This document shows positions 1-64,000 of a stretch of DNA of 64,000 bases, one piece after another. Source of the DNA: Bosea sp. 685 (GTDB taxonomy: Bacteria; Pseudomonadota; Alphaproteobacteria; Rhizobiales; Beijerinckiaceae); NCBI RefSeq assembly GCF_031884435.1, contig NZ_CP134779.1, positions 4,774,001 to 4,838,000 on the forward strand, read 5' to 3'. A program made the position numbers and the translations under genes. Positions within the stretch are counted from its first letter, which is position 1. Each line of letters starts with the position of its first letter. Below the pieces are notes generated by a model. That model ran no database searches. It had not been told where the DNA came from and saw only the letters and a program-made list of their open reading frames with translations.

Positions 1-244
1 CAAGAGCTGGGACCGTGCCTCGATCGGCCTGCCCTTCGGGCGCGGCGCGATCGTCGTCGGCGAGGCGATCCGCGTCGAGCGGGAGGCGGATGAGGCGACC
101 TGCGAGGCCGCGCGCCTCGCATTGGAAGCCGGGCTCGATGCCGTCCATGCCCGCGCCTATGCGCTGATTGGCGCGCGCGACCCCGGCGAAGGCCTGAGGC
201 AAGTGCAGCCGGCCGCACGAGCGACCGCGGGCAAAGCAGCATGA
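1..244 (+). CDS. lysophospholipid acyltransferase family protein (DUF374), C-terminal part
   Basis: The window opens inside this gene, in the frame beginning at base 2; the last 80 codons are visible, ending in TGA at 242-244. The start of the visible part, SWDRASIGLPFGRGAIVVGE, resembles the conserved C-terminal block of DUF374 acyltransferase-like proteins (W-D-R, then LPFGR and a GE pair). In Hyphomicrobiales this gene usually lies directly before waaA, as here. Its stop overlaps the waaA start (ATGA), so the two are probably translationally coupled. Family knowledge suggests an acyl transfer role in outer-membrane lipid or lipid A synthesis; the active-site region is outside the window. 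Confidence 0.75.
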   Translation, partial: KSWDRASIGLPFGRGAIVVGEAIRVEREADEATCEAARLALEAGLDAVHARAYALIGARDPGEGLRQVQPAARATAGKAA

Positions 245-1542
245 TCGGCAAGGGTTCCATCCTGCAGAGCTACCGCGTGATGAGCGCGCTGCTCGAGCCG
301 GCGGCGGCCGGGCTGCTGCTCTGGCGGCGGCGGCGCGGCAAGGAAGACCCGACCCGCTTTGCCGAGCGGCGCGGCTATCCCGGCGTCCGGCGCCCGGACA
401 AGACTCTGGTCTGGCTGCATGGCGCCAGCGTCGGCGAAACGGTGACGCTGCTGCCATTGGTCGAGAAGCTGAAGCGGCGCGGGCTCGCGGTGCTGGTGAC
501 CTCGGGCACGGTGACTTCGGCGAAACTGCTCGCCGCACGGCTGCCCGCCGGTGTCATCCATCAATATCTGCCGCTCGACGTGCCGCGCTATATGCGCCGC
601 TTCCTCGACTATTGGCGGCCGGAGCTCGGCCTGATCTGCGAGTCCGAGATCTGGCCCAATCTGATGATCGAGGCGCGCAAGCGCGCGATCCCGCTGGTCC
701 TGGTCAATGCGCGCATGTCGGAACGCTCCTTCAAGCGCTGGTACAAGCTGCCGCAGACCTCGCGCTATCTGCTCTCCTGCTTCGAATCCTGCCTCGCCCA
801 GTCGCAAGGGGACGGCGAACGCCTGGCGCAGCTCGGCGCACCCCGGGTCAGCATCGCCGGCAACCTGAAATTCGACGTGCCCGCCCCGCCCGCCGATGCC
901 GACACGCTGGCGATCCTCGACGGGTTGACCACCGGGCGGCCCGTCTGGATCGCGGCCAGCACCCATCCTGGCGAGGATGAGCAGGTGATCGCGGCCCATC
1001 TCGGCCTCAAGGCGCATCTGCCGAAGCTGCTCACCATCATCGCGCCGCGCCACCCGCAGCGGGGCGCCGAGATCGATGCGCTGGCGCAGGCCAATGGCAT
1101 CGCCACAGTGCAGCGCTCGCAAGGCGGCATGCCGGAGCGCGATGTCGAACTCTACATCGCCGACACAGTCAACGAGCTCGGCCTGTTCTACCGACTCTCG
1201 CAAGTGGCCTTCATCGGCGGTTCGCTGACGCCTGTCGGCGGCCATAATCCGATCGAGCCGGCCAAGCTCGGCTGCGCCCTGCTGCACGGCCCGCATGTCC
1301 ATAACGCCGCCGACGTCTTCGCCGCCTTCGACCGCGGCGGCGGCGCTCGCGAGGTCGCCGACACGCAGGCGCTGGCCGGGGCGGTGCATCGCTGGCTGAG
1401 CGACCCGGCCGCGGCCCGGCAAGCGGCGCGTGCGGCGGCCCAGACCAGTCACCAGCTCGGCGGAGCGCTCAACCGCACGATGCAGACGATCGAGCCTTTG
1501 CTGATGCGCGTCGTGATCGGCCAGCGCGAGACGGCCTCCTGA
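241..1542 (+). CDS. waaA: 3-deoxy-D-manno-octulosonic acid (Kdo) transferase
   Basis: Transfers Kdo from CMP-Kdo to lipid A precursor at the inner membrane (433 aa, usual length). A hydrophobic N-terminal anchor is followed by the glycosyltransferase N-lobe with HGASVGE near residue 60, whose Glu is the catalytic base in this family. NARMSERSFKRW lies near residue 160. The C-lobe nucleotide-binding stretch GGHNPIEPAKLG is near residue 335. The start ATG overlaps the upstream acyltransferase stop, and the stop TGA overlaps the lpxK ATG at 1542, so the three genes form one tightly packed LPS operon. Confidence 0.95.
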   Translation: MIGKGSILQSYRVMSALLEPAAAGLLLWRRRRGKEDPTRFAERRGYPGVRRPDKTLVWLHGASVGETVTLLPLVEKLKRRGLAVLVTSGTVTSAKLLAARLPAGVIHQYLPLDVPRYMRRFLDYWRPELGLICESEIWPNLMIEARKRAIPLVLVNARMSERSFKRWYKLPQTSRYLLSCFESCLAQSQGDGERLAQLGAPRVSIAGNLKFDVPAPPADADTLAILDGLTTGRPVWIAASTHPGEDEQVIAAHLGLKAHLPKLLTIIAPRHPQRGAEIDALAQANGIATVQRSQGGMPERDVELYIADTVNELGLFYRLSQVAFIGGSLTPVGGHNPIEPAKLGCALLHGPHVHNAADVFAAFDRGGGAREVADTQALAGAVHRWLSDPAAARQAARAAAQTSHQLGGALNRTMQTIEPLLMRVVIGQRETAS

Positions 1543-2561
1543 TGCGCTCGCCGGAATTCTGGTGGCGGCCACGCCCCGGAGCGCCGGCGCGTCTGCTCCA
1601 ACCGTTCGGCTGGCTCTATGGCGCGATCACGCGGCTGCGCATGCACAGGCGCGGCGTAAGTGCCGGCACCCCCGTGATCTGCGTCGGCAATTTCGTCGCT
1701 GGTGGCGCCGGCAAGACCCCGACCTCAATCGCATTGGCGGCGCTGCTGCGGAGCCTGGGCGAGACGCCCTTCATGCTGACGCGCGGCTATGGCGGCGCGC
1801 TTGCCGGGCCGATCGAGGTCGAGCCGCGCCACGGCCCCCGCGATGTCGGCGACGAGGCGCTGCTTCTGGCTGCTCAAGCACGCACGATCGTGGCGCGCGA
1901 GCGAGCCGCCGGCGCGGGCCTCGCCAAGCGGCTCGGCGCCAGCGTCATCGTCATGGATGACGGGCTGCAGAATCCCTCGCTCGCCAAGCATCTGAGGATC
2001 GCCGTGGTCGATGGCGCGAGCGGGGTCGGCAACGGCCTGTGCGTTCCCGCCGGGCCGTTGCGGGCGCCGCTCGCCAGCCAGTTCGCGGCGACCGACGCCA
2101 TCCTCATGATCGGCGACGGAGCGGCCGGAGACGCCGTGGCGCTCGCGGCGCAAATGGCGGGCCTTGAGCTGTTGCGGGCCCGGCTCGAACCGTCGCGGGA
2201 GATGGCCTCGCGATTGGAGGGACATCCGTTCATCGCCGTCTCGGGCATCGGCCGGCCGGAGAAATTCGCCGCCACGCTGCTGGCGGCCAAGGCCAAGATC
2301 CTGTCGCAACGCGCCTTCGGCGATCATCATCCCTATAGTGCGGAGGATGTCTCCAGCCTGATCGCTGAGGCGCGGAGGCTGGGCTGCCTGATCGCGACGA
2401 CCGAGAAGGATATGACCAAGCTCGGCCCGCTTTGGCCCGAGGCCGAGCGGGAGCGGCTCATCGTCGTGCCGGTCGCGCTCGTCTTCGAGGATCCGGCGCG
2501 CCTTGTGGGCCTGGTCAGGAGCGTGTTGGCCTCAGCCGCGGCCGGCGCGGCGCAGCCTTAA
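1542..2561 (+). CDS. lpxK: tetraacyldisaccharide 4'-kinase
   Basis: Phosphorylates the 4' position of the lipid A disaccharide at the cytoplasmic face of the inner membrane (339 aa). A short N-terminal hydrophobic/amphipathic segment precedes the Walker A motif GGAGKTPT near residue 52, and DDGLQNPSL near residue 138 is the LpxK signature carrying the metal and base acidic residues. The start overlaps the waaA stop by one base (TGATG). The 3' end overlaps the convergent DUF2093 gene by 30 bp. Confidence 0.95.
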   Translation: MRSPEFWWRPRPGAPARLLQPFGWLYGAITRLRMHRRGVSAGTPVICVGNFVAGGAGKTPTSIALAALLRSLGETPFMLTRGYGGALAGPIEVEPRHGPRDVGDEALLLAAQARTIVARERAAGAGLAKRLGASVIVMDDGLQNPSLAKHLRIAVVDGASGVGNGLCVPAGPLRAPLASQFAATDAILMIGDGAAGDAVALAAQMAGLELLRARLEPSREMASRLEGHPFIAVSGIGRPEKFAATLLAAKAKILSQRAFGDHHPYSAEDVSSLIAEARRLGCLIATTEKDMTKLGPLWPEAERERLIVVPVALVFEDPARLVGLVRSVLASAAAGAAQP

Positions 2562-2753
2562 CTGCACGGCCTCAGGCGAGACATAGGCTTCCTGCCATTC
2601 GACCGACCAGTAACGCAGATCGTCGAGACGGATCGGTGCCCCCGTGACCGCGCAGCGCACGAAGGCGCCGGGCCGCACGACGCGGAACTCGCCATGGCCG
2701 TAGTCGATGGCGGCCTCTGGTCCAGGCATCGGGGGACGTTCGCTGATATTCAT
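2532..2753 (-). CDS. DUF2093 domain-containing protein
   Basis: A 73-residue cytoplasmic protein of unknown function. The chosen ATG at 2753 gives MNISERPPMPGPEAAIDYG, which matches the start of DUF2093 proteins as I know them; the upstream reading-frame extension is unconserved-looking sequence. Conserved-looking blocks are RPGAFVRCAVTG and LRYWSVEWQEAY, suggesting a small single-domain fold. DUF2093 genes typically lie next to lpxK in Hyphomicrobiales, which supports the call. It is convergent with lpxK and overlaps its last 30 bp. No strong Shine-Dalgarno is visible. Confidence 0.8.
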   Translation of the reverse strand: MNISERPPMPGPEAAIDYGHGEFRVVRPGAFVRCAVTGAPIRLDDLRYWSVEWQEAYVSPEAVQLRLRRAGRG

Positions 2754-2853
2754 CTCGAATGCATCGAAACCGTTGATCGGAAAACGGATTATCGAAATAA
2801 TCCTGGCTCTGTGATAGCGTGCCCGTCGATGATGTCCAGCTTGATGCGTTTCC

Positions 2854-2905
2854 TCGATCACGTCGCCTTCCGACGCTTCCGTCCGAAGGCGCAGGACGTG
2901 ATCGA
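2854..2905. repeat. long leader hairpin upstream of the dienelactone hydrolase
   Basis: An 11-bp perfect inverted repeat (TCGATCACGTC at 2854-2864 and its complement at 2895-2905) encloses a second 6-bp stem (GCCTTC 2865-2870 / GAAGGC 2885-2890) and an apical GACG-CTTC-CGTC stem. Only a C/C mismatch and a GCAG bulge interrupt it. There is no T-run after it. It may be a dispersed palindromic element or an mRNA leader structure. Because it is so structured, it argues against the open frame that runs through it being protein. Confidence 0.6.
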
Positions 2906-2954
2906 TTCTATACGTTCAGAGCATTACTCAAGCGACAAACCAGTCCCCAGTTTT

Positions 2955-3791
2955 TTGCGCAATGCCCTGGCAGCCCTGACCGGAGTTGCACTGCTTCTGC
3001 CTTCGGCCGCTTCGGCAGGCGGTTACGAGCATGTGCGCATTCCCAATGATGACGGACAGATCGACGCCGTGCTCTACAAGCCCGTGGGGCCGGGACCGTT
3101 TCCAGCCGTCGTGGCGCTGCATGGTTGCAACGGTTTATGGCGCGACAACGGCACATTGTCGCTGCGGCATTCCGATTGGGGCGAGCAGCTCGCGCAGGCC
3201 GGGCTGATGGTCCTGATGCCCGACAGCTACGGCTCACGCCGGCTCGGCTCGCAATGCGGCGTCAAGGACGTGACCGTGCGCGCGAGCCGGGAGCGCGTCG
3301 CGGATGCAGCCGCCGCGCGCCGCTGGCTGCAGACGCGCGAGGATGTCCGGCCAGACATGATCGCACTGATGGGCTGGTCGGGTGGCGGATCGGCCGTCCT
3401 GGCGGCGATCCGCAAGGATCGGCGGCCGGCCGACGGCAAGCCGGATTTCACCCGCGCCGTCGCCTTCTATCCGAGCTGCCGCCTGCAATCGGAATCGGCC
3501 AGCTTCGCCGCAAGGCTGCCGGTGCTGATCCTGGCGGGCGAAGCCGACGACTGGACACCGCCCGCCCCTTGCGACTTCCTGGCGAAAGCCGCGCAGGCTC
3601 GCGGCGAAAAGGTCGACCTCGTGGTCTATGCGGGCGCCGTGCACGATTTCGATCATCCGCGCCTCGAGGTGAAGGAGCGCTCCGACATCGCCTATTCGGC
3701 GACGGGGACGGGCAAGGCCATGGTCGGCACCAACCCTGCTGCGCGCGAGGATGCGCTCAAGCGCGTGAAGGCTTTCCTGAAGGGGCTCTGA
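2955..3791 (+). CDS. secreted dienelactone hydrolase family protein
   Basis: An alpha/beta-hydrolase of about 278 aa. From TTG at 2955 the protein begins with a typical Sec signal peptide (RNALAALTGVALLLPSAASA), so export is likely. After it come HGCNG (oxyanion region), the nucleophile elbow GWSGGG (Ser, where classical dienelactone hydrolase has Cys), the acid in AGEADDW and the His in GAVHDFDHP. The frame is open further upstream, with ATG codons at 2829, 2832 and 2844, but that part spans the 2854-2905 hairpin and would bury the signal sequence. The TTG start is therefore preferred without a clear Shine-Dalgarno. The substrate is unknown. Confidence 0.75.
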   Translation: MRNALAALTGVALLLPSAASAGGYEHVRIPNDDGQIDAVLYKPVGPGPFPAVVALHGCNGLWRDNGTLSLRHSDWGEQLAQAGLMVLMPDSYGSRRLGSQCGVKDVTVRASRERVADAAAARRWLQTREDVRPDMIALMGWSGGGSAVLAAIRKDRRPADGKPDFTRAVAFYPSCRLQSESASFAARLPVLILAGEADDWTPPAPCDFLAKAAQARGEKVDLVVYAGAVHDFDHPRLEVKERSDIAYSATGTGKAMVGTNPAAREDALKRVKAFLKGL

Positions 3792-3820
3792 CCCCCCGAA
3801 AGCCCTGCACCCACGCACAA

Positions 3821-3852
3821 TCGCGATAAAACAGATCGCGAGCTAAAACAGA
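3821..3852. repeat. short imperfect tandem duplication at the xseA stop
   Basis: The motif TCGCGA-TAAAACAGA (3821-3835) is followed at once by TCGCGAGCTAAAACAGA (3836-3852), an imperfect tandem copy that contains the xseA stop codon (3843-3845). It is one of many short tandem duplications at gene ends in this window. Confidence 0.5.
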
Positions 3853-5372
3853 TCGCCCTGCCCCGCCTTCGGCGCCTCCTTGCGTGGCGGGCGCGCAGGC
3901 CGAGGCGGCGCTGCGTCCCCTCCTCCCGAGACCGTGACGGCGAAGCGGCCGTCGCTGACCTGAACGCTCAAGCCCTGGCCGGCATGCGCCTGCGCGACAC
4001 CGCGCACCAGCGCTCCGGCCTCATCGCGCACCAGCGCATAGCCGCGCGCCAGGACGGATTCCGGCCCCAGCGAACGCATCAGCGCCCAGAGCGAGCCGAG
4101 CCCGTCGCGGCGGCGCGCGAGGCCCTGGGCAAAGGCGCGGCGAGAGCGCTGGGCGAGATCGCCGACGCGCTCCGCCGCCCGCGAAACCCGCAATCTCTCC
4201 GCGCGCAGCAAGGCATCGCGGCCGGCGCGCAAGCGGTTCGACAAGCCATCGAGCCTGGCCGCATAACCGGCCAGGCGCGCAGACGGCGAATGCCGGTTAA
4301 GCCGTTGCGCCAAACCAGCCAGGCGCGTTTCGTGGGCCCGGGCATTGCGCGCCAGCGCAGGCGCTAGCCGCGTCGCCGCGAGATCGAGCCGCTGGCGCGG
4401 CCCCGAGAGCACCGCCTCCGGCGCGGGCAAGGCGCGGGCGAGCGCGCGCAGATCGCTGCGGCGACGGTCGGACAGGCGGCGCATCGCGCCGGCCTGCCGG
4501 CGCGACAGGTCTGCGACCAGGCTCATCAGTTCGGCGCGGACCGGCACGACCTTCTCGGCCGCGCCTGTGGGCGTCGGCGCGCGCAGATCGGCAGCATGGT
4601 CGATCAAGGTCCAGTCGGTCTCGTGGCCGACGGCCGAGACGAGCGGTATCTGCGAGGCGGCGGCCGCGCGCACCACCGCCTCCTCGTTGAAGCCCATCAG
4701 GTCTTCGAGCGAGCCGCCGCCGCGCGCGACAATGATGACATCGGGACGCGGAATGCGTCCGCCCCGGGGCAGCGCATTGAAACCGGCGATGGCGGCGGCC
4801 ACCTCGTTGGCGCTGGATTCACCCTGCACGCGCACCGGCCAGACCAGGACATGGCGCGGAAACCGGTCTTCCAGCCGGTGCAGAATATCGCGGATGACGG
4901 CGCCTGTCGGCGAGGTGACGACGCCGATGACACCAGGCAGATAGGGAATGAGCTGCTTGCGCGCCTCATCGAACAGGCCTTCCGCCGCGAGCTTCTTGCG
5001 GCGCTCCTCCAGCAGCGCCATCAGCGCGCCGACACCGGCGGGCTCAAGCGAATCGATGATGATCTGGTAGCTCGACTTGCCGGCGAAAGTGGTGATCTTG
5101 CCGGTGGCGATGACCTCCAGCCCCTCCTGGGGCCGCGTCTTCAGCCGGCCAAAGACGCCCTTCCAGATCACCGCGTCGATCTTGGCGTTCTGGTCCTTCA
5201 ACGAGAAATAGACATGGCCGGAGCCCACCGGGCCGCGATAGCCCGAGATCTCGCCGCGCACGCGCACAAAGCCGAAGGCGTCCTCCAGCGTGCGCTTGAG
5301 CGCGCCCGACAGGTCGGAAACCGACCATTCCGGTGTGTTGGAGGGTTTTACGTCAGGCGATTCGCTATCCAT
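3843..5372 (-). CDS. xseA: exodeoxyribonuclease VII large subunit
   Basis: Large subunit of the single-strand-specific exonuclease VII, active with XseB in the cytoplasm (509 aa). An N-terminal OB-fold (about 12-110, including [20 protein letters not shown]) is followed by the catalytic domain with [20 protein letters not shown] near residue 153 and [21 protein letters not shown] near residue 215. A long Arg-rich helical arm follows and the tail is basic and Pro-rich. It is divergent from purD, a common alphaproteobacterial arrangement. The ATG at 5372 places the OB fold normally; no clear ribosome site. Confidence 0.95.
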
Positions 5373-5504
5373 GGCGCGACCATAGCGGCGTGGATGGCCG
5401 AGCAGAAGCGTTGCCGTCTGCGCGCCCGGCGGCTATTGCCGCGTTCAGATCTCAGATCCGGAACCAGTGCGGGTGGACGGACGTCCACACGCAAGGAGAC
5501 CACG

Positions 5505-6785
5505 ATGAACATCCTTTTGATCGGCTCGGGCGGACGCGAGCATGCGCTGGCCTGGGCGATATCGGGTTCGCCGCTCTGCGACCGGCTCTATATCGCGCCG
5601 GGCAACCCCGGCACCGCGCAATGCGGCGAGAATGTCGTGCTCGACATCGCCGACCATTCGGCCGTCGCGACCTTCTGCAAGTTGCATGGCGTCGATCTCG
5701 CCGTTATCGGCCCGGAAGGCCCGCTGGTCGACGGCATCGCCGATGATCTCATCGCCGCCGGCATCAAGACCTTCGGCCCGTCCAAGGCTGCTGCCCAGCT
5801 CGAAGGCTCTAAGGCCTTCACCAAGGAGCTCTGCGCCGAATTCGGCATCCCGACCGCCGGCTTTGGCCGCTTCACCAATGCAGCCGAGGCCAAGGCCTAT
5901 GTTGCGAGCCAGGGCGCGCCGATCGTGATCAAGGCCGACGGGCTCGCCGCCGGCAAGGGCGTGGTGATGGCGGAAACGCTGGCCGAGGCGAACGAGGCCA
6001 TCGAGATGATGTTCTCGGGCGGGCTCGGCGCGGCCGGCGCCGAGGTCGTGATCGAGGAGTGGATGATCGGCGAGGAGGCGAGCTTCTTCGCGCTCTGCGA
6101 CGGCGCGCATGCCATCGCAATGGCGTCCGCCCAGGACCACAAGCGCGTCGGCGACGGTGACACCGGCCCCAATACCGGCGGCATGGGCGCCTATTCGCCC
6201 GCCCCGGTGATGACGCCGGCGCTGGAGGAGCAGGTGATGGCCGAGATTATCCGGCCGACGCTTGCCGGCATGATCGCACGCGGCATCCCGTTCAAGGGCA
6301 TTCTCTATGCCGGCCTGATGATCACGGCGCAGGGGCCGAAGCTGATCGAATATAATGTCCGTTTCGGCGACCCCGAATGCGAGGTGCTGATGCCGCGTCT
6401 CAAGAGCGACGTCGTGCCGGCCCTGCTCGCCTCCTGCGACGGCGTGCTCGACTCGTTCGACCTGCGCTGGTCGGATGAGGCGGCGTTGACCGTCGTGCTG
6501 GCGGCGAAGGGCTATCCGGCCAGGCCCGAGAAGGGCAGCGTGATCAAGGGCGTCGAGAAGGCCGCGGCGCTGGACGATGTGCTCATCTTCCATGCCGGGA
6601 CGAAGCAGACGGCGAGCGATCTCGTCGCCGATGGCGGGCGGGTGCTGAATGTCGTCGGCCTCGGCAAGACCGTCAGCGAAGCGCAAGGACGCGCCTATGC
6701 GGCGGTCGACGCCATCGACTGGCCGGGCGGCTTCTGCCGCCGCGACATCGGCTGGCAGGCGGTGAAGCGCGAGCGCGAAGGCTAA
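5505..6785 (+). CDS. purD: phosphoribosylamine--glycine ligase
   Basis: GAR synthetase of de novo purine synthesis (426 aa). The N-terminal Rossmann-like [17 protein letters not shown] is diagnostic. An ATP-grasp domain follows, with [26 protein letters not shown] near residue 225 and the metal-binding [16 protein letters not shown] near residue 285. The start at 5505 is fixed by a near-perfect AAGGAG eight bases upstream; a longer open frame upstream is antisense to xseA and not coding. A 7-bp hairpin (GTGGACG/CGTCCAC, about 5472-5487) sits just before the Shine-Dalgarno. Confidence 0.97.
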
Positions 6786-6799
6786 CAAGCGCGCGTGAA

Positions 6800-6832
6800 G
6801 CGTATATATTGGAGATCCTTCGATATATACGC
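6800..6832. promoter_or_regulatory. probable VapBC autoregulatory operator
   Basis: A perfect 10-bp inverted repeat, GCGTATATAT (6800-6809) and ATATATACGC (6823-6832), separated by 13 bp, lies 11 bp before the vapB start. It is strikingly AT-rich in a GC-rich background and overlaps the only plausible promoter position. VapB-type antitoxins, with VapC, commonly bind such palindromes to repress their own operon; binding here is inferred. Confidence 0.7.
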
Positions 6833-6843
6833 GGAAGGTCGTC

Positions 6844-7104
6844 ATGATCGTATTGATCAAGGATCCCGAAACCGACCAACTGATCCGCGAAATGGCGGCG
6901 CAGACGGGCGAGACCATTACGCAAGCGGTCAAGACCGCAACCAAGGAACGCTTGGCTCGATTGCCGCGACCTGCGCGTACCGGCCGTCTCGACAGGACAA
7001 AAATCGACGCCTTTCTGGCTGAGATCGACGCCTTGACCAAGGTCGACACGCATCTGAGTGATGAAGAGCTGATCGGTTACGACGAGATCGGCGTACCCAG
7101 GTGA
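6844..7104 (+). CDS. VapB-type antitoxin
   Basis: An 86-residue type II antitoxin. The N-terminal half (IVLIKDPETDQLIREMAAQTGETITQAVKTA, in pieces of which DPETDQLIREMA is diagnostic) matches the PSK/Rv0623-like VapB ribbon-helix-helix domain. The C-terminal half, rich in acidic residues (THLSDEELIGYDEIG), would wrap the toxin. Its TGA overlaps the vapC GTG (GTGA at 7101-7104), so the pair is translationally coupled. The 10-bp palindrome before it is the probable autoregulatory site. Confidence 0.88.
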   Translation: MIVLIKDPETDQLIREMAAQTGETITQAVKTATKERLARLPRPARTGRLDRTKIDAFLAEIDALTKVDTHLSDEELIGYDEIGVPR

Positions 7105-7523
7105 ACCTGCCGCGGATCGTGATCGACAGTTCCGCAATGATCGCGATCTTGCAGGGAGAACACGAGCGCGCAGCCATCGTCGACAGTCTCGACCGGGCCG
7201 GCGAGGCGCTCTGTTCCACCGTCAGCTTCGTCGAAACCTTCATGGTTGCGAGTCAGCGCTTGGCCGATTTCGACCTCGATCGCCATCGGACCTTTCTGAG
7301 GCGTTTCGGTATTCAAAGCAGCGCCGTGGACGAAGAACAGTCCATCCTCGCCGCCGAAGCCTTCCTCCGCTTCGGTCGGGGACGTCACCCCGCCAAGCTC
7401 AACATGGGCGACCGCTTCTCCTACGCTCTTGCCAAATCCTGGCACGCACCCCTGCTCTATAAGGGCGAGGACTTCGCCAAGACAGACATCGCCTCCGCGA
7501 TGGCGCCAGGAGTTAGGCCATGA
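7101..7523 (+). CDS. VapC-type PIN-domain ribonuclease toxin
   Basis: A 140-residue PIN-domain endoribonuclease with the four expected acidic residues: D9 (VIDSSA), E45 (FVETF), D104 (NMGDRFSYALAK) and D124 (YKGEDF). It would cleave RNA, typically tRNA or rRNA, unless bound by VapB; the specific target cannot be read from sequence. The start is a GTG at 7101 overlapping the vapB stop, which fits coupled translation. Unusually, its own stop overlaps the start of the following dehalogenase gene, ATGA at 7520-7523. Confidence 0.88.
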   Translation: MNLPRIVIDSSAMIAILQGEHERAAIVDSLDRAGEALCSTVSFVETFMVASQRLADFDLDRHRTFLRRFGIQSSAVDEEQSILAAEAFLRFGRGRHPAKLNMGDRFSYALAKSWHAPLLYKGEDFAKTDIASAMAPGVRP

Positions 7524-8434
7524 GCAATCTCGACTCCCTCTTTCCCGGCTTCAAGGCGCATTGGATCGACGGGCCTATCGGCAGGATCTTCGCCCGCGTC
7601 GGCGGCGACGGGCCGCCCGTGGTGCTGATCCATGGCTTTCCGCAGACCCATGCCGAATGGCACAAGCTCGCGCCGAAACTCGCCAAGACGCATACCGTCA
7701 TCTGCCCGGACCTGCGCGGCTATGGCTGGTCGGCGGCGCCGCATGGCGATGGCGGCAGAGAGACCTACAGCAAGCGCGGCATGGGCGAGGACATCGTCGC
7801 GGTGATGCAGGCGCTCGGGCATGTCCGCTTCGCCGTCGTCGGGCATGATCGCGGCGCGCGTGTCAGTTACCGGCTGGCGCTCGACCATCCCGGCCGGGTC
7901 GAGCGTCTGGCCCTGCTCGACATCCTGCCGACGCTCTCGATGTGGGAGGGCATGACTGCGGCGCGCGCCATGCAGGTCTATCACTGGACCTTCCTCGCCC
8001 AACCCGAGCCGGTTCCAGAGAACCTGATCAAGGCCGATCCGCTCGGCTGGCTCGACCACACGATCGCAAGCTGGACCCGCGCCAAGGACCTCAAGCTCTT
8101 CGACAGGCTCGCCCTCACCTCCTATGGCGAATCCTTCAACGATCCCGCCCGCATCCATGCGGCCTGCGAGGATTACCGCGCCGGCGCGACGACCGATTTC
8201 GCCCAGGACCAAGCCGATTTCGCCGCGGGCAAAAAGATTCTCTGCCCCGTGCTGGCGCTCTGGGGCGAGGCCGGCATCCCGGCCAAGGGGGCAAGCCCGC
8301 TCGAGATCTGGCGCACGACCTTCGCCCCGCAGGCGGAGGGGCTGGCGGTCGATAGCGGCCATTTCCTGCCCGAGGAGAACCCTTCAGCCACGCTCGCGGC
8401 CCTGCTTCCGTTTTTGTCCAAGCCCGCCGCCTGA
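7520..8434 (+). CDS. fluoroacetate/haloacetate dehalogenase-like alpha/beta hydrolase
   Basis: A 304-residue alpha/beta hydrolase. Its residues match the Rhodopseudomonas palustris fluoroacetate dehalogenase (RPA1163) at essentially the same numbers: nucleophile D110 in GHDRG, carboxylate-binding R111 and R114, acid D134, the halide-pocket H155-W156 and Y219, and the general-base His at 281 (SGHFLPEENP; 280 in RPA1163). HGFPQTHAEW near residue 38 supplies the oxyanion region. Hydrolysis of fluoroacetate or another haloacetate to glycolate is therefore a strong prediction, not proof. It overlaps the vapC stop by 4 bp, so it may be cotranscribed with the toxin module. Confidence 0.88.
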   Translation: MSNLDSLFPGFKAHWIDGPIGRIFARVGGDGPPVVLIHGFPQTHAEWHKLAPKLAKTHTVICPDLRGYGWSAAPHGDGGRETYSKRGMGEDIVAVMQALGHVRFAVVGHDRGARVSYRLALDHPGRVERLALLDILPTLSMWEGMTAARAMQVYHWTFLAQPEPVPENLIKADPLGWLDHTIASWTRAKDLKLFDRLALTSYGESFNDPARIHAACEDYRAGATTDFAQDQADFAAGKKILCPVLALWGEAGIPAKGASPLEIWRTTFAPQAEGLAVDSGHFLPEENPSATLAALLPFLSKPAA

Positions 8435-8500
8435 CTGGCCTCAGAGGAATAGCGGGGCGACGGCGGTTCAGGGTTCCCGCCCCGGCATGGCTGCCGTACA

Positions 8501-8608
8501 GCATCGGCTTGTCCCGAAAACCGGTTCCCACTTTTCGTAGCCGATGCCCTAGCGATCTTGCATCGGCCTGTCCCGAAAACCGGTTCCCACTTTTCGGGCC
8601 GATGCCCT
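8501..8608. repeat. two tandem copies of a palindromic intergenic element
   Basis: Copies at 8501-8550 and 8560-8608 are about 94% identical. Each starts GCATCGGC and ends GCCGATGC, enclosing the shared core CCCGAAAACCGGTTCCCACT. Each can form an 8-bp outer stem. I recognise the core as similar to dispersed palindromic repeats of Hyphomicrobiales genomes. It sits between the two dehalogenase genes and may act as a transcription or mRNA end signal. Confidence 0.8.
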
Positions 8609-8640
8609 AACCTCCGCCGCATTCCGATCAGGAGCTTCCG

Positions 8641-9366
8641 ATGAAACTGACCGCTTTCAAAGCCCTGACCTTCGATTGCTACGGCACGCTGATCGACTGG
8701 GAGAGCGGGATGGTCGCGGCGTTGCAACCGCTCGTCAGCAAGGTCGCGCGGCCGCTGAGCCGCAATGACGTGCTCGAGGCGCATGCCCGGCACGAATCGC
8801 GCCAGCAATTGCAGACGCCGGGCAAGCTCTACCGGGAGCTTCTCGCCGTGGTCTACAAACGCCTGGCGGAAGAATGGAACGTGACGGTGAGCTGGGAGGA
8901 GTGCCTGGCTTACGGCCGTTCCGTCCGCGACTGGCCGGCCTTTCCCGATACGGTCGAGGCTTTGCGCGAACTGAAACAGCACTATCAGCTCGTCATCCTG
9001 TCCAATGTCGACAACGAATCCTTCGCCTTCAGCAATGCCAAGCTCGGCGTCGCGTTCGATGCGATCTACACGGCCGAGGATATCGGCAGCTACAAGCCGG
9101 CTTCCGGCAATTTCGACTACATGCTGACCTCGCTCGCCGATCGCGGCATCGCCAAGGCTGACATCCTCCACACCGCCGAGAGCATGTTCCACGACCACAA
9201 GCCGGCGAATGCGATCGGCCTCGCCTCCTGCTGGATCTATCGACGCCATGCCGATGAAGGTTTCGGCGCCACGATGAACCCAGGCGCGATGCCGCATTAC
9301 GATTTTCGCTTCACCAGCCTTGGCGATCTCGCGGCGGCGGTGAAGGCCGAGGCGGGGCGCGCCTGA
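8641..9366 (+). CDS. HAD-superfamily hydrolase, haloacid dehalogenase type II-like
   Basis: A 241-residue cytoplasmic HAD hydrolase. Motif I is FDCYGTLIDWE with nucleophile D12; motif II is ILSNVDNES; the motif III Lys is in YKPASGNF. This layout matches the L-2-haloacid dehalogenase subfamily. The loop that carries Ser and Asn in characterised L-2-haloacid dehalogenases reads AESMFHDH here, so the Asn is missing, and dehalogenase activity is less certain than for its neighbour. GGAG six bases upstream supports the ATG at 8641. It follows the putative fluoroacetate dehalogenase, which may hint at shared haloacid metabolism. Confidence 0.8.
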   Translation: MKLTAFKALTFDCYGTLIDWESGMVAALQPLVSKVARPLSRNDVLEAHARHESRQQLQTPGKLYRELLAVVYKRLAEEWNVTVSWEECLAYGRSVRDWPAFPDTVEALRELKQHYQLVILSNVDNESFAFSNAKLGVAFDAIYTAEDIGSYKPASGNFDYMLTSLADRGIAKADILHTAESMFHDHKPANAIGLASCWIYRRHADEGFGATMNPGAMPHYDFRFTSLGDLAAAVKAEAGRA

Positions 9367-9375
9367 GGCGCCGGC

Positions 9376-10260
9376 ATGTCGCGCTCGCCCTCACTCGCGC
9401 CGTCCCGGCCTGCTTCCGGCGAGCCCGAGCTCGAGCCGGAGCTCGTCCTGGTGCTGGGCGCGGGCGGGGCGCGGGGCTTGAGCCATATTCCCGTGCTGGA
9501 GGCCCTCGATGAGCTCGGCGTCAAACCTGCTCTGATCGCCGGCTGTTCGATGGGCGCGATCGTGGGGGCGGCCTATGCGGCGGGCCTCTCGGGCAAGGAG
9601 CTGCGTGAGCATGTCGCGCTGACCTTCCGCGACCGCGCCCGGGTGATCGCGCGGCTGCTCGACGCCCGCATCGGCAAGTTCACCGATTTGATGCGCGGGC
9701 TGGGCAACCCCGTGCTGATCGACGGCGAGCGCATGCTCGACCTGTTCTGGCCGGAAGCCGTGCCCGACCGCTTCGATCAATTGCAGATCCCGTTCGCGGC
9801 GCTCGCCACCGACTACCACCTTCATGCCGAGGTCCTGCTGCGCGAGGGGCCATTGACGCCGGCGGTCGCGGCTTCGCTTGCGATCCCGGGCTTGATCCGG
9901 CCGGTCATCATCGACGGCCATGTGCTGATCGACGGCGGCGCGATCAATCCCCTGCCCTATGACCGCCTGCTGGCGCCGGGCCGCATCGTCATGGCCGTCG
10001 ACACCAGTGCGCCCGCAACCATCAGCGAGACGCGCATCCCTGAGCCGCTGGAAGCGATGCTCGGCGTCAGCCAGATCCTGACGCGGACGATCGTGCAGCG
10101 CATGATCGAGCGCCAGCCGCCCGATATCCTGATCCGCGCCGGCGTCGACGGCATTGGCGGGCTCGATTTCTTCAAGGCGCAGGCGATCCTGGAGGCCTCC
10201 GAGCCGATCAAGGACGAGGTCAAGCGAAGACTGTCTCAGGCGCTCGAACGGCGGGGCTGA
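9376..10260 (+). CDS. patatin-like phospholipase family protein (RssA-like)
   Basis: A 294-residue patatin-fold lipid acyl hydrolase. It shows the oxyanion loop GGARG (30-34), the nucleophile elbow GCSMG with Ser58, and the catalytic Asp186 in LIDGGA, giving the Ser-Asp dyad of the family. There is no signal peptide, so a cytoplasmic or peripheral membrane location is likely. It starts 10 bp after the HAD gene stop, probably the same transcript. The 3' end overlaps the convergent ArsR gene by 41 bp. The lipid substrate is unknown. Confidence 0.88.
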   Translation: MSRSPSLAPSRPASGEPELEPELVLVLGAGGARGLSHIPVLEALDELGVKPALIAGCSMGAIVGAAYAAGLSGKELREHVALTFRDRARVIARLLDARIGKFTDLMRGLGNPVLIDGERMLDLFWPEAVPDRFDQLQIPFAALATDYHLHAEVLLREGPLTPAVAASLAIPGLIRPVIIDGHVLIDGGAINPLPYDRLLAPGRIVMAVDTSAPATISETRIPEPLEAMLGVSQILTRTIVQRMIERQPPDILIRAGVDGIGGLDFFKAQAILEASEPIKDEVKRRLSQALERRG

Positions 10261-10963
10261 CAGCCTCTGGTTCGTCGCAGCGGAAGCCCGGCAGCGCGGC
10301 GCTCAGGGCTGCCCTGCCCTCCTCGGTCAGGACCACGGCGCGGCTGTCCTTCTTGCGGCGCACCCAGCCCGTCTCGAAGCAGCGGCAGGCCAGAGCGGCG
10401 GCAAGGCTGCCGGCGAGATGCGGCTTGCGCTCGCTCCAGTCGAGGCAGGGGCGCAGCGCGGCGCGGCGGCTCTTCGGCAGCGCGGGATCAACGGCGAGCG
10501 CGGCAAAAACCGCCTCGCCCGAAGCGCTGAGGCCATAGCCGCCATCGGCGACGATGAGATGCCCGCCCGCAACGAGCGCGTCATGGATGCCGATGCCCAA
10601 CCGGCCGGCGAAATGATCGTAGCAGGTGCGGCCCCGGCTCAACTCCTCGCCGACGCGCGAAGGCAAGCGGCGGTTGCTGGGCTGCGTGCCGGCCAGCACC
10701 ATGAGCCCTTCCAGCGCGGTCGCGACCTCGGCGCTCGCCAGCCGGTAATAGCGATGGCGCCCTTGCGCCGCGACGTCGAGCAGACCGCCCTGCATCAGCT
10801 TGGCGAGATGGCCGCTCGCCGTCTGCGGCGCGACGCCGGCGAGATAGGCCAGTTCCTTGGCGGTAAGCGCCCGCCCATCCATCAGCGCGTGCAGCATATT
10901 GGCGCGGGCGGGGTCTCCCATCAGATGGGCGATCTCGGCGAGATAAGGACCATGCGTGCTCAT
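10220..10963 (-). CDS. ArsR-family winged-helix transcriptional regulator
   Basis: A 247-residue DNA-binding protein. Residues 1-85 form an ArsR-type winged helix: MGDPARANMLHALMDG, the recognition region LAYLAGVAPQTASGHLAKLMQGGLL and the wing RHRYYRLA. No classical CxC metal site is present in the helix. The longer C-terminal part has several Cys and His (TCYDHFAG, PCLDW, CRCFE) that might bind a ligand or metal. It is divergent from a TauE-type transporter across 107 bp, so it may regulate that exporter and itself. Confidence 0.85.
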   Translation of the reverse strand: MSTHGPYLAEIAHLMGDPARANMLHALMDGRALTAKELAYLAGVAPQTASGHLAKLMQGGLLDVAAQGRHRYYRLASAEVATALEGLMVLAGTQPSNRRLPSRVGEELSRGRTCYDHFAGRLGIGIHDALVAGGHLIVADGGYGLSASGEAVFAALAVDPALPKSRRAALRPCLDWSERKPHLAGSLAAALACRCFETGWVRRKKDSRAVVLTEEGRAALSAALPGFRCDEPEAVSPAVRAPETVFA

Positions 10964-11070
10964 GCAGGCATCTTGCTCCTCGGCTCGGGCGAGACCAAGC
11001 CGGAATGCTACGGCCGCGACCGTAGTGTCGGACCGCGACAGGATGCGGCAACAATGCCAGAAAACCGGCC

Positions 11071-11814
11071 ATGGAAAACCTGCACCTCATCCTCTTCATC
11101 GCCGCGACCTTCCTGCTTGCCGGCTTCGTCAAGGGCGTCATCGGGCTTGGCCTGCCGACCATCGCGGTCGGCATTCTCGGCGTGGTGATGGCGCCAGCCC
11201 AGGCCGCGGCCCTGCTGGTGGCGCCCAATCTCGTCACCAATGGCTGGCAGATCGCGACCGGCCCTGGCCTCAAGGCAATCTGTCTGAGGCTCTGGCCGAT
11301 GCTGGCTGGCATCTGTATCGGCACCTGGGCCGGCGCGGGGCTTCTTCAGCAGCAGAAGGAAGGCTCGGCCACGCTCTGGCTCGGCATCGCGCTGGTGCTC
11401 TATGCGCTGGTCGGCCTGAAGGCCGCCAAGCTGCGCGTACCCGCCCACACTGAGCGCTGGCTCGGCCCCATCATCGGTATCGCGACCGGCGTCGCCACCG
11501 CTGCCACCGGCGTCTTCGTGCTACCGGCCGTGCCCTATCTGCAGGCGCTCGGCCTCGACAAGGATGAGCTGATCCAGGCGCTCGGCATCTCCTTCATCGT
11601 CTCGACGCTGGCCCTGTCCTTCGGGCTGGTCGGAGCCGGCGCGCTGAATATGGGCGTCGCCTGGCACTCGCTGCTGGCGCTGGCTCCGGCGCTCGCCGGG
11701 CAAGCAGCCGGCACGGTGATCCGCGCCCGGATTTCCGCCGCGACCTTCAAGATCTGCTTCTTCGCGGGACTGCTGGCGCTGGGCGGCTATCTGGTGATCA
11801 GAGCGCTTGGCTGA
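11071..11814 (+). CDS. sulfite exporter TauE/SafE family membrane protein
   Basis: A 247-residue integral membrane protein with about eight hydrophobic segments. The two family half-repeats are visible: GFVKGVIGLGLPTIAVG near residue 17 and GIATGVATAATGVFVLPAVPYL near residue 138. The family moves sulfite, sulfoacetate or related organosulfur anions across the inner membrane; the actual substrate is not determinable. It is divergent from the ArsR regulator, a plausible regulator-transporter pair. No strong Shine-Dalgarno precedes the ATG. Confidence 0.88.
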   Translation: MENLHLILFIAATFLLAGFVKGVIGLGLPTIAVGILGVVMAPAQAAALLVAPNLVTNGWQIATGPGLKAICLRLWPMLAGICIGTWAGAGLLQQQKEGSATLWLGIALVLYALVGLKAAKLRVPAHTERWLGPIIGIATGVATAATGVFVLPAVPYLQALGLDKDELIQALGISFIVSTLALSFGLVGAGALNMGVAWHSLLALAPALAGQAAGTVIRARISAATFKICFFAGLLALGGYLVIRALG

Positions 11815-11882
11815 GCGCAGCCTGCGCTCCCAGAGCTCCCGAATCCGGGGGCTGGCCAGGGCGCTTCCATTCGGATCAAGCT

Positions 11883-11970
11883 GTCATTGCGAGCGTGAGC
11901 CGAAGCAATCCAGGGGCCGTCGAGCGCTACGGCTCTGGATTGCTTCGTCGCTCACGCTCCTCGCAATGAC
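11883..11970. repeat. palindromic intergenic element (GTCATTGCGAG type)
   Basis: GTCATTGCGAG (11883-11893) and CTCGCAATGAC (11960-11970) are perfect inverted arms. Further inside, GAAGCAATCCAG pairs with CTGGATTGCTTC. This GTCATTGCGAGCG...GAAGCAATCCAG sequence is a widely dispersed repeat in proteobacterial genomes. It lies between convergent genes and may serve as a bidirectional terminator. Confidence 0.85.
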
Positions 11971-11983
11971 CTGAGAGGCCGTG

Positions 11984-12832
11984 CTAGCCAAGCTCCAGCG
12001 TGGTCACGCCGAACAATTCGGGCGCGAGCGGGATCGGCTCGCCTCGATACATCCGCGTCGTCTCGAAGCCCGGCCGAAGGCCTGCATCCGTCAACTGATC
12101 GATGAATTGCCGGCGCGCAGCGGGCACATCGATGAAGACCTCGCCTGCGACGGAGGATGCAAGATGCGAAACCAGCGCAGCAGCGGTCGCGTCATCCAGC
12201 GCCGACAGCCCGCCGATCTTCCAGCCCACACGGCATTTGCGGATCACGCCATACCCCGTGACCGCGCCCTGCGAGGTCGCGACGCAAGCAAGATGTGGCG
12301 TCACGAGCCAGCGCGCGAGAAAGGCCTCCCGTGATTCCGGAAAGCTCCTGCGATCGAAAGCCATGACTTGAGGCAAAAGGACTTGAGGCAAGTGCTCGGG
12401 AGTGACGATGCTCAGCTCCCGACGATCGACCGGTTCGCCGGCGAAGACGCCACCGAAACGGATGGTGCGGTGGGCCGGCGCAAAACCTTTCCGGCGGTAA
12501 TTCTCGAATTGCTCATCGACCCCGTCGAGCCCGATCGTGCGCCCCGCGAGCCGCGCCATGCCCGCATCCCAGACGGCTTTGCCATGGCCCAGGCCACGCC
12601 TGTCCTCGCGACTGATATAGAGCCCGATGAAGCCATAGCTCGCGCCATAGGCGACGGCTGCGATGGCGGCGACCATCTCGCCATCGACGAAGGCGCCGAT
12701 GAAGCCCTCGGGGTCGCTCGCCTGAAACGCGACGGCGTCGTCGAGGCCTGGATTCCAGCCTTCAGTGGCGGCCCAGTCGATGAGCTGCTCGATCTCGGCC
12801 GGCTCAAGCCTGCGGATGAGGCGCGCGCTCAT
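11984..12832 (-). CDS. GNAT family N-acetyltransferase, two-domain
   Basis: A 282-residue protein. Residues 5-130 carry a GNAT fold with the acetyl-CoA loop REDRRGLGHGKAVWD near residue 78 and NYRRKGF near 112. A second half (about 160-282) resembles the extra acetyltransferase-like domain found C-terminal to some GNATs. The substrate is unknown. The ATG at 12832 is chosen because the longer frame would translate part of a dispersed intergenic repeat (12871-12976). A 15-bp tandem duplication at 12365-12394 duplicates LPQVL/LPQVM inside the protein. Confidence 0.82.
   Translation of the reverse strand: MSARLIRRLEPAEIEQLIDWAATEGWNPGLDDAVAFQASDPEGFIGAFVDGEMVAAIAAVAYGASYGFIGLYISREDRRGLGHGKAVWDAGMARLAGRTIGLDGVDEQFENYRRKGFAPAHRTIRFGGVFAGEPVDRRELSIVTPEHLPQVLLPQVMAFDRRSFPESREAFLARWLVTPHLACVATSQGAVTGYGVIRKCRVGWKIGGLSALDDATAAALVSHLASSVAGEVFIDVPAARRQFIDQLTDAGLRPGFETTRMYRGEPIPLAPELFGVTTLELG
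12365..12394. repeat. 15-bp tandem duplication inside the GNAT gene
   Basis: GACTTGAGGCAAAAG (12365-12379) is followed by GACTTGAGGCAAGTG (12380-12394), differing at two bases. It keeps the frame and yields LPQVLLPQVM in the protein. Confidence 0.75.
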
Positions 12833-12870
12833 GCGGCTGCCTGCGGTAGAGGAATCTGCATGAACCCATT

Positions 12871-12976
12871 CTAGAGCAAGTTCCGATCCAATGGGATCGT
12901 TCAATTGCTCTAGCTCTTTGTTTTAACGCGTTTTCTGCACGCGAACCGGTGTCCACTCCGCTCGAAAGCGCTCTAG
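12871..12976. repeat. dispersed mosaic palindromic element, copy A
   Basis: This 106-bp element matches 50037-50141 closely throughout. It begins CTAGAGCAA (12871-12879), which pairs with TTGCTCTAG (12905-12913). A GATCC/GGATC inner stem lies between, followed by AACGCGTTTTCTGCACGCGAA and ACCGGTGTCC, and the element ends GCTCTAG. Two copies in 64 kb mean it is probably common in this genome. The layout recalls the RIME-type intergenic mosaic elements of rhizobia. The gap 12833-13154 also holds a leader with a 7-bp GGCGCAT/ATGCGCC repeat (13045-13075) and no other gene. Confidence 0.85.
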
Positions 12977-13154
12977 CGTTGCACGTTCGGCGCTGCATAG
13001 GCGCCGCGCTTGGAGCGCACAACACGCAGGGAAGGATGAGGCCCGGCGCATCAGGTCCAAAACGCCTTATGCGCCATTTATGCCCGGTTTTGTCTTCCCA
13101 ATGGCAATCTTACGCATCGGCGATCGATCATCCGGGCTCCCACAGGAGGTTGCG

Positions 13155-13322
13155 ATGGTCACCTATGAAGCACTGCAGCGCCGCAGCGAACCTGCTCGTC
13201 GGACCATGCCGCAACCGCGGCGCGACGGCGGCGCAAGTCGTGACCTGCTGCATACATTCATTTTGCTGGCGCTTCTGGCCGGTATCGTCGGCTTCCGTGC
13301 CTGGCTGAGCATGCCTTATTGA
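13155..13322 (+). CDS. small single-pass membrane protein, hypothetical
   Basis: A 55-residue protein with a polar, Arg-rich N-terminal half and one C-terminal transmembrane helix (LLHTFILLALLAGIVGF) ending WLSMPY. The start at 13155 is well supported by AGGAGGT five to six bases upstream, which is why the longer frame from 13080 is not used. I recognise no family. The positive N-terminus before the helix predicts the N-terminus in the cytoplasm. It stands alone between a repeat-bearing gap and a hairpin. Confidence 0.65.
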   Translation: MVTYEALQRRSEPARRTMPQPRRDGGASRDLLHTFILLALLAGIVGFRAWLSMPY

Positions 13323-13414
13323 AGACGCGGAAGAGGCTTCCCGCCAAAATCGGGCGCCCCAGCTGCTCCATCAAGACATCGTTGATGGAGCAACTCCGCC
13401 CAGATCCGCGTCTT
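13322..13414. terminator. nested inverted repeats between convergent genes
   Basis: An outer 10-bp pair, AAGACGCGGA (13322-13331) and TCCGCGTCTT (13405-13414), encloses a perfect 11-bp hairpin TGCTCCATCAA (13364-13374) / TTGATGGAGCA (13382-13392) with a 7-base loop. It starts at the stop of the small membrane gene and faces the convergent gene ending at 13490. There is no T-run, so it may be a dispersed element or a processing/termination structure rather than a classical terminator. Confidence 0.5.
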
Positions 13415-13489
13415 GCGGGCGTCTATTTCGATCGTGTCGAATAACGTTCGAAACGTCGAAAGCTGCGAAACGACCGAAAGCCGAATCTG

Positions 13490-13777
13490 TCACGGCGTCG
13501 CTTGCTGCAGCAACGGGGACTGCTGCAACAGCGAACAGCCCATTGCGGCGATGCTCAACCAGAGCACCTCATCCCATTGATTGAGCGCATGCATCGTGAA
13601 GCGCTGCCCTTGCATCACCGCTGTCACGGCCGTGATCATTCCGTAGAGCGCCAGCAATCCCGACAAAGCCAGGAGAAACCCTGATTTGCCGAACAGCGCC
13701 AGCACGGCGGAAACGGAAACCTTGAAAACGAACCTGCCGACAAGGCTGCGGGCGATCGGATCGATACGCGCGATCAT
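13490..13777 (-). CDS. small hypothetical membrane protein
   Basis: A 95-residue protein with three probable transmembrane segments (FVFKVSVSAVLALFG, FLLALSGLLALYGMITAV, EVLWLSIAAMGCSLL). The ATG at 13777 is preferred because GAGGAG lies nine bases before it; the next upstream ATG at 13810 has no such site. The C-terminal QQSPLLQQATP looks like a short internal repetition. No family recognised, and no neighbour suggests a function. Confidence 0.6.
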   Translation of the reverse strand: MIARIDPIARSLVGRFVFKVSVSAVLALFGKSGFLLALSGLLALYGMITAVTAVMQGQRFTMHALNQWDEVLWLSIAAMGCSLLQQSPLLQQATP

Positions 13778-13938
13778 CGGATTGGGCTCCTCATCGGCCA
13801 GAGGCGTCATGGCGCGTCAAGCTCTACGCCAGCCGGCCCGAATATGGAGATTGCCCTGCTCCCACGTCGTGGTTCCATTCGGTTGCGGAGCGGAAAGATA
13901 AAGATCGCATCAAGGCGACCGTCTCGGCCGAGGGCGCC

Positions 13939-14400
13939 CTACCGCTTTGCCTTGAAAAATTCCCGCAGCAGCCCCGCAGCCTCGCTTTCGCTCAAGCCGC
14001 CATAAACCTCGGGAGCGTGGTGGCAGGTCGGGCTGGCATAGAGCCTGACCCCGTTCTCGACCGCACCGCCCTTGGGGTCGCCTGCGCCGAAATAGAGCCG
14101 GCGGATGCGGGAAAAGGAGATCGCGGCGGCGCACATCGGGCAGGGTTCGAGCGTGACGTAGAGATCGCAGCCGATCAATCGCTCGCTGCCGATTTCCTCG
14201 CAAGCCAGGCGCAGCGCCAGCATCTCGGCATGGGCGGTCGGATCCTTCAGCTCCAGCGTGCGGTTTCCCGCGCTCGCCAGCACGACACCCTCGCGCAGGA
14301 CCACCGCCCCGACCGGAACCTCGCCACGTGCGGCGGCCGCCCGCGCCTCAGCCAAAGCGAGCGCCATGCCGTCCACGCCATTTGCCTTCGCCTGCACCAT
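13939..14400 (-). CDS. tadA: tRNA-specific adenosine deaminase
   Basis: Deaminates A34 of tRNA-Arg(ACG) to inosine in the cytoplasm (about 153 aa, usual length). The deaminase zinc site is complete: HAEM (His ligand plus catalytic Glu) near residue 58 and PCPMCAAA (two Cys ligands) near residue 88. The start could also be the in-frame ATG at 14433; 14400 gives a normal length. It is divergent from rluB, in an order (tadA, rluB, rsmD) common in Hyphomicrobiales. Confidence 0.93.
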   Translation of the reverse strand: MVQAKANGVDGMALALAEARAAAARGEVPVGAVVLREGVVLASAGNRTLELKDPTAHAEMLALRLACEEIGSERLIGCDLYVTLEPCPMCAAAISFSRIRRLYFGAGDPKGGAVENGVRLYASPTCHHAPEVYGGLSESEAAGLLREFFKAKR

Positions 14401-14579
14401 CAAAAACCCTGCTTTACCGCTCGCGAGCGGCAAGGCGCTCTGCTACAAGCGCCGGCTATCAGTCAGCGTTCCGTCCGGCTCGATTGTGCCGGTCGGGGAC
14501 GCGCGCGACATCAAATATTTGAGCATCGGCCATTCGCGAAAGTGCATTCCACTTCTGCGGACCATGCTTCGGAGCGATC

Positions 14580-16934
14580 ATGAGCGACGACAACAACCAG
14601 AAAAGCCGTGGCCCGCGCAAGGGCGGCGGCGCAGGCGGCCGCGGTGGCGGCCAAGGCGGCGGTAAAGATGGCGGCTCGCGCGGCGGCGGTTTCGGACGCG
14701 ATGGCGCGGGTCGCGGGCCGGCGCGCTCCGGTGCACCAAGTGGCGAGCGCAAGCCATTCCGCAGCCGCTCCGAGGGTGGTGAGCGCCCGGCCCGGGCCAC
14801 GTCCGAGGGTGGCGAACGCCCCCAGCGTCGTTTCGACAAGCCGGCCGGCCAGCGCGATGGTGCTCCGCGCCCGCCGCGCGCCGGTGGCGAGCGCCCGTTC
14901 CGGGCCAGGCCCGAGGGCGAGCGCGCGCCTTATCGCGAGCGCAGCAACGACGATCGCCCGAGCCGCGGTGCCAGCAGCGGGACTGAGCGGCCCTTCCGCG
15001 CCAGGCCCGAGGGCGAACGCAGTGCGAGCCGGCCGCCCCGCGAGGGTGGCGAGAGGCCGTTCCGCGCCAGGCCTGAGGGCGAGCGCAGCTCCAGCCGCCC
15101 GCCTCGTGATGGCGCCGCGCCGCGTGGCAAGAGCTTTGGCGCCAAAAGCTTCGGCCAGCGTGACGATAAGCGTTCTGAACGGCCGCGCCGTGAAGACGCA
15201 GCAGCCGAGCCCAAGCTTCTCGCTTCGCTTGCCGCGCAAGAACCTGAGCGCATCGCCAAGGTGATGGCGCGGGCCGGTGTCGCCTCGCGTCGCGACAGCG
15301 AGGCGATGATCGCGGAAGGCCGCGTCAGCGTGAACGGCAAGGTGCTGGAAAGCCCGGCGCTCGATATCGGCCCCAATGACGTCGTTCTGGTCGATGGCGA
15401 GCCCTTGCCGGCGCGTGAGCGCACGCGGATGTGGCTTTATCACAAGCCGCGCGGGCTGGTGACGACGAACCATGATCCGGAGGGTCGGCCGACCGTATTC
15501 GACTCGCTGCCGGAAGAGCTCCCGCGCGTGCTCTCGATCGGCCGGCTCGACATCAACACCGAAGGCTTGCTGCTGCTCACCAATGACGGCGGTCTCGCGC
15601 GCATGCTGGAGCTGCCCGAGACGGGCTGGCTCAGGCGCTACCGCGTGCGCGCCTTCGGCTCGATCACCCAGGACAAGCTCGACACGCTGCGCGACGGCGT
15701 GACGATCGAGGGCGTGAGTTATGGCCCGATCGTCGCCCGCTTCGAGCGCCAGCAGGGCTCGAACACCTGGCTCGTGGTCGATCTGCGCGAAGGCAAGAAC
15801 CGCGAGGTCAAGACGGTGCTCGAGCATCTCGGCCTCGACGTGAACCGATTGATCCGGGTCTCGTTCGGCCCGTTCCAGCTCGGCGACCTGCCCGAGGGCG
15901 AGGTCGACGAGATCCGCTCGCGCGTGCTTAAGGACCAGCTCGGCGAAGATCTGATCGCGAGGGCTGGCGTCGATCTGGAGGCGCCGCGCCGCGACGAGAT
16001 GCCGGCGGCCCCTCCCCGCGCGCCCAGTGGCGACGACCGGCCGCGCCGGCGTGAGACAGGCGACCGCGACGGCAAGCCCGAGCGGGAGCGCTGGCAGAGC
16101 GACGCCGTGCGTACACCTTCCAAGGATGACCGCAGCGAGAAGCCGTGGAAACGCACCGTCTGGCGCGATGCCGAGGCGGAGCCGCAGCGCGAGCGCAAGG
16201 CACCGCCGCGCCGTGGCGCCGATCCCAAGATCGAGCGCCAGACGCGCGAGGCCACCGGCGAGGTGGTCCGCCGCCGCGACAAGGCGATCGAGGATCCCAA
16301 TGGCCGCCGCGTGCTGGTGGAGCGCGTCAGCGCCACGCCCCGCGAGGTGCGCCCTGCCAGCGCGGTGCGCCCTGCCCGCGAGGAGCGCCCGGCCCGCGAG
16401 GGCGTCAACCCCAAGCGCCGGCCCGACCGCCTGCCACGCAGCGAGCGCGGCGCGGCCGGGGGGCGTCCGCCACGCACGCAGGAGCGCACAAGCAGCAGCG
16501 AACGCCCGGCCCGCCGCCCGCGCGAGGAGGCCGGCGGCCGCGACCGCGCGGCCGAGCGCCCCTGGCAGGATGCCGCGCCGCGCCAGGATGCGGCGCCACG
16601 CAGCGAGCGTCCCGAACGCGCGCCCCGGGACGGCAGCGAGCGTCCCGCGCGCCGCTTCACCGAGCGCAGCGGCGATGACAAGCCACGCGGCCGCAGCTTC
16701 GGTGACAAGCCGGGCGGCGCGCCCAAGAGCTATGCCGCGCGCTCAAGCGAGCGGCCGGCCGGCCGCAGCGCAGGCGGCGAGCGCAGCGGCGGCAAGTCGT
16801 TCGGGGGGAAACCCTCCGGAGCCAAACCCTCCGGGGGCCGCCCCTTCGGCGGCAAGCCCGGCGGCGGCGGTCGCCCGGGCGGCGGCGGCAAGGGTCCGCG
16901 CCCAGGCGGTGCCGGGCGCGGCAAGCGCGACTGA
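14580..16934 (+). CDS. rluB: 23S rRNA pseudouridine synthase RluB-like with long disordered tails
   Basis: A 784-residue protein, more than twice the usual length. The folded core is residues about 220-450: S4 RNA-binding domain (IAKVMARAGVASRRDSEAM) followed by the RsuA/RluB catalytic domain with GRLDINTEGLLLLTND, whose Asp is the catalytic nucleophile. Before it lie about 215 residues of Gly/Arg/Ser/Pro-rich sequence with repeated RPFRARPEGER. After it lie about 330 residues of Arg-Pro-Ala-Gly-rich sequence ending GRGKRD. The tails resemble RNA-binding disordered regions. rsmD follows 41 bp downstream, so both rRNA-modifying genes are probably cotranscribed. Confidence 0.92.
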   Translation: MSDDNNQKSRGPRKGGGAGGRGGGQGGGKDGGSRGGGFGRDGAGRGPARSGAPSGERKPFRSRSEGGERPARATSEGGERPQRRFDKPAGQRDGAPRPPRAGGERPFRARPEGERAPYRERSNDDRPSRGASSGTERPFRARPEGERSASRPPREGGERPFRARPEGERSSSRPPRDGAAPRGKSFGAKSFGQRDDKRSERPRREDAAAEPKLLASLAAQEPERIAKVMARAGVASRRDSEAMIAEGRVSVNGKVLESPALDIGPNDVVLVDGEPLPARERTRMWLYHKPRGLVTTNHDPEGRPTVFDSLPEELPRVLSIGRLDINTEGLLLLTNDGGLARMLELPETGWLRRYRVRAFGSITQDKLDTLRDGVTIEGVSYGPIVARFERQQGSNTWLVVDLREGKNREVKTVLEHLGLDVNRLIRVSFGPFQLGDLPEGEVDEIRSRVLKDQLGEDLIARAGVDLEAPRRDEMPAAPPRAPSGDDRPRRRETGDRDGKPERERWQSDAVRTPSKDDRSEKPWKRTVWRDAEAEPQRERKAPPRRGADPKIERQTREATGEVVRRRDKAIEDPNGRRVLVERVSATPREVRPASAVRPAREERPAREGVNPKRRPDRLPRSERGAAGGRPPRTQERTSSSERPARRPREEAGGRDRAAERPWQDAAPRQDAAPRSERPERAPRDGSERPARRFTERSGDDKPRGRSFGDKPGGAPKSYAARSSERPAGRSAGGERSGGKSFGGKPSGAKPSGGRPFGGKPGGGGRPGGGGKGPRPGGAGRGKRD
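14892..15086 (+). repeat. 33-nt repeats encoding RPFRARPEGER in rluB
   Basis: Three near-identical 33-nt copies lie at 14892-14924, 14988-15020 and 15054-15086, the last two at a 66-bp period. They encode the same 11-residue basic motif within the disordered N-terminal tail. Such repeats can expand or contract by slippage. Confidence 0.8.
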
Positions 16935-16971
16935 GGAAAACGTGACTGAGGCAAGCGTGACTGGGGGCTGA
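16927..16971. repeat. three 15-bp tandem units across the rluB stop codon
   Basis: GCGACTGAGGAAAAC, GTGACTGAGGCAAGC and GTGACTGGGGGCTGA follow one another without gaps (16927-16971). The first contains the rluB TGA (16932-16934). They fill the whole gap to rsmD at 16976. Confidence 0.75.
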
Positions 16972-16975
16972 AGCG

Positions 16976-17536
16976 ATGAGGATCGTCGGCGGACGCTTCG
17001 GCGGGAGGCCGCTCGCCGGCCCTAAACCGGGGATCGGGACCATTCGCCCGACCTCCGACCGTTTGCGAGAATCGCTCTTCAACGTGCTCGCCCACGCCTA
17101 TGACGATGTGGTCGAGGGCGCGCGCGTGCTCGATCTCTTCGCCGGCACGGGCGCGATGGCGTTCGAAGCGCTCTCGCGCGGCGCTGAATTCGCGTTGCTG
17201 GTCGATGACGGCACCGAGGCGCGCGGCTTGATCCGCGAGAACCAGATGAATCTCGGCCTCGCCGGCCATAGCCGCGTCTTCCGCCGCGACGCCACCAAGC
17301 TCGGCCCGGCGAGCCCGATGCCGCCCTTCGGGCTGGTGTTCTGCGATCCGCCCTATCGCAAGGGCTTGGGCGAAAAGGCGCTCGTCTCGGCCCAGCTAGG
17401 CGGCTGGCTGACGCCGGACGCGCTCATCGTGCTGGAAGAGGCCGCGGGCGTGGAAATCGCCGTGCCGGAGGGCTTCGCCATGGTCGAGCGCCGCGACTAT
17501 GGCGAGACGCAGGTGGTCCTGCTGCGGCTGGGATAG
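16976..17536 (+). CDS. rsmD: 16S rRNA (guanine(966)-N(2))-methyltransferase
   Basis: Methylates G966 of 16S rRNA using SAM (186 aa). MRIVGGRFGGRPL and RPTSDRLRESLFNVL form the family N-terminus. DLFAGTGAMAFEALSRGA is the SAM-binding loop near residue 48, and CDPPYRKG near residue 122 is the N-methyltransferase catalytic motif. It directly follows rluB, consistent with a ribosome-modification operon. Confidence 0.95.
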   Translation: MRIVGGRFGGRPLAGPKPGIGTIRPTSDRLRESLFNVLAHAYDDVVEGARVLDLFAGTGAMAFEALSRGAEFALLVDDGTEARGLIRENQMNLGLAGHSRVFRRDATKLGPASPMPPFGLVFCDPPYRKGLGEKALVSAQLGGWLTPDALIVLEEAAGVEIAVPEGFAMVERRDYGETQVVLLRLG

Positions 17537-17665
17537 GATGTCAGCCCGCAGGGGCGATCTTGTACCAGAAGCTGGAGCGCTTCATCCTGTGGGCGCAACT
17601 TGACCGCGTCCAGCTCAGCCCTCAGGAAAAGCCAGGTTGAGACCGTCTGGGATTGCGAGGTCTGG

Positions 17666-18307
17666 ATGCTGCGACTTCATTATTACCCCGGCTTTATCAG
17701 CCTCGCCGCCCATATTGTCCTTGAGGAAATCGGCGCGGAATACGAACTTTCATTCGTCAATTTGCACAAGGGCCCGAGCAACAACCCATCCTATCGCGCC
17801 TTGCACCCAGATGGGCTCGTGCCTGTGCTGGAGAGCGATGACCTCGTTCTCTACGAGAGTACGGCCATCACCCTTCACTTGCTCGAGTTGAAGGAAGGAG
17901 CAACGCTTATACCTGCACAAGGCAGCGTCCTCAGGCCGCAGTTTTACAAATGGCTTATGTGGCTTGCGACCGCGCCGCACGCGAATTTGTCGCTCTACCT
18001 GCACCCCAACAAGGTCGCCGTCTCCGTCGAGGCACAAGCCGAAATCAAACAAGCCGCCGAGCAACGAGTGAATAGCCAGTTCGACCGCCTGGAAGACGAA
18101 CTGGCGCGTCATGGCGGCCCGTGGTTTTTGAGTGATACATACTCCGCTGTCGACGCCTATGTGTTCACCCTCGCGCGCTGGTCTCGCGGCATGCCCCGGC
18201 CCGCCGCCAGCCGACCACATTTGGGCGCGTATTTACGCCGCGTGATCGAGCGGCCAGCCGTTCAGCGTGCCCTTGCACAAGAACACATACCGCAGCCATG
18301 GCTATGA
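17666..18307 (+). CDS. glutathione S-transferase family protein
   Basis: A 213-residue protein with a thioredoxin-like N-terminal domain (MLRLHYYPGFISLAAHIVLEEIG; DGLVPVLESDDLVLYESTAI, where the ES pair binds the glutathione gamma-glutamyl group) and an all-helical C-terminal domain (about 90-213, with FLSDTYSAVDAYVF). It resembles bacterial beta-class-like GSTs; the substrate is unknown. ATG 17666 starts the conserved fold; the in-frame upstream extension looks unconserved. Base composition is visibly less GC-rich than its neighbours, a mild hint of later acquisition. Confidence 0.85.
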   Translation: MLRLHYYPGFISLAAHIVLEEIGAEYELSFVNLHKGPSNNPSYRALHPDGLVPVLESDDLVLYESTAITLHLLELKEGATLIPAQGSVLRPQFYKWLMWLATAPHANLSLYLHPNKVAVSVEAQAEIKQAAEQRVNSQFDRLEDELARHGGPWFLSDTYSAVDAYVFTLARWSRGMPRPAASRPHLGAYLRRVIERPAVQRALAQEHIPQPWL

Positions 18308-18368
18308 GACAGAGTGCTGCATGACGCCGGAGGCGTCGTACCGTTCTCATGAGAACGCGGCCTGATTT

Positions 18369-20171
18369 TCACCGCCGCCCGAACAGCTTCTCGATATCGC
18401 TGAGCTTCAACTCGACATAGGTCGGCCGGCCATGGTTGCACTGGCCTGAATTGGGCGTGACCTCCATCTCGCGCAGCAGTGCGTCCATCTCCTCGGGGCG
18501 CATGCGGCGGCCGGCGCGCACCGAATTGTGGCAGGCCATCGTCGCCAGCACATGGTCGAGCCGGCGTTCGAGCGAGCCCGCCGTACCATGCTCGGCCAGC
18601 GCATCGGCGACATCGCGCACGAGCTTCTGGAGATTGCCGCCGGCGAGCTGGCTTGGTGCCTCACGAACCAGCACCGCGCCGGGCCCGAAGGCCTCGATGC
18701 CGAGCCCCAGCGTCGCGAGTTCGTCGCAGGCCGCATTCAGGCGATCGGCATCGACGGGGTCGAGTTCGACGACCTCCGGCAGCAAAAGCGCCTGCCGGGC
18801 GATGCCCGACTTGGCGCGCTCGGCCTTCAACCGCTCATAGACCAGCCGCTCATGGGCGGCATGCTGGTCGACGATGACGACACCCTCTCGTGTCTGGGCG
18901 ACGATATAGGTCTCGTGCAATTGCGCGCGGGCCGCGCCGAGTGGCCGATCGAGTGCATCGGGAGCGGGCTCGACAGCGTGGGCGCGTGCATCGGCAGAGG
19001 GCGCAGCGAAGCTCTCGAAGCCCGCCTGGGACGCCTCGCCGAAGCCGGCTGCAGGCCGGGGCCAGGCCGGCGTCTCGGGAAAATGCGGGCGCGGGATGGA
19101 AGCCCCCCCATTGCCCGCGAACACAGCGCGAAAGGCCTCCAGCGTCCGGGCCCCGCCGGTGGTTGTTGCGCGATGGCCAGCCTCGGCCAGAGCCGCCTTC
19201 AGCCCGGAGACGACAAGGCCGCGCACCAGAGCGGGATCGCGGAAGCGCACCTCGCTCTTGGCCGGGTGGACGTTGACGTCGACGAGGCGCGGCTCGCAGG
19301 CGACATCGAGGAACAGCACCGGATGTCGGTCGGAGGGCACGACATCGGCATAGGCGCCGCGCACGGCCGAGAGCAGCAGCTTGTCGCGCACCGGCCGGCC
19401 GTTCACCGCCAAATGCACCCCCGCCGAGGTGCCGCGATGGAAGGTCGGCAGGCCGGCAAAGCCCGTGACGCGGAAGCCCTCGCGCGCCACATCCAAAGGC
19501 AGCGCATTTTCCGGGAAATCGCGCCCGAGCCCGCGCGCCAGCCGACGCAGCATGCCATCCTCACCATGCGCCTCCGCCGGCCAGTCGAATCCGGTGACGT
19601 GATCGCCATCGAGCGCGAAGCGGATCGTCGGATGGGTGATGGCGAGCCGCCGCAGCATCTCCGAGACGGCCTGCGCCTCGGCACGGTCGCTCTTCAGGAA
19701 TTTGAGCCGCGCCGGAGTGAAGGCGAAGAGATCGCTCACCTCGATGCGCGTCCCTGCCACTGCCACGACCGGCCGCACCACACCCTTCTCGCCAGCCTCG
19801 ACGACAAGCCCATGGCCATGAGCGGAATCATGCCGGCGGGTCGCGATCGAGAGCCGCGCGACCGAACCGATCGAGGGCAAGGCCTCACCGCGAAAACCCA
19901 GCGACTTGATCGCGAAAAGGTCGCCATCGGGCAGTTTCGAGGTGGCGTGGCGCTCGATCGCCAGCGCCAGATCCTCGGGCGACATGCCGGAGCCGTCATC
20001 GACGACGCGGATCAATTCGCGCCCACCGGCTGCGATCGTGACCGAAATCGCGCGCGCGCCGGCATCGATCGCGTTCTCGACCAACTCCTTCACGGCAGCC
20101 GCCGGCCGCTCGATCACCTCGCCGGCGGCGATGCGGTCGACGAGAACGGGATCGAGGCGGCGAACTGTCAT
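18369..20171 (-). CDS. mutL: DNA mismatch repair endonuclease MutL
   Basis: Couples MutS mismatch recognition to strand removal (600 aa). The N-terminal GHKL ATPase is intact: [33 protein letters not shown] and FRGEALPSI. The C-terminal dimerisation domain contains [15 protein letters not shown] and ends with [20 protein letters not shown]. The ATG at 20171 begins [14 protein letters not shown], the standard start; the longer open frame upstream is rejected. Pgi lies 40 bp upstream in the same direction, so they may share a transcript. Confidence 0.96.
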
Positions 20172-20211
20172 GAATAGCCCAGCAGGAGAAGACCAGGCAC
20201 AGTCCGAATCG

Positions 20212-21534
20212 TCAGCTGCGCCCTTCGGCAAGATAGCGCTTGGCGAGGAGTTTCGCTTCCTCGACCGCCGGCTGGTCGAACGGATCCACACCCATGGCAT
20301 AGCCGGTCAGGACCGTCTCGAGCATGAAGTGCATCAGCACCTCGCCATGGATGGTCTCGTCGATCTCATCGACATGGAAGCGGCGCACCGAGCAGCCGTT
20401 CTTGGCGAAGGTGTCGATCATCGCGACGCCCTGAGCGGCCACGAGATCGCCGATCGTCTTGCCGGCGAAATCGTCCTGGCCGATCTTGCCGGCAAGCTCG
20501 GCATCGATCCTGGGACCCTTGCCCTTGGCGCCGACCGTCAGCACCGTGAAGAACTTGTCCTTCGGGCCGGCGAGATAGAGCTGCTGCTGCGAATGCTGAT
20601 CGACCGGGCCGAGCGCGCCGACAGGCTGCGTGCCCTGCCCATCCTTGCCCAGGCTCTCGGCCCAGAGCTGCATCCACCAGCGCGTCAGCAGTGCGAATTT
20701 GTCGGCATAGGGCATCAGAACGGCGATGTTCTTGCCTGAGCGCATCGCGGCGAGATGCAGCGCCGCACCGACCGCGGCCGGCGTCTCGCGCACGCTCTTG
20801 CCCGCCAGGACCGGTGCCACCGCCTTGGCGGCGCCGGCCCGCAGAGCCTCGATGTCGAGACCCAGCGCGGCCGCCGGCAACAGGCCGCAATTGGTCAGCA
20901 CCGAATAGCGTCCACCGACGCCGGTATGGTGCTCGAGGAAGGGTACGCCGAAGGGCTCGAGCAGCGCGCGCAGCGGATGCAGCTTGCCGGGAATCGCAGG
21001 CTCGGACAGGCCCTGGAAACGCTCGCCGATCTGCGCATCGCTGAAGCCGGCGGCACGCAGGGCGCTGATCACCGTGATGCTCTGCAGCAGGGTCTCGCCG
21101 GTGCCGCCCGATTTCGAGATGGCGACGAATTTCGTCGTCTTGAACGGCAGCTTGGCGAGCAGCTCCGAATAGGTCTCGGGGTCGAGATTGTCGATGAAAT
21201 GGACGCGCGGCTCGGGCGCGAAGCGCGACAGGCCGGAGATGCCGTAATCGGCGAGCTGCGCCAGCGTCTGGCCGCCGAGGCTGGAGCCGCCGGTGCCGAG
21301 CACGAGGATATCGGTCGCGCCCTCCTTGAGGCGCTTGGCCGCGGCATGGACCGGCGGCAGATCGGCCGTGTCGGCGGGCAGGCCGAGCAGCGGCAGCGAA
21401 TGATCCCGCGCCTGGCCCTGCAGCCGCGCTAATGCGGGCGCAAGATCAGCCAGCGCCTGCTCGAAAGCGGCGTCGGGAATGCCGCCCTTGCCGACACCGG
21501 ATTCAAGCGCGAGATCGAAGCTTTGCTGCAGCAT
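20212..21534 (-). CDS. pgi: glucose-6-phosphate isomerase
   Basis: Interconverts glucose-6-phosphate and fructose-6-phosphate in the cytoplasm. The 440-residue length is that of the shorter Pgi type found in many alphaproteobacteria. Sugar-phosphate (SIS-like) elements are visible: [18 protein letters not shown] near residue 78, [15 protein letters not shown] near residue 137 and [16 protein letters not shown] near residue 205. It lies between mutL and two M16 peptidase genes on the same strand. Confidence 0.94.
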
Positions 21535-21579
21535 GGTGATGAGGTCCGTCGCTGTGCCTGAGGGAAAGGACGAGAGGGT

Positions 21580-22875
21580 TCAGACGAGGCCGACCGGCCG
21601 ACCGACGGCCTGCACCAGCAAGCGCGGATCGCCGAACAGACGCTTGGCCACGCGGCAGATATCGGCGAGCGTGACCTCGGCGAAGAGCCGGTTGCGCTCG
21701 CTCAGGAACTCCGGCTCGAAGCCGTTGACCGCGAGGCTGAGCAGTTCGGCGGCGATCTTGGGAGAGGTGTCGAAGCGCAGCGGATAGGAGCCGATGATGT
21801 AGCGCTTGGCCTCCTCGACTTCATGCTCGCTTGGCCCCTCATTTGCGAGCTTGGCCATCTCCTCGCGGATGACGACAAGCGATTCCGCCGCGCGGTCGTT
21901 GCGCGTCGCGGTGCCGCCGACGAGCATGGCGCTCTCGCGCAGGGGCAGCAGGCTGGAGGAAACGCCATAGGCGAGGCCGCGCTTCTCGCGCACCTCGAGG
22001 AAGAGGCGGGAGGTGAAGGCCGAGCCACCGAGGATATGATTCAGCACGCTGCCCGCGATGAAATCGGGATCGTTGCGCATCAATCCCGGCCCGACGAAGC
22101 GCAGCACGGTCTGGGGCACGTCGAGATCGATGACATGGGTCTGGCCCAGCCCCTGGATCGGCAGCGGCGTGCCCGGCAGAGCACGCGGCCTGCCTTCCGG
22201 CAAGGCGCCGAAGATCTGGTCGAGACGCTGCGCCAGCTCGTCGGCGGTGATGTCACCGACCACGACGATCTTGAGGCCACCGCGGCTGAGCAGATCGCGG
22301 GTGAGCGTCTTGAGCCCTGCCGCCTGCAGTTTCGAGACGCTGTCGATATCGCCCTTCTCGGGCCGGCCATAGGGGTGGCCGGGATAGGCCGCCGCATAAA
22401 GCGCATTGCGGCAGAGCGTCTCGGGGTTCTGCGCCTGGCGCTGCAGTCCGGCAACGATCTGCGACTTCACCCGCGTGACCGCGTCGACATCGAAGCGCGG
22501 CGCGTTGAGCGCCAGCGCCAGCAATTCGAAAGCAGTATCGCGATGGCGCGACAGGGTCTGGAGCTGGCCGTGGAAATCGTCTCGGCGCGCATCGAAGCCG
22601 AGGCTGATGGCGTGGTCGGCCATCTTGCCCTGGAAGGCCTCGGCATCGAGATCGCCGGCGCCCTCATCGAGCAGGCCGGAGATCATATAAGCGCTGCCGG
22701 CCCCGTTCTCGGGGTCGCGGGTCGCGCCGCCGTCGAAGGCGAAGTCGATCGCGATCAGGGGCAGGCTATGCTCTTCGACCAGCCAGGCCTCGACGCCGGC
22801 AGTGGAGCGGACCTTCTGCACAGCGACGGAGGGGCCAGCGATCGCGGAATGGGCAACGGGGATGGGCGCGTTCAT
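21580..22875 (-). CDS. M16 family peptidase homologue lacking the zinc motif
   Basis: A 431-residue pitrilysin-fold protein. Where active M16 enzymes have HxxEH, this one reads AYMISGLLDEGAG, so it should not bind catalytic zinc. The C-terminal M16 domain is well preserved (VGPGLMRNDPDFIAGSVLNHILGG, REKRGLAYGVSSSL). Active/inactive M16 pairs act as heterodimers in several bacteria, and the active partner is encoded 56 bp upstream, so this is likely its structural subunit. No clear signal peptide is visible, and the location is uncertain. Confidence 0.9.
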   Translation of the reverse strand: MNAPIPVAHSAIAGPSVAVQKVRSTAGVEAWLVEEHSLPLIAIDFAFDGGATRDPENGAGSAYMISGLLDEGAGDLDAEAFQGKMADHAISLGFDARRDDFHGQLQTLSRHRDTAFELLALALNAPRFDVDAVTRVKSQIVAGLQRQAQNPETLCRNALYAAAYPGHPYGRPEKGDIDSVSKLQAAGLKTLTRDLLSRGGLKIVVVGDITADELAQRLDQIFGALPEGRPRALPGTPLPIQGLGQTHVIDLDVPQTVLRFVGPGLMRNDPDFIAGSVLNHILGGSAFTSRLFLEVREKRGLAYGVSSSLLPLRESAMLVGGTATRNDRAAESLVVIREEMAKLANEGPSEHEVEEAKRYIIGSYPLRFDTSPKIAAELLSLAVNGFEPEFLSERNRLFAEVTLADICRVAKRLFGDPRLLVQAVGRPVGLV

Positions 22876-22931
22876 GTCGCTTCCTGAAAGCGGGACATGA
22901 CGCCCCGCCCGGTTGAAAGGAGGGCAGACGG

Positions 22932-24224
22932 TCAGGCGACCGGCAGCAAAAGGCCGGTGACCGAGCGGTCGGGCCGGAGATAACGGCGCGCGGCCTCGAC
23001 GACCGCCTCGCGCGGAACCGCCTCGATGCGCTCGGGCCAGGTCAACACATCCTCGACGGTCTCACCGACGGCAAGCGAGGCCCCGAAGATGCGGGCGAGC
23101 GAAGACTGGCTGTCGCGGGCGAAGATGGTCTCGGCAACGAGCCGGGTGCGGGCGCGCGTCAGTTCGATCTCGCTGGGCCCCTCCGCCAGGAAGGTCGCGA
23201 GTGCGGCATCGAGGCCGGCTTCGAGCACGGCCATCTCCACGCCCGGGCGCGGGCTGGTCGAGACCTGGAAAGCCGAGCGATCAACCATCGAGCCCATGAA
23301 ATAGGCGCTGGCGCCGGCGGCGAGCTCCTGCTCGACGCAGAGGCTGCGATAGAGCCGCGACGTGGTGCCACCGCCAAGGATTTCCGCAGCGATCTCCAGA
23401 GCGAAGACCTCGGTCCGATCGCCGCTGAGATAGGTCGGTGTCAGCCAGCCCCGGCGCAACGAAGGCTGGTGCACGCGCGGATCGCTCAGCGTGACGCGCC
23501 GCGCCGCGCGCGGATCGGGCTCGGCTGGACGCTTGCGGGAAGGGGTCTCGCCGCGCGCAGCAATCTGGCCATAGGTTGCCTCGGCGAGCTCGCGCACTTC
23601 CTTCGCCTCGACATCGCCGGCAACGACCAGGATCGCATTCTCGGGCGTGTAGAAGCGCTGGTAGTAGGCGAAGGCGTCGTCGCGGTTCAGCTCCTCGATC
23701 TCGTGCTCCCAGCCGATGATCGGCGTGCCATAGGGATGATGCACGAACATCGCCGCGGAGAACTCCTCGCTGAGCTGAGCCGCCGGGTCGGAATCGACGC
23801 GCATGCGGCGCTCCTCGAGCACAACGTCGCGCTCTGGTCCGACAACGCTCTCGTCGAAGGCGAGCCCGGTCATCCGGTCGGCCTCGTAATCCATCATGGC
23901 GCGCAGGTGCTGCTTCGGCACGCGCTGGAAATAGGCGGTGTAGTCGTAGGAGGTGAAGGCGTTCTCCTGCCCGCCGAAGCCGGCGACGATCTTGGAGAAT
24001 TCGCCTGCCGGCCAGCGGGCCGTGCCTTTGAACATCAGATGTTCGAGGAAATGGGCGATGCCGGACTTGCCCGCCGGATCATCGGCCGAACCGTTGCGGT
24101 ACCAGACCATATGGGTGACGACCGGGGCGCGATGGTCGGGTACCACGACGACCTCCAGGCCGTTGCCGAGCCGAAACGACTCGACAGGCACGCTCATGCG
24201 GGTCGGTGGGATATGGATCGTCAT
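22932..24224 (-). CDS. M16 family zinc metallopeptidase (active subunit)
   Basis: A 430-residue pitrilysin-family peptidase with the inverted zinc motif HFLEH near residue 55 and the distal Glu in DYEADRM about 75 residues later, so it is predicted active. The middle shows HPYGTPIIGWEHEIEEL and the C-terminal domain GGGTTSRLYRSL. The ATG at 24224 gives MTIHIPPTRMSVPVESF, the usual start; the longer frame would translate a large inverted-repeat element (24259-24523). It is cotranscribed with the inactive homologue that follows. The substrates are unknown. Confidence 0.92.
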   Translation of the reverse strand: MTIHIPPTRMSVPVESFRLGNGLEVVVVPDHRAPVVTHMVWYRNGSADDPAGKSGIAHFLEHLMFKGTARWPAGEFSKIVAGFGGQENAFTSYDYTAYFQRVPKQHLRAMMDYEADRMTGLAFDESVVGPERDVVLEERRMRVDSDPAAQLSEEFSAAMFVHHPYGTPIIGWEHEIEELNRDDAFAYYQRFYTPENAILVVAGDVEAKEVRELAEATYGQIAARGETPSRKRPAEPDPRAARRVTLSDPRVHQPSLRRGWLTPTYLSGDRTEVFALEIAAEILGGGTTSRLYRSLCVEQELAAGASAYFMGSMVDRSAFQVSTSPRPGVEMAVLEAGLDAALATFLAEGPSEIELTRARTRLVAETIFARDSQSSLARIFGASLAVGETVEDVLTWPERIEAVPREAVVEAARRYLRPDRSVTGLLLPVA

Positions 24225-24258
24225 CGCGGGACCGTGGTGGGTTGGCGGCGGGGCATGA

Positions 24259-24523
24259 AGAGCCTCTAACAAAACCTGGAGGGGCCTCGACGCCGGCAAT
24301 TCGTTCGTTCCGCCAGAAGCGGCACGAAGCCGATGCCAATGGCATAGGCAAGCGACGCGACGCCGCGGACGATCGAATTCCCGGCGCCGAAAGTGGGCTT
24401 TGGAGGGGCGCCTGCTGCGTCGAAACGACTTGCCGATACCAAAGGGTATCGGCTGCGCGCTTCTCCTAGCATCCACCTCCTCCAAAACCCATCGAGACCC
24501 CTCCAGGTTTTGTTAGAGGCTCT
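24259..24523. repeat. 265-bp inverted-repeat element, MITE-like
   Basis: Arms at 24259-24292 and 24490-24523 are inverted copies over 34 bp with two mismatches; the outer 26 bp (AGAGCCTCTAACAAAACCTG plus GAGGGG) are perfect. A separate 9-bp hairpin GCCGATACC/GGTATCGGC lies at 24432-24453. No target-site duplication is evident. No protein in the inner 197 bp looks real. The gap 24225-24572 contains only this element. It could be a non-autonomous mobile element or a large regulatory hairpin. Confidence 0.7.
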
Positions 24524-24572
24524 CAACCCATATAGGCCGCCATCCCTCGGAGAACCAGACGCGACGCCCGTC

Positions 24573-25238
24573 TCAGTTGATCGCCGGCAGGGTCGGCATG
24601 GGCGTACCCTGAACGAATTCCTTCTGTCCCACGGCCTGCGTGTCCTCGCGCGGGGCATTCCTGCCAGGTCCGACAGGCGCCGTTCCGGCCGGGCGACGAT
24701 AGCCGACCGGCGGCTCGTAGAGATATTTCCGGTCCGGCTCGCCACCATAGGTCAGGCTCGCCAAATCCTCGGCGTTCTTGCCCGCGGCGATGTCGCGACC
24801 GGTCCGGATCGGGCCGATGTTTTCCTCATAGGTCTTCGACTGCTGCGGCTGGAACGGCCGGCTGTCGCGGCCTGCGACACGGCCCTTTTGCAGCTCTTCC
24901 TGGCTTAGCAGCGGGCGCTGATTGTCCTTGTACTTCTCGCGTTCGGTGGCGGGCACCAGCGCGCGTGCATCCTCGGCGCGACGCTTGACGATTTCGGGAT
25001 CATTCGGCCAGGCGGCATTGCGCGCGCTCGCCGGCTCCTGCGGCCGCGGCAGGGTCGAACCGGGAGGCACCACGAGCGGCGGCCGCTGCCGGTATTCGAT
25101 GTCGCTATTGGCCTTGCCGCCGATGACGCCCTCCATCAGATTCTTGAAGAGCATGCCCTCCTGCGCGAAGGCGGGCGAGGCCGCAAGCAGCAGCCCACCG
25201 GCCAGGAGCCAATGCGTCACGCGGATGCGATGAGCCAT
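24573..25238 (-). CDS. secreted hypothetical protein, possibly BamF/DUF3035-like
   Basis: A 221-residue protein with a clear Sec signal peptide (MAHRIRVTHWLLAGGLLLAASPAFAQ) and a low-complexity mature part rich in Pro, Arg and Gln. RQRPPLVVPPGSTLPRPQ is near residue 55 and MPTLPAIN is at the C-terminus. The start at 25238 has GGGAGG at good spacing. The gene order ileS-lspA-this-M16-M16 is the place where many alphaproteobacteria carry a DUF3035 (BamF) lipoprotein, and the Pro-rich PPLVVPP motif is compatible. No lipobox Cys is seen, so the assignment is tentative. Confidence 0.7.
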   Translation of the reverse strand: MAHRIRVTHWLLAGGLLLAASPAFAQEGMLFKNLMEGVIGGKANSDIEYRQRPPLVVPPGSTLPRPQEPASARNAAWPNDPEIVKRRAEDARALVPATEREKYKDNQRPLLSQEELQKGRVAGRDSRPFQPQQSKTYEENIGPIRTGRDIAAGKNAEDLASLTYGGEPDRKYLYEPPVGYRRPAGTAPVGPGRNAPREDTQAVGQKEFVQGTPMPTLPAIN

Positions 25239-25312
25239 CTCAAACCTCCCTCGGGATTTTTTCATCCCCACTTCAACCTCAGGCGCGCGGCAAAACGATG
25301 GCGAAGCGCGCA

Positions 25313-25795
25313 TCATGCCGGCTTATCCGGGCTGGAACGGAAGGACTCATATAGCAGAGCGGCCACGCCGACAACGATCGCCGCATCGGCGATGTTGAAG
25401 ATGTACCAGCTGAAGCTGCCGTGATGCAGGTGCACGAAATCGACGACAGCGCCATAGGCCGCGCGATCGAGGCCATTGCCCAGCGCTCCGCCGACGATCA
25501 GCGCCAGGCTGATAACGGTCAATCGCCGCGTCTCGCGCCACATCCAGCGCCCGAGCCAGATCGCGGCAACGAACGAGATCACCACCAGGAGCCAGCGGCC
25601 GAGGTCGCCATCCTGCTGGAACAGGCCATAGGAAATGCCGCGATTCCAGGCGAGCACGATCTCCATGAAGGGCGCGACCTCGAAGGGACCGTTCTCGGCC
25701 AGCCGAACCCCGAAGAGCAGCCAGAGCTTGAGCGCCTGATCAAGCCCAAAGACCAGAGCGACGATGAAGACGCCGAGGCGGCGCGCGGGCATCAT
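25313..25795 (-). CDS. lspA: lipoprotein signal peptidase (signal peptidase II)
   Basis: Inner-membrane aspartic protease that removes signal peptides from lipoproteins (160 aa, usual length). Four transmembrane segments are visible. The two catalytic Asp residues are in [14 protein letters not shown] (D119) and FNIADAAI (D137). The double start ATGATG (25795/25792) overlaps the ileS TGA, so translation is coupled to ileS, a classic arrangement. Confidence 0.95.
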
Positions 25796-28749
25796 CGCGC
25801 GCGCTGCCCAAGCTCGCGCAAAGCCTTGGCGTCGCGCGGCGTCACCTCCGGATAGGCCGGATCGGCCAGCGCGGGGTCGAAATACTTCCAGGAGCGGACG
25901 CATTTGACGCCCGGCGCCCGCACGGAGACGACCGCGACGCCCGGCACATCGGCCAGGCGGAAGGCGTCCTGCGGCCCCTCGCCCGCGCTGATCGCGATGC
26001 CCGAGGTGATGCTGATCTCGGCGAGATCGACGCCCGAAAGCGCGGCCCTCAGATCGGGATCGTCGATATAGACCTTGGGCGCGGCCTCCAGCGAAGAGCC
26101 GATGCGCTTGCCCGCCCGCTCCAGCTCCAGCGCGCCAGTAACGACGCGGCGGACGCGGCGGATCTTGCTCCAGCGCTCGGCAAGCTCGGGATCGAGCCAG
26201 CCTTCAGGCGCTTGCGCGAAGAGTTCGAGATGCACCGAGCCGTCCATCGCCTTCTGCTCGGGATAGCGCTCCAGCCAGGCCTCTTCCGCGGTGAAGACCA
26301 GGATCGGCGCGAGCCAGGTGGCCAGGCAACGGAAGAGATGATCGACCACCGTCAATGCGCTCTTGCGGACATGGCTCGACAAGGGGTCGCAATAGAGTGC
26401 GTCCTTGCGGATGTCGAAATAGAAGGCCGAAAGCTCGGTGTTCATGAACTGCGAGAGCAGGTTCACCACCTTCTTATAGTCGTAGGTGCGATAGGCCTCC
26501 TCGACCTGCGGCCCGAGCTCGGCGAGCCGATGCAGCATCAACCGCTCCAGCTCCGGCATGGTCTGCGGCTCGTTGACCCGGATATCCTCGCTGAAATGGG
26601 CAAGCGTGCCGAGCATCCAGCGCGTGGTGTTGCGCAGCTTGCGATAGGTCTCGACGAAGGTCTTGAGGATCTCCTTGCCGATGCGCAGATCGTCGGAATA
26701 ATCGGCCGCCGCGACCCAGAGGCGCAGGATGTCGGCGCCCGAATCCTTGATGATGTCCTGCGGGGCGGTGACGTTGCCCTTCGACTTCGACATCTTCTCG
26801 CCCTTCTCGTCGAGGCAGAAGCCGTGGGTCAGGACGACGTCGAAGGGCGCCCGGCCGCGCGTGCCGCAGCTTTCGAGCAGGCTTGAATGGAACCAGCCGC
26901 GATGCTGGTCGGAGCCTTCGAGATACATCACCCGGTCATTGCCGCCATCGCCGCGCCGGCGGGCGCGCAGATCGGAGCGCTTCTCCAGCGTGAAGGCGTG
27001 GGTCGAGCCTGAATCGAACCAGACGTCGAGCACGTCGGTGACGCGCTCGTAAGCCGCCGGGTCATAGCCGAAGGGCTTCAGGAAGCGCGCGCCGTCCAGA
27101 TCGGTAAACCAGGCGTCGGCGCCTTCCAGCTCGAAGGCATCGGCGATCGCGGCGTTGACCTTGGCGTCGACCAGGATTGCGCCCGTCTCCTTCTCGACGA
27201 AGACGGTGATCGGAACGCCCCAGGCGCGCTGGCGCGAGACTACCCAGTCGGGGCGGTTGGCGATCATGCCGTTGATGCGGTTCTCACCGGCGGCGGGCAC
27301 CCATTGCGTGTCCTTGATCGCGCCGAGCGCAACCTCGCGCAAAGTGCGATTGCCCAGGCTCTCGACCGCCTTGTCCATGGCGATGAACCATTGCGGCGTG
27401 TTGCGGAAGATGACCGGCTTCTTCGAGCGCCAGCTATGCGGATACTGGTGCTTCAACCGACCGCGCGCGACGAGATGGCCGCTCGCGGCAAGGGCCTTGA
27501 TCACGGCTTCGTTGGCGTCGCCCTTCTCGCCCTTGTCGGTGATGACCTGCTTGCCCTCAAAACCGGGCGCATCCTTGGTGAAGCGGCCATCGGCATCGAC
27601 GGTGTAGGGGATGTGGGTGTCGATGCCGCGCTCGGCCAGCATTCGGCCATTGGCCATCCAGACGTCGAAGTCCTCGCGACCATGGCCGGGTGCGGTGTGG
27701 ACGAAGCCCGTACCGGCATCGTCGGTGACATGGTCGCCGTCGAGCAGCGGTACGTCGAAATCATAGCCCTGGCCGCGCAGCGGGTGAGCGCAGGTCAGGC
27801 CGGCCAGCTCATGGGCAGATACATCCGAAACCAGCTCGAAAGCCTCCACCTTCGCCGCCTTGAAGACGCCTTCGGCGAGGTTCTTGGCGAGCACATAGCT
27901 CGCACCGACCTTGGCCCAATTGCCTTCGGGCGACGCAGTGATGCGGTAAAGCCCATAGGCGATCTTGTTGTGGAAGGAGATCGCGCGGTTGCCGGGGATC
28001 GTCCAGGGCGTGGTCGTCCAGATCAGGATCGAGGCATCAGCGAGACCGCCGGCAGGCGCGACGACCGGGAACGCCACGAACACCGTGTCGCTGACATGCT
28101 CCTCATACTCGACCTCGGCCTCCGCCAGCGCGGTCTTCTCGACCACCGACCACATCACCGGCTTGGAGCCGCGATAGAGCTGGCCGGTCTCGGCGAACTT
28201 CATGATCTCGCGGGAGATCTGTGCCTCGGCGGGATAGGCCATGGTGAGATAAGGGTCGGCCCAATCGCCCTCGACGCCCAGGCGCTTGAACTCCTCGCGC
28301 TGGATATCGACCCATTTCTCGGCGAAGGCGCGGCATTCCTTGCGGAATTCGACGACCGGCACATCGTCCTTGTTCAGGCCCTTGGCGCGATACTGCTCCT
28401 CGATCTTCCATTCGATCGGCAGGCCGTGGCAGTCCCAGCCCGGCACATAGTTCGAATCGAAGCCGAGCATCTGCTGCGAGCGTGCGACGAGATCCTTCAG
28501 CACCTTGTTGAGCACATGGCCGATATGGATGTTGCCATTGGCGTAGGGCGGGCCGTCATGCAGCACGAAGCGGTCGCGCCCCTTCGCGGTGGCGCGCAGC
28601 TTCTTATAGAGGTCGATCCTGGCCCAGCGGGCGAGCAGTTCCGGCTCGCGCTGCGGCAACCCCGCGCGCATCGGGAACTCGGTCTGGGGCAGGAACAGCG
28701 TCTGGGAGTAGTCGACGGTTTCGGTCTTGTCGGCGGCTTTGTCGGTCAT
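25792..28749 (-). CDS. ileS: isoleucyl-tRNA synthetase
   Basis: Charges tRNA-Ile (985 aa). Class I signatures are present: HIGH at 75-78 in [12 protein letters not shown] and KMSKS in EKMSKSKGN near residue 650. The large editing domain lies between, with [14 protein letters not shown] and the [19 protein letters not shown] editing-site segment. A C-terminal anticodon-binding domain follows. The stop overlaps the lspA start. The 206-bp gap to ribF upstream shows no gene. Confidence 0.97.
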
Positions 28750-28955
28750 GTCGGGTCCGGCTCGGGCAATGCGGACAAGCGGGCCATTCGAGGCTGGCGC
28801 GGCGCTGGTCCATCGTGAAACTGGGAAGCGATGGTCACCCCGGCTTGCGCAAGCGCCCGCGCGTCAGCGCAGGGCGGCAGCCGGGCCCGTAATTCGCCGG
28901 AGGTCTATGAGCGTGGCGCGATCAGCAAGCATCTGCGGCTTCTAGCAAACGCGGT

Positions 28956-29999
28956 CTACGGAAGGAAGGGCGGCGTTTTCGCCAAGATGTCGCGCGCCGC
29001 CACGCTATCGGCGTCCATCTGCACGATCAGCGCTTCGAGCGTATCGAACTTCGCCTCGCCGCGCAGCCAGGAGACGAGCGCGACATCGACCTGCTTGCCA
29101 TAGATATCGCCGGAGAAATCGAAGACGAAGGTCTCCAATCGCGGCGCACCGTCGTCGAAGGTCGGGCGGCGGCCGAAGCTGGCGACGCCGTCATGCCAGA
29201 CACCGTCGATCTTCATCCTGACCGCATAGATACCGTAACGCAGCTTGCAATCGCGGGCGAGGTGCATGTTGGCGGTCGGGTAGCCGAGATCGCGGCCGCG
29301 CTTGTCGCCATGGGCAACGACGCCGCGCACGAACCAGGGCCGCCCCAGGAAATCCGCCGCGCGGGCGACATCACCGGCCTCGAGCGCGATACGGATCAAT
29401 GTCGAGGAGACCGGCTCGCCAGCCCAGGCATAGGGCGGCACGACCGCGACGGGCACGCCCTGCACGCCTGCGCGCGCCTGCAGCATCTCGGGCGAGCCGG
29501 CGCGGCCCTGGCCGAAATGGAAGTCATAGCCGCAGACGAGCCCGGTCGCCCCCAGCTTGCCGAGCAGCAGATCATCGACAAAGGCCTCGGCGCTGATCGT
29601 CGCGACGCCGCGGTCGAAAGGCAGGACGAAGGTCAATGGCAGGCCGGCCTGGCCGAGCAGCTCCAGCTTCACGGCCGGCGGCGTCAGCCGGAACACCGGC
29701 TGGTCGGGGCGGAAGACGCTGCGCGGATGCGGCTCGAAGGTCAGTGCGGCGGCCTTCGCCCCACGCTCGGCCGCCATCGCAACCGCGACGCGGGCAAGCT
29801 CGGCATGGCCGCGATGGACCCCATCAAAATTGCCGAGCGCCAGGACCGCGCCGCGCAAGGCGTCGGGAACCGGTTTCTCGATGTCGAGAACGAAAGCGGC
29901 ATGCGCGTCGAAAGGATGCGCGTCGAAAGGCTGCAGGTCAGGAGGCTGCAGGTCAGGAGGCTGCGCGTCGGCAGGCGGCGCATCGGCGGGAAAGGTCAT
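28956..29999 (-). CDS. ribF: bifunctional riboflavin kinase / FAD synthetase
   Basis: Makes FMN and then FAD (347 aa). The N-terminal nucleotidyltransferase has LGNFDGVHRGH near residue 54 and TFEPHPRSVF. The C-terminal riboflavin kinase has FFVRG-type sequence (PWFVRGVVAHGDKRGRDLGYPTAN) and VASFGRRPTFDDG. The protein starts at ATG 29999. It carries an unusual N-terminal leader of pentapeptide repeats (PPADA QPPDL QPPDL QPFDA HPFDA) made by 15-bp tandem repeats, which precede the conserved fold and probably do not contribute to catalysis. No FMN riboswitch was recognised upstream. Confidence 0.95.
   Translation of the reverse strand: MTFPADAPPADAQPPDLQPPDLQPFDAHPFDAHAAFVLDIEKPVPDALRGAVLALGNFDGVHRGHAELARVAVAMAAERGAKAAALTFEPHPRSVFRPDQPVFRLTPPAVKLELLGQAGLPLTFVLPFDRGVATISAEAFVDDLLLGKLGATGLVCGYDFHFGQGRAGSPEMLQARAGVQGVPVAVVPPYAWAGEPVSSTLIRIALEAGDVARAADFLGRPWFVRGVVAHGDKRGRDLGYPTANMHLARDCKLRYGIYAVRMKIDGVWHDGVASFGRRPTFDDGAPRLETFVFDFSGDIYGKQVDVALVSWLRGEAKFDTLEALIVQMDADSVAARDILAKTPPFLP
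29901..29990. repeat. six 15-bp tandem repeats at the ribF N-terminus
   Basis: Two identical units ATGCGCGTCGAAAGG (29901-29930), two identical CTGCAGGTCAGGAGG (29931-29960), then CTGCGCGTCGGCAGG and CGGCGCATCGGCGGG (29961-29990). All are in frame with ribF on the minus strand, encoding a proline-rich pentapeptide array just after the start codon. Confidence 0.9.
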
Positions 30000-30088
30000 C
30001 GATCGCAAGCGTCCGGGCGCCCGAGGAGCCCGGGCGGAGCAGTGTTTGGCCTCAAGGCCGCAGAGGCGTCAAGGCCAAGAGCGAGACC

Positions 30089-30181
30089 GTCATTCTCGGG
30101 CGAAGCAAAGCGAAGACCCGAGAACCTCGTTCAAGAAGGGGCTTTCCTGCTTGAGATGGCCGGGTCAAGCCCGACCATGAC
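30089..30181. repeat. palindromic intergenic element (GTCATTCTCGGGC type)
   Basis: The element opens with GTCATTCTCGGGC and closes with GACCATGAC (GTCAT 30089-30093 and ATGAC 30177-30181). TTCTCGGG (30093-30100) pairs with CCCGAGAA (30117-30124), and GGGTCAAGCCC lies near the end. Similar sequences are dispersed in Hyphomicrobiales genomes. It fills most of the gap between ribF and the MaoC gene. Confidence 0.75.
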
Positions 30182-30193
30182 GCTAAAGCATGC

Positions 30194-30634
30194 TCAGAGC
30201 TTCCGCGCAGGCGGCAGCGCGACCCAGGCCTCGCCCTCCAGCACGGCCTTGCCGTCGACCAGGCATTCGCAGAACAGCCGAGCCCGCCTGCGCTCGGCCA
30301 CCAGCTCCACCACCTCGACGCGGGCCGTGACGACATCGCCGATCTTGACCGGCGCAAGGAAGGTCAGGGTCTGCGAGAGATAGACCGCGCCCGGCCCCGG
30401 CAGGCGTGTGCCGAGCAGCGCCGAGACGAGGCTTGCGGTCAGCATGCCATGGGCGATGCGCTGGCCGAACTTGGTGCTGGCGGCATAGCGGTCGCAGAGA
30501 TGGATCGGGTTCGCATCGCCCGAGAGATCCGCGAAAAGCGAGATGTCGCGCTCCATCACGGTACGCATCAGGCTCTCATTCTGCCCGATCGACAGATCCT
30601 CGAAGGCATGAACCTGATAAAGAGAGCTGGTCAT
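30194..30634 (-). CDS. MaoC family (R)-hydratase-like protein
   Basis: A 146-residue single hot-dog-fold protein. The hydratase signature is DANPIHLCDRYAASTKFGQRIAHGML, where the Asp and His are the catalytic pair of (R)-specific enoyl-CoA hydratases (seen here in pieces: SGDANPIHL and IAHGML). It probably hydrates an enoyl-CoA, but the chain length is unknown. ATG 30634 starts MTSSLYQVHAFEDL, the usual family length; the open frame extends upstream without conserved sequence. It is divergent from cheY across 283 bp. Confidence 0.88.
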   Translation of the reverse strand: MTSSLYQVHAFEDLSIGQNESLMRTVMERDISLFADLSGDANPIHLCDRYAASTKFGQRIAHGMLTASLVSALLGTRLPGPGAVYLSQTLTFLAPVKIGDVVTARVEVVELVAERRRARLFCECLVDGKAVLEGEAWVALPPARKL

Positions 30635-30774
30635 CGTCCTGGCGGTCCCGGTGCTCCAGGCCAGCAGCTCGGCGCGGCCCGTTCTATCTCGCATCTGCGA
30701 AAGCCTGTCACAGCCGCCCGGTTTCGACCATTGAACTTTGGTGATCGCCGGCCATTGCAGCCGGCGGAACGGCA

Positions 30775-30799
30775 AATGCCGTTGGGTCACTTCGGCATT
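30775..30799. promoter_or_regulatory. inverted repeat in the MaoC/cheY intergenic region
   Basis: AATGCCG (30775-30781) and CGGCATT (30793-30799) are perfect 7-bp arms separated by 11 bp, about 120 bp before cheY. A half CtrA-like TTAA lies just downstream (near 30804). It could be an operator or a small hairpin; no regulator is implied by the context. Confidence 0.35.
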
Positions 30800-30917
30800 G
30801 GATTAACCGCTTTGAAACGCCGCAGGCCTAAGACAGTCGATCCATGGCCGCCCGCTAGAGACGGCACGCGGCCTGGGTATCGCCCCGCCCTGCGAATTTG
30901 ATGCTTGGAGCACCATA

Positions 30918-31301
30918 ATGGCTCTCGACCCCTCCATGCCGATCCTGGTGGTCGATGATTATCAGACCATGGTCCGAATCATCCGCAATCTCCTGAAGCA
31001 GCTCGGCTTTGAGAATGTCGACGATGCGTCCGACGGCTCCGCGGCGATCGCCAAGATGCGCGACAAGAAATACGGGCTGGTGATCTCGGACTGGAACATG
31101 GAGCCGATGACCGGGTTCGAATTGCTGCGCCGCGTGCGCGAGGAAGATGCGCTGTCGCAGACGCCGTTCATCATCGTGACCGCCGAATCCAAGACCGAAA
31201 ACGTCATCGCCGCCAAGAAGGCCGGCGTGAACAACTACATCGTCAAGCCGTTCAACGCTCAGACGCTGAAGACCAAGATCGAATCGGTCTGCGCCGCCTG
31301 A
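30918..31301 (+). CDS. single-domain response regulator (CheY-like)
   Basis: A 127-residue receiver domain with no output domain. All key residues are present at CheY-like positions: D13 and D14 (metal), D58 (phospho-acceptor in ISDWNM), T88, Y107 and K110 (YIVKPF). It closely resembles chemotaxis CheY proteins, yet no other chemotaxis or kinase gene lies in this window, so it is an orphan whose kinase is elsewhere. GGAG eight bases upstream supports the ATG at 30918. Confidence 0.92.
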   Translation: MALDPSMPILVVDDYQTMVRIIRNLLKQLGFENVDDASDGSAAIAKMRDKKYGLVISDWNMEPMTGFELLRRVREEDALSQTPFIIVTAESKTENVIAAKKAGVNNYIVKPFNAQTLKTKIESVCAA

Positions 31302-31318
31302 GCGCGCTCCACCCCTGA

Positions 31319-31432
31319 GCCCTCATCCTGAGGAGCCACGAAGTGGCGTCTCGAAGGATGCTCCAGGAGGTTCCGGAAACAACGGGAACACCCCTTCGGG
31401 ACTAAGCCTGCGGCGCTCCTCAGGATGAGGGC
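31319..31432. repeat. palindromic intergenic element (CCCTCATCCTGAGGAGC type)
   Basis: Perfect 18-bp inverted arms: GCCCTCATCCTGAGGAGC at 31319-31336 and its complement at 31415-31432. The inner sequence GTCTCGAAGGATGCTCCAGG is typical of a repeat dispersed in many Hyphomicrobiales genomes. It lies between the convergent cheY and HAD genes and probably helps end both transcripts. Confidence 0.85.
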
Positions 31433-31463
31433 TGCATAGAGGCCGCCTTCTGGCTCCGCCCTC

Positions 31464-32333
31464 TCACCACACCAGATGCGGCAATGCGTAGTCCGGCCGG
31501 TGGCTCTGCTCGGCGAACCAATCATGCCTGTGCTCCCAGGACGCTTCGAGCAGGTCCTGCGCATGGATCCCGGCCAGCACCATGACGCTCGTCGCGCCAA
31601 AGCCGTTGGCTCCGGCGATGTCGGTACGGATCGCATCGCCGATGCCGCAGATGCGTGATCGCTCGACGGCTGCGCCACGCTCCCGCTCCATGATCGCGAC
31701 CGCCATCTCGTAGATCGGCTGGTGCGGCTTGCCGGCATAGATGACCTTGCCGCCGGCCTCTTCATAGGCGAGCGCGATCGAGCCCGCGCAAGGCACGATG
31801 CGCCCTCCCCGGTCGACCACCAGATCGGGATTGGCACAGATCAGGGTGAGGTCGCGCCGGGCGAAGTCGGCCAGCATGCCGGCATAGCTCCCGGCCGTCT
31901 CGGTCTCGTCGTCGAACAGGCCGGTGCAGAGCACGTAATTCGCCTCCGCCGGCCCGACGCGCGGAGCATCAAGCCCCGCGACCAGCGGCAGGTCGCGGTC
32001 GGGGCCGAGCATGAAGACAGGCTCGCCGGCGCGCTCCTGGATCAAGGCACGGCAGACATCGCCGGAGGTCACGATCGCGTCCCAGGCGTCCTTGGGCACG
32101 TTGAACCCGGCGAGCTGGCGCTCGATCTCGGCGCGCGGGCGCGGCGCATTGGTGACGAGGACGACGAAGACGCCGCGCTGCCTTGCAGCAACCAGCGCCT
32201 CGACGGCGCCGCGATGCGCCACGACGCCGTTATGAACCACGCCCCAGACATCGCAGAGGCAGAGATCGAACTGGTCGGCGATCTCGGAAAAGCCGGTCAG
32301 GGCCGTGGTGGCTTCGCTCTTCGGTGGTGGCAA
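31464..32333 (-). CDS. TIGR01459 family HAD-type hydrolase
   Basis: A 289-residue HAD hydrolase of the NagD-like type. Motif I is DVWGVVHNG near residue 29; VLVTNAPRP is motif II; the K of GKPHQPIYEMA is motif III; GDAIRTDIAGANGFG is the acidic motif IV. I recognise the family as TIGR01459, conserved in alphaproteobacteria near ribF/ileS, probably a sugar-phosphate or nucleotide phosphatase. The start appears to be TTG at 32333 with GGAG about ten bases before it; no in-frame ATG was found nearby. Confidence 0.85.
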   Translation of the reverse strand: MPPPKSEATTALTGFSEIADQFDLCLCDVWGVVHNGVVAHRGAVEALVAARQRGVFVVLVTNAPRPRAEIERQLAGFNVPKDAWDAIVTSGDVCRALIQERAGEPVFMLGPDRDLPLVAGLDAPRVGPAEANYVLCTGLFDDETETAGSYAGMLADFARRDLTLICANPDLVVDRGGRIVPCAGSIALAYEEAGGKVIYAGKPHQPIYEMAVAIMERERGAAVERSRICGIGDAIRTDIAGANGFGATSVMVLAGIHAQDLLEASWEHRHDWFAEQSHRPDYALPHLVW

Positions 32334-32436
32334 GTCGTGGTCACTCCGGATGGCATCGGGCAGATTCTACCGCCCGAAGGAAAAGCATGATGCCGGAAAA
32401 TGACAACCACTTCTCGGCGTTGAGCGCTCATGCGCC

Positions 32437-32496
32437 GATGAAACTTGCACCCATGAGACTTGCACCGATGAGACTTGCACCGATGAGGTTCGCAGG
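32437..32496. repeat. four 15-bp tandem repeats between two genes
   Basis: GATGAAACTTGCACC, CATGAGACTTGCACC, GATGAGACTTGCACC and GATGAGGTTCGCAGG run head to tail from 32437. They lie 20 bp after the EAL gene stop and about 100 bp before the HAD gene start, apparently untranslated. Same period as the other short repeats here. Confidence 0.85.
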
Positions 32497-32516
32497 GCCA
32501 GGGCCCATGCCGGCGA

Positions 32517-33971
32517 TCAGGCGCTGGCGCGGCGCAGCACGGAACGGAACGACTGACGCTCGGGTTTGGCTTCGTCCTGCGCCGGGCTTGCAGGCGGCGG
32601 ATAGCCAAGCACCTCGGCGGTCGGGCGCGGCAGTGCGGCTTCGCTTGCGGCAGCGGGCGGTGCCGCCTCCGGCTCGGCGAAGACCTCTGGCTTCACCGGG
32701 CGCGGCGGCGAGAAGATCAGGCCCTGCGCATAGGTGATGCCGAGCTCGATCATGTCCGCGACGGTCGGGTTGTCGGCGATCTCGTCCGCGACCAGCGCGA
32801 TCGAGGCCCGCGCCATCATCGAGGCCAAATCACCCGCCGCGATGTCGAGCGAACCCTCACCAGCCATCTCGGCCTGGAACAGCGTCGCGGGCGCCTTGAC
32901 GAAGCGAATGCCGCGATCAAACAGCGCGATGGGATCGAGCCGCAGATCGGCGACCTGATCGAGCGCGAAACGCACGCCATTGGCCGACATCGCGCCGAGC
33001 AATCCCAGACTCGCCGGGTCCAGCGCGCGGAAGACGCGCTGCGGCATCTCCACCACGAGATGGCCATTGTGCTCGCGATATCGATCGAGAATGCGCGACA
33101 GCGTCGCCAGTGCCTTGGACGAACTCCAGGTCGCCTCGCTGAAATTGCAGGAGACGAAGAGCCCGCCCTCCTTCGTGCCGAGATGGCGCGCGATCGCCAA
33201 AGCACGCGTCAGCACCAGCGCATCGAGCGTCGGACCGAAGCCGCGCTGCTCGACGATCGACAGGAAATCCTCGGGCAGGAGCAGCGTGTTCTCGTCGACC
33301 CGCAGGCGCACCAACGCCTCATAGCCGCGTGTGCGCCGCTGCGGTAATTGCACGATCGGCTGCAGATGCACCTCGACCTTGCCCTCGGACAGGGCCGTGC
33401 TGATCACGGCGGCGCGCTTGTCGGCGGCGCGGCGTTCGGCGGCGCGCTCGGCCTCCTCGCGCTCGGCCGCGATCGCGTCGAGCCGCGCCTGACGCGCGGC
33501 CTCCGGATCGATCACCGGAACCGGCGCCGGCTTGGCGGGCGGCGGCGCCTGCCGCGCTTGCGCCACGGTCAATTGGGCATCGTGGTCGGCGAGCGTGGTC
33601 GCGACCTGATGGATGAGATCGCCGAGCAGACCGACCTCGGCCGTCAATTCATTGATCGCGGCGCGCGCCGGCGCCGCATCGGCCTCGCGCATCGGCATCT
33701 GCTCGACGCGCTGCGACAGGTTGTCCAGCCTGATCGCATTTGTCGCGAGCCTGACCTTGACCTCGCCGAGGCCGGCGAAGATCTGCTCGCGCTGCGCCAG
33801 CAGGCGGCGCTCATAGAGCCGGGCCGTGCCGATCAACCCGCCGCCGCAGATCAGCAATCCCGCAGCTGCGCCCAATCCGCCCGGCAGTAGCAACGTCGTG
33901 ATCGCACCGGCCGAAACACCTGTGACGGCAGCGGCGAGAGGGTGCAATGCATTCAAGCGGACAGGGGCCAA
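32517..33971 (-). CDS. membrane-anchored degenerate EAL-domain protein
   Basis: A 484-residue protein. Two N-terminal hydrophobic segments (about 10-50) are followed by a coiled-coil-like region, an Ala/Glu-rich linker and a C-terminal EAL domain (about 210-430). The EAL motif itself survives in RGYEALVRL and CNFSEATW keeps the Asn. The metal-binding DDFGTG loop is replaced by ALDQVADLRLD, so c-di-GMP hydrolysis is unlikely and a binding or scaffold role is more probable. The start is uncertain: TTG at 33971 lies before the hydrophobic region and no good ATG is available. Confidence 0.8.
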   Translation of the reverse strand: MAPVRLNALHPLAAAVTGVSAGAITTLLLPGGLGAAAGLLICGGGLIGTARLYERRLLAQREQIFAGLGEVKVRLATNAIRLDNLSQRVEQMPMREADAAPARAAINELTAEVGLLGDLIHQVATTLADHDAQLTVAQARQAPPPAKPAPVPVIDPEAARQARLDAIAAEREEAERAAERRAADKRAAVISTALSEGKVEVHLQPIVQLPQRRTRGYEALVRLRVDENTLLLPEDFLSIVEQRGFGPTLDALVLTRALAIARHLGTKEGGLFVSCNFSEATWSSSKALATLSRILDRYREHNGHLVVEMPQRVFRALDPASLGLLGAMSANGVRFALDQVADLRLDPIALFDRGIRFVKAPATLFQAEMAGEGSLDIAAGDLASMMARASIALVADEIADNPTVADMIELGITYAQGLIFSPPRPVKPEVFAEPEAAPPAAASEAALPRPTAEVLGYPPPASPAQDEAKPERQSFRSVLRRASA

Positions 33972-34123
33972 GGCAGCATTCGCGCGTTGGGTTGATCGGG
34001 ACGAATCGGCGAATCACGGGTGTTCCGCAACCTTAACCATAGGTCGGACCGCTTGCGAGCACCGGGTGGGGGCTTTGCGGCAGAAAATGCAGGAAAAACA
34101 GTGGATCGCGCCGCGAAGACAGA

Positions 34124-35920
34124 TCAGGGTCGCTTGATCAGGTCCAAGGTCGTCGGTCCCAGATCGCTCATAATCCGCTCGACGACCGGGGGGCTGAAAC
34201 CCCTGCGCTCGAGAAAGAGACGCGGATCGACCCGAAACAACGGGGACGCCTCGGCGAGGCCGGACACCGCGGCTACGAATCCAGCCTGGTCTCCGGCTCC
34301 GGCATAATGCAGCGCGCGTCCAAGCAGGCTCAGCGGCCCTTCATTCGCCAGGAGCCGGGCGGCATAGGTATCGGCCATCTTGTTGGCGCCGGTCAGACGT
34401 GCCCCCAGGAAGGCGAAGAAATCATACCAGGGCGGCCGACCGCTACTGAGCGAGACCGCCCGCTCCAGCAGGGGCAAGCCTTCGGCCGAGCGGTTGAGCT
34501 GGACGAAGCGCGCCCCGAGATCGGCCATGATGTCGGGATCGTATGGGTTGCGCGCCATCGCCTCGCGTCCGGCAGCCAGCGCCTCGTCGGGCTGACCGCG
34601 CGCGAAGAGCACGTCCATCATCGCCTGCTGGGCGCGGGCGCTGGACGGCGCCAGGCGAACCGCGTTCAGCGCCGCGCTCAGCGCCCGGTCGAGCGGCGGG
34701 CCGGGCTGCAAATTCAGGCCGGCGGTGTATTCGTCGAGGGTCAGCAAGGCGAGCTGCGACCAGGCCGCGTGGAAGTTCGGATCCTTCTCGAGCACGCCCT
34801 CAAGGCAGGTGCGCGCCGCCAGGTGATCCTCGGCCTTCATGGTCCGGCGGAAATCGAGCGCCTGGAAGATGCAGCGCATGGCGGGTGAAGTCGCGGCCTG
34901 CCGGAAATCGGCATGGATGACGCCGAACGGCTCGGCCAGACGGATCGCCATGCGCCGGGCGATTTCGGGCAGTTCCGGATCCTCTACGTTGAACCTGAAC
35001 CTGCGATTGGTGGAGGCGGTCCAGACGATGCGCCCATCCTTGGCCGCGCGCAGTCTTGCGGCACTCTCGGTCACATCGCCGAAACGCGCCGCGCTCAGCT
35101 CGAAGACATAATCGGCATCGGCCGTCGTCGCACGCGGGTCGAGCGGGGCCTTCACTGTGACGAGATCGTCGAAGCCGGCGATCGCGTCTGCCAGGAGCGT
35201 CACGAACTGGCGAGCGATATCGCCCGCCGCCGGATCGGGCGGCAACTCGCCGATCATCAGGGAAAGGACGGGCAGGTGCACCGCGGCGGAGGACATCGTC
35301 GGCTTCACCGCCCGCTCGACCGGAACGCTCGGCTGCAAAACGCTCGGCTGCAAAGCCCGCGCACCGGGCGCCGGGGGCTCATCGTCCCTGATACGATACC
35401 AGGAGGCCAGCGACGCCAATCCGAGCAGGAGCGCCAGGCCCGCGCCCAGCAGCCAGCGGCGAGAGACGGCGGCATCGGGACGCCGGGGCGCTTCCTCCCG
35501 CGCCACGGCATCGCCCGCAGCCGCAGCAGCTGGCTCGGCTTCGACCCCGGCGCGCTCATCGACTTCGAATGCCGGCACATAGGCGCCGACCGGAATTGCG
35601 ATGCGCACCGGGTCGTCGGCGCCCTCGCCGAGATAATATTGCCCAAGCGCCTTGCGCAGGCGGCCCGCCTCGACGCGCACGATCGGGTCCGATTGCGGAT
35701 CGAAATCGGGCGGGCGGCCGAAAGCCTCCACCGCCACGGTGTACCCCTTCAGCTCGGCACTGCGCCCGTCGAGCGCGCGATCGACGATGAAGGTCAGGAA
35801 GGCGGAGAGCTGCGGCGCCCCCCGGAACAGGTCCGAAGCCAGGACGCGATCGAGCCCCGCGCGAATCACTGCGGTTCTCTGCTCGTCCAGCCTGACGCCG
35901 GCTTGACCGCTTGAGACCAT
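34124..35920 (-). CDS. TPR protein with adenylate-cyclase-associated N-terminal domain, no catalytic domain
   Basis: A 598-residue protein. The N-terminal block LKGYTVAVEAFGRPPDFDPQ, then SDPIVRVEAGRLRKAL (about 58-95), is the winged-helix-like domain found in rhizobial proteins often labelled adenylate cyclase. A transmembrane helix follows near 155-175 (WLLGAGLALLLGLASLASWY). The C-terminal half contains TPR-like helical repeats (HAAWSQLALLTL, NPYDPDIMADLGARFVQLN). No cyclase catalytic domain is present, so that common label would mislead. A membrane-tethered DNA-binding regulator with TPR sensor is a reasonable inference. A perfect 15-bp duplication gives LQPSVLQPSV after the helix. Confidence 0.8.
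   Translation of the reverse strand: MVSSGQAGVRLDEQRTAVIRAGLDRVLASDLFRGAPQLSAFLTFIVDRALDGRSAELKGYTVAVEAFGRPPDFDPQSDPIVRVEAGRLRKALGQYYLGEGADDPVRIAIPVGAYVPAFEVDERAGVEAEPAAAAAGDAVAREEAPRRPDAAVSRRWLLGAGLALLLGLASLASWYRIRDDEPPAPGARALQPSVLQPSVPVERAVKPTMSSAAVHLPVLSLMIGELPPDPAAGDIARQFVTLLADAIAGFDDLVTVKAPLDPRATTADADYVFELSAARFGDVTESAARLRAAKDGRIVWTASTNRRFRFNVEDPELPEIARRMAIRLAEPFGVIHADFRQAATSPAMRCIFQALDFRRTMKAEDHLAARTCLEGVLEKDPNFHAAWSQLALLTLDEYTAGLNLQPGPPLDRALSAALNAVRLAPSSARAQQAMMDVLFARGQPDEALAAGREAMARNPYDPDIMADLGARFVQLNRSAEGLPLLERAVSLSSGRPPWYDFFAFLGARLTGANKMADTYAARLLANEGPLSLLGRALHYAGAGDQAGFVAAVSGLAEASPLFRVDPRLFLERRGFSPPVVERIMSDLGPTTLDLIKRP
35324..35353. repeat. perfect 15-bp tandem duplication in the TPR protein gene
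   Basis: AACGCTCGGCTGCAA occurs twice, at 35324-35338 and 35339-35353. It is in frame and encodes the doubled LQPSV just outside the predicted membrane helix. Confidence 0.9.
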
Positions 35921-36102
35921 CGGGGTCTGGCCCAGTTTGTCGCTCCCCTTGTTCAGATTAGCTCAGACCCGACGTTACGTCATCCGGCAAAGAATGACGG
36001 GCCGACTCTCGTGGCGCGCAGGGATGCCCCGATGCGACGGCGATTTACACCCCGGATCGTACTGTTAGGTTGAGAGACGCTTAACCCAACAAGGACGCCT
36101 TG

Positions 36103-37443
36103 ATGACATCCGCCACGCAGCCGCTAGGCACGCCGAACAATCTCGAAGCCTTCTGGATGCCCTTCACGGCCAACCGCTCGTTCAAGCAAAATCCGCGCAT
36201 GGTCGCGCGTGCCGAGGGGATGTTTTATTACACGCCGGAAGGAAAGCCGGTGATGGACGGAACGGCAGGGCTGTGGTGCTGCAATGCCGGCCACGCCCGC
36301 AAGCCGATCATCCAGGCTATCCAGGCCCAGGCCGAGGAGCTCGATTTCGCACCTTCCTTTCAGTTCGGTCACCCCAAGGTCTTTGCCGCCGCCGCCCGCA
36401 TCGCTTCCCTGGCGCCGGGAGATCTCGACCATGTCTTCTTCGCCGGCTCCGGTTCGGAAGCCGCGGACACCGCGCTGAAGATCGCGCTCGCCTATTGGAA
36501 CGTCACCGGAAAGGGCTCGAAGACCCGGCTGATCGGCCGTGAGCGTGGCTATCACGGCGTCGGCTTCGGCGGCATTTCGGTCGGCGGCATGGTCAACAAC
36601 CGCAAATTCTTCGGCAGCCTGCTCGCCGGCACGGACCATTTGCCGCATACCTATGATCGCGAGAAGCAGGCCTTCAGCAAGGGCGAGCCGGATTACGGCG
36701 CCCATTTCGCCGATGATCTCGATCGCATCGTCGCGCTGCATGACGGCTCGACCATCGCCGCCGTGATCGTCGAGCCGATGGCCGGCTCGACCGGCGGGCT
36801 GCCGGCCCCGAAGGGCTATCTCAAGCGCTTGCGCGAACTCTGCGACAAGCATGGCATCCTGCTGATCTTCGACGAGGTCATCACCGGCTTCGGCCGCCTG
36901 GGTTATGCCTTCGCCGCCGAGCGTTACGGCGTCATCCCCGACATGATCACCTTCGCCAAGGGCGTGACCTCGGGGACCGTCCCGATGGGCGGCGTGATCG
37001 TGCGCAAGCACATCTACGACGCCTTCATGAACGGCCCCGACAACGCCATCGAGCTGTTCCACGGCTACACCTATTCCGGCCATCCGCTGGCCGCCGCCGC
37101 CTGCCTGGCGACGCTCGACCTCTATCGCGAGGAGGGTTTGTTCGAGCGCGCCCGCGAGATGGAGCCGGCCTGGGCCGACGCCATCATGAGCCTTAGGGGT
37201 GAACCCAACGTCGTCGACATCCGCACAGTCGGCATGGTCGGCGCCATCGATCTCGCGCCGCGGGCCGACGGCGTCGGCAAGCGCGCCTTCGAGGCGATGG
37301 ACCGTCTCTTCCGCGAGGAAGGGCTGATGGTCCGCACGGCTGCCGACACGATCGCCTTCTCGCCGCCGCTGATCATCACCGAAAGCCAGGTCGGGGAGCT
37401 GGTCGACAAGCTGCGCCGGGGGATCCGGGCAGTGGCAGCCTGA
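36103..37443 (+). CDS. class III aminotransferase (omega-amino acid--pyruvate type)
   Basis: A 446-residue PLP enzyme of fold type I. EAFWMPFTANRSFKQNPRM near the N-terminus is typical of omega-amino acid:pyruvate (beta-alanine) transaminases. FDEVITGFGRLG near residue 265 carries the PLP-binding Asp, and TFAKGVTSG near residue 285 carries the Schiff-base Lys. It would move the amino group of beta-alanine or other omega-amines to pyruvate; the true substrate needs assay. AAGGA ten bases upstream of ATG 36103 supports this start over the preceding TTG. Confidence 0.9.
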   Translation: MTSATQPLGTPNNLEAFWMPFTANRSFKQNPRMVARAEGMFYYTPEGKPVMDGTAGLWCCNAGHARKPIIQAIQAQAEELDFAPSFQFGHPKVFAAAARIASLAPGDLDHVFFAGSGSEAADTALKIALAYWNVTGKGSKTRLIGRERGYHGVGFGGISVGGMVNNRKFFGSLLAGTDHLPHTYDREKQAFSKGEPDYGAHFADDLDRIVALHDGSTIAAVIVEPMAGSTGGLPAPKGYLKRLRELCDKHGILLIFDEVITGFGRLGYAFAAERYGVIPDMITFAKGVTSGTVPMGGVIVRKHIYDAFMNGPDNAIELFHGYTYSGHPLAAAACLATLDLYREEGLFERAREMEPAWADAIMSLRGEPNVVDIRTVGMVGAIDLAPRADGVGKRAFEAMDRLFREEGLMVRTAADTIAFSPPLIITESQVGELVDKLRRGIRAVAA

Positions 37444-37449
37444 GCGTTT

Positions 37450-37488
37450 CAACCTGTCCTCGCTTGCTTCGGCAGAGGGGACAGGTTG
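37450..37488. terminator. hairpin between convergent aminotransferase and yoeB genes
   Basis: CAACCTGTCC (37450-37459) and GGACAGGTTG (37479-37488) form a perfect 10-bp stem with a 19-base loop, placed 6 bp after the aminotransferase stop and 2 bp before the yoeB stop. There is no clear T-run, so it may act through RNA processing or in both directions. Confidence 0.55.
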
Positions 37489-37490
37489 GA

Positions 37491-37745
37491 TCAGTAGTGA
37501 TAGCGGCACTGGACGATTTCCAGCCGGTCCTCGATCACGCGATAGACCAGCCGGTGCTCGTCCGTGATGCGGCGCGACCACCAGCCGGACTTGCCGTGCT
37601 TCAAGGGCTCGGGCTTGCCGCGCCCGGTAAAGGGCGTTCGAACGCACTCATCAATCAATTGGAGCGCCTTCAGCGCCGATTTCGGCTCGTCGGACGCCAG
37701 TGACACGAGCTCAGTCATGGCACGACGCGATATGACGACGTTCAT
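37491..37745 (-). CDS. yoeB: Txe/YoeB family toxin
   Basis: An 84-residue ribosome-dependent mRNA interferase. The catalytic residues known from E. coli YoeB are at the same positions: E46 in KPEPLKH, R65 in DEHRLVY, and the terminal H83-Y84 in CRYHY. The length also equals E. coli YoeB. It follows its antitoxin with an ATGA overlap (37742-37745), so it is translated from the same mRNA. It should be functional by sequence. Confidence 0.93.
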   Translation of the reverse strand: MNVVISRRAMTELVSLASDEPKSALKALQLIDECVRTPFTGRGKPEPLKHGKSGWWSRRITDEHRLVYRVIEDRLEIVQCRYHY

Positions 37746-38047
37746 TCGGCCGCGTCTTGCCGCCCGCCGCCGGCCTTTTCGACGAAGGCCTTCAGGTCGT
37801 CGGCCGATTTGAAGGTGATGCTCTCGCCCCGATCGAGCTCGGCGATCGACTCTTCGAGCGCCTTCGCATTGGCCGGGCTGGCGTGAAGATAACGCGTCTC
37901 CTCATAGGAGCCGAAATCCTCCAGCGACAGCAGCACTGCCGCCTTGCCGTTGGCCCGGGTGACGATGACCGGGTCATGGTCATCGGCCGCCTGATCCATG
38001 ATCTTGGCGAGGTTGGCGCGCAGGTGGGAGTAGGTCACGACTTTCAT
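37742..38047 (-). CDS. yefM: YefM/Phd-type antitoxin
   Basis: A 101-residue antitoxin. The Phd/YefM DNA-binding N-terminus (MKVVTYSHLRANLAKIMDQ; DHDPVIVTRANGKAAVLLSLEDF) is intact. The acidic C-terminal part (ESIAELDRGESITF) would neutralise YoeB. The usual family is about 83-90 residues; an extra basic/Gly tail (EKAGGGRQDAAE) extends this one. The module sits only 44 bp after the end of the beta-oxidation operon, leaving little room for its own promoter. Confidence 0.9.
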   Translation of the reverse strand: MKVVTYSHLRANLAKIMDQAADDHDPVIVTRANGKAAVLLSLEDFGSYEETRYLHASPANAKALEESIAELDRGESITFKSADDLKAFVEKAGGGRQDAAE

Positions 38048-38091
38048 GCCGCGACCTGTACCAGATTTTGGACAACCGGGAAAGCGAAGCG

Positions 38092-40290
38092 CTACGCCGC
38101 CTTCTGCGCCGTGCCGTAATAGCTCTCGCCCATCTTCGCCATGCGCTTGAGCTGCTTGTTCGGCTTGAAGCGCTCGCCATGCTTCTTCGCCAGGGCTTCG
38201 CAGAGCTTCACGAAGGCAGCTGCGCCCATATTGTCGATATAGCTCAGCGTCCCGCCCGAATAGGGCGCGAAGCCGAAGCCGATGATCGAGCCGACATCGG
38301 CCTCGCGCGGATCAGTGACGACGCCCTCTTCGTAGGTGCGCGCCGCCTCCAGAGCCTGCGTCACCAGAAGGCGGTGCTTGAGCTCCTGCATATCGACGCT
38401 CTCGGGGTCGAGATGCGTCGCAACCAGATCCGCCAGCCCCGGCCAGAGCCGCTTCGGCCCGGCTTCGGGATAATCGTAGAAGCCCTTCTTGTTCTTGCGG
38501 CCGAGACGGCCATGCGTCTCGACCATCTCGGTCAGCAGCTTCTCCTGCGCCGGATCGACCGCGCCCTCGCCAAGCTGCGCCTTGGTCGCCTTCAACACCT
38601 TGTAGGCGAGATCGACCGCGACCTCGTCATTCAGAGAGAGCGGGCCGACCGGCATCCCGGCCTGCTTGCCCGCCTGCTCGATCATCGCCGGCGGCACGCC
38701 TTCCATCAGCATCAGATGGCCCTCGCGGATGTAGTTGCCGACGCAGCGATTGGCGTAGAAGCCGCGCGTGTCGTTGACCACGATCGGCGTCTTCTTGATG
38801 GCGCGGACGAAGTCGAGCGCCATGGCAAGCGCCTTCTTGCCGGTCTTCTTGGCCATGATGATCTCGACCAGCAGCATCTTCTCGACCGGAGAGAAGAAGT
38901 GGATGCCGATGAAATTCTTCGGCCGCCCGCTGTGTTCGGCCAGCCCCGTGATCGGCAGGGTCGAGGTGTTGGAGCCGAAGATCGCCTTGGGGCCGATCGC
39001 GGCCTCGACCTTGGCGATGACCTCCGCCTTGACCTTGGGATCCTCGAACACGGCCTCGACGACCAGGTCGCAGCCCTTCAACGCGGCATAATCGGCGGTG
39101 GCGGTGATGCGCCCGAGCAGCGCGTCGCGATCGGCCGTCTTGGCGCGGCCCTTCATGATCTGGTCGGAGACCAGCTTGTGCGAATAGGCCTTGCCCTTGT
39201 CGGCCGTCTCCTGGTCGCGGTCGACCAGCACGACCTCGAGCCCGGCCTGCGCCGTGACATAGGCGATGCCGGCGCCCATGAAACCGGCGCCGACGACGCC
39301 GACCTTTTTGAGCCTGCTCGGCGGCACGTCGGCGGGGCGGCGCGCGCCCTTGTTGAGCTCCTGCATCGAGACGAAGAGCGAGCGGATCATCGAAGCCGCC
39401 TCCTTCGTCCGCAGGATTTTCGCGAAATAGCGGCTCTCGACCTTCAGCGCGAGATCGATCGGGAGCTGCAGCCCCTCATAGACCGCCGAGAGGATGGCGC
39501 GGGCGGCCGGGTAATTATCGTTGGTCTCGCGGCGATAGATCGCATTGGCCGGCGGCCAGATCTGCATGCCGGCCGGCGAATAGACCTTGTTGGAGGGCAG
39601 CTTGAATTTCGGATCGTCCCAGGGCGCCTTGGCCTGTGGATTGGCCTTGAGCCACTCCTTGGCGTTGGCGACGAGTTGGTCGCGCGGCACAACCGCATGG
39701 ACGAGGCCGGTATTGCGCGCGGGCAAGGCTTTGATCTGCTCGCCCTTGAACATCATCTGCAGCGCGTCGCCGGTCTGCATCAGGCGCGAGACGCGTTGCG
39801 TGCCGCCGGCGCCGGGGAAGAGCCCGACCTTGATCTCGGGTAGGCCGACGCGGGTCGAGGCGTCGTCCGAGACGACGCGATACTGGCAGGCGAGCGACAG
39901 CTCGAAGGCGCCGCCCAGGCAGATTCCATGGATCGCCGCCGCGAAGGGTTTCCCGCAGGTCTCGAGCTTGCGATAGAGCAGCGAGAGCTTGCGGCTCTCG
40001 TCGAAGAAGCTCTGCATCGCGACCTGCTCGCCCTTCTCCTTCGCCAGCTTGACGAAGAGATCGCGCAGGCCCTGCAGCATGGTGAGGTCGGCGCCGCCGG
40101 AGAAGCTCTCCTTGCCGGAGGTGATGACACAGCCCTTGATCGCCTGGTCGCCTGCGACCTTGTCGATGATCTGGTCGAGCTCGCCCATCAATTCGGGCGT
40201 GATGACGTTCATCGAGCGGCCGGGCATGTCCCAGGTCGCGGTGGCGATGCCGTCGGAATCGGTTTCGAAGCGGAAATTGGTGAGGTTCAT
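38092..40290 (-). CDS. FadB-like 3-hydroxyacyl-CoA dehydrogenase / enoyl-CoA hydratase
   Basis: A 732-residue bifunctional beta-oxidation enzyme. The N-terminal crotonase domain (about 1-290) keeps both catalytic Glu residues in [11 protein letters not shown] and [18 protein letters not shown]. The NAD-binding hydroxyacyl-CoA dehydrogenase domain has [13 protein letters not shown] near residue 330 and the catalytic His in [11 protein letters not shown], followed by the helical C-terminal domains. It is the third gene of an operon after acyl-CoA dehydrogenase and thiolase, giving steps 2-3 of the cycle. Start ATG 40290 lies 21 bp after the thiolase stop. Confidence 0.95.
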
Positions 40291-40311
40291 CGTTTCTCTC
40301 CCCTTCGCCGA

Positions 40312-41520
40312 TCAGACGCGTTCGATGATGGTTGCGACGCCCATGCCGGCCGCCACGCACAAGGTCACCAGCGCGGTGTTCTTGTTGGTGCGCTCCAGCT
40401 CGTCGAGCACGGTGCCGAGGATCATCGCGCCGGTCGCCCCCAACGGGTGGCCCATCGCGATCGCGCCGCCATTGACGTTGAGGACGGCGTCATCGATGTC
40501 GAAGGCCTGCTGATAGCGCAGCACCACCGAGGAAAAGGCCTCGTTCAGCTCGAACAGGTCGATGTCCTTCACCGTCATGCCGGCCTTGCGCAGCACGAGC
40601 TCGGTGACATCGACCGGGCCGGTCAGCATCAAGGCGAGATCGGAGCCGATGGTGGCGAAGGCCTTGATGCGGGCGCGGGGCTTCAGGCCCGCCGCCTTGC
40701 CGCCCTTCTTCGAGCCGACCAGCACAGCGGCCGCGCCGTCGACGATGCCCGAGGAGTTGCCGGCATGGTGGACGTGGTTGACGAATTCGACATCGGGATG
40801 AGCCGCGGTCGCGACCGCATCGAACCCGCCCATCTCGCCCATCTGGACGAAGGAGGCTTTCAAGCCGGCCAGCGTCTGCATGTCGGTGTTGGGGCGGATG
40901 GTCTCGTCACGATCGAGCAGGATCAGGCCGTTGACGTCCTTGACCGGGATCACCGAATTCTTGAAACGCCCGGCCTCCCAGGCGGCGGCGGCGCGCTTGT
41001 GCGAGCGCACCGCAAAGGCATCGACATCATCGCGCGAGAAGCCATATTTCGTCGCGATCAGATCGGCCGAGACGCCCTGCGGCATGAAATAGGTGTCGAT
41101 CGCGACGCTGGGATCGACCGCGATGCCAAAGCCCGAGGCGCCCATGCCGACGCGCGACATGCTCTCGACGCCGCCGCCGATCGCCATCTCCTTCTGGCCC
41201 GACATCACCTGCGCGGCGGCGAGGTTCACCGCGTCCAGCCCGGAGGCGCAGAAGCGGTTGATCTGCACGCCCGGCACTTCCTTGCCGTAGCCTGCCTTGA
41301 GCGCGATGGTGCGAGCGATGTCGGCGCCGGCCTCGCCGACGGGATCGACGCAGCCGAAGACGACATCCTCGACCAGCTTGGTGTCGAGGTTGTTGCGCTG
41401 CTTGATCGCGCGCAGCGTCTGCGTGCCGAGCTCGATCGCAGTGACCTCGTGCAGGGAGCCGTCGGCCTTGCCCTTGCCGCGCGGCGTGCGGACGTGGTCG
41501 TAGATGAATGCATCAGCCAT
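40312..41520 (-). CDS. acetyl-CoA acyltransferase (thiolase)
   Basis: A 402-residue thiolase for the last beta-oxidation step. The acyl-accepting Cys is in [12 protein letters not shown] near residue 90, the His in [15 protein letters not shown] near residue 358, and the second Cys in [10 protein letters not shown] near 388. ATG 41520 begins [18 protein letters not shown], the usual start. It lies between the acyl-CoA dehydrogenase and FadB-like genes on one strand; a 13-bp hairpin occupies the 99-bp gap before it. Confidence 0.95.
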
Positions 41521-41546
41521 CAAGGGCCTCCCGGCATTTTGTTGTT

Positions 41547-41606
41547 GGGCAGTCGGCAATGGGCAGTCGGCAGTCGGGTTGGCAGAGGTTACGACTGCCG
41601 ACTGCC
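41547..41606. repeat. direct and inverted GGCAGTCGGCA repeats
   Basis: GGGCAGTCGGCA appears twice in tandem (from 41547 and 41561), and GGCAGTCGGCAGT (41562-41574) pairs with ACTGCCGACTGCC (41594-41606), giving a 13-bp stem. It lies inside the operon between acyl-CoA dehydrogenase and thiolase, where it could stabilise or attenuate the mRNA. Similar cagtcggcagtcgg strings are common dispersed sequences. Confidence 0.7.
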
Positions 41607-41619
41607 TACTGCCGGTCTA

Positions 41620-43416
<1,797 letters not shown>

Positions 43417-43477
43417 GTTCATCCTCCCTCTCGTCGCGACTGCGGCCCACCAGATCACCGCGGGAGCCACATCAGAA

Positions 43478-43495
43478 TAGTTCATATATAAACTA
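43478..43495. promoter_or_regulatory. AT-rich palindrome upstream of the beta-oxidation operon
   Basis: TAGTTCATATATAAACTA is an 18-bp palindrome with one mismatched pair, 62 bp before the acyl-CoA dehydrogenase start and very AT-rich against its surroundings. Its centre could be a -10 region, so a bound repressor would block transcription. The neighbouring MerR-type gene or an unlinked TetR/FadR-type protein may be the regulator. The gap 43417-43727 holds only this site and the terminator at 43595. Confidence 0.5.
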
Positions 43496-43594
43496 TCGAG
43501 GCAAGCTTGGCAAGGCGAGTCTGGAAAAGAGGCAATTGCCTCATGCGCAATCGGACCACCCTTCGGCGCGGTGCGCAACAGCCGCAAGGCAGCA

Positions 43595-43624
43595 AAAAGC
43601 CCCGGGCGGCTGCCCGGGGCTTTT
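43595..43624. terminator. strong bidirectional rho-independent terminator
   Basis: AAAAGCCCCGGGC (43595-43607) and GCCCGGGGCTTTT (43612-43624) are perfect 13-bp arms with a 4-base loop. A/T runs on both flanks make it effective on either strand. It ends the MerR transcript on the minus strand and insulates the beta-oxidation operon promoter. Confidence 0.92.
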
Positions 43625-43727
43625 CGTGGAGAGACGGAATTTCTTGAAAGCTGGCTGCTGCGAAAAATCGGCCCCCACTTCTCGCATGCGGCCCTTCAAA
43701 GGCGCCTCGTATCCTGATCGAAGGCGC

Positions 43728-44189
43728 TCAGGCCTTGCGGAAGCGAGCCTGCGTCGCTTCCAGCTCGGCGATCGCTTCCTCGATCTCCTTGCGTTGGCTG
43801 CGCAGCAGGTCGAGCTGCTCCGCGACCTGCTCATGGCTGAGCTGCAGGCCACCAACGGACGCCGAACCCTCAGTGGCCTCGCCCTTCTTCTCTTCATTGG
43901 CGAGCATCGCGCGGATCTCGACCAGCGTGAAACCGAGCTGCTTGCCCTTCAGGATCAGGGCCAGGCGAGCGCGGTCGCGGCTCGAATAGATCCGGGTCAT
44001 ACCGGAGCGGGCCGGAGCGAGCAGGCCACGCGACTCATAGAAGCGCAGCGTGCGCAAGGTCACATCGAAATCACGGGCGAGATCGCTGATGGTGAAGCCA
44101 CCGGCGGCTTCGGTCTCGGTGGCGGCAGGGTTGGGCGAGCGGCCTTCATGAGTCGAGGCAGCCGCCAAAGCAAAGCTTGGGCGCGACAT
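43728..44189 (-). CDS. MerR family transcriptional regulator
   Basis: A 153-residue regulator. After a 35-residue low-complexity N-terminus, the MerR winged helix begins at FTISDLARDFDVTLRTLRFYESRGLL, with RIYSSRDRARLALILKGKQLGFTL next. A coiled-coil dimerisation helix follows (LSHEQVAEQLDLLRSQRKEIEEAIAELEA). No metal-binding Cys is present, so it is not a metal sensor. Its place beside a fatty-acid operon suggests control by acyl-CoA or a related ligand, which is inference. ATG 44189 is preferred over the longer frame. Confidence 0.88.
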   Translation of the reverse strand: MSRPSFALAAASTHEGRSPNPAATETEAAGGFTISDLARDFDVTLRTLRFYESRGLLAPARSGMTRIYSSRDRARLALILKGKQLGFTLVEIRAMLANEEKKGEATEGSASVGGLQLSHEQVAEQLDLLRSQRKEIEEAIAELEATQARFRKA

Positions 44190-44283
44190 AAGGGTGCATT
44201 CCTTGCGGGTTGGGTCTCGGGAACGCCGACCATGCAGGCGGCGATCATCCGTTCGACAACGCATAGCCGGCTGCTTCCCCTTG

Positions 44284-44320
44284 CGTCAGGTAATGTGACA
44301 CTTCCGTGAGGTAAGTTACC
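44284..44320. promoter_or_regulatory. direct repeats and palindrome upstream of the MerR gene
   Basis: CGTCAGGTAA (44284-44293) and CGTGAGGTAA (44305-44314) are direct repeats 21 bp apart, two helical turns; the second overlaps the palindrome GGTAAGTTACC (44310-44320). This lies about 95 bp before the MerR start and is a plausible autoregulatory region. The rest of the 362-bp gap (44190-44551) shows an AT-rich stretch (AAAAAATTAAC near 44375) but no gene. Confidence 0.45.
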
Positions 44321-44551
44321 GTTATACGCGCCCTGCTCGGGACCGCCCTCCGCGCCCGTTCGTAAAAAATTAACTCCCGCCCCCACAATCTTAACTGACT
44401 GTTTACCACGGTCGCCAAAAGTCTGCTCTGCGGATCGGCGTCCCGTCAGCAGCAACGTAATCTTCACGGATCGCCACATTCGCAAGGAAAGCAGCGGTGT
44501 CAGGGGCCCGCACCTTTCCGATGAGGACGAGCCCCGTAGGCGAGCGACAAC

Positions 44552-47278
44552 ATGGCCACTAGCTTGCCCTGGAGCGTCAAGGGCGTTGATCCGCGCACCC
44601 GCGACGCCGCGAAAGCCGCAGCTCGCCGCGCCGGCATGACGCTTGGCGAATGGCTCGACAACAAGATTCGCGAAGAAGCCGCCGAGACGGAGCCTGAGCA
44701 GGCCGCCCCCGAGCAGCTCGACATCGCAGCGCTTTCGGAGCGTCTCGCCAGGCTGTCACAGGGACAGATGGACACCTCGCCACACGCGGCCGCCAGTGCC
44801 GCCCAGCAGGGTGGCGCCAATGAGCTCTCGCGCGGCGAGATCGACGCCGTGATCAATCAGGCGGCCGCCGTCGAGCGCCTGACCCGCGAATCCAGCGCCA
44901 AGACGGCCGGTGCGCTCGACTCGATCACCCGCTGGATCGAGAAGACCGAAAGCCGCATCACCTCCAGCGAGCGCGCCGCCGCCGAGCGCCAGGAGCGCGC
45001 GACCAGCGTCATCGCCGATGCGATCAAGACCATGGGCGAGCGCCTCGTCGAGATGGAGCGCAAGGCCAGCGACGCACAGCAGGCCCAAGCCCAGCCCAAG
45101 CCAATGCCTGCCCCGCGCCTCGCCTTCAGCCGCGACGGCCTGGCCGAGGCCGTGAACGACATTCGCACCCGCCAGCGCGTGCTCGACGTCGACGGGCAGG
45201 CCCAGCCGTCGCGGCGCGCGGCTCCGGAGAGCCGGATCGCGGCCCTGCGCCAGGATCTGCGCGAGCTGAGCAACCGGATCGTGCCCGCCTCGCCGGAGGC
45301 GGAGGCAGAGGCGCCGCCTCGGCGCATGCGGGCCACGCCGGCCCAGCATCCGACCCCTGCTTCAACCCCGATCCAGGGCAACCCGATCGAGGCGATGCTG
45401 GCCGATCTCGGCGCGCGGCTCGACAAGCTCGACAGGCGCGACCGCCTGGACCCGATCATCAAGCCGCTGGCGCGGATCGAGTCGGACGTCTCGCGCCTGT
45501 CGCAGGAGCGTTCGGCCGAGGGCTATCAGCGCTTCGAGCTCGAAATCGCCCATCTCGCCGCCAAGGTCGATGCGCTCGTCGCGCGCGGCGGCGACCGCAG
45601 CGTCATCGCCCCGGTCCTGCGCGATATCGCCGAATTGCGCGACATGGTGCAGGCACCGGCCGCCGACCCCCGCATGGACACGCTTTCGCGGCAGATCTCG
45701 TCGCTATCCACGGAACTGGCGCAATTGCGCGAAGCGCAGCCGGACGGGCGCGATATCCGCAGCCTCTCGCAGGCGATCGAGGATGTGCGCGACGCCATCC
45801 TGTCCGACCGCGCCCATGACCGCCAGGCCGATCCCGCGCAACTGACCTCGCTGTCGCGGCAGATCGAGAATCTGGCCGACAAGATCGAGACCTTGCCGGC
45901 GATGCGGCCCGAGGTGATCAACGCCCAGGCAGAACAGCTCGCGGCGCGGCTCAACGAAATGGACGCCTCGGGACGCGGTGTCTCGCATGTCCTGTCCGAT
46001 CGCATCGAGGCGCTGGTTATCCGGCTGGAGGATATGGCCGGCCGACAGCCCGACCAGCTCGAGAGTCGCATCGACGCCCTGCAGGAGAGCATCGAGACCC
46101 TGGCCGAGCAGGGCCCGGTCGCCGTGACGCGGCAGATCGAGGCCCTGGCCGGCCGCATCGAGAGCCTGGCTGCGGCGAGCAACCTGTCCCAGATCATCAG
46201 CGAGGGCAAAGGCCCGCAAATCGCCCGCGTTGATCTGCGCCCGATCGAGGACATGCTGCGCGGCCTTGCCGAGAAGATCGACGAGGCTGGTCGCCCCGGC
46301 GCGGAAACCGACGCCTTCGACGCGCTGGAGCAGCAGATCTCCGGCCTCGCCCAGCGGCTCGACAGCGCCGCCGCGACGCGCTCCGCCGAGACCGGCATCG
46401 AGCGGACATTGCAGGATCTCGTCGTCCATCTGCAGACGCTGCGGCAGGACACCACCGCCGCGGCCGAGCACGCGGCGCGCGCCGCCATGGCCGATATGGG
46501 GAGCAAAAGCGGGCCGGCCAGCGGCATCGCCGAAATCAGCAACCTCCTCTCGGGCCTGCGCGACACCCATGTCTCCTCCGGCCGCGAGACGCAGGACGCG
46601 ATCGGCGCCGTCCACCAGACGCTTGAAACCGTGATCTCGCGGCTCGCCAGCATCGAGGCCGAACTTGCCGCCGAGCGGCAAGGCCCGGCCCCACGCCCGG
46701 TGATGCCGCCCCGCCATGCCGAACAAGCGCAGTCGGCCGCCCGTGCGCCGGAGCCGGCCGCAAGCCTCAGCATCGCCCAAGAAGACCGCATCGCCGCAGA
46801 CCGCATCGCCACTGAGCGCCCGCGCGCGGGCCAGCCCGAGGCATCCTCACCGGTCGCGGCCTCGCTTGATCTGCCGCTGGAGCCCGGCTCGGGCCGCCCG
46901 CGCGTCAGCACCACCACCACGCCGCAGGACGCGCAATCGGTCCGCCAGAGCCTGATCGCCGCAGCAAGGCGCTCCGCCAAGGCCGCGACCGAAGCCACCA
47001 CGACGCCGACCGCGACGAGCGAGCCCGCCAAGGGCAGCGGCCGCCTGAAGGAGATTATGGAGAAGCGCCGCAAGCCGCTTCTGCTCGGCCTCGCCGCGCT
47101 CGTACTCGCCATGGGCACCGCCCATGTCGTGACCGGCGCGCTGCAAGGCGGCGGCACGGGCAAGCCGGTCAGCGCCGAGGCAGTCGACATCCCAGCAGTG
47201 CCGGCTGCTCCGATTCCCGCCCCGGTGACGCCGACGCCGGCGCCCGCCAAGGACCAGACCTCCGCCCTCCCCCCGTGA
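44552..47278 (+). CDS. PodJ-like polarity/localisation factor, N-terminal coiled-coil part
   Basis: A 908-residue protein. The N-terminus LPWSVKGVDPRTRDAAKAAARRAGMTLGEWL (read in pieces) is the conserved start of rhizobial PodJ/SEL1 localisation factors. A long coiled-coil region (about 45-700) and an Ala/Pro-rich stretch follow, then a transmembrane helix near 852-875 (PLLLGLAALVLAMGTAHVVTG). It stops at TGA 47276-47278. The Sel1 repeats that normally follow the helix in one chain are encoded by the next gene in the -1 frame, so this is probably half of a split protein. A 15-bp duplication at 46781-46810 gives EDRIAADRIA. Confidence 0.85.
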   Translation: MATSLPWSVKGVDPRTRDAAKAAARRAGMTLGEWLDNKIREEAAETEPEQAAPEQLDIAALSERLARLSQGQMDTSPHAAASAAQQGGANELSRGEIDAVINQAAAVERLTRESSAKTAGALDSITRWIEKTESRITSSERAAAERQERATSVIADAIKTMGERLVEMERKASDAQQAQAQPKPMPAPRLAFSRDGLAEAVNDIRTRQRVLDVDGQAQPSRRAAPESRIAALRQDLRELSNRIVPASPEAEAEAPPRRMRATPAQHPTPASTPIQGNPIEAMLADLGARLDKLDRRDRLDPIIKPLARIESDVSRLSQERSAEGYQRFELEIAHLAAKVDALVARGGDRSVIAPVLRDIAELRDMVQAPAADPRMDTLSRQISSLSTELAQLREAQPDGRDIRSLSQAIEDVRDAILSDRAHDRQADPAQLTSLSRQIENLADKIETLPAMRPEVINAQAEQLAARLNEMDASGRGVSHVLSDRIEALVIRLEDMAGRQPDQLESRIDALQESIETLAEQGPVAVTRQIEALAGRIESLAAASNLSQIISEGKGPQIARVDLRPIEDMLRGLAEKIDEAGRPGAETDAFDALEQQISGLAQRLDSAAATRSAETGIERTLQDLVVHLQTLRQDTTAAAEHAARAAMADMGSKSGPASGIAEISNLLSGLRDTHVSSGRETQDAIGAVHQTLETVISRLASIEAELAAERQGPAPRPVMPPRHAEQAQSAARAPEPAASLSIAQEDRIAADRIATERPRAGQPEASSPVAASLDLPLEPGSGRPRVSTTTTPQDAQSVRQSLIAAARRSAKAATEATTTPTATSEPAKGSGRLKEIMEKRRKPLLLGLAALVLAMGTAHVVTGALQGGGTGKPVSAEAVDIPAVPAAPIPAPVTPTPAPAKDQTSALPP
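46781..46810. repeat. 15-bp tandem duplication in the PodJ-like gene
   Basis: GAAGACCGCATCGCC (46781-46795) and GCAGACCGCATCGCC (46796-46810) differ at two bases and are in frame. Confidence 0.75.
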
Positions 47279-48117
47279 CCGCTCCGACGATCAGCGCGGC
47301 GCCCTCCTTCGTGAGCCCCGCCCAGGCCGCCATCACCATCCCGGAAAGCGCAGCTCCGGCCACGGAACCGCTTCCGGCCGCTTTGGCGCCTCCCGTCCAG
47401 ACCCCCGTCCTGACGGTCACGGGCATCGACGACCTTCCGACCGGGCTCGGCAGCGTGGGCCTGCGCAAGGCAGCGCTCGCGGGCGATGCACGCGCGGTCT
47501 ACGAGGTCGCCAGTCGCGCGGTCGACGGTCCGGGCTCCGCCCGCGACCCCAAGCTGGCGCTGCGCCTGTTCGAGCGCGCCGCAGTGGCCGGGCTCGCCCC
47601 AGCCCAGTTCCGCCTCGGCAATATGTTCGAGAAGGGCATCGGCACCACGCGCGACGCCTCCCTGGCGCGGGTCTGGTACACGCGCGCCGCCGAGCGCGGC
47701 AACGCCAAGGCCATGCACAACCTCGCCGTGCTGCATGCCGAAGGCGCCGCCGGCAAGCCCGACTACGCCACCGCGACGGAGTGGTTCCGCAAGGCTGCGG
47801 AACTGGGCGTGCGCGACAGCCAGTACAATCTCGCCATCCTGCTCGGGCGCGGCCTCGGTGCGCCGACCGATCTCGGCCAATCCTATCTCTGGTTCTCCAT
47901 CGCCGCCGCCCAGGGCGACGAAGACGCCAGCCGCAAGCGCGACGAGGTCGCCCAGCGCCTGAGCCCCGGCGATCTCGCCACCGCCAAGGCCGCCGCCGAG
48001 AGCTGGAAGCCGAAGGCGCTCGAAGCCACCGCCAACGACGTGCCCCCACCCAGCAAGGGCTGGGACGAGGCGCCGAGCGCGACCACCAAAAAGCCCGCCA
48101 AGCCGGCGCACAGCTGA
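47275..48117 (+). CDS. Sel1-repeat periplasmic part of the PodJ-like protein
   Basis: A 280-residue product if started at GTG 47275, which overlaps the upstream TGA (GTGA). After a Pro/Ala linker it has four Sel1-like repeats (about 70-215), e.g. AQFRLGNMFEKGIGTTRD, AMHNLAVLHAEGAAG and SQYNLAILLGRGLGAP, ending with a Lys/Pro tail. It has no signal peptide of its own. The preceding frame ends just after a transmembrane helix, so this part would lie in the periplasm only if joined to it. Joining needs one extra C in the run of six C at 47269-47274 or a -1 ribosomal shift at C-CCC-CCG. Confidence 0.8.
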   Translation: MTAPTISAAPSFVSPAQAAITIPESAAPATEPLPAALAPPVQTPVLTVTGIDDLPTGLGSVGLRKAALAGDARAVYEVASRAVDGPGSARDPKLALRLFERAAVAGLAPAQFRLGNMFEKGIGTTRDASLARVWYTRAAERGNAKAMHNLAVLHAEGAAGKPDYATATEWFRKAAELGVRDSQYNLAILLGRGLGAPTDLGQSYLWFSIAAAQGDEDASRKRDEVAQRLSPGDLATAKAAAESWKPKALEATANDVPPPSKGWDEAPSATTKKPAKPAHS

Positions 48118-48130
48118 ACTGACGACATGA

Positions 48131-48152
48131 CAGGCGCGAAAGCGCCTGTTTT
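48131..48152 (+). terminator. rho-independent terminator after the PodJ-like genes
   Basis: CAGGCGC (48131-48137) and GCGCCTG (48142-48148) form a 7-bp GC-rich stem with a GAAA tetraloop, followed by TTTT. It lies 14 bp after the stop of the Sel1 gene. Confidence 0.9.
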
Positions 48153-48333
48153 CGCTTGCAACGTCACGGTTTCGACGCGTTGGCGCGCCATGACAGGATG
48201 AGGCCTCCAGTCACCGGCCGGGACAAAACTCCCTTTTTCGCAACGATAAGGATTTGTCTAACCCGATTGGTGCAATCTGGGACGATCCGGCGCCGGGCTT
48301 CAGCAAAAGCGCGCCGGGACGCGAGGACCAAGG

Positions 48334-49263
48334 GTGCAGATCTACCTTCCGATCGCCGAACTCCCGATCAGCATCCTGATGGTGCTGGGCCTCAGCGGCG
48401 CGGTCGGCTTCATCTCCGGCCTGTTCGGCGTCGGCGGCGGCTTCCTGCTGACGCCGCTCTTGATCTTCCTCGACATTCCGCCCGCGGTCGCGGTCGCGAC
48501 CGTCGCCGCGCAGGTCGCCGGCTCCTCGACCACCGGCGTCCTGACCTATTGGCGAAGGCGCGCGCTCGACTTCAAGCTCGGCGGCGTCCTCGTCGCCGGC
48601 GGCATATTGGGCACCGTGCTCGGCGTGCTGTTCTTCAACCTGATGCGCAGGCTCGGCCAGCTCGAGCTCGTCATCACCCTGTCCTATGTGACCCTGTTCA
48701 CGATCATCGGCGGCCTGATGCTCTACGACGCCCTGCGGGCGATGTGGCGCGTGCGGTCGGGCAAGCCGGCGCGGTTGCGGCGGCGGGCCGGGACGCATCC
48801 CTGGTGGATGGGCCTGCCGCTGCGGATGCGCTTCTACCGCTCCCAGCTCTACGCCAGCGTGATCCCGATCGCGCTGCTGGCGATCGTGATCGGCTTCATC
48901 GGCGCGGTGCTGGGCGTCGGCGGCGGCTTCATCCTGGTGCCGGCGCTGATCTATTTCTTCCGCATCCCGACCGCTGTCGTCGTCGGCACCTCGCTGTTCC
49001 AGATCCTGGTGACGATGACCGGCGCGACCATCCTGCACGCGCTGACCAACCAGTCGGTCGACCTGATCCTGGCGGTTCTCCTGCTGCTGGGCGGCGTCGT
49101 CGGCGCGCAGTTCGGCGGGCGCGCGGCGCGCAACCTCAATGTCGAATCCTTCCGCATGTTGCTGGCGCTGCTGATCCTCTCCGTCGGCCTGCGCTTCGCC
49201 ATCGAATTGTTCATCGCGCCGACCGAGCCCTTCTCCGTGATCGTGACGGAGGGCATACGATGA
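48334..49263 (+). CDS. sulfite exporter TauE/SafE family membrane protein
   Basis: A 309-residue inner-membrane protein with eight or more hydrophobic segments. Duplicated family motifs are clear: SGLFGVGGGFLLTPLLIFLDIP near residue 28 and GAVLGVGGGFILVPALIYFFRIP near residue 190. The start is GTG 48334 with a GAGG stretch upstream. The stop overlaps the next gene (ATGA at 49260-49263). The pairing with a TIGR02186 protein is conserved in Hyphomicrobiales. The transported anion is unknown. Confidence 0.88.
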   Translation: MQIYLPIAELPISILMVLGLSGAVGFISGLFGVGGGFLLTPLLIFLDIPPAVAVATVAAQVAGSSTTGVLTYWRRRALDFKLGGVLVAGGILGTVLGVLFFNLMRRLGQLELVITLSYVTLFTIIGGLMLYDALRAMWRVRSGKPARLRRRAGTHPWWMGLPLRMRFYRSQLYASVIPIALLAIVIGFIGAVLGVGGGFILVPALIYFFRIPTAVVVGTSLFQILVTMTGATILHALTNQSVDLILAVLLLLGGVVGAQFGGRAARNLNVESFRMLLALLILSVGLRFAIELFIAPTEPFSVIVTEGIR

Positions 49264-50033
49264 GACGCTCCCTCGCCATCCTGCTGCTGGCGACACTGTC
49301 CGCGCTCACGGCCGCCTCGGCGCGCGCCGAGACATTGATCGCGGCGATGTCGAGCCATCAGATCCAGATCAACTCCAACTATACCGGCGACCAGCTCACA
49401 GTCTTCGGGCTGGTCGAGCGCGACGGGCGCACCGCCGCGCGCGGCGATCCCTACGACATCATCGTCACCGTGCGCGGCCCGCGGCGCATGCTCCTGGTGC
49501 GTGAAAAGGAGCGGCTCGGGCCGATCTGGATCAACCGCACCCAGCGGCGCTTTCCCGACAACTCGATCTTCCTGACGGTGGCGAGCAATCGGCCGCTCAA
49601 CGAGATCATGAGCGAGGAGACCGCGCGGCGCGAGCGGATAGGCCTTGAAAACGCCCAGCGCCTGCCCGATCCCGGGCTCGATTTCGGCCGGACGACAGCG
49701 CGCTTCAAGGACGGCATGATCCGCATCCTCGAGGAGAAGGGGCTCTATTCCCAGGAGGCGCGCGGCGTCACCTTCCTTTCCAACACGCTGTTCAGCGCGC
49801 CGATCCCGGTGCCGGCCACGGCGCCGACCGGCTCCTACGAGATCGACATCGTGCTCTATGCCGGCGGCGTGCCGCTGGCCCGGCAATCGACCAATTTCGA
49901 GGTGGTCAAATCCGGCATCGAACAGCGCCTGGCCACGGGCGCCTATGAGCATTCCCTGCTCTACGGCCTCGCGACCGTCGCGCTTGCGCTGTTCTTCGGG
50001 TGGCTGTCCAGCGTCGTCTTCCGCAAGGATTGA
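49260..50033 (+). CDS. TIGR02186 family periplasmic membrane-anchored protein
   Basis: A 257-residue protein. A signal peptide (MRRSLAILLLATLSALTAASARA) leads into a beta-rich periplasmic domain (SSHQIQINSNYTGDQLTVFG; VTVRGPRRMLLVREKERLGPIW) and a C-terminal transmembrane helix (LLYGLATVALALFFGWLSSVVF) with a short cytoplasmic tail. I recognise it as TIGR02186, whose members accompany TauE-type transporters. A periplasmic partner or assembly factor for the transporter is inferred; no biochemical role is known to me. Translation is coupled to the upstream gene. Confidence 0.85.
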   Translation: MRRSLAILLLATLSALTAASARAETLIAAMSSHQIQINSNYTGDQLTVFGLVERDGRTAARGDPYDIIVTVRGPRRMLLVREKERLGPIWINRTQRRFPDNSIFLTVASNRPLNEIMSEETARRERIGLENAQRLPDPGLDFGRTTARFKDGMIRILEEKGLYSQEARGVTFLSNTLFSAPIPVPATAPTGSYEIDIVLYAGGVPLARQSTNFEVVKSGIEQRLATGAYEHSLLYGLATVALALFFGWLSSVVFRKD

Positions 50034-50036
50034 GCT

Positions 50037-50141
50037 CTGGAGCAGTTTCCGATCCCAGCGGATCGTTCAATTGCTCCAGCCTTTTGGTTTAACGCGTTTT
50101 CTTCACGCGAACCGGTGTCCGCTTCGCTCGAAAACGCTCTG
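50037..50141. repeat. dispersed mosaic palindromic element, copy B
   Basis: CTGGAGCAGTTTCCGATCC at the left end and CGAAAACGCTCT at the right end match copy A (12871-12976) over the full length, including TTTAACGCGTTTTCTTCACG and GAACCGGTGTCC. It exactly fills the gap between the convergent TIGR02186 and moeA genes, ending 4 bp before the moeA stop. Confidence 0.88.
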
Positions 50142-50145
50142 ACCT

Positions 50146-51399
50146 TCAGCCGATCAGCAGGCCATAGGCGAAGAAGGGCGCGATCGTCCCCTCCTCGATC
50201 CGTGTCAGGCCCTCCGTGAGCTCGACCAGCCCGTCTGTGCGGGTCAATGAGGTCAGGACGCCGGCCCCGTCCTGCGGGTGCTTGCGCGCGACCATGACGC
50301 CGTCGGCGGCCGGCGTCAGCGAGACCCGGACATATTCGCGCCGGCCCGCCTTCTTGACGTAGGGAAAGCCGAGCCGCACCGGCAGCGGCGTCGGCGCGAC
50401 ATAAGCGGCGCCCGCAAGCCGCGCGAGCAGCGGCCGCGCGACGAAGGCGAAGGTGACGAAGACCGCGACCGGATTGCCGGGCAAGCCGATGAAGGGCGTG
50501 GCCCCGACGAGCCCCATCGCGACGGGACGGCCGGGCTTGATGCCGATGCGCCAGAACGCCAGCGAGCCGGCGCGCTCGACCGCCGCCTTGACGTGGTCCT
50601 CCTCGCCGGTCGAGACGCCGCCCGAGGTCAGGATCAGATCGCAGGACGCCGTCGCCTCGGAGAGGCGCCGCGCCAGGCTGACAGGCTCGTCGCGCAGAAT
50701 GCCGAGATCGACGACCTCGGCGCCGGCGCGCGCGACCATGGCGCGCAGCAAGCTGCGATTGGCGTCGTAGATCGCCGCGGGCGCAAGCGCTTCGCCCGGC
50801 TCGGTCAATTCGTCGCCGGTCGAGAAGATCGCGACGCGCGGCCGGCGATGAACGCTCACTTCGATCAGCCCGAGCGCCGCCAAGAGCGCGAGATCCTGCG
50901 GCCGCAGGCGCTGGCCAGCCTTCAGGGCGGTCTCGCCGCGCGCGATATCCTCCCCCGCCGGGCGGGCATTGGCGCCGATCTTCAGCCCGGCGGGCAGCCT
51001 GACGAAGCCGTCGTCGAGCCCGACATCCTCCTGCATGAAGACCGTATCGGCATCTGGCGGCATCGGCGCGCCGGTGAAAACCCGCACCGCGACGCCCGCC
51101 GTCGCGGTGCGGGACGCATCCGCCCCCGCCGCGACGCGGCCCGACAAGCGCAAGCGGCTCTCGCCAGCGGAGGCCAGATCGGCGAAGCGCACGGCATAGC
51201 CATCGACCGCCGAATTGGCGAAGGGCGGCAGGTCGAGCCTCGCCACGACATCCCGCGCCAGCACCCGGCCATCGGCCTCAGTGAGCGCGACATTCTGCAG
51301 TCCCGCCAATGGCGCGACCAGGGAGCCGGCGCGCTCCGCCGCCTGCTCGACGCTCATCAACGCGCCGAAGGCTTCCTCATCCTTGCTGAGCTGGGCCAT
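50146..51399 (-). CDS. moeA: molybdopterin molybdotransferase
   Basis: Inserts molybdate into adenylyl-molybdopterin in the last step of molybdenum cofactor synthesis (417 aa). Signatures are GGVSTGEEDHVKAA near residue 235, GLPGNPVAVFVTF near 290 and FSTGDELTEPGEALAPAAIYDANR near 180. ATG 51399 lies 7 bp after the mobB stop; the longer frame would translate three 15-bp repeats. Its presence after the formate dehydrogenase genes matches the enzyme's need for Mo cofactor. Confidence 0.94.
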   Translation of the reverse strand: MAQLSKDEEAFGALMSVEQAAERAGSLVAPLAGLQNVALTEADGRVLARDVVARLDLPPFANSAVDGYAVRFADLASAGESRLRLSGRVAAGADASRTATAGVAVRVFTGAPMPPDADTVFMQEDVGLDDGFVRLPAGLKIGANARPAGEDIARGETALKAGQRLRPQDLALLAALGLIEVSVHRRPRVAIFSTGDELTEPGEALAPAAIYDANRSLLRAMVARAGAEVVDLGILRDEPVSLARRLSEATASCDLILTSGGVSTGEEDHVKAAVERAGSLAFWRIGIKPGRPVAMGLVGATPFIGLPGNPVAVFVTFAFVARPLLARLAGAAYVAPTPLPVRLGFPYVKKAGRREYVRVSLTPAADGVMVARKHPQDGAGVLTSLTRTDGLVELTEGLTRIEEGTIAPFFAYGLLIG

Positions 51400-51406
51400 G
51401 ACGTCC

Positions 51407-51967
51407 TCACTCTTCCCCGTGTCGCCCTTGCCCGTGTCGCTGCTGCCTGTGCCGCCGCGCCAGCACGGCAGCAAGCGGCTCGGCCGCCGCCAATGCGATA
51501 TCGGCAACCGCCGCAATGTCGTCGAGAGCGACGACCGGGCGCCCCGCCTCGGGAAAGGCGCTGTCGCTCACGACGGCCACGATGCTCGGATCATCGGGAT
51601 GCAAGGCCGGCTTGCCATTGGCCAGGCGGTGGATTTCGATCTTGGCGTGCGGGTCGCGCTTGAAGCCCTCGATGATGACGAGATCGACCGGTGACAGCCG
51701 CTCGAGCAATTCGCCGAGTTTCGCCTCCGGCTCGCCGCGCAACTCCCGCATCAGCGCCCAGCGCCGCTCCGAAGAGATCAGGACCTCGCGCGCGCCGGCC
51801 TGGCGATGCGCGTAGGAATCCTTGCCGGGCGTGTCGAGATCGAAGGCATGATGGGCGTGCTTGAGCGTCGAGACGCCGACGCCGCGACGGCCGAGCTCCG
51901 GGATCAATCGCGTCAGCAGCGTCGTCTTGCCCGCCCCGCTCCATCCCGCCAGACCGATCACGCGCAT
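51407..51967 (-). CDS. mobB: molybdopterin-guanine dinucleotide biosynthesis protein B
   Basis: A 186-residue GTP-binding partner of MobA in making the bis-MGD cofactor used by formate dehydrogenases. It has the P-loop GWSGAGKTTLL near residue 8, STLKHAHHAFDLDTPGKDS (the family's His-rich switch region) and LVIIEGFKRDPHAKIEIHR. ATG 51967 is chosen because it starts MRVIGLAGWSG right at the fold; the upstream ATG at 52003 would include 18-bp repeats. Its C-terminal codons carry 15-bp tandem repeats. Confidence 0.93.
   Translation of the reverse strand: MRVIGLAGWSGAGKTTLLTRLIPELGRRGVGVSTLKHAHHAFDLDTPGKDSYAHRQAGAREVLISSERRWALMRELRGEPEAKLGELLERLSPVDLVIIEGFKRDPHAKIEIHRLANGKPALHPDDPSIVAVVSDSAFPEAGRPVVALDDIAAVADIALAAAEPLAAVLARRHRQQRHGQGRHGEE
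51416..51460. repeat. three 15-bp tandem units at the mobB 3' end
   Basis: CCCGTGTCGCCCTTG (51416-51430), CCCGTGTCGCTGCTG (51431-51445) and the more diverged CCTGTGCCGCCGCGC (51446-51460) encode the mobB tail RRHRQQRHGQGRHGEE on the minus strand, just before the stop. Confidence 0.7.
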
Positions 51968-51977
51968 CGAGGGCCAT

Positions 51978-52013
51978 GTCTCCAAACAAAAACCGGTCTC
52001 CAAACAAAAACCG
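51978..52013. repeat. perfect 18-bp duplication carrying the terminator T-tract
   Basis: GTCTCCAAACAAAAACCG occurs twice in tandem (51978-51995 and 51996-52013). On the minus strand each copy reads CGGTTTTTG, so the T-run of the fdh terminator is duplicated between that terminator and mobB. Confidence 0.9.
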
Positions 52014-52030
52014 GGCGCGAAAGCGCCCGG
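52006..52030 (-). terminator. rho-independent terminator of the fdh operon
   Basis: On the minus strand CCGGGCGC (52030-52023), loop TTTC, GCGCCCGG (52018-52011) is followed by TTTTT. It stands 88 bp after the fdh gamma stop and before mobB, so mobB-moeA may have a separate promoter or depend on read-through. Confidence 0.88.
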
Positions 52031-52071
52031 CTGTCATCTTTCAGATTGCCTCTCGCGGTCAAGCAATCCGT

Positions 52072-52116
52072 CTTGGTCAGGACAGGCTTGGCGAGAACAG
52101 GCTTGGCGAGAACGAG
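52072..52116. repeat. three 15-bp tandem units just after the fdh gamma stop
   Basis: CTTGGTCAGGACAGG, CTTGGCGAGAACAGG and CTTGGCGAGAACGAG run without gaps from 52072 to 52116, ending 1 bp before the stop codon complement at 52118. Confidence 0.85.
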
Positions 52117-52117
52117 C

Positions 52118-53125
52118 TCACTCCGCCGGCTGCAGCGTCGGGCCGTCCGGCACATGGCCTTTCTGCATCTCCTCGGCGACCCAGAGCGAATGGTGCTCCT
52201 TGGCCCAGTTGAGATCGACCTCGCCGGAGCCCATCGCGTCGAAGGCGCCCTCCATGCCGATCGTGCCGATATAGATATGCGCCAGGATCGCCGCGACCAT
52301 CAGCACGGCGACGATGCCATGCACCACGTTCCAGAACTGCATGGTCAGCACGCCGCCGGAGAAGAACGGGAACAGCAGGTTGAGGCCAGAGAGCGAGAGG
52401 GCCGTGCCGCCGACCACCACTGTCCAGAACACGATCTTCTGGCCGCCATTGAAGCGCTTGGCCGGCGGGTGGCCCTTGCCGACGATGCCGCCGCCGGCGG
52501 CGAACCAACGGACATCGACCATGCCGGGGATGTTGTCCTTGATCCAGACGACGAACATCAGCGCGATGCCGAGCATGAACGGCCAGGCGAGGTAGTTATG
52601 CGCCCATTTCGCCACGACCGAGATATTGGTGAAGGTCTGCGGCCCGACCAATGGCAGCAGCACGAGCTTGCCGAAGGTGACGTTGAGCCCCGACAGCGCC
52701 AGCACGATGAAGCATGCGGCCGTCAGCCAGTGCATGAAGCGCTCAAAACCGTTGAAGCGCGTCAGCGTGCGGCCCGACAGGCCGGACTCGACCCGGATGC
52801 GGCCCCGCACGAGGTAGAACACCGCCAGCAGAAGCAGCGTGCCGAGCACCGCGACGGCGCCGATCTTGACCATGGCGCCCTGATGAAAGGCGCGCCATTC
52901 GCGCCCGGCGGGCCGCTCCAGCGTCGCGGCCTTGCCATCGGGAATGGTGATACGGCCCTTGAGCTCAGCCGAAGGATTGGCCTTCAGCGCGTCGAGGAAC
53001 TGCTGTTCCTTGACCGAGTCAGCAGTCGGGTTGACCTGCTGCGCAAAAGCCGGAACCGCCAGCGCGACAGCGAAGGTCAACAGCAGGCCGGTGACCAGGA
53101 GACGAAGGTGAGCGCCGAGACGCAT
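52118..53125 (-). CDS. formate dehydrogenase gamma subunit (cytochrome b556)
   Basis: Membrane anchor passing electrons from the beta subunit to quinone (335 aa). A signal-peptide-like start (MRLGAHLRLLVTGLLLTFAVALAVPAFA) precedes a periplasmic segment, one extra helix (VKIGAVAVLGTLLLLAVFYL) and the four-helix cytochrome b core. Candidate haem His residues are in FERFMHWLTA, KWAHNYLAW and NVVHGIVAVLMVAAILAHIYIG. The extended N-terminus is typical of alphaproteobacterial FDH gamma. GAGGAA eight bases upstream supports ATG 53125. It follows the beta subunit by 88 bp. Confidence 0.93.
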   Translation of the reverse strand: MRLGAHLRLLVTGLLLTFAVALAVPAFAQQVNPTADSVKEQQFLDALKANPSAELKGRITIPDGKAATLERPAGREWRAFHQGAMVKIGAVAVLGTLLLLAVFYLVRGRIRVESGLSGRTLTRFNGFERFMHWLTAACFIVLALSGLNVTFGKLVLLPLVGPQTFTNISVVAKWAHNYLAWPFMLGIALMFVVWIKDNIPGMVDVRWFAAGGGIVGKGHPPAKRFNGGQKIVFWTVVVGGTALSLSGLNLLFPFFSGGVLTMQFWNVVHGIVAVLMVAAILAHIYIGTIGMEGAFDAMGSGEVDLNWAKEHHSLWVAEEMQKGHVPDGPTLQPAE

Positions 53126-53213
53126 TGCGAAATTCCTCTCGCGAGATGAACCGGACATCCTGCTCGGGGGAACGCGCCCGACCTTGCGGCCGAGACGCGC
53201 CCCTCCCCCCGAG

Positions 53214-53810
53214 CTAGATGGCGATCGTTTCCTTGTAGGCGGTCTGCCAACCCCAGGCGCCGGAGCCATAGCCGCGCTTGACCACCCGCTCCTTGTAGAT
53301 CTGGGCAATGATCTCGCCGTCGCCGGCGAGCAGCGATTTGGTCGAGCACATCTCGGCGCAGAGCGGCAGCTTGCCCTCGGCCAGGCGGTTCGAACCATAT
53401 TTCTGGAACTCGGCCGGGGAGAGATCGACCTCCGGGCCGCCCGAGCAATAGGTGCATTTGTCCATCTTGCCGCGCGAACCGAAATTGCCGACCTTGGGAT
53501 ATTGCGGCGCCCCGAACGGACAGGCGTAGAAGCAATAGCCGCAGCCGATGCAGAGGTCCTTGTTGTGCAGCACGACGCCGTCGGCGGTGTTGTAGAAGCA
53601 GTCGACCGGGCAGACCGCCATGCAAGGCGCGTCCGTACAATGCATGCAGGCCATCGAGATCGAGCGCTCGCCCGGCTTGCCGTCATTGATGGTGACGACG
53701 CGGCGCCGGTTGATGCCCCAGGGCACCTCGTTCTCGTTCTTGCAGGCGGTGACGCAGGCATTGCATTCGATGCAGCGGTCGGCGTCGCAGAGGAATTTCA
53801 TCCGGGCCAT
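53214..53810 (-). CDS. formate dehydrogenase beta subunit (4 x [4Fe-4S] ferredoxin)
   Basis: Electron-transfer subunit of 198 aa. Four cluster-binding Cys groups are visible: CIECNACVTAC near 13-23, CMHCTDAPCMAVCP near 55-68, CIGCGYCFYACP near 87-98, and CTYCSG with a later CAEMC. It would sit between the catalytic alpha subunit and the membrane gamma subunit. It has no signal peptide and should be exported with alpha by the Tat signal. GAGGAA before ATG 53810 and a 14-bp gap to fdh alpha mark an operon. Confidence 0.95.
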   Translation of the reverse strand: MARMKFLCDADRCIECNACVTACKNENEVPWGINRRRVVTINDGKPGERSISMACMHCTDAPCMAVCPVDCFYNTADGVVLHNKDLCIGCGYCFYACPFGAPQYPKVGNFGSRGKMDKCTYCSGGPEVDLSPAEFQKYGSNRLAEGKLPLCAEMCSTKSLLAGDGEIIAQIYKERVVKRGYGSGAWGWQTAYKETIAI

Positions 53811-53824
53811 GATTCAGTTCCTCT

Positions 53825-56806
53825 TCACGCTGCGGCGATCTGGCAGAGCGTGACCTTGCCTTCATGCATGGCGGTCACCGGGTCGTAGCCATAGGTCGTG
53901 AGGGTGTTGACGGACTCGCCGAGCACGATCGGATCCAGCCCCTTGGGGTAGTTCCCACGCTGGTCGACGCCCTGGTAGAAGCCACCGAAATGGAAGGGCA
54001 TGAAGGCGACGCCCTTGCCAACGCGCTCCGTCACCAGCGCCTTGACCTTGGCCTTGGAGTTGTTCTCCGGCCCCGAGACCCAGACGAAGGCGCCGTCCTT
54101 GATGCCGCGCTCGGTCGCGTCCTGCGGGTTGATCTCGACGAACATGTCCTGCTGCAATTCGGCGAGCCATTTGTTCGAGCGCGTTTCCTCGCCGCCGCCC
54201 TCATATTCGACGAGCCGGCCCGAGGTCAGGACGATCGGGAAGGATTTCGCGACGCCGCGCTCCACCGCCGCCTTCTGCATGGTGGTGTGGAGGTTGGGGA
54301 TGCGCAAAGTCCGCTCGTCGGGACGCGCCGGCCATTTCGCCACGAGGTCGACACGCGGCGAGTAGATCGGCTCGCGATGGGTCGGGACCGGATCGGGCAG
54401 GTTCCAGGCATTGGCGCGGGCCTTGCCGTTGCCATAGGGCACACAGCCATGGCTGAGCGCGACGCGCTGGATGCCGCCCGACAGGTCGTTAGCCCAGTTC
54501 ACCGTGTCGATCGCGTTGCCGCCGATCCAGGTAATGGTCGCGATCTCGGCCGGCGTCAGATCCTGATCCCAGCCGAGCTTTTTCAACATGCCCATGGTGA
54601 ATTCGGGATAGCCGTCCTTGATCTCCGAATTCAGCGAGTAGGAGCCGTTCTCGGCCAGCAGCGTGACATTGACCTTGCTGCCGTCAGGCCTGGTCTCCTC
54701 ACGCGTCAGGCCAAAGCGCGGGCGGAAGGTGCCACCGCCATTATTGGCCTCGAGCGCCGTGTTGTAGAGGATATGCGTGCCGGGATGCTTCAAGTCCGGC
54801 GTGCCCCAGCACGGCCAGGGCAAGCCGTAGAAGTCGTTTTCAACAGGCGAGCCCTTGGCGCCGCGCAGCGAGACCAGATCGAACTTGTCCTGGTGCTGCA
54901 TGTGCAGCTTGAGGCGCTCGGGCGACTGCCCGGTATAGCCGGTGGACCAGCCGCCCTTGTTGATCTCGCGCAGGATCGATTCCGCCGAGGGCTCCAGGCC
55001 GTATTTGCCCTGCACCAGCTCGAGGGTCTTGAACATCGGCTCGGCGAAGCCGAGCTTCTGCGCCAGCTTGTAGATGACCCAGTAGTCATTGGCCGATTCG
55101 AAGATCGGATCGACGACCTTCTCGCCCCATTGCACCGAGCGGTTGGAGCAGGTGCGCGAGCCCGCGCATTCGAACTGCGTACCGATCGGCAGCAGATAGG
55201 TGCCGTTCTTGCGCTGACCGAGCGAGACGAAATTGGTCGGGTGCGGGTCGGCCACGACCAGCAATTCGAGCGTTTCCAGCCCCTTCACGGCGTCGGGCAT
55301 GCGCGGGATGGTGTTGCCGCCATGGCCCATGACGATCATGGCCTTGAGGTTATCTTTCTGATCGACCTGCTCGGCGGGCATGTTGGCGGCGTCGAACCAG
55401 CGCGTCGAGGTGTGGCCCGAGGTCTCCATATTGGCCTTGGCCGTGCGGGCCGGGCGGCCGCCCTTGGCGGGCACCTCGTCGAAGCGCGTGACGAAATAGT
55501 CGTAATCGACGCCCCAGACGCGGGCCCAATGGCGCCAGGCGCCTTCGACCAGCCCGTAATAGCAAGGCAGATTCGAGATATCGAGGCCGAAATCGGTCGC
55601 GCCCTGCACGTTGCAATGGCCGCGGAAGATGTTGGCGCCGTTGCCGATGCCGCCGACATTGCCCGTGGCGAGCAGGAGGTTGCAGATCGCCCGGACGTTG
55701 GCCGTGCCAACCGAGTGCTGGGTCACACCCATGCACCAGATGAAGGTCGCCGGCTTGACCTTGGCGAAGGTCTCGGCGGCCCGCTTCAATTGCGCCTCGG
55801 GAACGCCGGTGATGTCCTCGACGGTCTTGGGGTCGTATTTCTCGACCTCCTTGCGGACATCGTCCATGCCGTAGACGCGGGCGGCGAGGAAGTCCTTATC
55901 CTCCCAGCCATTTTTGAAGATGTGCCACATCATGCCCCAGACCACCGCGATGTCGGTGCCGGAGCGGATGCGGATATAATCGGTCGCGTGGGCCGCCGTG
56001 CGGGTCAGGCGCGGATCGAAGACGATGACATTGGCCCGGTTGATCTCCTTGCCGCTCAGGATGTGCTGCATCGAGACCGGATGGGCCTCGGCCGCATTCG
56101 AGCCCATGAACATGATCGTCTTGGAGTTGCGGATGTCGTTGTAGGAGTTCGTCATCGCGCCGTAGCCCCAGGTGTTCGCGACACCTGCGACCGTGGTGGA
56201 GTGGCAGATGCGCGCCTGGTGGTCGACATTGTTGGTGCCCCAGAAGGCGGCGAACTTCCGGAACAGATAGGCGCCCTCATTGGAGAACTTGGCCGAGCCG
56301 AGCAGATAGACGGAATCGGCACCGGACTTGGCCCGGATCTGCATCATCTTGTCGCCGATCTCGCTGATCGCGACATCCCAGCTGATGCGCTGCCACTGCC
56401 CGTCGACCAGCTTCATCGGATACTTGATGCGGCGGTCGCCATGGGTCAGCTCGCGCACCGAGGCGCCCTTGGCGCAATGGCTGCCCCGGTTGATCGGGCT
56501 TTCCCAGGCCGGCTCCTGACCCACCCAGACGCCGTTGGCGACCTCGGCCTTGACGGTGCAGCCGACGGAGCAATGGGTGCAGATGTTCTTGACGATCTTG
56601 GTGCCGCTCGCCGGACCCAGCCCCTCCGCCGCATCCGCCTTGCGGACGGAGCCGATCTGGAGCGCGCCTGCGGCCGCGACGCCGCCGGCGACGAGGCCCG
56701 AACGCCGCAGGAAGGTGCGCCGGTCCATCACGCCCGAGGACAGGCCGGCCATGGCGGCCCGGAGCTTGCCGCGCTGAACATCGGCAGATTTGCGCTTGAT
56801 GAGCAT
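53825..56806 (-). CDS. formate dehydrogenase alpha subunit (Mo-bisMGD, Cys type, Tat-exported)
   Basis: Catalytic subunit oxidising formate to CO2 (993 aa, one open frame). A Tat signal (DRRTFLRRSGLVAGG, RR at 29-30) follows a 27-residue leader. The [4Fe-4S] ligands are C76, C79, C83 and C111. The Mo ligand is C201 in ARICHSTTVAG, so selenocysteine is replaced by Cys. MGSNAAEAHPVS, GHCNVQGATDFG and the C-terminal dinucleotide-binding domain (LTSGRLVEYEGGGEETRSNKWLAEL in part) fit the Fdh-N/O-like group. Export with beta and gamma would give a periplasm-facing respiratory enzyme. Confidence 0.96.
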   Translation of the reverse strand: MLIKRKSADVQRGKLRAAMAGLSSGVMDRRTFLRRSGLVAGGVAAAGALQIGSVRKADAAEGLGPASGTKIVKNICTHCSVGCTVKAEVANGVWVGQEPAWESPINRGSHCAKGASVRELTHGDRRIKYPMKLVDGQWQRISWDVAISEIGDKMMQIRAKSGADSVYLLGSAKFSNEGAYLFRKFAAFWGTNNVDHQARICHSTTVAGVANTWGYGAMTNSYNDIRNSKTIMFMGSNAAEAHPVSMQHILSGKEINRANVIVFDPRLTRTAAHATDYIRIRSGTDIAVVWGMMWHIFKNGWEDKDFLAARVYGMDDVRKEVEKYDPKTVEDITGVPEAQLKRAAETFAKVKPATFIWCMGVTQHSVGTANVRAICNLLLATGNVGGIGNGANIFRGHCNVQGATDFGLDISNLPCYYGLVEGAWRHWARVWGVDYDYFVTRFDEVPAKGGRPARTAKANMETSGHTSTRWFDAANMPAEQVDQKDNLKAMIVMGHGGNTIPRMPDAVKGLETLELLVVADPHPTNFVSLGQRKNGTYLLPIGTQFECAGSRTCSNRSVQWGEKVVDPIFESANDYWVIYKLAQKLGFAEPMFKTLELVQGKYGLEPSAESILREINKGGWSTGYTGQSPERLKLHMQHQDKFDLVSLRGAKGSPVENDFYGLPWPCWGTPDLKHPGTHILYNTALEANNGGGTFRPRFGLTREETRPDGSKVNVTLLAENGSYSLNSEIKDGYPEFTMGMLKKLGWDQDLTPAEIATITWIGGNAIDTVNWANDLSGGIQRVALSHGCVPYGNGKARANAWNLPDPVPTHREPIYSPRVDLVAKWPARPDERTLRIPNLHTTMQKAAVERGVAKSFPIVLTSGRLVEYEGGGEETRSNKWLAELQQDMFVEINPQDATERGIKDGAFVWVSGPENNSKAKVKALVTERVGKGVAFMPFHFGGFYQGVDQRGNYPKGLDPIVLGESVNTLTTYGYDPVTAMHEGKVTLCQIAAA

Positions 56807-56818
56807 GGCGTTGCGCCC

Positions 56819-57037
56819 TCAGTAGCGGTTGACGCGATAGTAGTTCTTGACGTGCTCCGACTCTTGGTAGCGCGCCCTGGTCTCTTCCTTGCCTGGATCG
56901 ACGGCTGCCGCCGGCGTCACCATGGCGGGCGTCACGGCCACCGCCGCGCCGGCACTGAGCGCCTTGAAGAAGCTGCGGCGGTCGAAGGCCGGCGTCACAG
57001 TCTCTTTGGGCTTTTGCTCTTTGGGCTTTTGCGACAT
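56819..57037 (-). CDS. formate dehydrogenase region small TAT-targeted protein
   Basis: A 72-residue protein with a Tat signal (FDRRSFFKALSAGAAVAVTPAM) after a short Lys-rich N-terminus and a 20-residue mature tail (KEETRARYQESEHVKNYYRVNRY). This matches the small twin-arginine proteins recognised in FDH loci (TIGR02811 type). Its role is not established; a Tat escort or small FDH subunit is often suggested. GGAGGA at good spacing fixes ATG 57037. A perfect 15-bp duplication yields QKPKEQKPKE at the N-terminus. Confidence 0.88.
   Translation of the reverse strand: MSQKPKEQKPKETVTPAFDRRSFFKALSAGAAVAVTPAMVTPAAAVDPGKEETRARYQESEHVKNYYRVNRY
57003..57032. repeat. perfect 15-bp duplication at the small TAT protein start
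   Basis: TCTTTGGGCTTTTGC is repeated exactly at 57003-57017 and 57018-57032, in frame, four bases from the start codon. It encodes the doubled QKPKE. Confidence 0.92.
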
Positions 57038-57072
57038 CGTGGTCTCCTCCGCGCCGGGCAGGCTGGCGGACG

Positions 57073-57882
57073 TCATGACGGCAGCCTTGCGGCTTCCGTC
57101 TCGATGGACAGGAACAGGCTGCCGACGCGGCCGACGGCCCGGTAGAATTTCGAAGCCTTCGCAACCGCCAGATCGGCGAAGAGGCGCTCGCCCCAGGGCT
57201 CGATATGGCGCGCATAAAAGGCGCCCGCATCGACGCCCTCGCCCGCGAAGGCGCCGCGGATCAGATTCGCCATGATGTCCATCAGGATGGCGATATGGTC
57301 TTCCGGCTCGCCGGCGCGCTCGGCCCGGGCGATGCCGAGCTTGCCCATATCCTCGCGCACCAGCGCCAGCGGGCGCTCATGCAGGAAACCCGTCAGGTAA
57401 TAGGAGGCGTAGGGCAGGATCTCGCCACGGCCGACGCCGATGAAGAGCTCGAAGAATTCGTCGCGCGCCGCTTCCGGCGTGAGCTCGGCGGCGGCCTCGG
57501 CCAAGGCGAAATGGGCCATGCCGAGCGGCGAGGCATCGCCCCGCAGGCCTTGCAGAACGGCCAGCGTCTCGGCCGTCGGTGCCCGCCAGAGCAAGGCTCC
57601 GATCAACTGGTATTCCTGGGCGCGCGCCTCGTCGATCTCATCGATCGCGGCCGACGAACCACCGTTCATCGAAGCGGGCTGGTGCGGCGCGGTCTCGATG
57701 GGATAGAGATCAGGTCGCAGGTCGGAGCGTGGCACGCCGGTATTGGCTTCGACGGAGAGCACGCGGTCGGCGGGAACACGCTTCCAGCTCGAAATCGCAG
57801 GCTGCGACACGCCCAGGCTGCGCGCCAATGCGCGCACCCCGCCGGCGGCACCGATCGCTCTTTCGAGTGCCGAATCACGCAT
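57073..57882 (-). CDS. HTH (YdaS/Cro-like)-TorD fusion: FDH chaperone with DNA-binding domain
   Basis: A 269-residue two-domain protein. Residues 5-60 are a Cro/YdaS-type helix-turn-helix (GGVRALARSLGVSQPAISSWKRVPADRVL, then TGVPRSDLRPDLYP). Residues about 85-255 are a TorD-family chaperone with FFELFIGVGRGEILPYASYY, FLHERPLALVREDMGKLG and EPEDHIAILMDIMANLIRG. TorD chaperones bind Tat signal peptides of Mo enzymes until the cofactor is inserted. The fusion could link apo-enzyme folding status to transcription. It is the first gene of the fdh operon, and a perfect palindrome lies 58 bp upstream of its start. Confidence 0.92.
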   Translation of the reverse strand: MRDSALERAIGAAGGVRALARSLGVSQPAISSWKRVPADRVLSVEANTGVPRSDLRPDLYPIETAPHQPASMNGGSSAAIDEIDEARAQEYQLIGALLWRAPTAETLAVLQGLRGDASPLGMAHFALAEAAAELTPEAARDEFFELFIGVGRGEILPYASYYLTGFLHERPLALVREDMGKLGIARAERAGEPEDHIAILMDIMANLIRGAFAGEGVDAGAFYARHIEPWGERLFADLAVAKASKFYRAVGRVGSLFLSIETEAARLPS

Positions 57883-57940
57883 CGCTTGCAGCGTTCCTCA
57901 TCATCTCGCGGCGTTACTTCGCCGCTGAATCTTTAAGCGT

Positions 57941-57963
57941 GGTGATAATGAAGGCTTATCACC
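57941..57963. promoter_or_regulatory. palindrome GGTGATAA-N7-TTATCACC, probable fdh operator
   Basis: Perfect 8-bp arms at 57941-57948 and 57956-57963, in an AT-rich 108-bp gap between the HTH-TorD gene and the DUF3306 gene. TTGTAT (minus strand, about 57974-57969) lies beside it and could serve as a -35. The HTH domain of the adjacent gene is the obvious candidate binder; this is inference. A second small inverted pair AATCT/AGATT sits near 57982-57997. Confidence 0.6.
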
Positions 57964-57990
57964 CTAGAATACAAGAATTCTAATCTGGAC

Positions 57991-58743
57991 TTAGATTGGA
58001 ATGGCTCCCCCGCCACGCTTGCGATGGGGAGTCTTCCGCTGCTCCGGCTCGGGATTATTTTGCGCCGCAGCGTAGACCCGATCCGGCGCGACCCGGCCTG
58101 TTTCGGCCTCTTCCGCCGGGTTCGTGCCTGCCTCGCTCACCCTGACATGCCCGACCGCAGCCGGCGCAGGCCGCTCATCTTGCAGCGCGGCGTCATGATT
58201 ACGACTTCCGTCATGCGACGAAAGTTTATGCGACATGCAGTCTCCCGCGCCCTCATCCAGTCCAAAAAGAGCCGGATCGGGCTCCGGGGCATCGCCGAAG
58301 ATGCCGCGCACCATCGCCTCGACATCGTCCGATTCCGTCAACGGGCCGTAGCCCGGCGCGCCGCCCGGCGTGTTCCAGTCGAGCGCATAGTCGCGGGCCG
58401 GATTCTCGAAATCGCGGATCGTCGGATCGCTCTCCCAGGCCCGCCGCATCGCCGCGAGCTTCCAGCTTTCGGGCACGTTCTGCTTGAGCCAATGGGCGAC
58501 GTCGAAATCCTTGTCGATCAGATCGAGCGAGGGCGGCTCGACCATGTCCGGCTCGGATGCGGCGGCCTGCGGCTCAATTTCCCTCGGCAAGGCTTCCTTC
58601 GCCGGTAAGGCTTCCTCCGCCGGCAGCGCTTCGCTCACAGGCGATGGCGGGAGAGTCTCGCCTTGCTCCGCCACGGCGCGCTTGCGCCGCGACCAGCGCG
58701 TCAGGAAGCCTTCGTCGTCGGGATCGCCTGCGCGCGGGCTCAT
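57991..58743 (-). CDS. DUF3306 domain-containing protein
   Basis: A 250-residue soluble protein of unknown function, regularly linked to formate dehydrogenase genes. The conserved core is about 5-165: GFLTRWSRRKRAVAE at the start, DFDVAHWLKQNVPESWKLAAMRRAW, then SDPTIRDFENPARDYALDWNTPGG-type sequence and YGPLTESDDVEAMVRGIFG. The C-terminal 80 residues are low complexity. An 18-bp triple repeat encodes EALPAE/EALPAK/EALPRE before the core. Its ATG overlaps the DUF3305 stop (58740-58743), so the two are coupled. Confidence 0.85.
   Translation of the reverse strand: MSPRAGDPDDEGFLTRWSRRKRAVAEQGETLPPSPVSEALPAEEALPAKEALPREIEPQAAASEPDMVEPPSLDLIDKDFDVAHWLKQNVPESWKLAAMRRAWESDPTIRDFENPARDYALDWNTPGGAPGYGPLTESDDVEAMVRGIFGDAPEPDPALFGLDEGAGDCMSHKLSSHDGSRNHDAALQDERPAPAAVGHVRVSEAGTNPAEEAETGRVAPDRVYAAAQNNPEPEQRKTPHRKRGGGAIPI
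58589..58642. repeat. three 18-bp tandem units in the DUF3306 gene
   Basis: AAGGCTTCCTTCGCCGGT (58589-58606), AAGGCTTCCTCCGCCGGC (58607-58624) and the diverged AGCGCTTCGCTCACAGGC (58625-58642) are in frame and encode a repeated hexapeptide EALP[AR][EK]. Confidence 0.85.
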
Positions 58744-59258
58744 CTCTCGCCCTCATCCCGGCGCAGGCCCGGCTCCGGACGCGGGCCGCCGCCCTTGCGC
58801 GGATCATGCTCGCTGCGCTTGCGCTTGATGAATTCGCGCTCGACATGATGCGCCTCGAAGAAGGCGAGCACCTGTTCGGCGATCAGGGCCGGCATCGGCA
58901 GGGCCTCGACGATGTCCCCGACATTCTCGGCATAGACCTCGCCCTCGAAGGGGTCGGCGGTGACGCCGACGAAATCCAGCTCGGGCTCGATCCCGGTCGG
59001 CCGGATCGCGACCCAGAGCTTGGCGCGGCCGGCCTGGAAGTTCTCGCGGAAATGCGCCGTGTCGACCGAATGCAGCGTCAGCGTCGCCGGGCCGAGATAG
59101 ACGCTGCGCCGGCCAGGCTCGCTGGCAAGCTCGGTCCAGGGCGCAAGCGCCGGCGGCTCGGGCAGCACGGCAAGCGGGCTCCAGGCATGGTCGACCCAGG
59201 GCGAATCGATCGCGCGCCGCTCGACCACGATCCCGACCTCGATGTGCGCTTGCGTCAT
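58740..59258 (-). CDS. DUF3305 domain-containing protein
   Basis: A 172-residue cytoplasmic protein. The conserved start IEVGIVVERRAIDSPWVDHAWSPLAV matches DUF3305; LGPATLTLHSVDTAHFRENF and AKLWVAIRPTG follow. The tail (HDPRKGGGPRPEPGLRRDEGER) is charged and probably disordered. DUF3305 and DUF3306 genes occur together next to formate dehydrogenases in alphaproteobacteria; their molecular roles are unknown to me. It lies 10 bp after the DUF6352-like gene stop. Confidence 0.85.
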   Translation of the reverse strand: MTQAHIEVGIVVERRAIDSPWVDHAWSPLAVLPEPPALAPWTELASEPGRRSVYLGPATLTLHSVDTAHFRENFQAGRAKLWVAIRPTGIEPELDFVGVTADPFEGEVYAENVGDIVEALPMPALIAEQVLAFFEAHHVEREFIKRKRSEHDPRKGGGPRPEPGLRRDEGER

Positions 59259-59268
59259 GTCGCGCTCC

Positions 59269-60279
59269 TCAATTCGTCATCGCGTTTGCTTGCAGGGGCA
59301 GGCCTGCCACGAGATTCTGCGGCTTCAGGCGCAGGACCTTGTCGGCCGACATCGCCATGATGAGATAGATGGGCCTGGCCTGCGCCGCCGCCAACACCGG
59401 CACATCGGGCGGCAGCGTCATCCTGTAGAGCGCCAGCACGCGCGACAGCTCCTCCTCACTGACGCTCCTGCCCTGCCAGAGCGCGTTGCCGATCGCCGTG
59501 GCCTGCGCATCGAGCCCGACGAACCAGCGCCAATCGGCATCCCTGAGGTTCTCGATCGGCTCGATTGCGACATCGAAGCCGTGCAGGGCGCACACCCAAT
59601 GGCGCAGCGCCGCCGCCAGCGCCGCCCGCCCCGATGGCGAACCGCCGAGATCGAGCACCATGTCGAAACCGTCCGAGCGCTGCCAATAGCGGTCGGCATT
59701 GGCGGCTTTGAGGATGTCGAGCGAGGTCACGGCCGGGCCGCCCAGCATGGCGAGCAAAGGCGAGGCATGACGATCGGCCTCATGGCCCTCGATGATCTCG
59801 GCATCGGCCAGAAGGATCGTGTTCTCGTGGTGGGTAACGCGCTGCGGCCGGAACAGGCACTCGGCGGCCCGCACCACATAGGGGTCGTCGACCTCATCGA
59901 GCGCGCCGCGCAGGATGACATGGACGAGCTGGTCGAGGAACAAAGGCGGCACGCCCGCGACGCCCTCGCGGATGATCCGCGCATAGGCCGCCTCCAGCGT
60001 CGGCGCGGCAAGCAACCGGTCGCGCCAGCCGACCAGGAAGCGCCAGTTCTCGCGAGCATCCTCATCTGCGATCGCAGCGATCTCGGCCGCCGCCACCTCG
60101 GCCTGGGGCGCCGCCATCAGCTTGGCGTGCAGCGCGCGCTCGGCCGCGCAGGCCTCGTCGGGCGGCAGCACTTCGGGCCGCGCCAGATAGGCCTTGAGGA
60201 AATCATCGGTGACGACGAGCCCGCCACCGGCAGTGCGGTCCAGCAGGACATGACCGGAAGTCGCCCAGAAATGCATCAT
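59269..60279 (-). CDS. DUF6352-like protein of the formate dehydrogenase cluster
   Basis: A 336-residue soluble, mostly helical protein without recognised catalytic motifs. It starts MMHFWATSGHVLLDRTAGGG and contains ADEDARENWRFLVGWRDRL, FLDQLVHVILRG, PYVVRAAECLFRPQRVT and RYWQRSDGFDMVLDLG. Three or four Cys and many His are present but not in a cluster motif. I assign DUF6352 from memory of this conserved FDH neighbourhood; the number should be checked. Its ATGATG overlaps the preceding gene's TGA at 60276-60278, showing coupling. Confidence 0.7.
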   Translation of the reverse strand: MMHFWATSGHVLLDRTAGGGLVVTDDFLKAYLARPEVLPPDEACAAERALHAKLMAAPQAEVAAAEIAAIADEDARENWRFLVGWRDRLLAAPTLEAAYARIIREGVAGVPPLFLDQLVHVILRGALDEVDDPYVVRAAECLFRPQRVTHHENTILLADAEIIEGHEADRHASPLLAMLGGPAVTSLDILKAANADRYWQRSDGFDMVLDLGGSPSGRAALAAALRHWVCALHGFDVAIEPIENLRDADWRWFVGLDAQATAIGNALWQGRSVSEEELSRVLALYRMTLPPDVPVLAAAQARPIYLIMAMSADKVLRLKPQNLVAGLPLQANAMTN

Positions 60280-60881
60280 GATGCGTCCGTCTTCTTTCGC
60301 GATACCGGCTTCTTGCCCAATACCGGCTTCTTGCCCAGCGCCAGCAGATCGACCTCATCCCGCGGCCCGTCCTCGTCCTCGACCTCCATAAATTCGAAGG
60401 CCCGGAACGCGAAGGCGCGCAAACCCGTGCCGTCCTGCTCGGCGCGCGGGGTGAGCGTGCGGAAACGCTCGCGGATTTCGCCATCCTCCAGTGTCCGGTG
60501 CAAGGCGATCAGCGTTTGCGCCGGATGGTCGCAGAGCGAGGCGGCAAAGGCGATCTCCTCGGCCGCAGCCATGCGCGCCGTGGCAAGATCGGGCGCACCG
60601 AGTTTTGCGACGAGATGGCCGGCAAGCTGCGCGGTCGCGGCCTCGCGCTCCTCCTCCGTCGCCTCGGTCACGACGGCCAGCGTGCTCCAGCCGAAGCTCG
60701 CAACGCCGAGGAAGCCGGAGCGGAAAGCGGTGCGCCCCTTGGCGTCGAGCGCCGCGATCTCGGCGGGGTCGAACAGGAAGGAGCCGGTCACCAGCCACTC
60801 GCCGGGCTCGGCGGCGCGGCGGAAGACGAATGTATCCGACGGGTCGAGCCTGATGGCGCGTGGCAGTTTGAGTGCACTCAC
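60276..60881 (-). CDS. DUF6505-like protein of the formate dehydrogenase cluster
   Basis: A 201-residue soluble protein. The N-terminus KLPRAIRLDPSDTFVFRRAAEPGEW and the next block VTGSFLFDPAEI are the recognisable parts; SGFLGVASFGWSTLAVV and FAFRAFEFMEVEDEDGPRDEVDLLALGKKPVLG follow (in pieces). No catalytic motif is evident. Assignment to DUF6505 is from memory. An exact 18-bp duplication gives LGKKPVLGKKPV in the basic tail. It overlaps both neighbours by 4 bp, within a strictly packed unit. Confidence 0.7.
   Translation of the reverse strand: MSALKLPRAIRLDPSDTFVFRRAAEPGEWLVTGSFLFDPAEIAALDAKGRTAFRSGFLGVASFGWSTLAVVTEATEEEREAATAQLAGHLVAKLGAPDLATARMAAAEEIAFAASLCDHPAQTLIALHRTLEDGEIRERFRTLTPRAEQDGTGLRAFAFRAFEFMEVEDEDGPRDEVDLLALGKKPVLGKKPVSRKKTDAS
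60302..60337. repeat. perfect 18-bp duplication at the DUF6505-like C-terminus
   Basis: ATACCGGCTTCTTGCCCA is repeated at 60302-60319 and 60320-60337, in frame, duplicating a GKKPV-containing hexapeptide just before the stop. Confidence 0.92.
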
Positions 60882-61621
60882 AGCTTGGGCCCGCCGCTGT
60901 CACGGTCGAGCCAGTCGGCCCGGTCCAGCGCCTCGACCAGGCTCCGGCGCTCGGCGCCGCTCTGCGAGGTCGCGATGAGATCGCCATTCGCCTCGATGCC
61001 GTGGCGGGTGCCGACGACCTTATCGAGCCGGTCGAGCCAGCGGCGGGCCACGGCCTTGGGCCCATCGCTTTGCCAATGCGTGACACCGAGCATGAGATGA
61101 CGCGCGAAGGATTCGATCAGATCGACCGCATCGACCTCCTCGAAACCTTCCTCCGTCATGCCGACGCCGGTCTGCCCCAGCGCGAAGGGCGCCATGGTGG
61201 TGGCGCGCAGCATCGCGCCGAAGACGAGCCAATCGGGTACATCGCCCTCGCCGCAGCCTCGCGGCCAGGCGAGCCGGCCGCCGCCGATCAGGCCATGGTC
61301 GTAGATCAGCGCATCAGGCCAGCGGAACAGGACCGGCCGCTCCGGCGGGCAATGCACGGCAAGCGCGTCGGCAAGCGCATTCATCGCGAGGTAGTGGGCG
61401 AGCCGTGCCTCGCCGAGCACGGCGTCGGGCTCCAGCACCACGGCGAATTCGACGATATCGAAGCGGCGCACCCAGACCAGCGTCGCAGCCCCTGCCTCGG
61501 CGGCGATCGCCTGGGCATGGGCGAAGGCGTCGCCGGCTTCGCGCAGGGTCACGAGCGAGAAACCCGGCGGCAGGACAGGCTCCCGCCTGAGATCGTCAGG
61601 GCGCGGGATATTCACCGGCAT
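60878..61621 (-). CDS. biotin/lipoate ligase-fold protein, probably not a classical ligase
   Basis: A 247-residue protein with a BPL/LplA-type fold: LPPGFSLVTLREAGDAFAHAQ, then LAHYLAMNALADAL, FRWPDALIYDHGLIGGGRLAWP near residue 98 (in pieces) and LVFGAMLRAT. In BirA the matching segment is KWPND followed by a Lys-containing loop; here it is RWPDA and HGLIG, so both lysines are absent. It may bind a cofactor or peptide rather than attach biotin. It leads the unit ligase-DUF6505-DUF6352-DUF3305-DUF3306 and is divergent from the ferredoxin gene. Start ATG 61621 gives the full fold. Confidence 0.8.
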   Translation of the reverse strand: MPVNIPRPDDLRREPVLPPGFSLVTLREAGDAFAHAQAIAAEAGAATLVWVRRFDIVEFAVVLEPDAVLGEARLAHYLAMNALADALAVHCPPERPVLFRWPDALIYDHGLIGGGRLAWPRGCGEGDVPDWLVFGAMLRATTMAPFALGQTGVGMTEEGFEEVDAVDLIESFARHLMLGVTHWQSDGPKAVARRWLDRLDKVVGTRHGIEANGDLIATSQSGAERRSLVEALDRADWLDRDSGGPKL

Positions 61622-61741
61622 CGACCTCTTGCTCCCCGGTGGCGCGACGAATTGCTCATCGCCGGTTTCTTTTGAACCTTTCCAATTCCATATAAGCCTC
61701 GATTGTCGCAAGAGAGACGAAAAGACGCTCCCGGCAGATCG

Positions 61742-61771
61742 GCCAAGGACGTGAACGCCAAGGAAGTGAAC
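61742..61771. repeat. 15-bp tandem duplication at the ferredoxin gene start
   Basis: GCCAAGGACGTGAAC (61742-61756) and GCCAAGGAAGTGAAC (61757-61771) differ at one base and end 3 bp before the ATG at 61775. The second copy contains the AAGGA ribosome-binding sequence, so the duplication doubles it. Confidence 0.88.
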
Positions 61772-61774
61772 GTA

Positions 61775-63814
61775 ATGACCGGCACCGCACGCACGCTGAT
61801 GGTCTGCTCCTGCGAAGACACGATGCCGCTCGATGGCGAGGCGCTGGCGCGTGGCTGCAAGGGCAGCGAGATCAGGACGGCGCGGCATCTCTGCCGCACG
61901 CAGACGGAGATCTTCACCAAGCTGCTCGGCGAGCGCGACGCCATTACCGTCGGCTGCACGCAGGAGGCCCCGCTTTTTGAAGAAATCGCCGCGGATCTCG
62001 ACTACTCCGGCGATCTCGTCTTCGCCAATATCCGTGAGACCGGCGGCTGGGCGCGCGAGGCGAAGTCGGCCGGCCCCAAGATGGCAGCTCTGCTGGCGGC
62101 CGCAGCCGAGCCGATGCCGCCGGCGAGCTTCACCACCTTGGAAAGCAAGGGCGTGGCGCTGATCTATGGCCATGACGAGGTCGCGCTCTCGGTCGGGCAG
62201 AGCCTGGCAGAGCATCTCGACGTCACCATCCTGCTCTCGCGGCCCGGCGAGATCACGCCGCCGCGCCTCTCCGACATCCCGGTGCTGAAGGGCACGATCG
62301 TCGCCGCGACCGGCTGGCTTGGCGCCTTCGATCTGACGGTCAATGATTACGCCGCGCCCTCCCCGTCCTCGCGAAGCAAGCTCGTCTTCGGCGAAGCGCG
62401 CAATGGCGCGAACTCGCAATGCGACATCGTCATTGACGTCTCCGGCGGTGCGCCGCTCTTCCCGGCCGGCGATTTGCGCGCCGGCTATCTGCGCGCCGAC
62501 CCACGCGACAAGGCAGCGATCGAGCGCCTGATCGGACAGGCCAGCCACCTCGTCGGCGAGTTCGACAAGCCGGCTTACGTCCGGCTGAACCAGGATCTTT
62601 GCGCCCATTCGCGCTCGTCCAAGACCGGCTGCACGCGCTGCCTCGAGCTCTGCCCGACCGGTGCGATCACGCCAGCGGGCGACCATGTCGCGATCTCGGC
62701 CGAGATCTGCGCCGGCTGCGGCGCCTGCGCCGCCGTCTGCCCAACCGGCGCCGTGACCTACGCCCTGCCGCCGACCGACGCGCTGCTGCGCCGCCTGCGC
62801 ACCTTGCTGACCACCTATACTGAGGCCGGCGGCCGCGAGGCCGTGCTGCTGCTGCATGATGGCGAGCATGGCGAGGCGCTGATCGACGCGCTCGCCCGCT
62901 TTGGTGATGGCCTGCCGGCGCGCGTGCTGCCGCTGCGCGTCAACGAGATCACACAGATCGGGCTTGAGACCCATGCGGCGGCGCTGGCTTTCGGAGCGTC
63001 CGCCATCCGCGTGCTCGGCCGCGCCAAACCGAAGCACGACCTCTCCGGCCTGACCCGCAATCTCGATTACGCCAACGCGCTCGCAGGCGCGCTCGGCTAT
63101 GGCGAGAGCCGCGCCGGGCTGATCGAGACCGACGACCCCGAGCAATTGGCGCAGGCGCTGGCGCGGATCGCACCCGGCGCCATCAGCGCGACGCCGGCCC
63201 GCTTCCGCCCGATGGGCGATGGCCGGCCGCTGCTGCGCCAGACGGTCGGGGAACTGCATGCCGCCGCTCCGACGCCCGTCGCGGCTGTGGCGATGCCGCC
63301 GCTCGCCCCTTTTGGGACGATCCATGTCGACAGCGAGGGCTGCACGCTCTGCCTGGCTTGCGTCTCCGCCTGCCCGGTGCAAGCGCTCTCGGACAATCCC
63401 GATCGCCCGACGCTCGCCTTCCAGGAAGACCTTTGCGTGCAATGCGGCCTCTGCGCCGCGACCTGCCCGGAAAAGGTGATCACTCTGGAGCCGCGCATCG
63501 ATTTCGACGCCTGGGCCGGCGGCAAGCGCGTGCTGAAGCAGGAAGAGCCCTTCCACTGCATCAACTGCGCCAAACCCTTCGGCGTCAGGAGCACGATCGA
63601 GAAGATCGCGGCCAAGCTGGAGAACAAGCACTGGATGTTCTCGGGCGACGCCGCCAAGCGCATCTCGGTGATCAGGATGTGCGAGGATTGCCGCGTCGAG
63701 GTCGTGGTCAATGAGAGCTTCGACCCACATCTCTCGCCGCAGCGCCCGCCCGTGCGCACCACGGATGATTATCTGCGCGAACGCGCCGAGCGGGGCGAGG
63801 ATCCGTTGCAGTAG
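61775..63814 (+). CDS. large multi-cluster [4Fe-4S] ferredoxin-type protein of the FDH locus
   Basis: A 679-residue cytoplasmic iron-sulfur protein. It begins with a CxC pair (C11, C13 in VCSCEDTMPL) and an N-terminal Rossmann-like part (GVALIYGHDEVALSVGQSLAEHL). A first ferredoxin pair (GCTRCLELCPTGA, CAGCGACAAVCPTGA) is near 285-325. A helical domain follows, then a second pair (CTLCLACVSACPVQA, CVQCGLCAATCPEKV) near 525-565, and two more CxxC sites (HCINCAKPF, MCEDCRVEV). This suggests four [4Fe-4S] clusters plus extra metal sites. An electron carrier or assembly factor for the formate dehydrogenase is inferred from position. ATG 61775 has AAGGA upstream. Confidence 0.85.
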   Translation: MTGTARTLMVCSCEDTMPLDGEALARGCKGSEIRTARHLCRTQTEIFTKLLGERDAITVGCTQEAPLFEEIAADLDYSGDLVFANIRETGGWAREAKSAGPKMAALLAAAAEPMPPASFTTLESKGVALIYGHDEVALSVGQSLAEHLDVTILLSRPGEITPPRLSDIPVLKGTIVAATGWLGAFDLTVNDYAAPSPSSRSKLVFGEARNGANSQCDIVIDVSGGAPLFPAGDLRAGYLRADPRDKAAIERLIGQASHLVGEFDKPAYVRLNQDLCAHSRSSKTGCTRCLELCPTGAITPAGDHVAISAEICAGCGACAAVCPTGAVTYALPPTDALLRRLRTLLTTYTEAGGREAVLLLHDGEHGEALIDALARFGDGLPARVLPLRVNEITQIGLETHAAALAFGASAIRVLGRAKPKHDLSGLTRNLDYANALAGALGYGESRAGLIETDDPEQLAQALARIAPGAISATPARFRPMGDGRPLLRQTVGELHAAAPTPVAAVAMPPLAPFGTIHVDSEGCTLCLACVSACPVQALSDNPDRPTLAFQEDLCVQCGLCAATCPEKVITLEPRIDFDAWAGGKRVLKQEEPFHCINCAKPFGVRSTIEKIAAKLENKHWMFSGDAAKRISVIRMCEDCRVEVVVNESFDPHLSPQRPPVRTTDDYLRERAERGEDPLQ

Positions 63815-63822
63815 GAACGGTC

Positions 63823-63952
63823 TGTCATTCCGGGGCGCGGCGACGCCGCGAACCCGGAACCCACGACCGGGTATGCCCTGCCTCCGCTGTTGTGTGCCGC
63901 TCGCCCTGTCGTGGGTTCCGGGTTCATCGCTACGCGATGCCCCGGAATGACA
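63823..63952. repeat. palindromic intergenic element (GTCATTCCGGGGC type)
   Basis: Outer 14-bp perfect arms TGTCATTCCGGGGC (63823-63836) and its complement (63939-63952) enclose inner 18-bp perfect arms GAACCCGGAACCCACGAC (63850-63867) and its complement (63908-63925). It lies just after the ferredoxin stop, where it may terminate transcription. The sequence type is widely dispersed in Hyphomicrobiales. Confidence 0.88.
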
Positions 63953-63958
63953 AACGGC

Positions 63959-64000
63959 TCACCGCGTCACCTTCTCCAGCCAATCCACCAGAGCCTGCCG
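63959..64000 (-). CDS. possible C-terminal end of a gene running in from the right
   Basis: Reading the minus strand from the window edge gives RQALVDWLEKVTR followed by TGA (63961-63959). The composition is protein-like and the stop is directly next to the palindromic element, as expected for a convergent gene end. Only 13 residues are visible, so no family can be named. Confidence 0.4.
   Translation of the reverse strand, partial: RQALVDWLEKVTR

Follow-up and report, generated by a model that had tools for sequence, protein, structure and literature searches.

Enzymes that carry the Mo/W-bisPGD cofactor can be served by operon-linked, enzyme-specific helpers, such as the NarJ/TorD/DmsD maturation proteins together with FdhD/FdhE. 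For formate dehydrogenase (FDH), the passages of Bay et al. 2015 on dmsD/torD-fdhGHI operons place DUF3305, DUF3306 and fer4 genes beside these operons, with the DUF3305/DUF3306 pair upstream of dmsD-linked fdhGHI at 60%, and label the two DUF products putative membrane proteins (PMC4464133). Maturation of the tungsten-specific MeFDH1 proceeds through MoeA1-MobB-MobA-FdhD, according to the relevant parts of PMC13197769, and production of metal formate dehydrogenases in foreign hosts is limited post-translation, as shown for MeFDH1 in PMC13396061.

An accessory gene set beside the fdh operon of Bosea sp. 685

The window analysed here is a 64-kb stretch of Bosea sp. 685 DNA. In this soil bacterium, five minus-strand genes encode a DUF3306 protein (57991-58743, 250 aa), a DUF3305 protein (58740-59258, 172 aa), a DUF6352 protein (59269-60279, 336 aa), a DUF6505 protein (60276-60881, 201 aa, GTG start) and a protein of the BPL/LplA fold (60878-61621, 247 aa from its ATG). 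The junctions between them, in this order, are a 4-bp overlap, a 10-bp gap and two 4-bp overlaps, and 153 bp separate the BPL-fold gene from a divergent plus-strand gene for a 679-aa polyferredoxin (61775-63814 from its ATG, with an in-frame TTG at 61703 as an alternative start), all in agreement with the original prediction. The five minus-strand proteins score above the curated Pfam cut-offs (PF11748, 56.7 bits; PF11749, 104 bits; PF19879, 217.7 bits; PF20115, 194.8 bits; PF16917, 173 bits) and are thus true family members, including the two that had been called only DUF6505-like and DUF6352-like.

The fdh operon follows directly after the DUF3306 gene on the same strand. It encodes a TorD-family chaperone (57073-57882; PF02613 over residues 117-235), a small "formate dehydrogenase region TAT target" protein (56819-57076; 39.2 bits against TIGR02811, below the model cut-off of 48.45), the 993-aa FdhA that is the presumed client (53825-56806), FdhB (53214-53810), the cytochrome b gamma subunit FdhC (52118-53125; TIGR01583, 150.9 bits, above cut-off), MobB (51407-51967; TIGR00176, 146.6 bits, above cut-off) and MoeA (50146-51396), the last two with inferred starts. 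The Bosea TorD also carries an N-terminal Cro/YdaS-like helix-turn-helix (PF15943, residues 6-60), so some regulation may be built in. Judged by sequence, the enzyme is of the FDH3 type, because FdhB scores 340.3 bits against the FDH3_beta equivalog NF038355 (cut-off 240). The FdhA active site (RICHSTTVAG) has cysteine rather than selenocysteine; a search pattern for the segment matched 91 of the 101 long FdhA frames, and 8 of the remaining 10 read RICHSTTV(T/S)G, with the frames of L264 and L194 unassigned in the count.

The island extends past the window to genes for a WD40-propeller cytochrome c, an Mrp Fe-S carrier, MobA and FdhD. The cytochrome gene (PF00400 and PF00034) enters the window with its 3' end on the minus strand (63959-64000), its full length corresponding to 63959-65752 (L281:2960-4753). 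With DUF3305 and DUF3306 adjoining TorD/DmsD, Tat peptide and fdh genes, the locus is of the DUF3305/DUF3306-fdh operon kind and keeps the DUF3305-DUF3306-fer4-Tat peptide-fdh company of the dmsD/torD-fdhGHI operons, although DUF6352, DUF6505 and the BPL-like gene go unmentioned in the passages of PMC4464133 on those operons. The set had been proposed as undescribed; in the open-licence literature searched this is true of DUF6352, of DUF6505 and of the BPL-like protein, but not of DUF3305, DUF3306 and fer4, noted in 2015 (PMC4464133). TorD and FdhD themselves belong to the Bosea island, whereas DUF3305, DUF3306, DUF6352, DUF6505 and the BPL-like protein have no TorD, FdhD or FdhE Pfam match and no profile similarity to the island TorD.

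Gene order is conserved in relatives

Through DUF6505, 80 loci were taken from named genome records, 53 of them with enough flanking sequence on both sides. A strict strand and order test from polyferredoxin to fdhA was passed by 50 of the 53; two (L256, L270) fail solely through overlapping stop-to-stop frames, and the Aurantimonas locus (L269) is a genuine rearrangement. Four-bp overlaps predominate at the DUF3305/DUF3306 (69/74 pairs) and DUF6505/DUF6352 (68/79) junctions, and are found at just 35/79 BPL-like/DUF6505 junctions and at 32/78 DUF6352/DUF3305 junctions, the site of the 10-bp gap in Bosea.

Among 42 fetched FdhA loci, the number without a given core gene is 3 for DUF3305, 4 for DUF3306, 5 for the polyferredoxin and 2 for TorD; contig breaks account for some of these absences. 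At L168, however, a second copy of FDH has the Tat peptide as its sole core gene, and in the stretches covered L170, L194 and L196 are each short of one core gene; in L194, DUF3306 and TorD are fused in one frame. In 43 diverse stretches of at most ~20 kb each, FdhD occurs in 15, Mrp in 12, MobA in 11 and the WD40-cytochrome c gene in 20. The same core recurs in records of Sinorhizobium meliloti and Alloyangia, where FdhD, MobA, and tupBCA-like genes or Mrp accompany it.

Four accessory genes occur only together with FDH3 in the sampled genomes

We counted FDH3 alpha, DUF3305, DUF6352, DUF6505 and PF16917 genome-wide in 61 relatives and 279 phylum genomes (union, 337), the FDH search of the phylum sample scoring the best 3 candidates per genome. 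Genomes with FDH3 alpha and genomes with DUF3305 are the same set in both samples (35/61 and 36/279), giving 70 positives and no discordant genome among 337, an identity that counts for far less than naive odds since the genomes are related. Taken whole, the PF16917 family is not specific to FDH, matching 160/279 phylum genomes and 39/61 relatives; the FDH type was taken as the strong-scoring group (at least 132 bits in relatives and at least 165 bits in the phylum sample, against next-highest scores of 95.9 and 39.8), a cut set after the scores were known. So defined, it is present in 19 of the 279 phylum genomes, DUF6505 in 20 and DUF6352 in 14, all within the 36 FDH3 genomes. FDH3, DUF3305, DUF6352, DUF6505 and the BPL-like gene are all present in 25 of 37 Bosea genomes and all missing from the other 12. 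No case of DUF3305, DUF6352, DUF6505 or FDH-type BPL-like without FDH3 was found in the 337 genomes, which bears out the proposed link of these genes to FDH. The DUF3305 family is likewise absent from 14 control genomes, among them E. coli, whose FDH enzymes work without it. FdhD was undetected in two FDH3 genomes (G052, G060), both incomplete assemblies.

The accessory genes comprise a core (DUF3305, DUF3306, polyferredoxin, TorD and Tat peptide) and differently distributed add-ons, which form two units: DUF6505 with the BPL-like gene, and DUF6352 separately. Among the 36 FDH3 phylum genomes, 13 are without both DUF6505 and DUF6352, 9 have DUF6505 and the BPL-like gene but no DUF6352, 3 have DUF6352 alone, one (G076) combines DUF6505 with DUF6352 but lacks the BPL-like gene, and the full set of add-ons occurs in 10. 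This variation speaks against the earlier idea of a single machine. The add-ons are dispensable, given those 13 genomes and an FDH3 lineage (G169/G258b), nested among add-on carriers, that is without them at its locus. DUF6352 lies at least ~170 kb from fdhA in G079, G260 and G289, as do both DUF6352 and DUF6505 in G076, and the scanned neighbours of these genes are unrelated.

The FDH-linked BPL-like protein resembles a ligase without its active site

The BPL/LplA fold of the window protein, which biotin protein ligases such as BirA share with lipoate ligases, is supported at the sequence level by PF16917 and by PDB 3bfm, a "biotin protein ligase-like protein of unknown function" by its title, which matches the FDH-linked BPL-like profile over its full length. 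Active biotin/lipoate ligases have a GRGRxGRxW adenylate loop and a catalytic Lys in RKxxG. In an alignment that included an intact BPL (L147), the loop is missing from 27/27 FDH-linked sequences and the Lys from 26/27, with Leu in its place in the window protein; on these grounds the protein looks like a pseudo-ligase. The original prediction that most members lack catalytic motifs thus holds for this protein, but DUF6352 is rich in invariant polar residues in the alignment of its relatives.

An AlphaFold2 model of DUF6352 (pLDDT 91) and a model of DUF6505 (mean pLDDT 81, with block means of 94-98 over residues 21-140) gave no confident match to any PDB entry or to a known chaperone. DUF6352 has no PF02613 match, its profile comparison with the island TorD gave a probability of 0.4%, and a limited structure search with its model returned no TorD chain among the matches listed. 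DUF3306 has conserved RWs.RK and AL...W...P segments (78 non-redundant relatives), and the polyferredoxin has four [4Fe-4S]-type motifs and an invariant CxxC...CxxC pair near its C-terminus (50 non-redundant relatives).

None of the five minus-strand accessory proteins looks membrane-bound, because hydrophobic means over 19 residues all stay below 1.6 in the window's DUF3305 (1.57), DUF3306, DUF6352, DUF6505 and BPL-like protein. Among relatives, 0/78 DUF3306 and 4/55 DUF3305 proteins exceed this value, and hydrophobicity thus lends little support to a membrane location of the two families.

NCBIfam NF011058 (382 positions) describes a MobA with a DUF3305 domain, and each half matches a Bosea island protein: MobA at positions 12-198 and the window DUF3305 at 218-369 (60.4 bits). 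The curated cut-off is far above both partial matches, no MobA-DUF3305 fusion was itself observed, and the two are separate genes in Bosea. From these matches we infer that DUF3305 is tied to cofactor handling.

The island MoeA carries a tungsten-type residue

The window MoeA (IKPG-R...GLPGNPV-A) aligns Arg with MoeA1 R291, where E. coli MoeA has Lys, and Ala with A312, where E. coli has Ser; this Ala also occurs in 5/11 control MoeA and is not diagnostic. The Arg is found in 34 MoeA frames within FDH3 stretches and in 5/5 named island records, against Lys in 11/11 alphaproteobacterial plasmid MoeA with no known FDH-island context. Since this residue marks the tungsten insertase MoeA1, the island MoeA is probably tungstate-preferring, and the earlier label "Mo-FDH" is doubtful. 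The MeFDH1 pathway and the Bosea island thus share a dedicated MoeA of this type, MobB, MobA and FdhD, but MeFDH1 is a different, alpha-beta enzyme, and DUF3305 and the other families are absent from the relevant parts of PMC13197769.

A proposed maturation set for FDH3

Taken together, co-distribution with FDH3, conserved order, the missing ligase active site, the MobA/DUF3305 model match and the retention of add-ons with FDH3 even when unlinked make it probable that these genes form a dedicated cytoplasmic maturation set for a Tat-exported, cysteine-type FDH3, most likely for cofactor loading and Fe-S maturation. MoeA, MobB and MobA would make the metal bis-guanine-dinucleotide cofactor, which DUF3305, at the MobA exit, would hand onward, FdhD adding sulfur. 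DUF3306 and TorD would hold unfolded FdhA and its signal peptide, while the polyferredoxin, aided by the island Mrp carrier, would supply electrons or Fe-S clusters to FdhA/FdhB before export. In some hosts, mostly Alphaproteobacteria, extra holding or loading scaffolds may be provided by the pseudo-ligase together with DUF6505, and by DUF6352. Should these families prove to assemble FDH3, they would provide a parts list for making it in other hosts; the orphan structure 3bfm and several DUF families would acquire a function open to testing, and a ligase fold that has lost its active site would be a new sort of metalloenzyme helper.

The polyferredoxin could equally act in electron transfer, and its size, Fe-S motifs, CxxC pair and divergent position, together with the recurrent WD40-cytochrome c gene, would suit a set that links FDH3 to a cytoplasmic or membrane acceptor with the DUF proteins as conduit subunits. 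We consider this quite unlikely: the Tat-type leader protein, TorD and the enzyme's own beta and cytochrome b gamma subunits would put a cytoplasmic ferredoxin on the wrong side, the partner proteins have no Fe-S family match in Pfam, and the fusion model ties DUF3305 to MobA. Very unlikely, in our judgement, is that the BPL-like protein, DUF6505 and DUF6352 act not in folding but in sorting W and Mo cofactors between FDH3 and other molybdoenzymes. The MoeA1-type Arg and tungstate-type ABC genes near FDH3 (9 to 15 of 43 stretches, depending on component) point that way, but an FDH1 island (L293) has R-type MoeA and none of the three add-ons in its 17 kb, so R-type MoeA does not track them, and there are no tup genes in the window or the next 11 kb. 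That the genes are regulatory or stress-protection passengers of the fdh-linked operon, as the helix-turn-helix of TorD might hint, is highly improbable, given their retention with FDH3 when unlinked and the lack of a DNA-binding family match in the five.

Within the maturation set, a bolder and unlikely version makes the dead biotin ligase and DUF6505, with DUF6352, a new cofactor-loading complex that would accept the bis-guanine-dinucleotide of tungsten, not molybdenum, at a MobA-DUF3305 station and install it in FDH3, the former adenylate pocket binding the guanine/pterin end of the cofactor. For the WD40-cytochrome c, a part in maturation is less likely than a role as acceptor of electrons from the finished FDH3.

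Organization of the FDH3 island

In the 6.8-Mb host genome, the genes for DUF3306, DUF3305, DUF6352, DUF6505 and a 247-residue BPL-fold protein lie packed on the minus strand of the window, with the gene for a 679-residue polyferredoxin divergent from them across 153 bp. This arrangement, coordinates included, agrees with the original prediction, and Pfam search showed each of the five packed proteins to be a true member of its own family. Next on the minus strand comes the fdh operon, encoding TorD (57073–57882), a Tat peptide, FdhA, FdhB, FdhC, MobB and MoeA (50146–51396). FdhA is of the Cys type and FdhB passes the FDH3_beta model. The island extends past the window end into a 17-kb stretch containing a WD40-propeller cytochrome c (2960–4753 of the fetched stretch L281, equivalent to window positions 63959–65752, of which 63959–64000 fall within the window), an Mrp/NUBPL-type Fe-S carrier (L281:4684–5808), MobA and, ~5 kb beyond the end, FdhD, which has a second copy elsewhere in the genome.

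Co-distribution with FDH3

The predicted tie to formate dehydrogenase was supported by co-occurrence in two samples, 61 relatives including the host itself (FDH3 alpha called at E ≤ 1e-100) and 279 genomes drawn over the phylum (E ≤ 1e-80). FDH3 alpha and DUF3305 were found in identical sets of 35 relatives and 36 phylum genomes. The samples share 3 genomes by handle number, giving 0 disagreements in 337 distinct genomes, a figure inflated by relatedness. DUF6352 occurs in the same 35 relatives, and DUF6505 and strong matches to PF16917, the family of the BPL-like protein, in 34 of these, G048 being the exception. Within Bosea, 25/37 genomes carry all five (FDH3, DUF3305, DUF6352, DUF6505 and BPL-like) and 12/37 carry none. 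Across the phylum sample, DUF6505 (20 genomes), FDH-type BPL-like protein (19) and DUF6352 (14) fall entirely inside the 36 FDH3 genomes. The full PF16917 family ranges far more broadly (160/279 phylum genomes, 39/61 relatives); its FDH-type group was delimited post hoc by score, and a clear gap lies beneath it. FdhD, by contrast, is present in 54/61 relatives with or without FDH3, and went undetected in two FDH3 genomes, both incomplete assemblies. DUF6505, BPL-like and DUF6352 are referred to below as add-ons. In four genomes add-on genes (DUF6352 in G079, G260 and G289; DUF6352 and DUF6505 in G076) lie far from fdh (nearest ~170 kb) among scanned neighbours that are unrelated, so linkage alone does not explain the co-distribution.

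A common core with modular additions

Gene maps of 134 loci share a core of DUF3305, DUF3306, polyferredoxin, TorD, Tat peptide and fdhABC. At 42 fetched FdhA loci, DUF3305 was present in 39, DUF3306 in 38, polyferredoxin in 37, TorD in 40 and Tat peptide in 41; some misses are contig breaks, and others belong to second FDH copies (L168, L194) and to G076 (locus L196). The proposal that the set forms one machine is not supported, the add-ons being modular: in the phylum sample, DUF6505 and DUF6352 are both missing from 13/36 FDH3 genomes, 9 carry DUF6505 and BPL-like but lack DUF6352, 3 carry DUF6352 alone, 10 have all, and G076 has DUF6505 and DUF6352 with no BPL-like gene. In a tree of 41 FdhA sequences, the DUF6505/BPL-like carriers without DUF6352 form one clade (8 rows, support 100/100); the remaining groupings require several gains or losses, and the G169/G258b pair, whose locus is free of add-ons, branches within the carriers. 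At 80 named-record loci fetched through DUF6505, which is therefore present by construction, and counting only where the contig left room, BPL-like was found in 77/77, DUF6352 in 78/78, DUF3305 in 76/76, DUF3306 in 71/72, polyferredoxin in 65/65 and fdhA in 58/58.

A second FDH3 lineage (L194, the second FDH3 copy of G258, and L192 of G169) lacks the add-ons at its locus and, as far as the list of recurrent families shows, WD40-cytochrome c as well.

Features of the individual proteins

The GRGRxGRxW loop and the catalytic lysine are functional motifs of biotin ligases. In an alignment that includes an intact biotin ligase (L147), the loop is missing from 27/27 FDH-linked BPL-like proteins and the lysine from 26/27, which identifies these proteins by sequence as pseudo-ligases. 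A structure for this family already exists in PDB entry 3bfm, a BPL-like protein that was deposited with function unknown and that matches the family profile along its whole length.

MobA attaches the guanine nucleotide. Since the window DUF3305 and the island MobA match positions 218–369 and 12–198, respectively, of one 382-residue fusion model, NF011058, DUF3305 most likely acts beside this step. DUF3306 forms a single frame with TorD in L194 and is fused to DUF3305 in L223 (one case each, the latter possibly an assembly error). The polyferredoxin combines four Fe-S motifs with an invariant CxxC/CxxC pair. Models of DUF6352 and DUF6505 are well folded (mean pLDDT 91 and 81), and PDB searches with them gave no confident match. 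Invariant polar residues in DUF6352 (R34, E36, E47, E140, R144, D159, K319 and N322 in 39 non-redundant relatives), together with Cys at 44 in 97% of these, are compatible with an enzymatic role.

TorD carries a Cro/YdaS-like helix-turn-helix at its N-terminus (residues 6–60). Of 112 TorD frames linked to FDH3, 64, among them that of the window, have a similar extension; none was detected in the remaining 48. A DNA-binding TorD chaperone could couple assembly and transcription.

MoeA and the metal

The assignment of a molybdenum enzyme is not safe, because the island MoeA (IKPG-R...GLPGNPV-A) has the Arg typical of MoeA1, a tungsten insertase. A report on M. extorquens MoeA1 gives Arg291 and Ala312, and describes an R291K variant that supported FDH activation with Mo detectable, a second MoeA still being present according to its authors (PMC13197769). 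E. coli MoeA aligns with K and S at these places. Among 90 MoeA-like frames in fetched stretches, 34 are R/A, 27 K/S and 29 outside this pattern; the K/S frames listed are a different paralogue. Named island records are R/A in 5/5 (L282, L283, L293, L295 and L296). Eleven other alphaproteobacterial plasmid MoeA proteins have K in 11/11, and their second position is S in 6 and A in 5, indicating that Arg rather than Ala discriminates the island MoeA. R-type MoeA is also present in an FDH1 island. ABC genes of the tungstate type are recurrent in the vicinity of FDH3 loci, but neither the window nor the following 11 kb was found to contain any. On this residue pattern, FDH3 here is likely a tungsten enzyme.

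Proposed role

Distribution, gene order, motif losses and fusions make a dedicated cytoplasmic maturation set the best-supported reading; the main rival gives the gene set a function in electron delivery. In such a maturation set, cofactor made by MoeA, MobB and MobA would be handed on via DUF3305, sulfurated by FdhD and placed in FdhA, which TorD/DUF3306 would hold as polyferredoxin and Mrp complete the Fe-S clusters. Pseudo-ligase/DUF6505 and DUF6352 would provide extra scaffolds. The genes would thus form an enzyme-specific maturation set, a familiar type, with unfamiliar members. The module had been put forward as a candidate undescribed one, which stands for DUF6352, DUF6505 and the pseudo-ligase, with no description found in the open-licence literature searched, but not for DUF3305, DUF3306 and fer4, whose company with fdh was noted in 2015 (PMC4464133).

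A WD40-cytochrome c fusion is found in 20/43 diverse FDH3 stretches, several directly after fdhC, and is a candidate electron acceptor of FDH3. Mrp/NUBPL-type carriers occur in 12/43, in Alloyangia between polyferredoxin (with DUF6494) and the pseudo-ligase. Plasmids also carry the whole FDH3 set (L282 and L283), one, from Sinorhizobium meliloti, being typed conjugative; among 72,556 plasmid records, DUF3305 matches 77 and DUF6505 matches 78.
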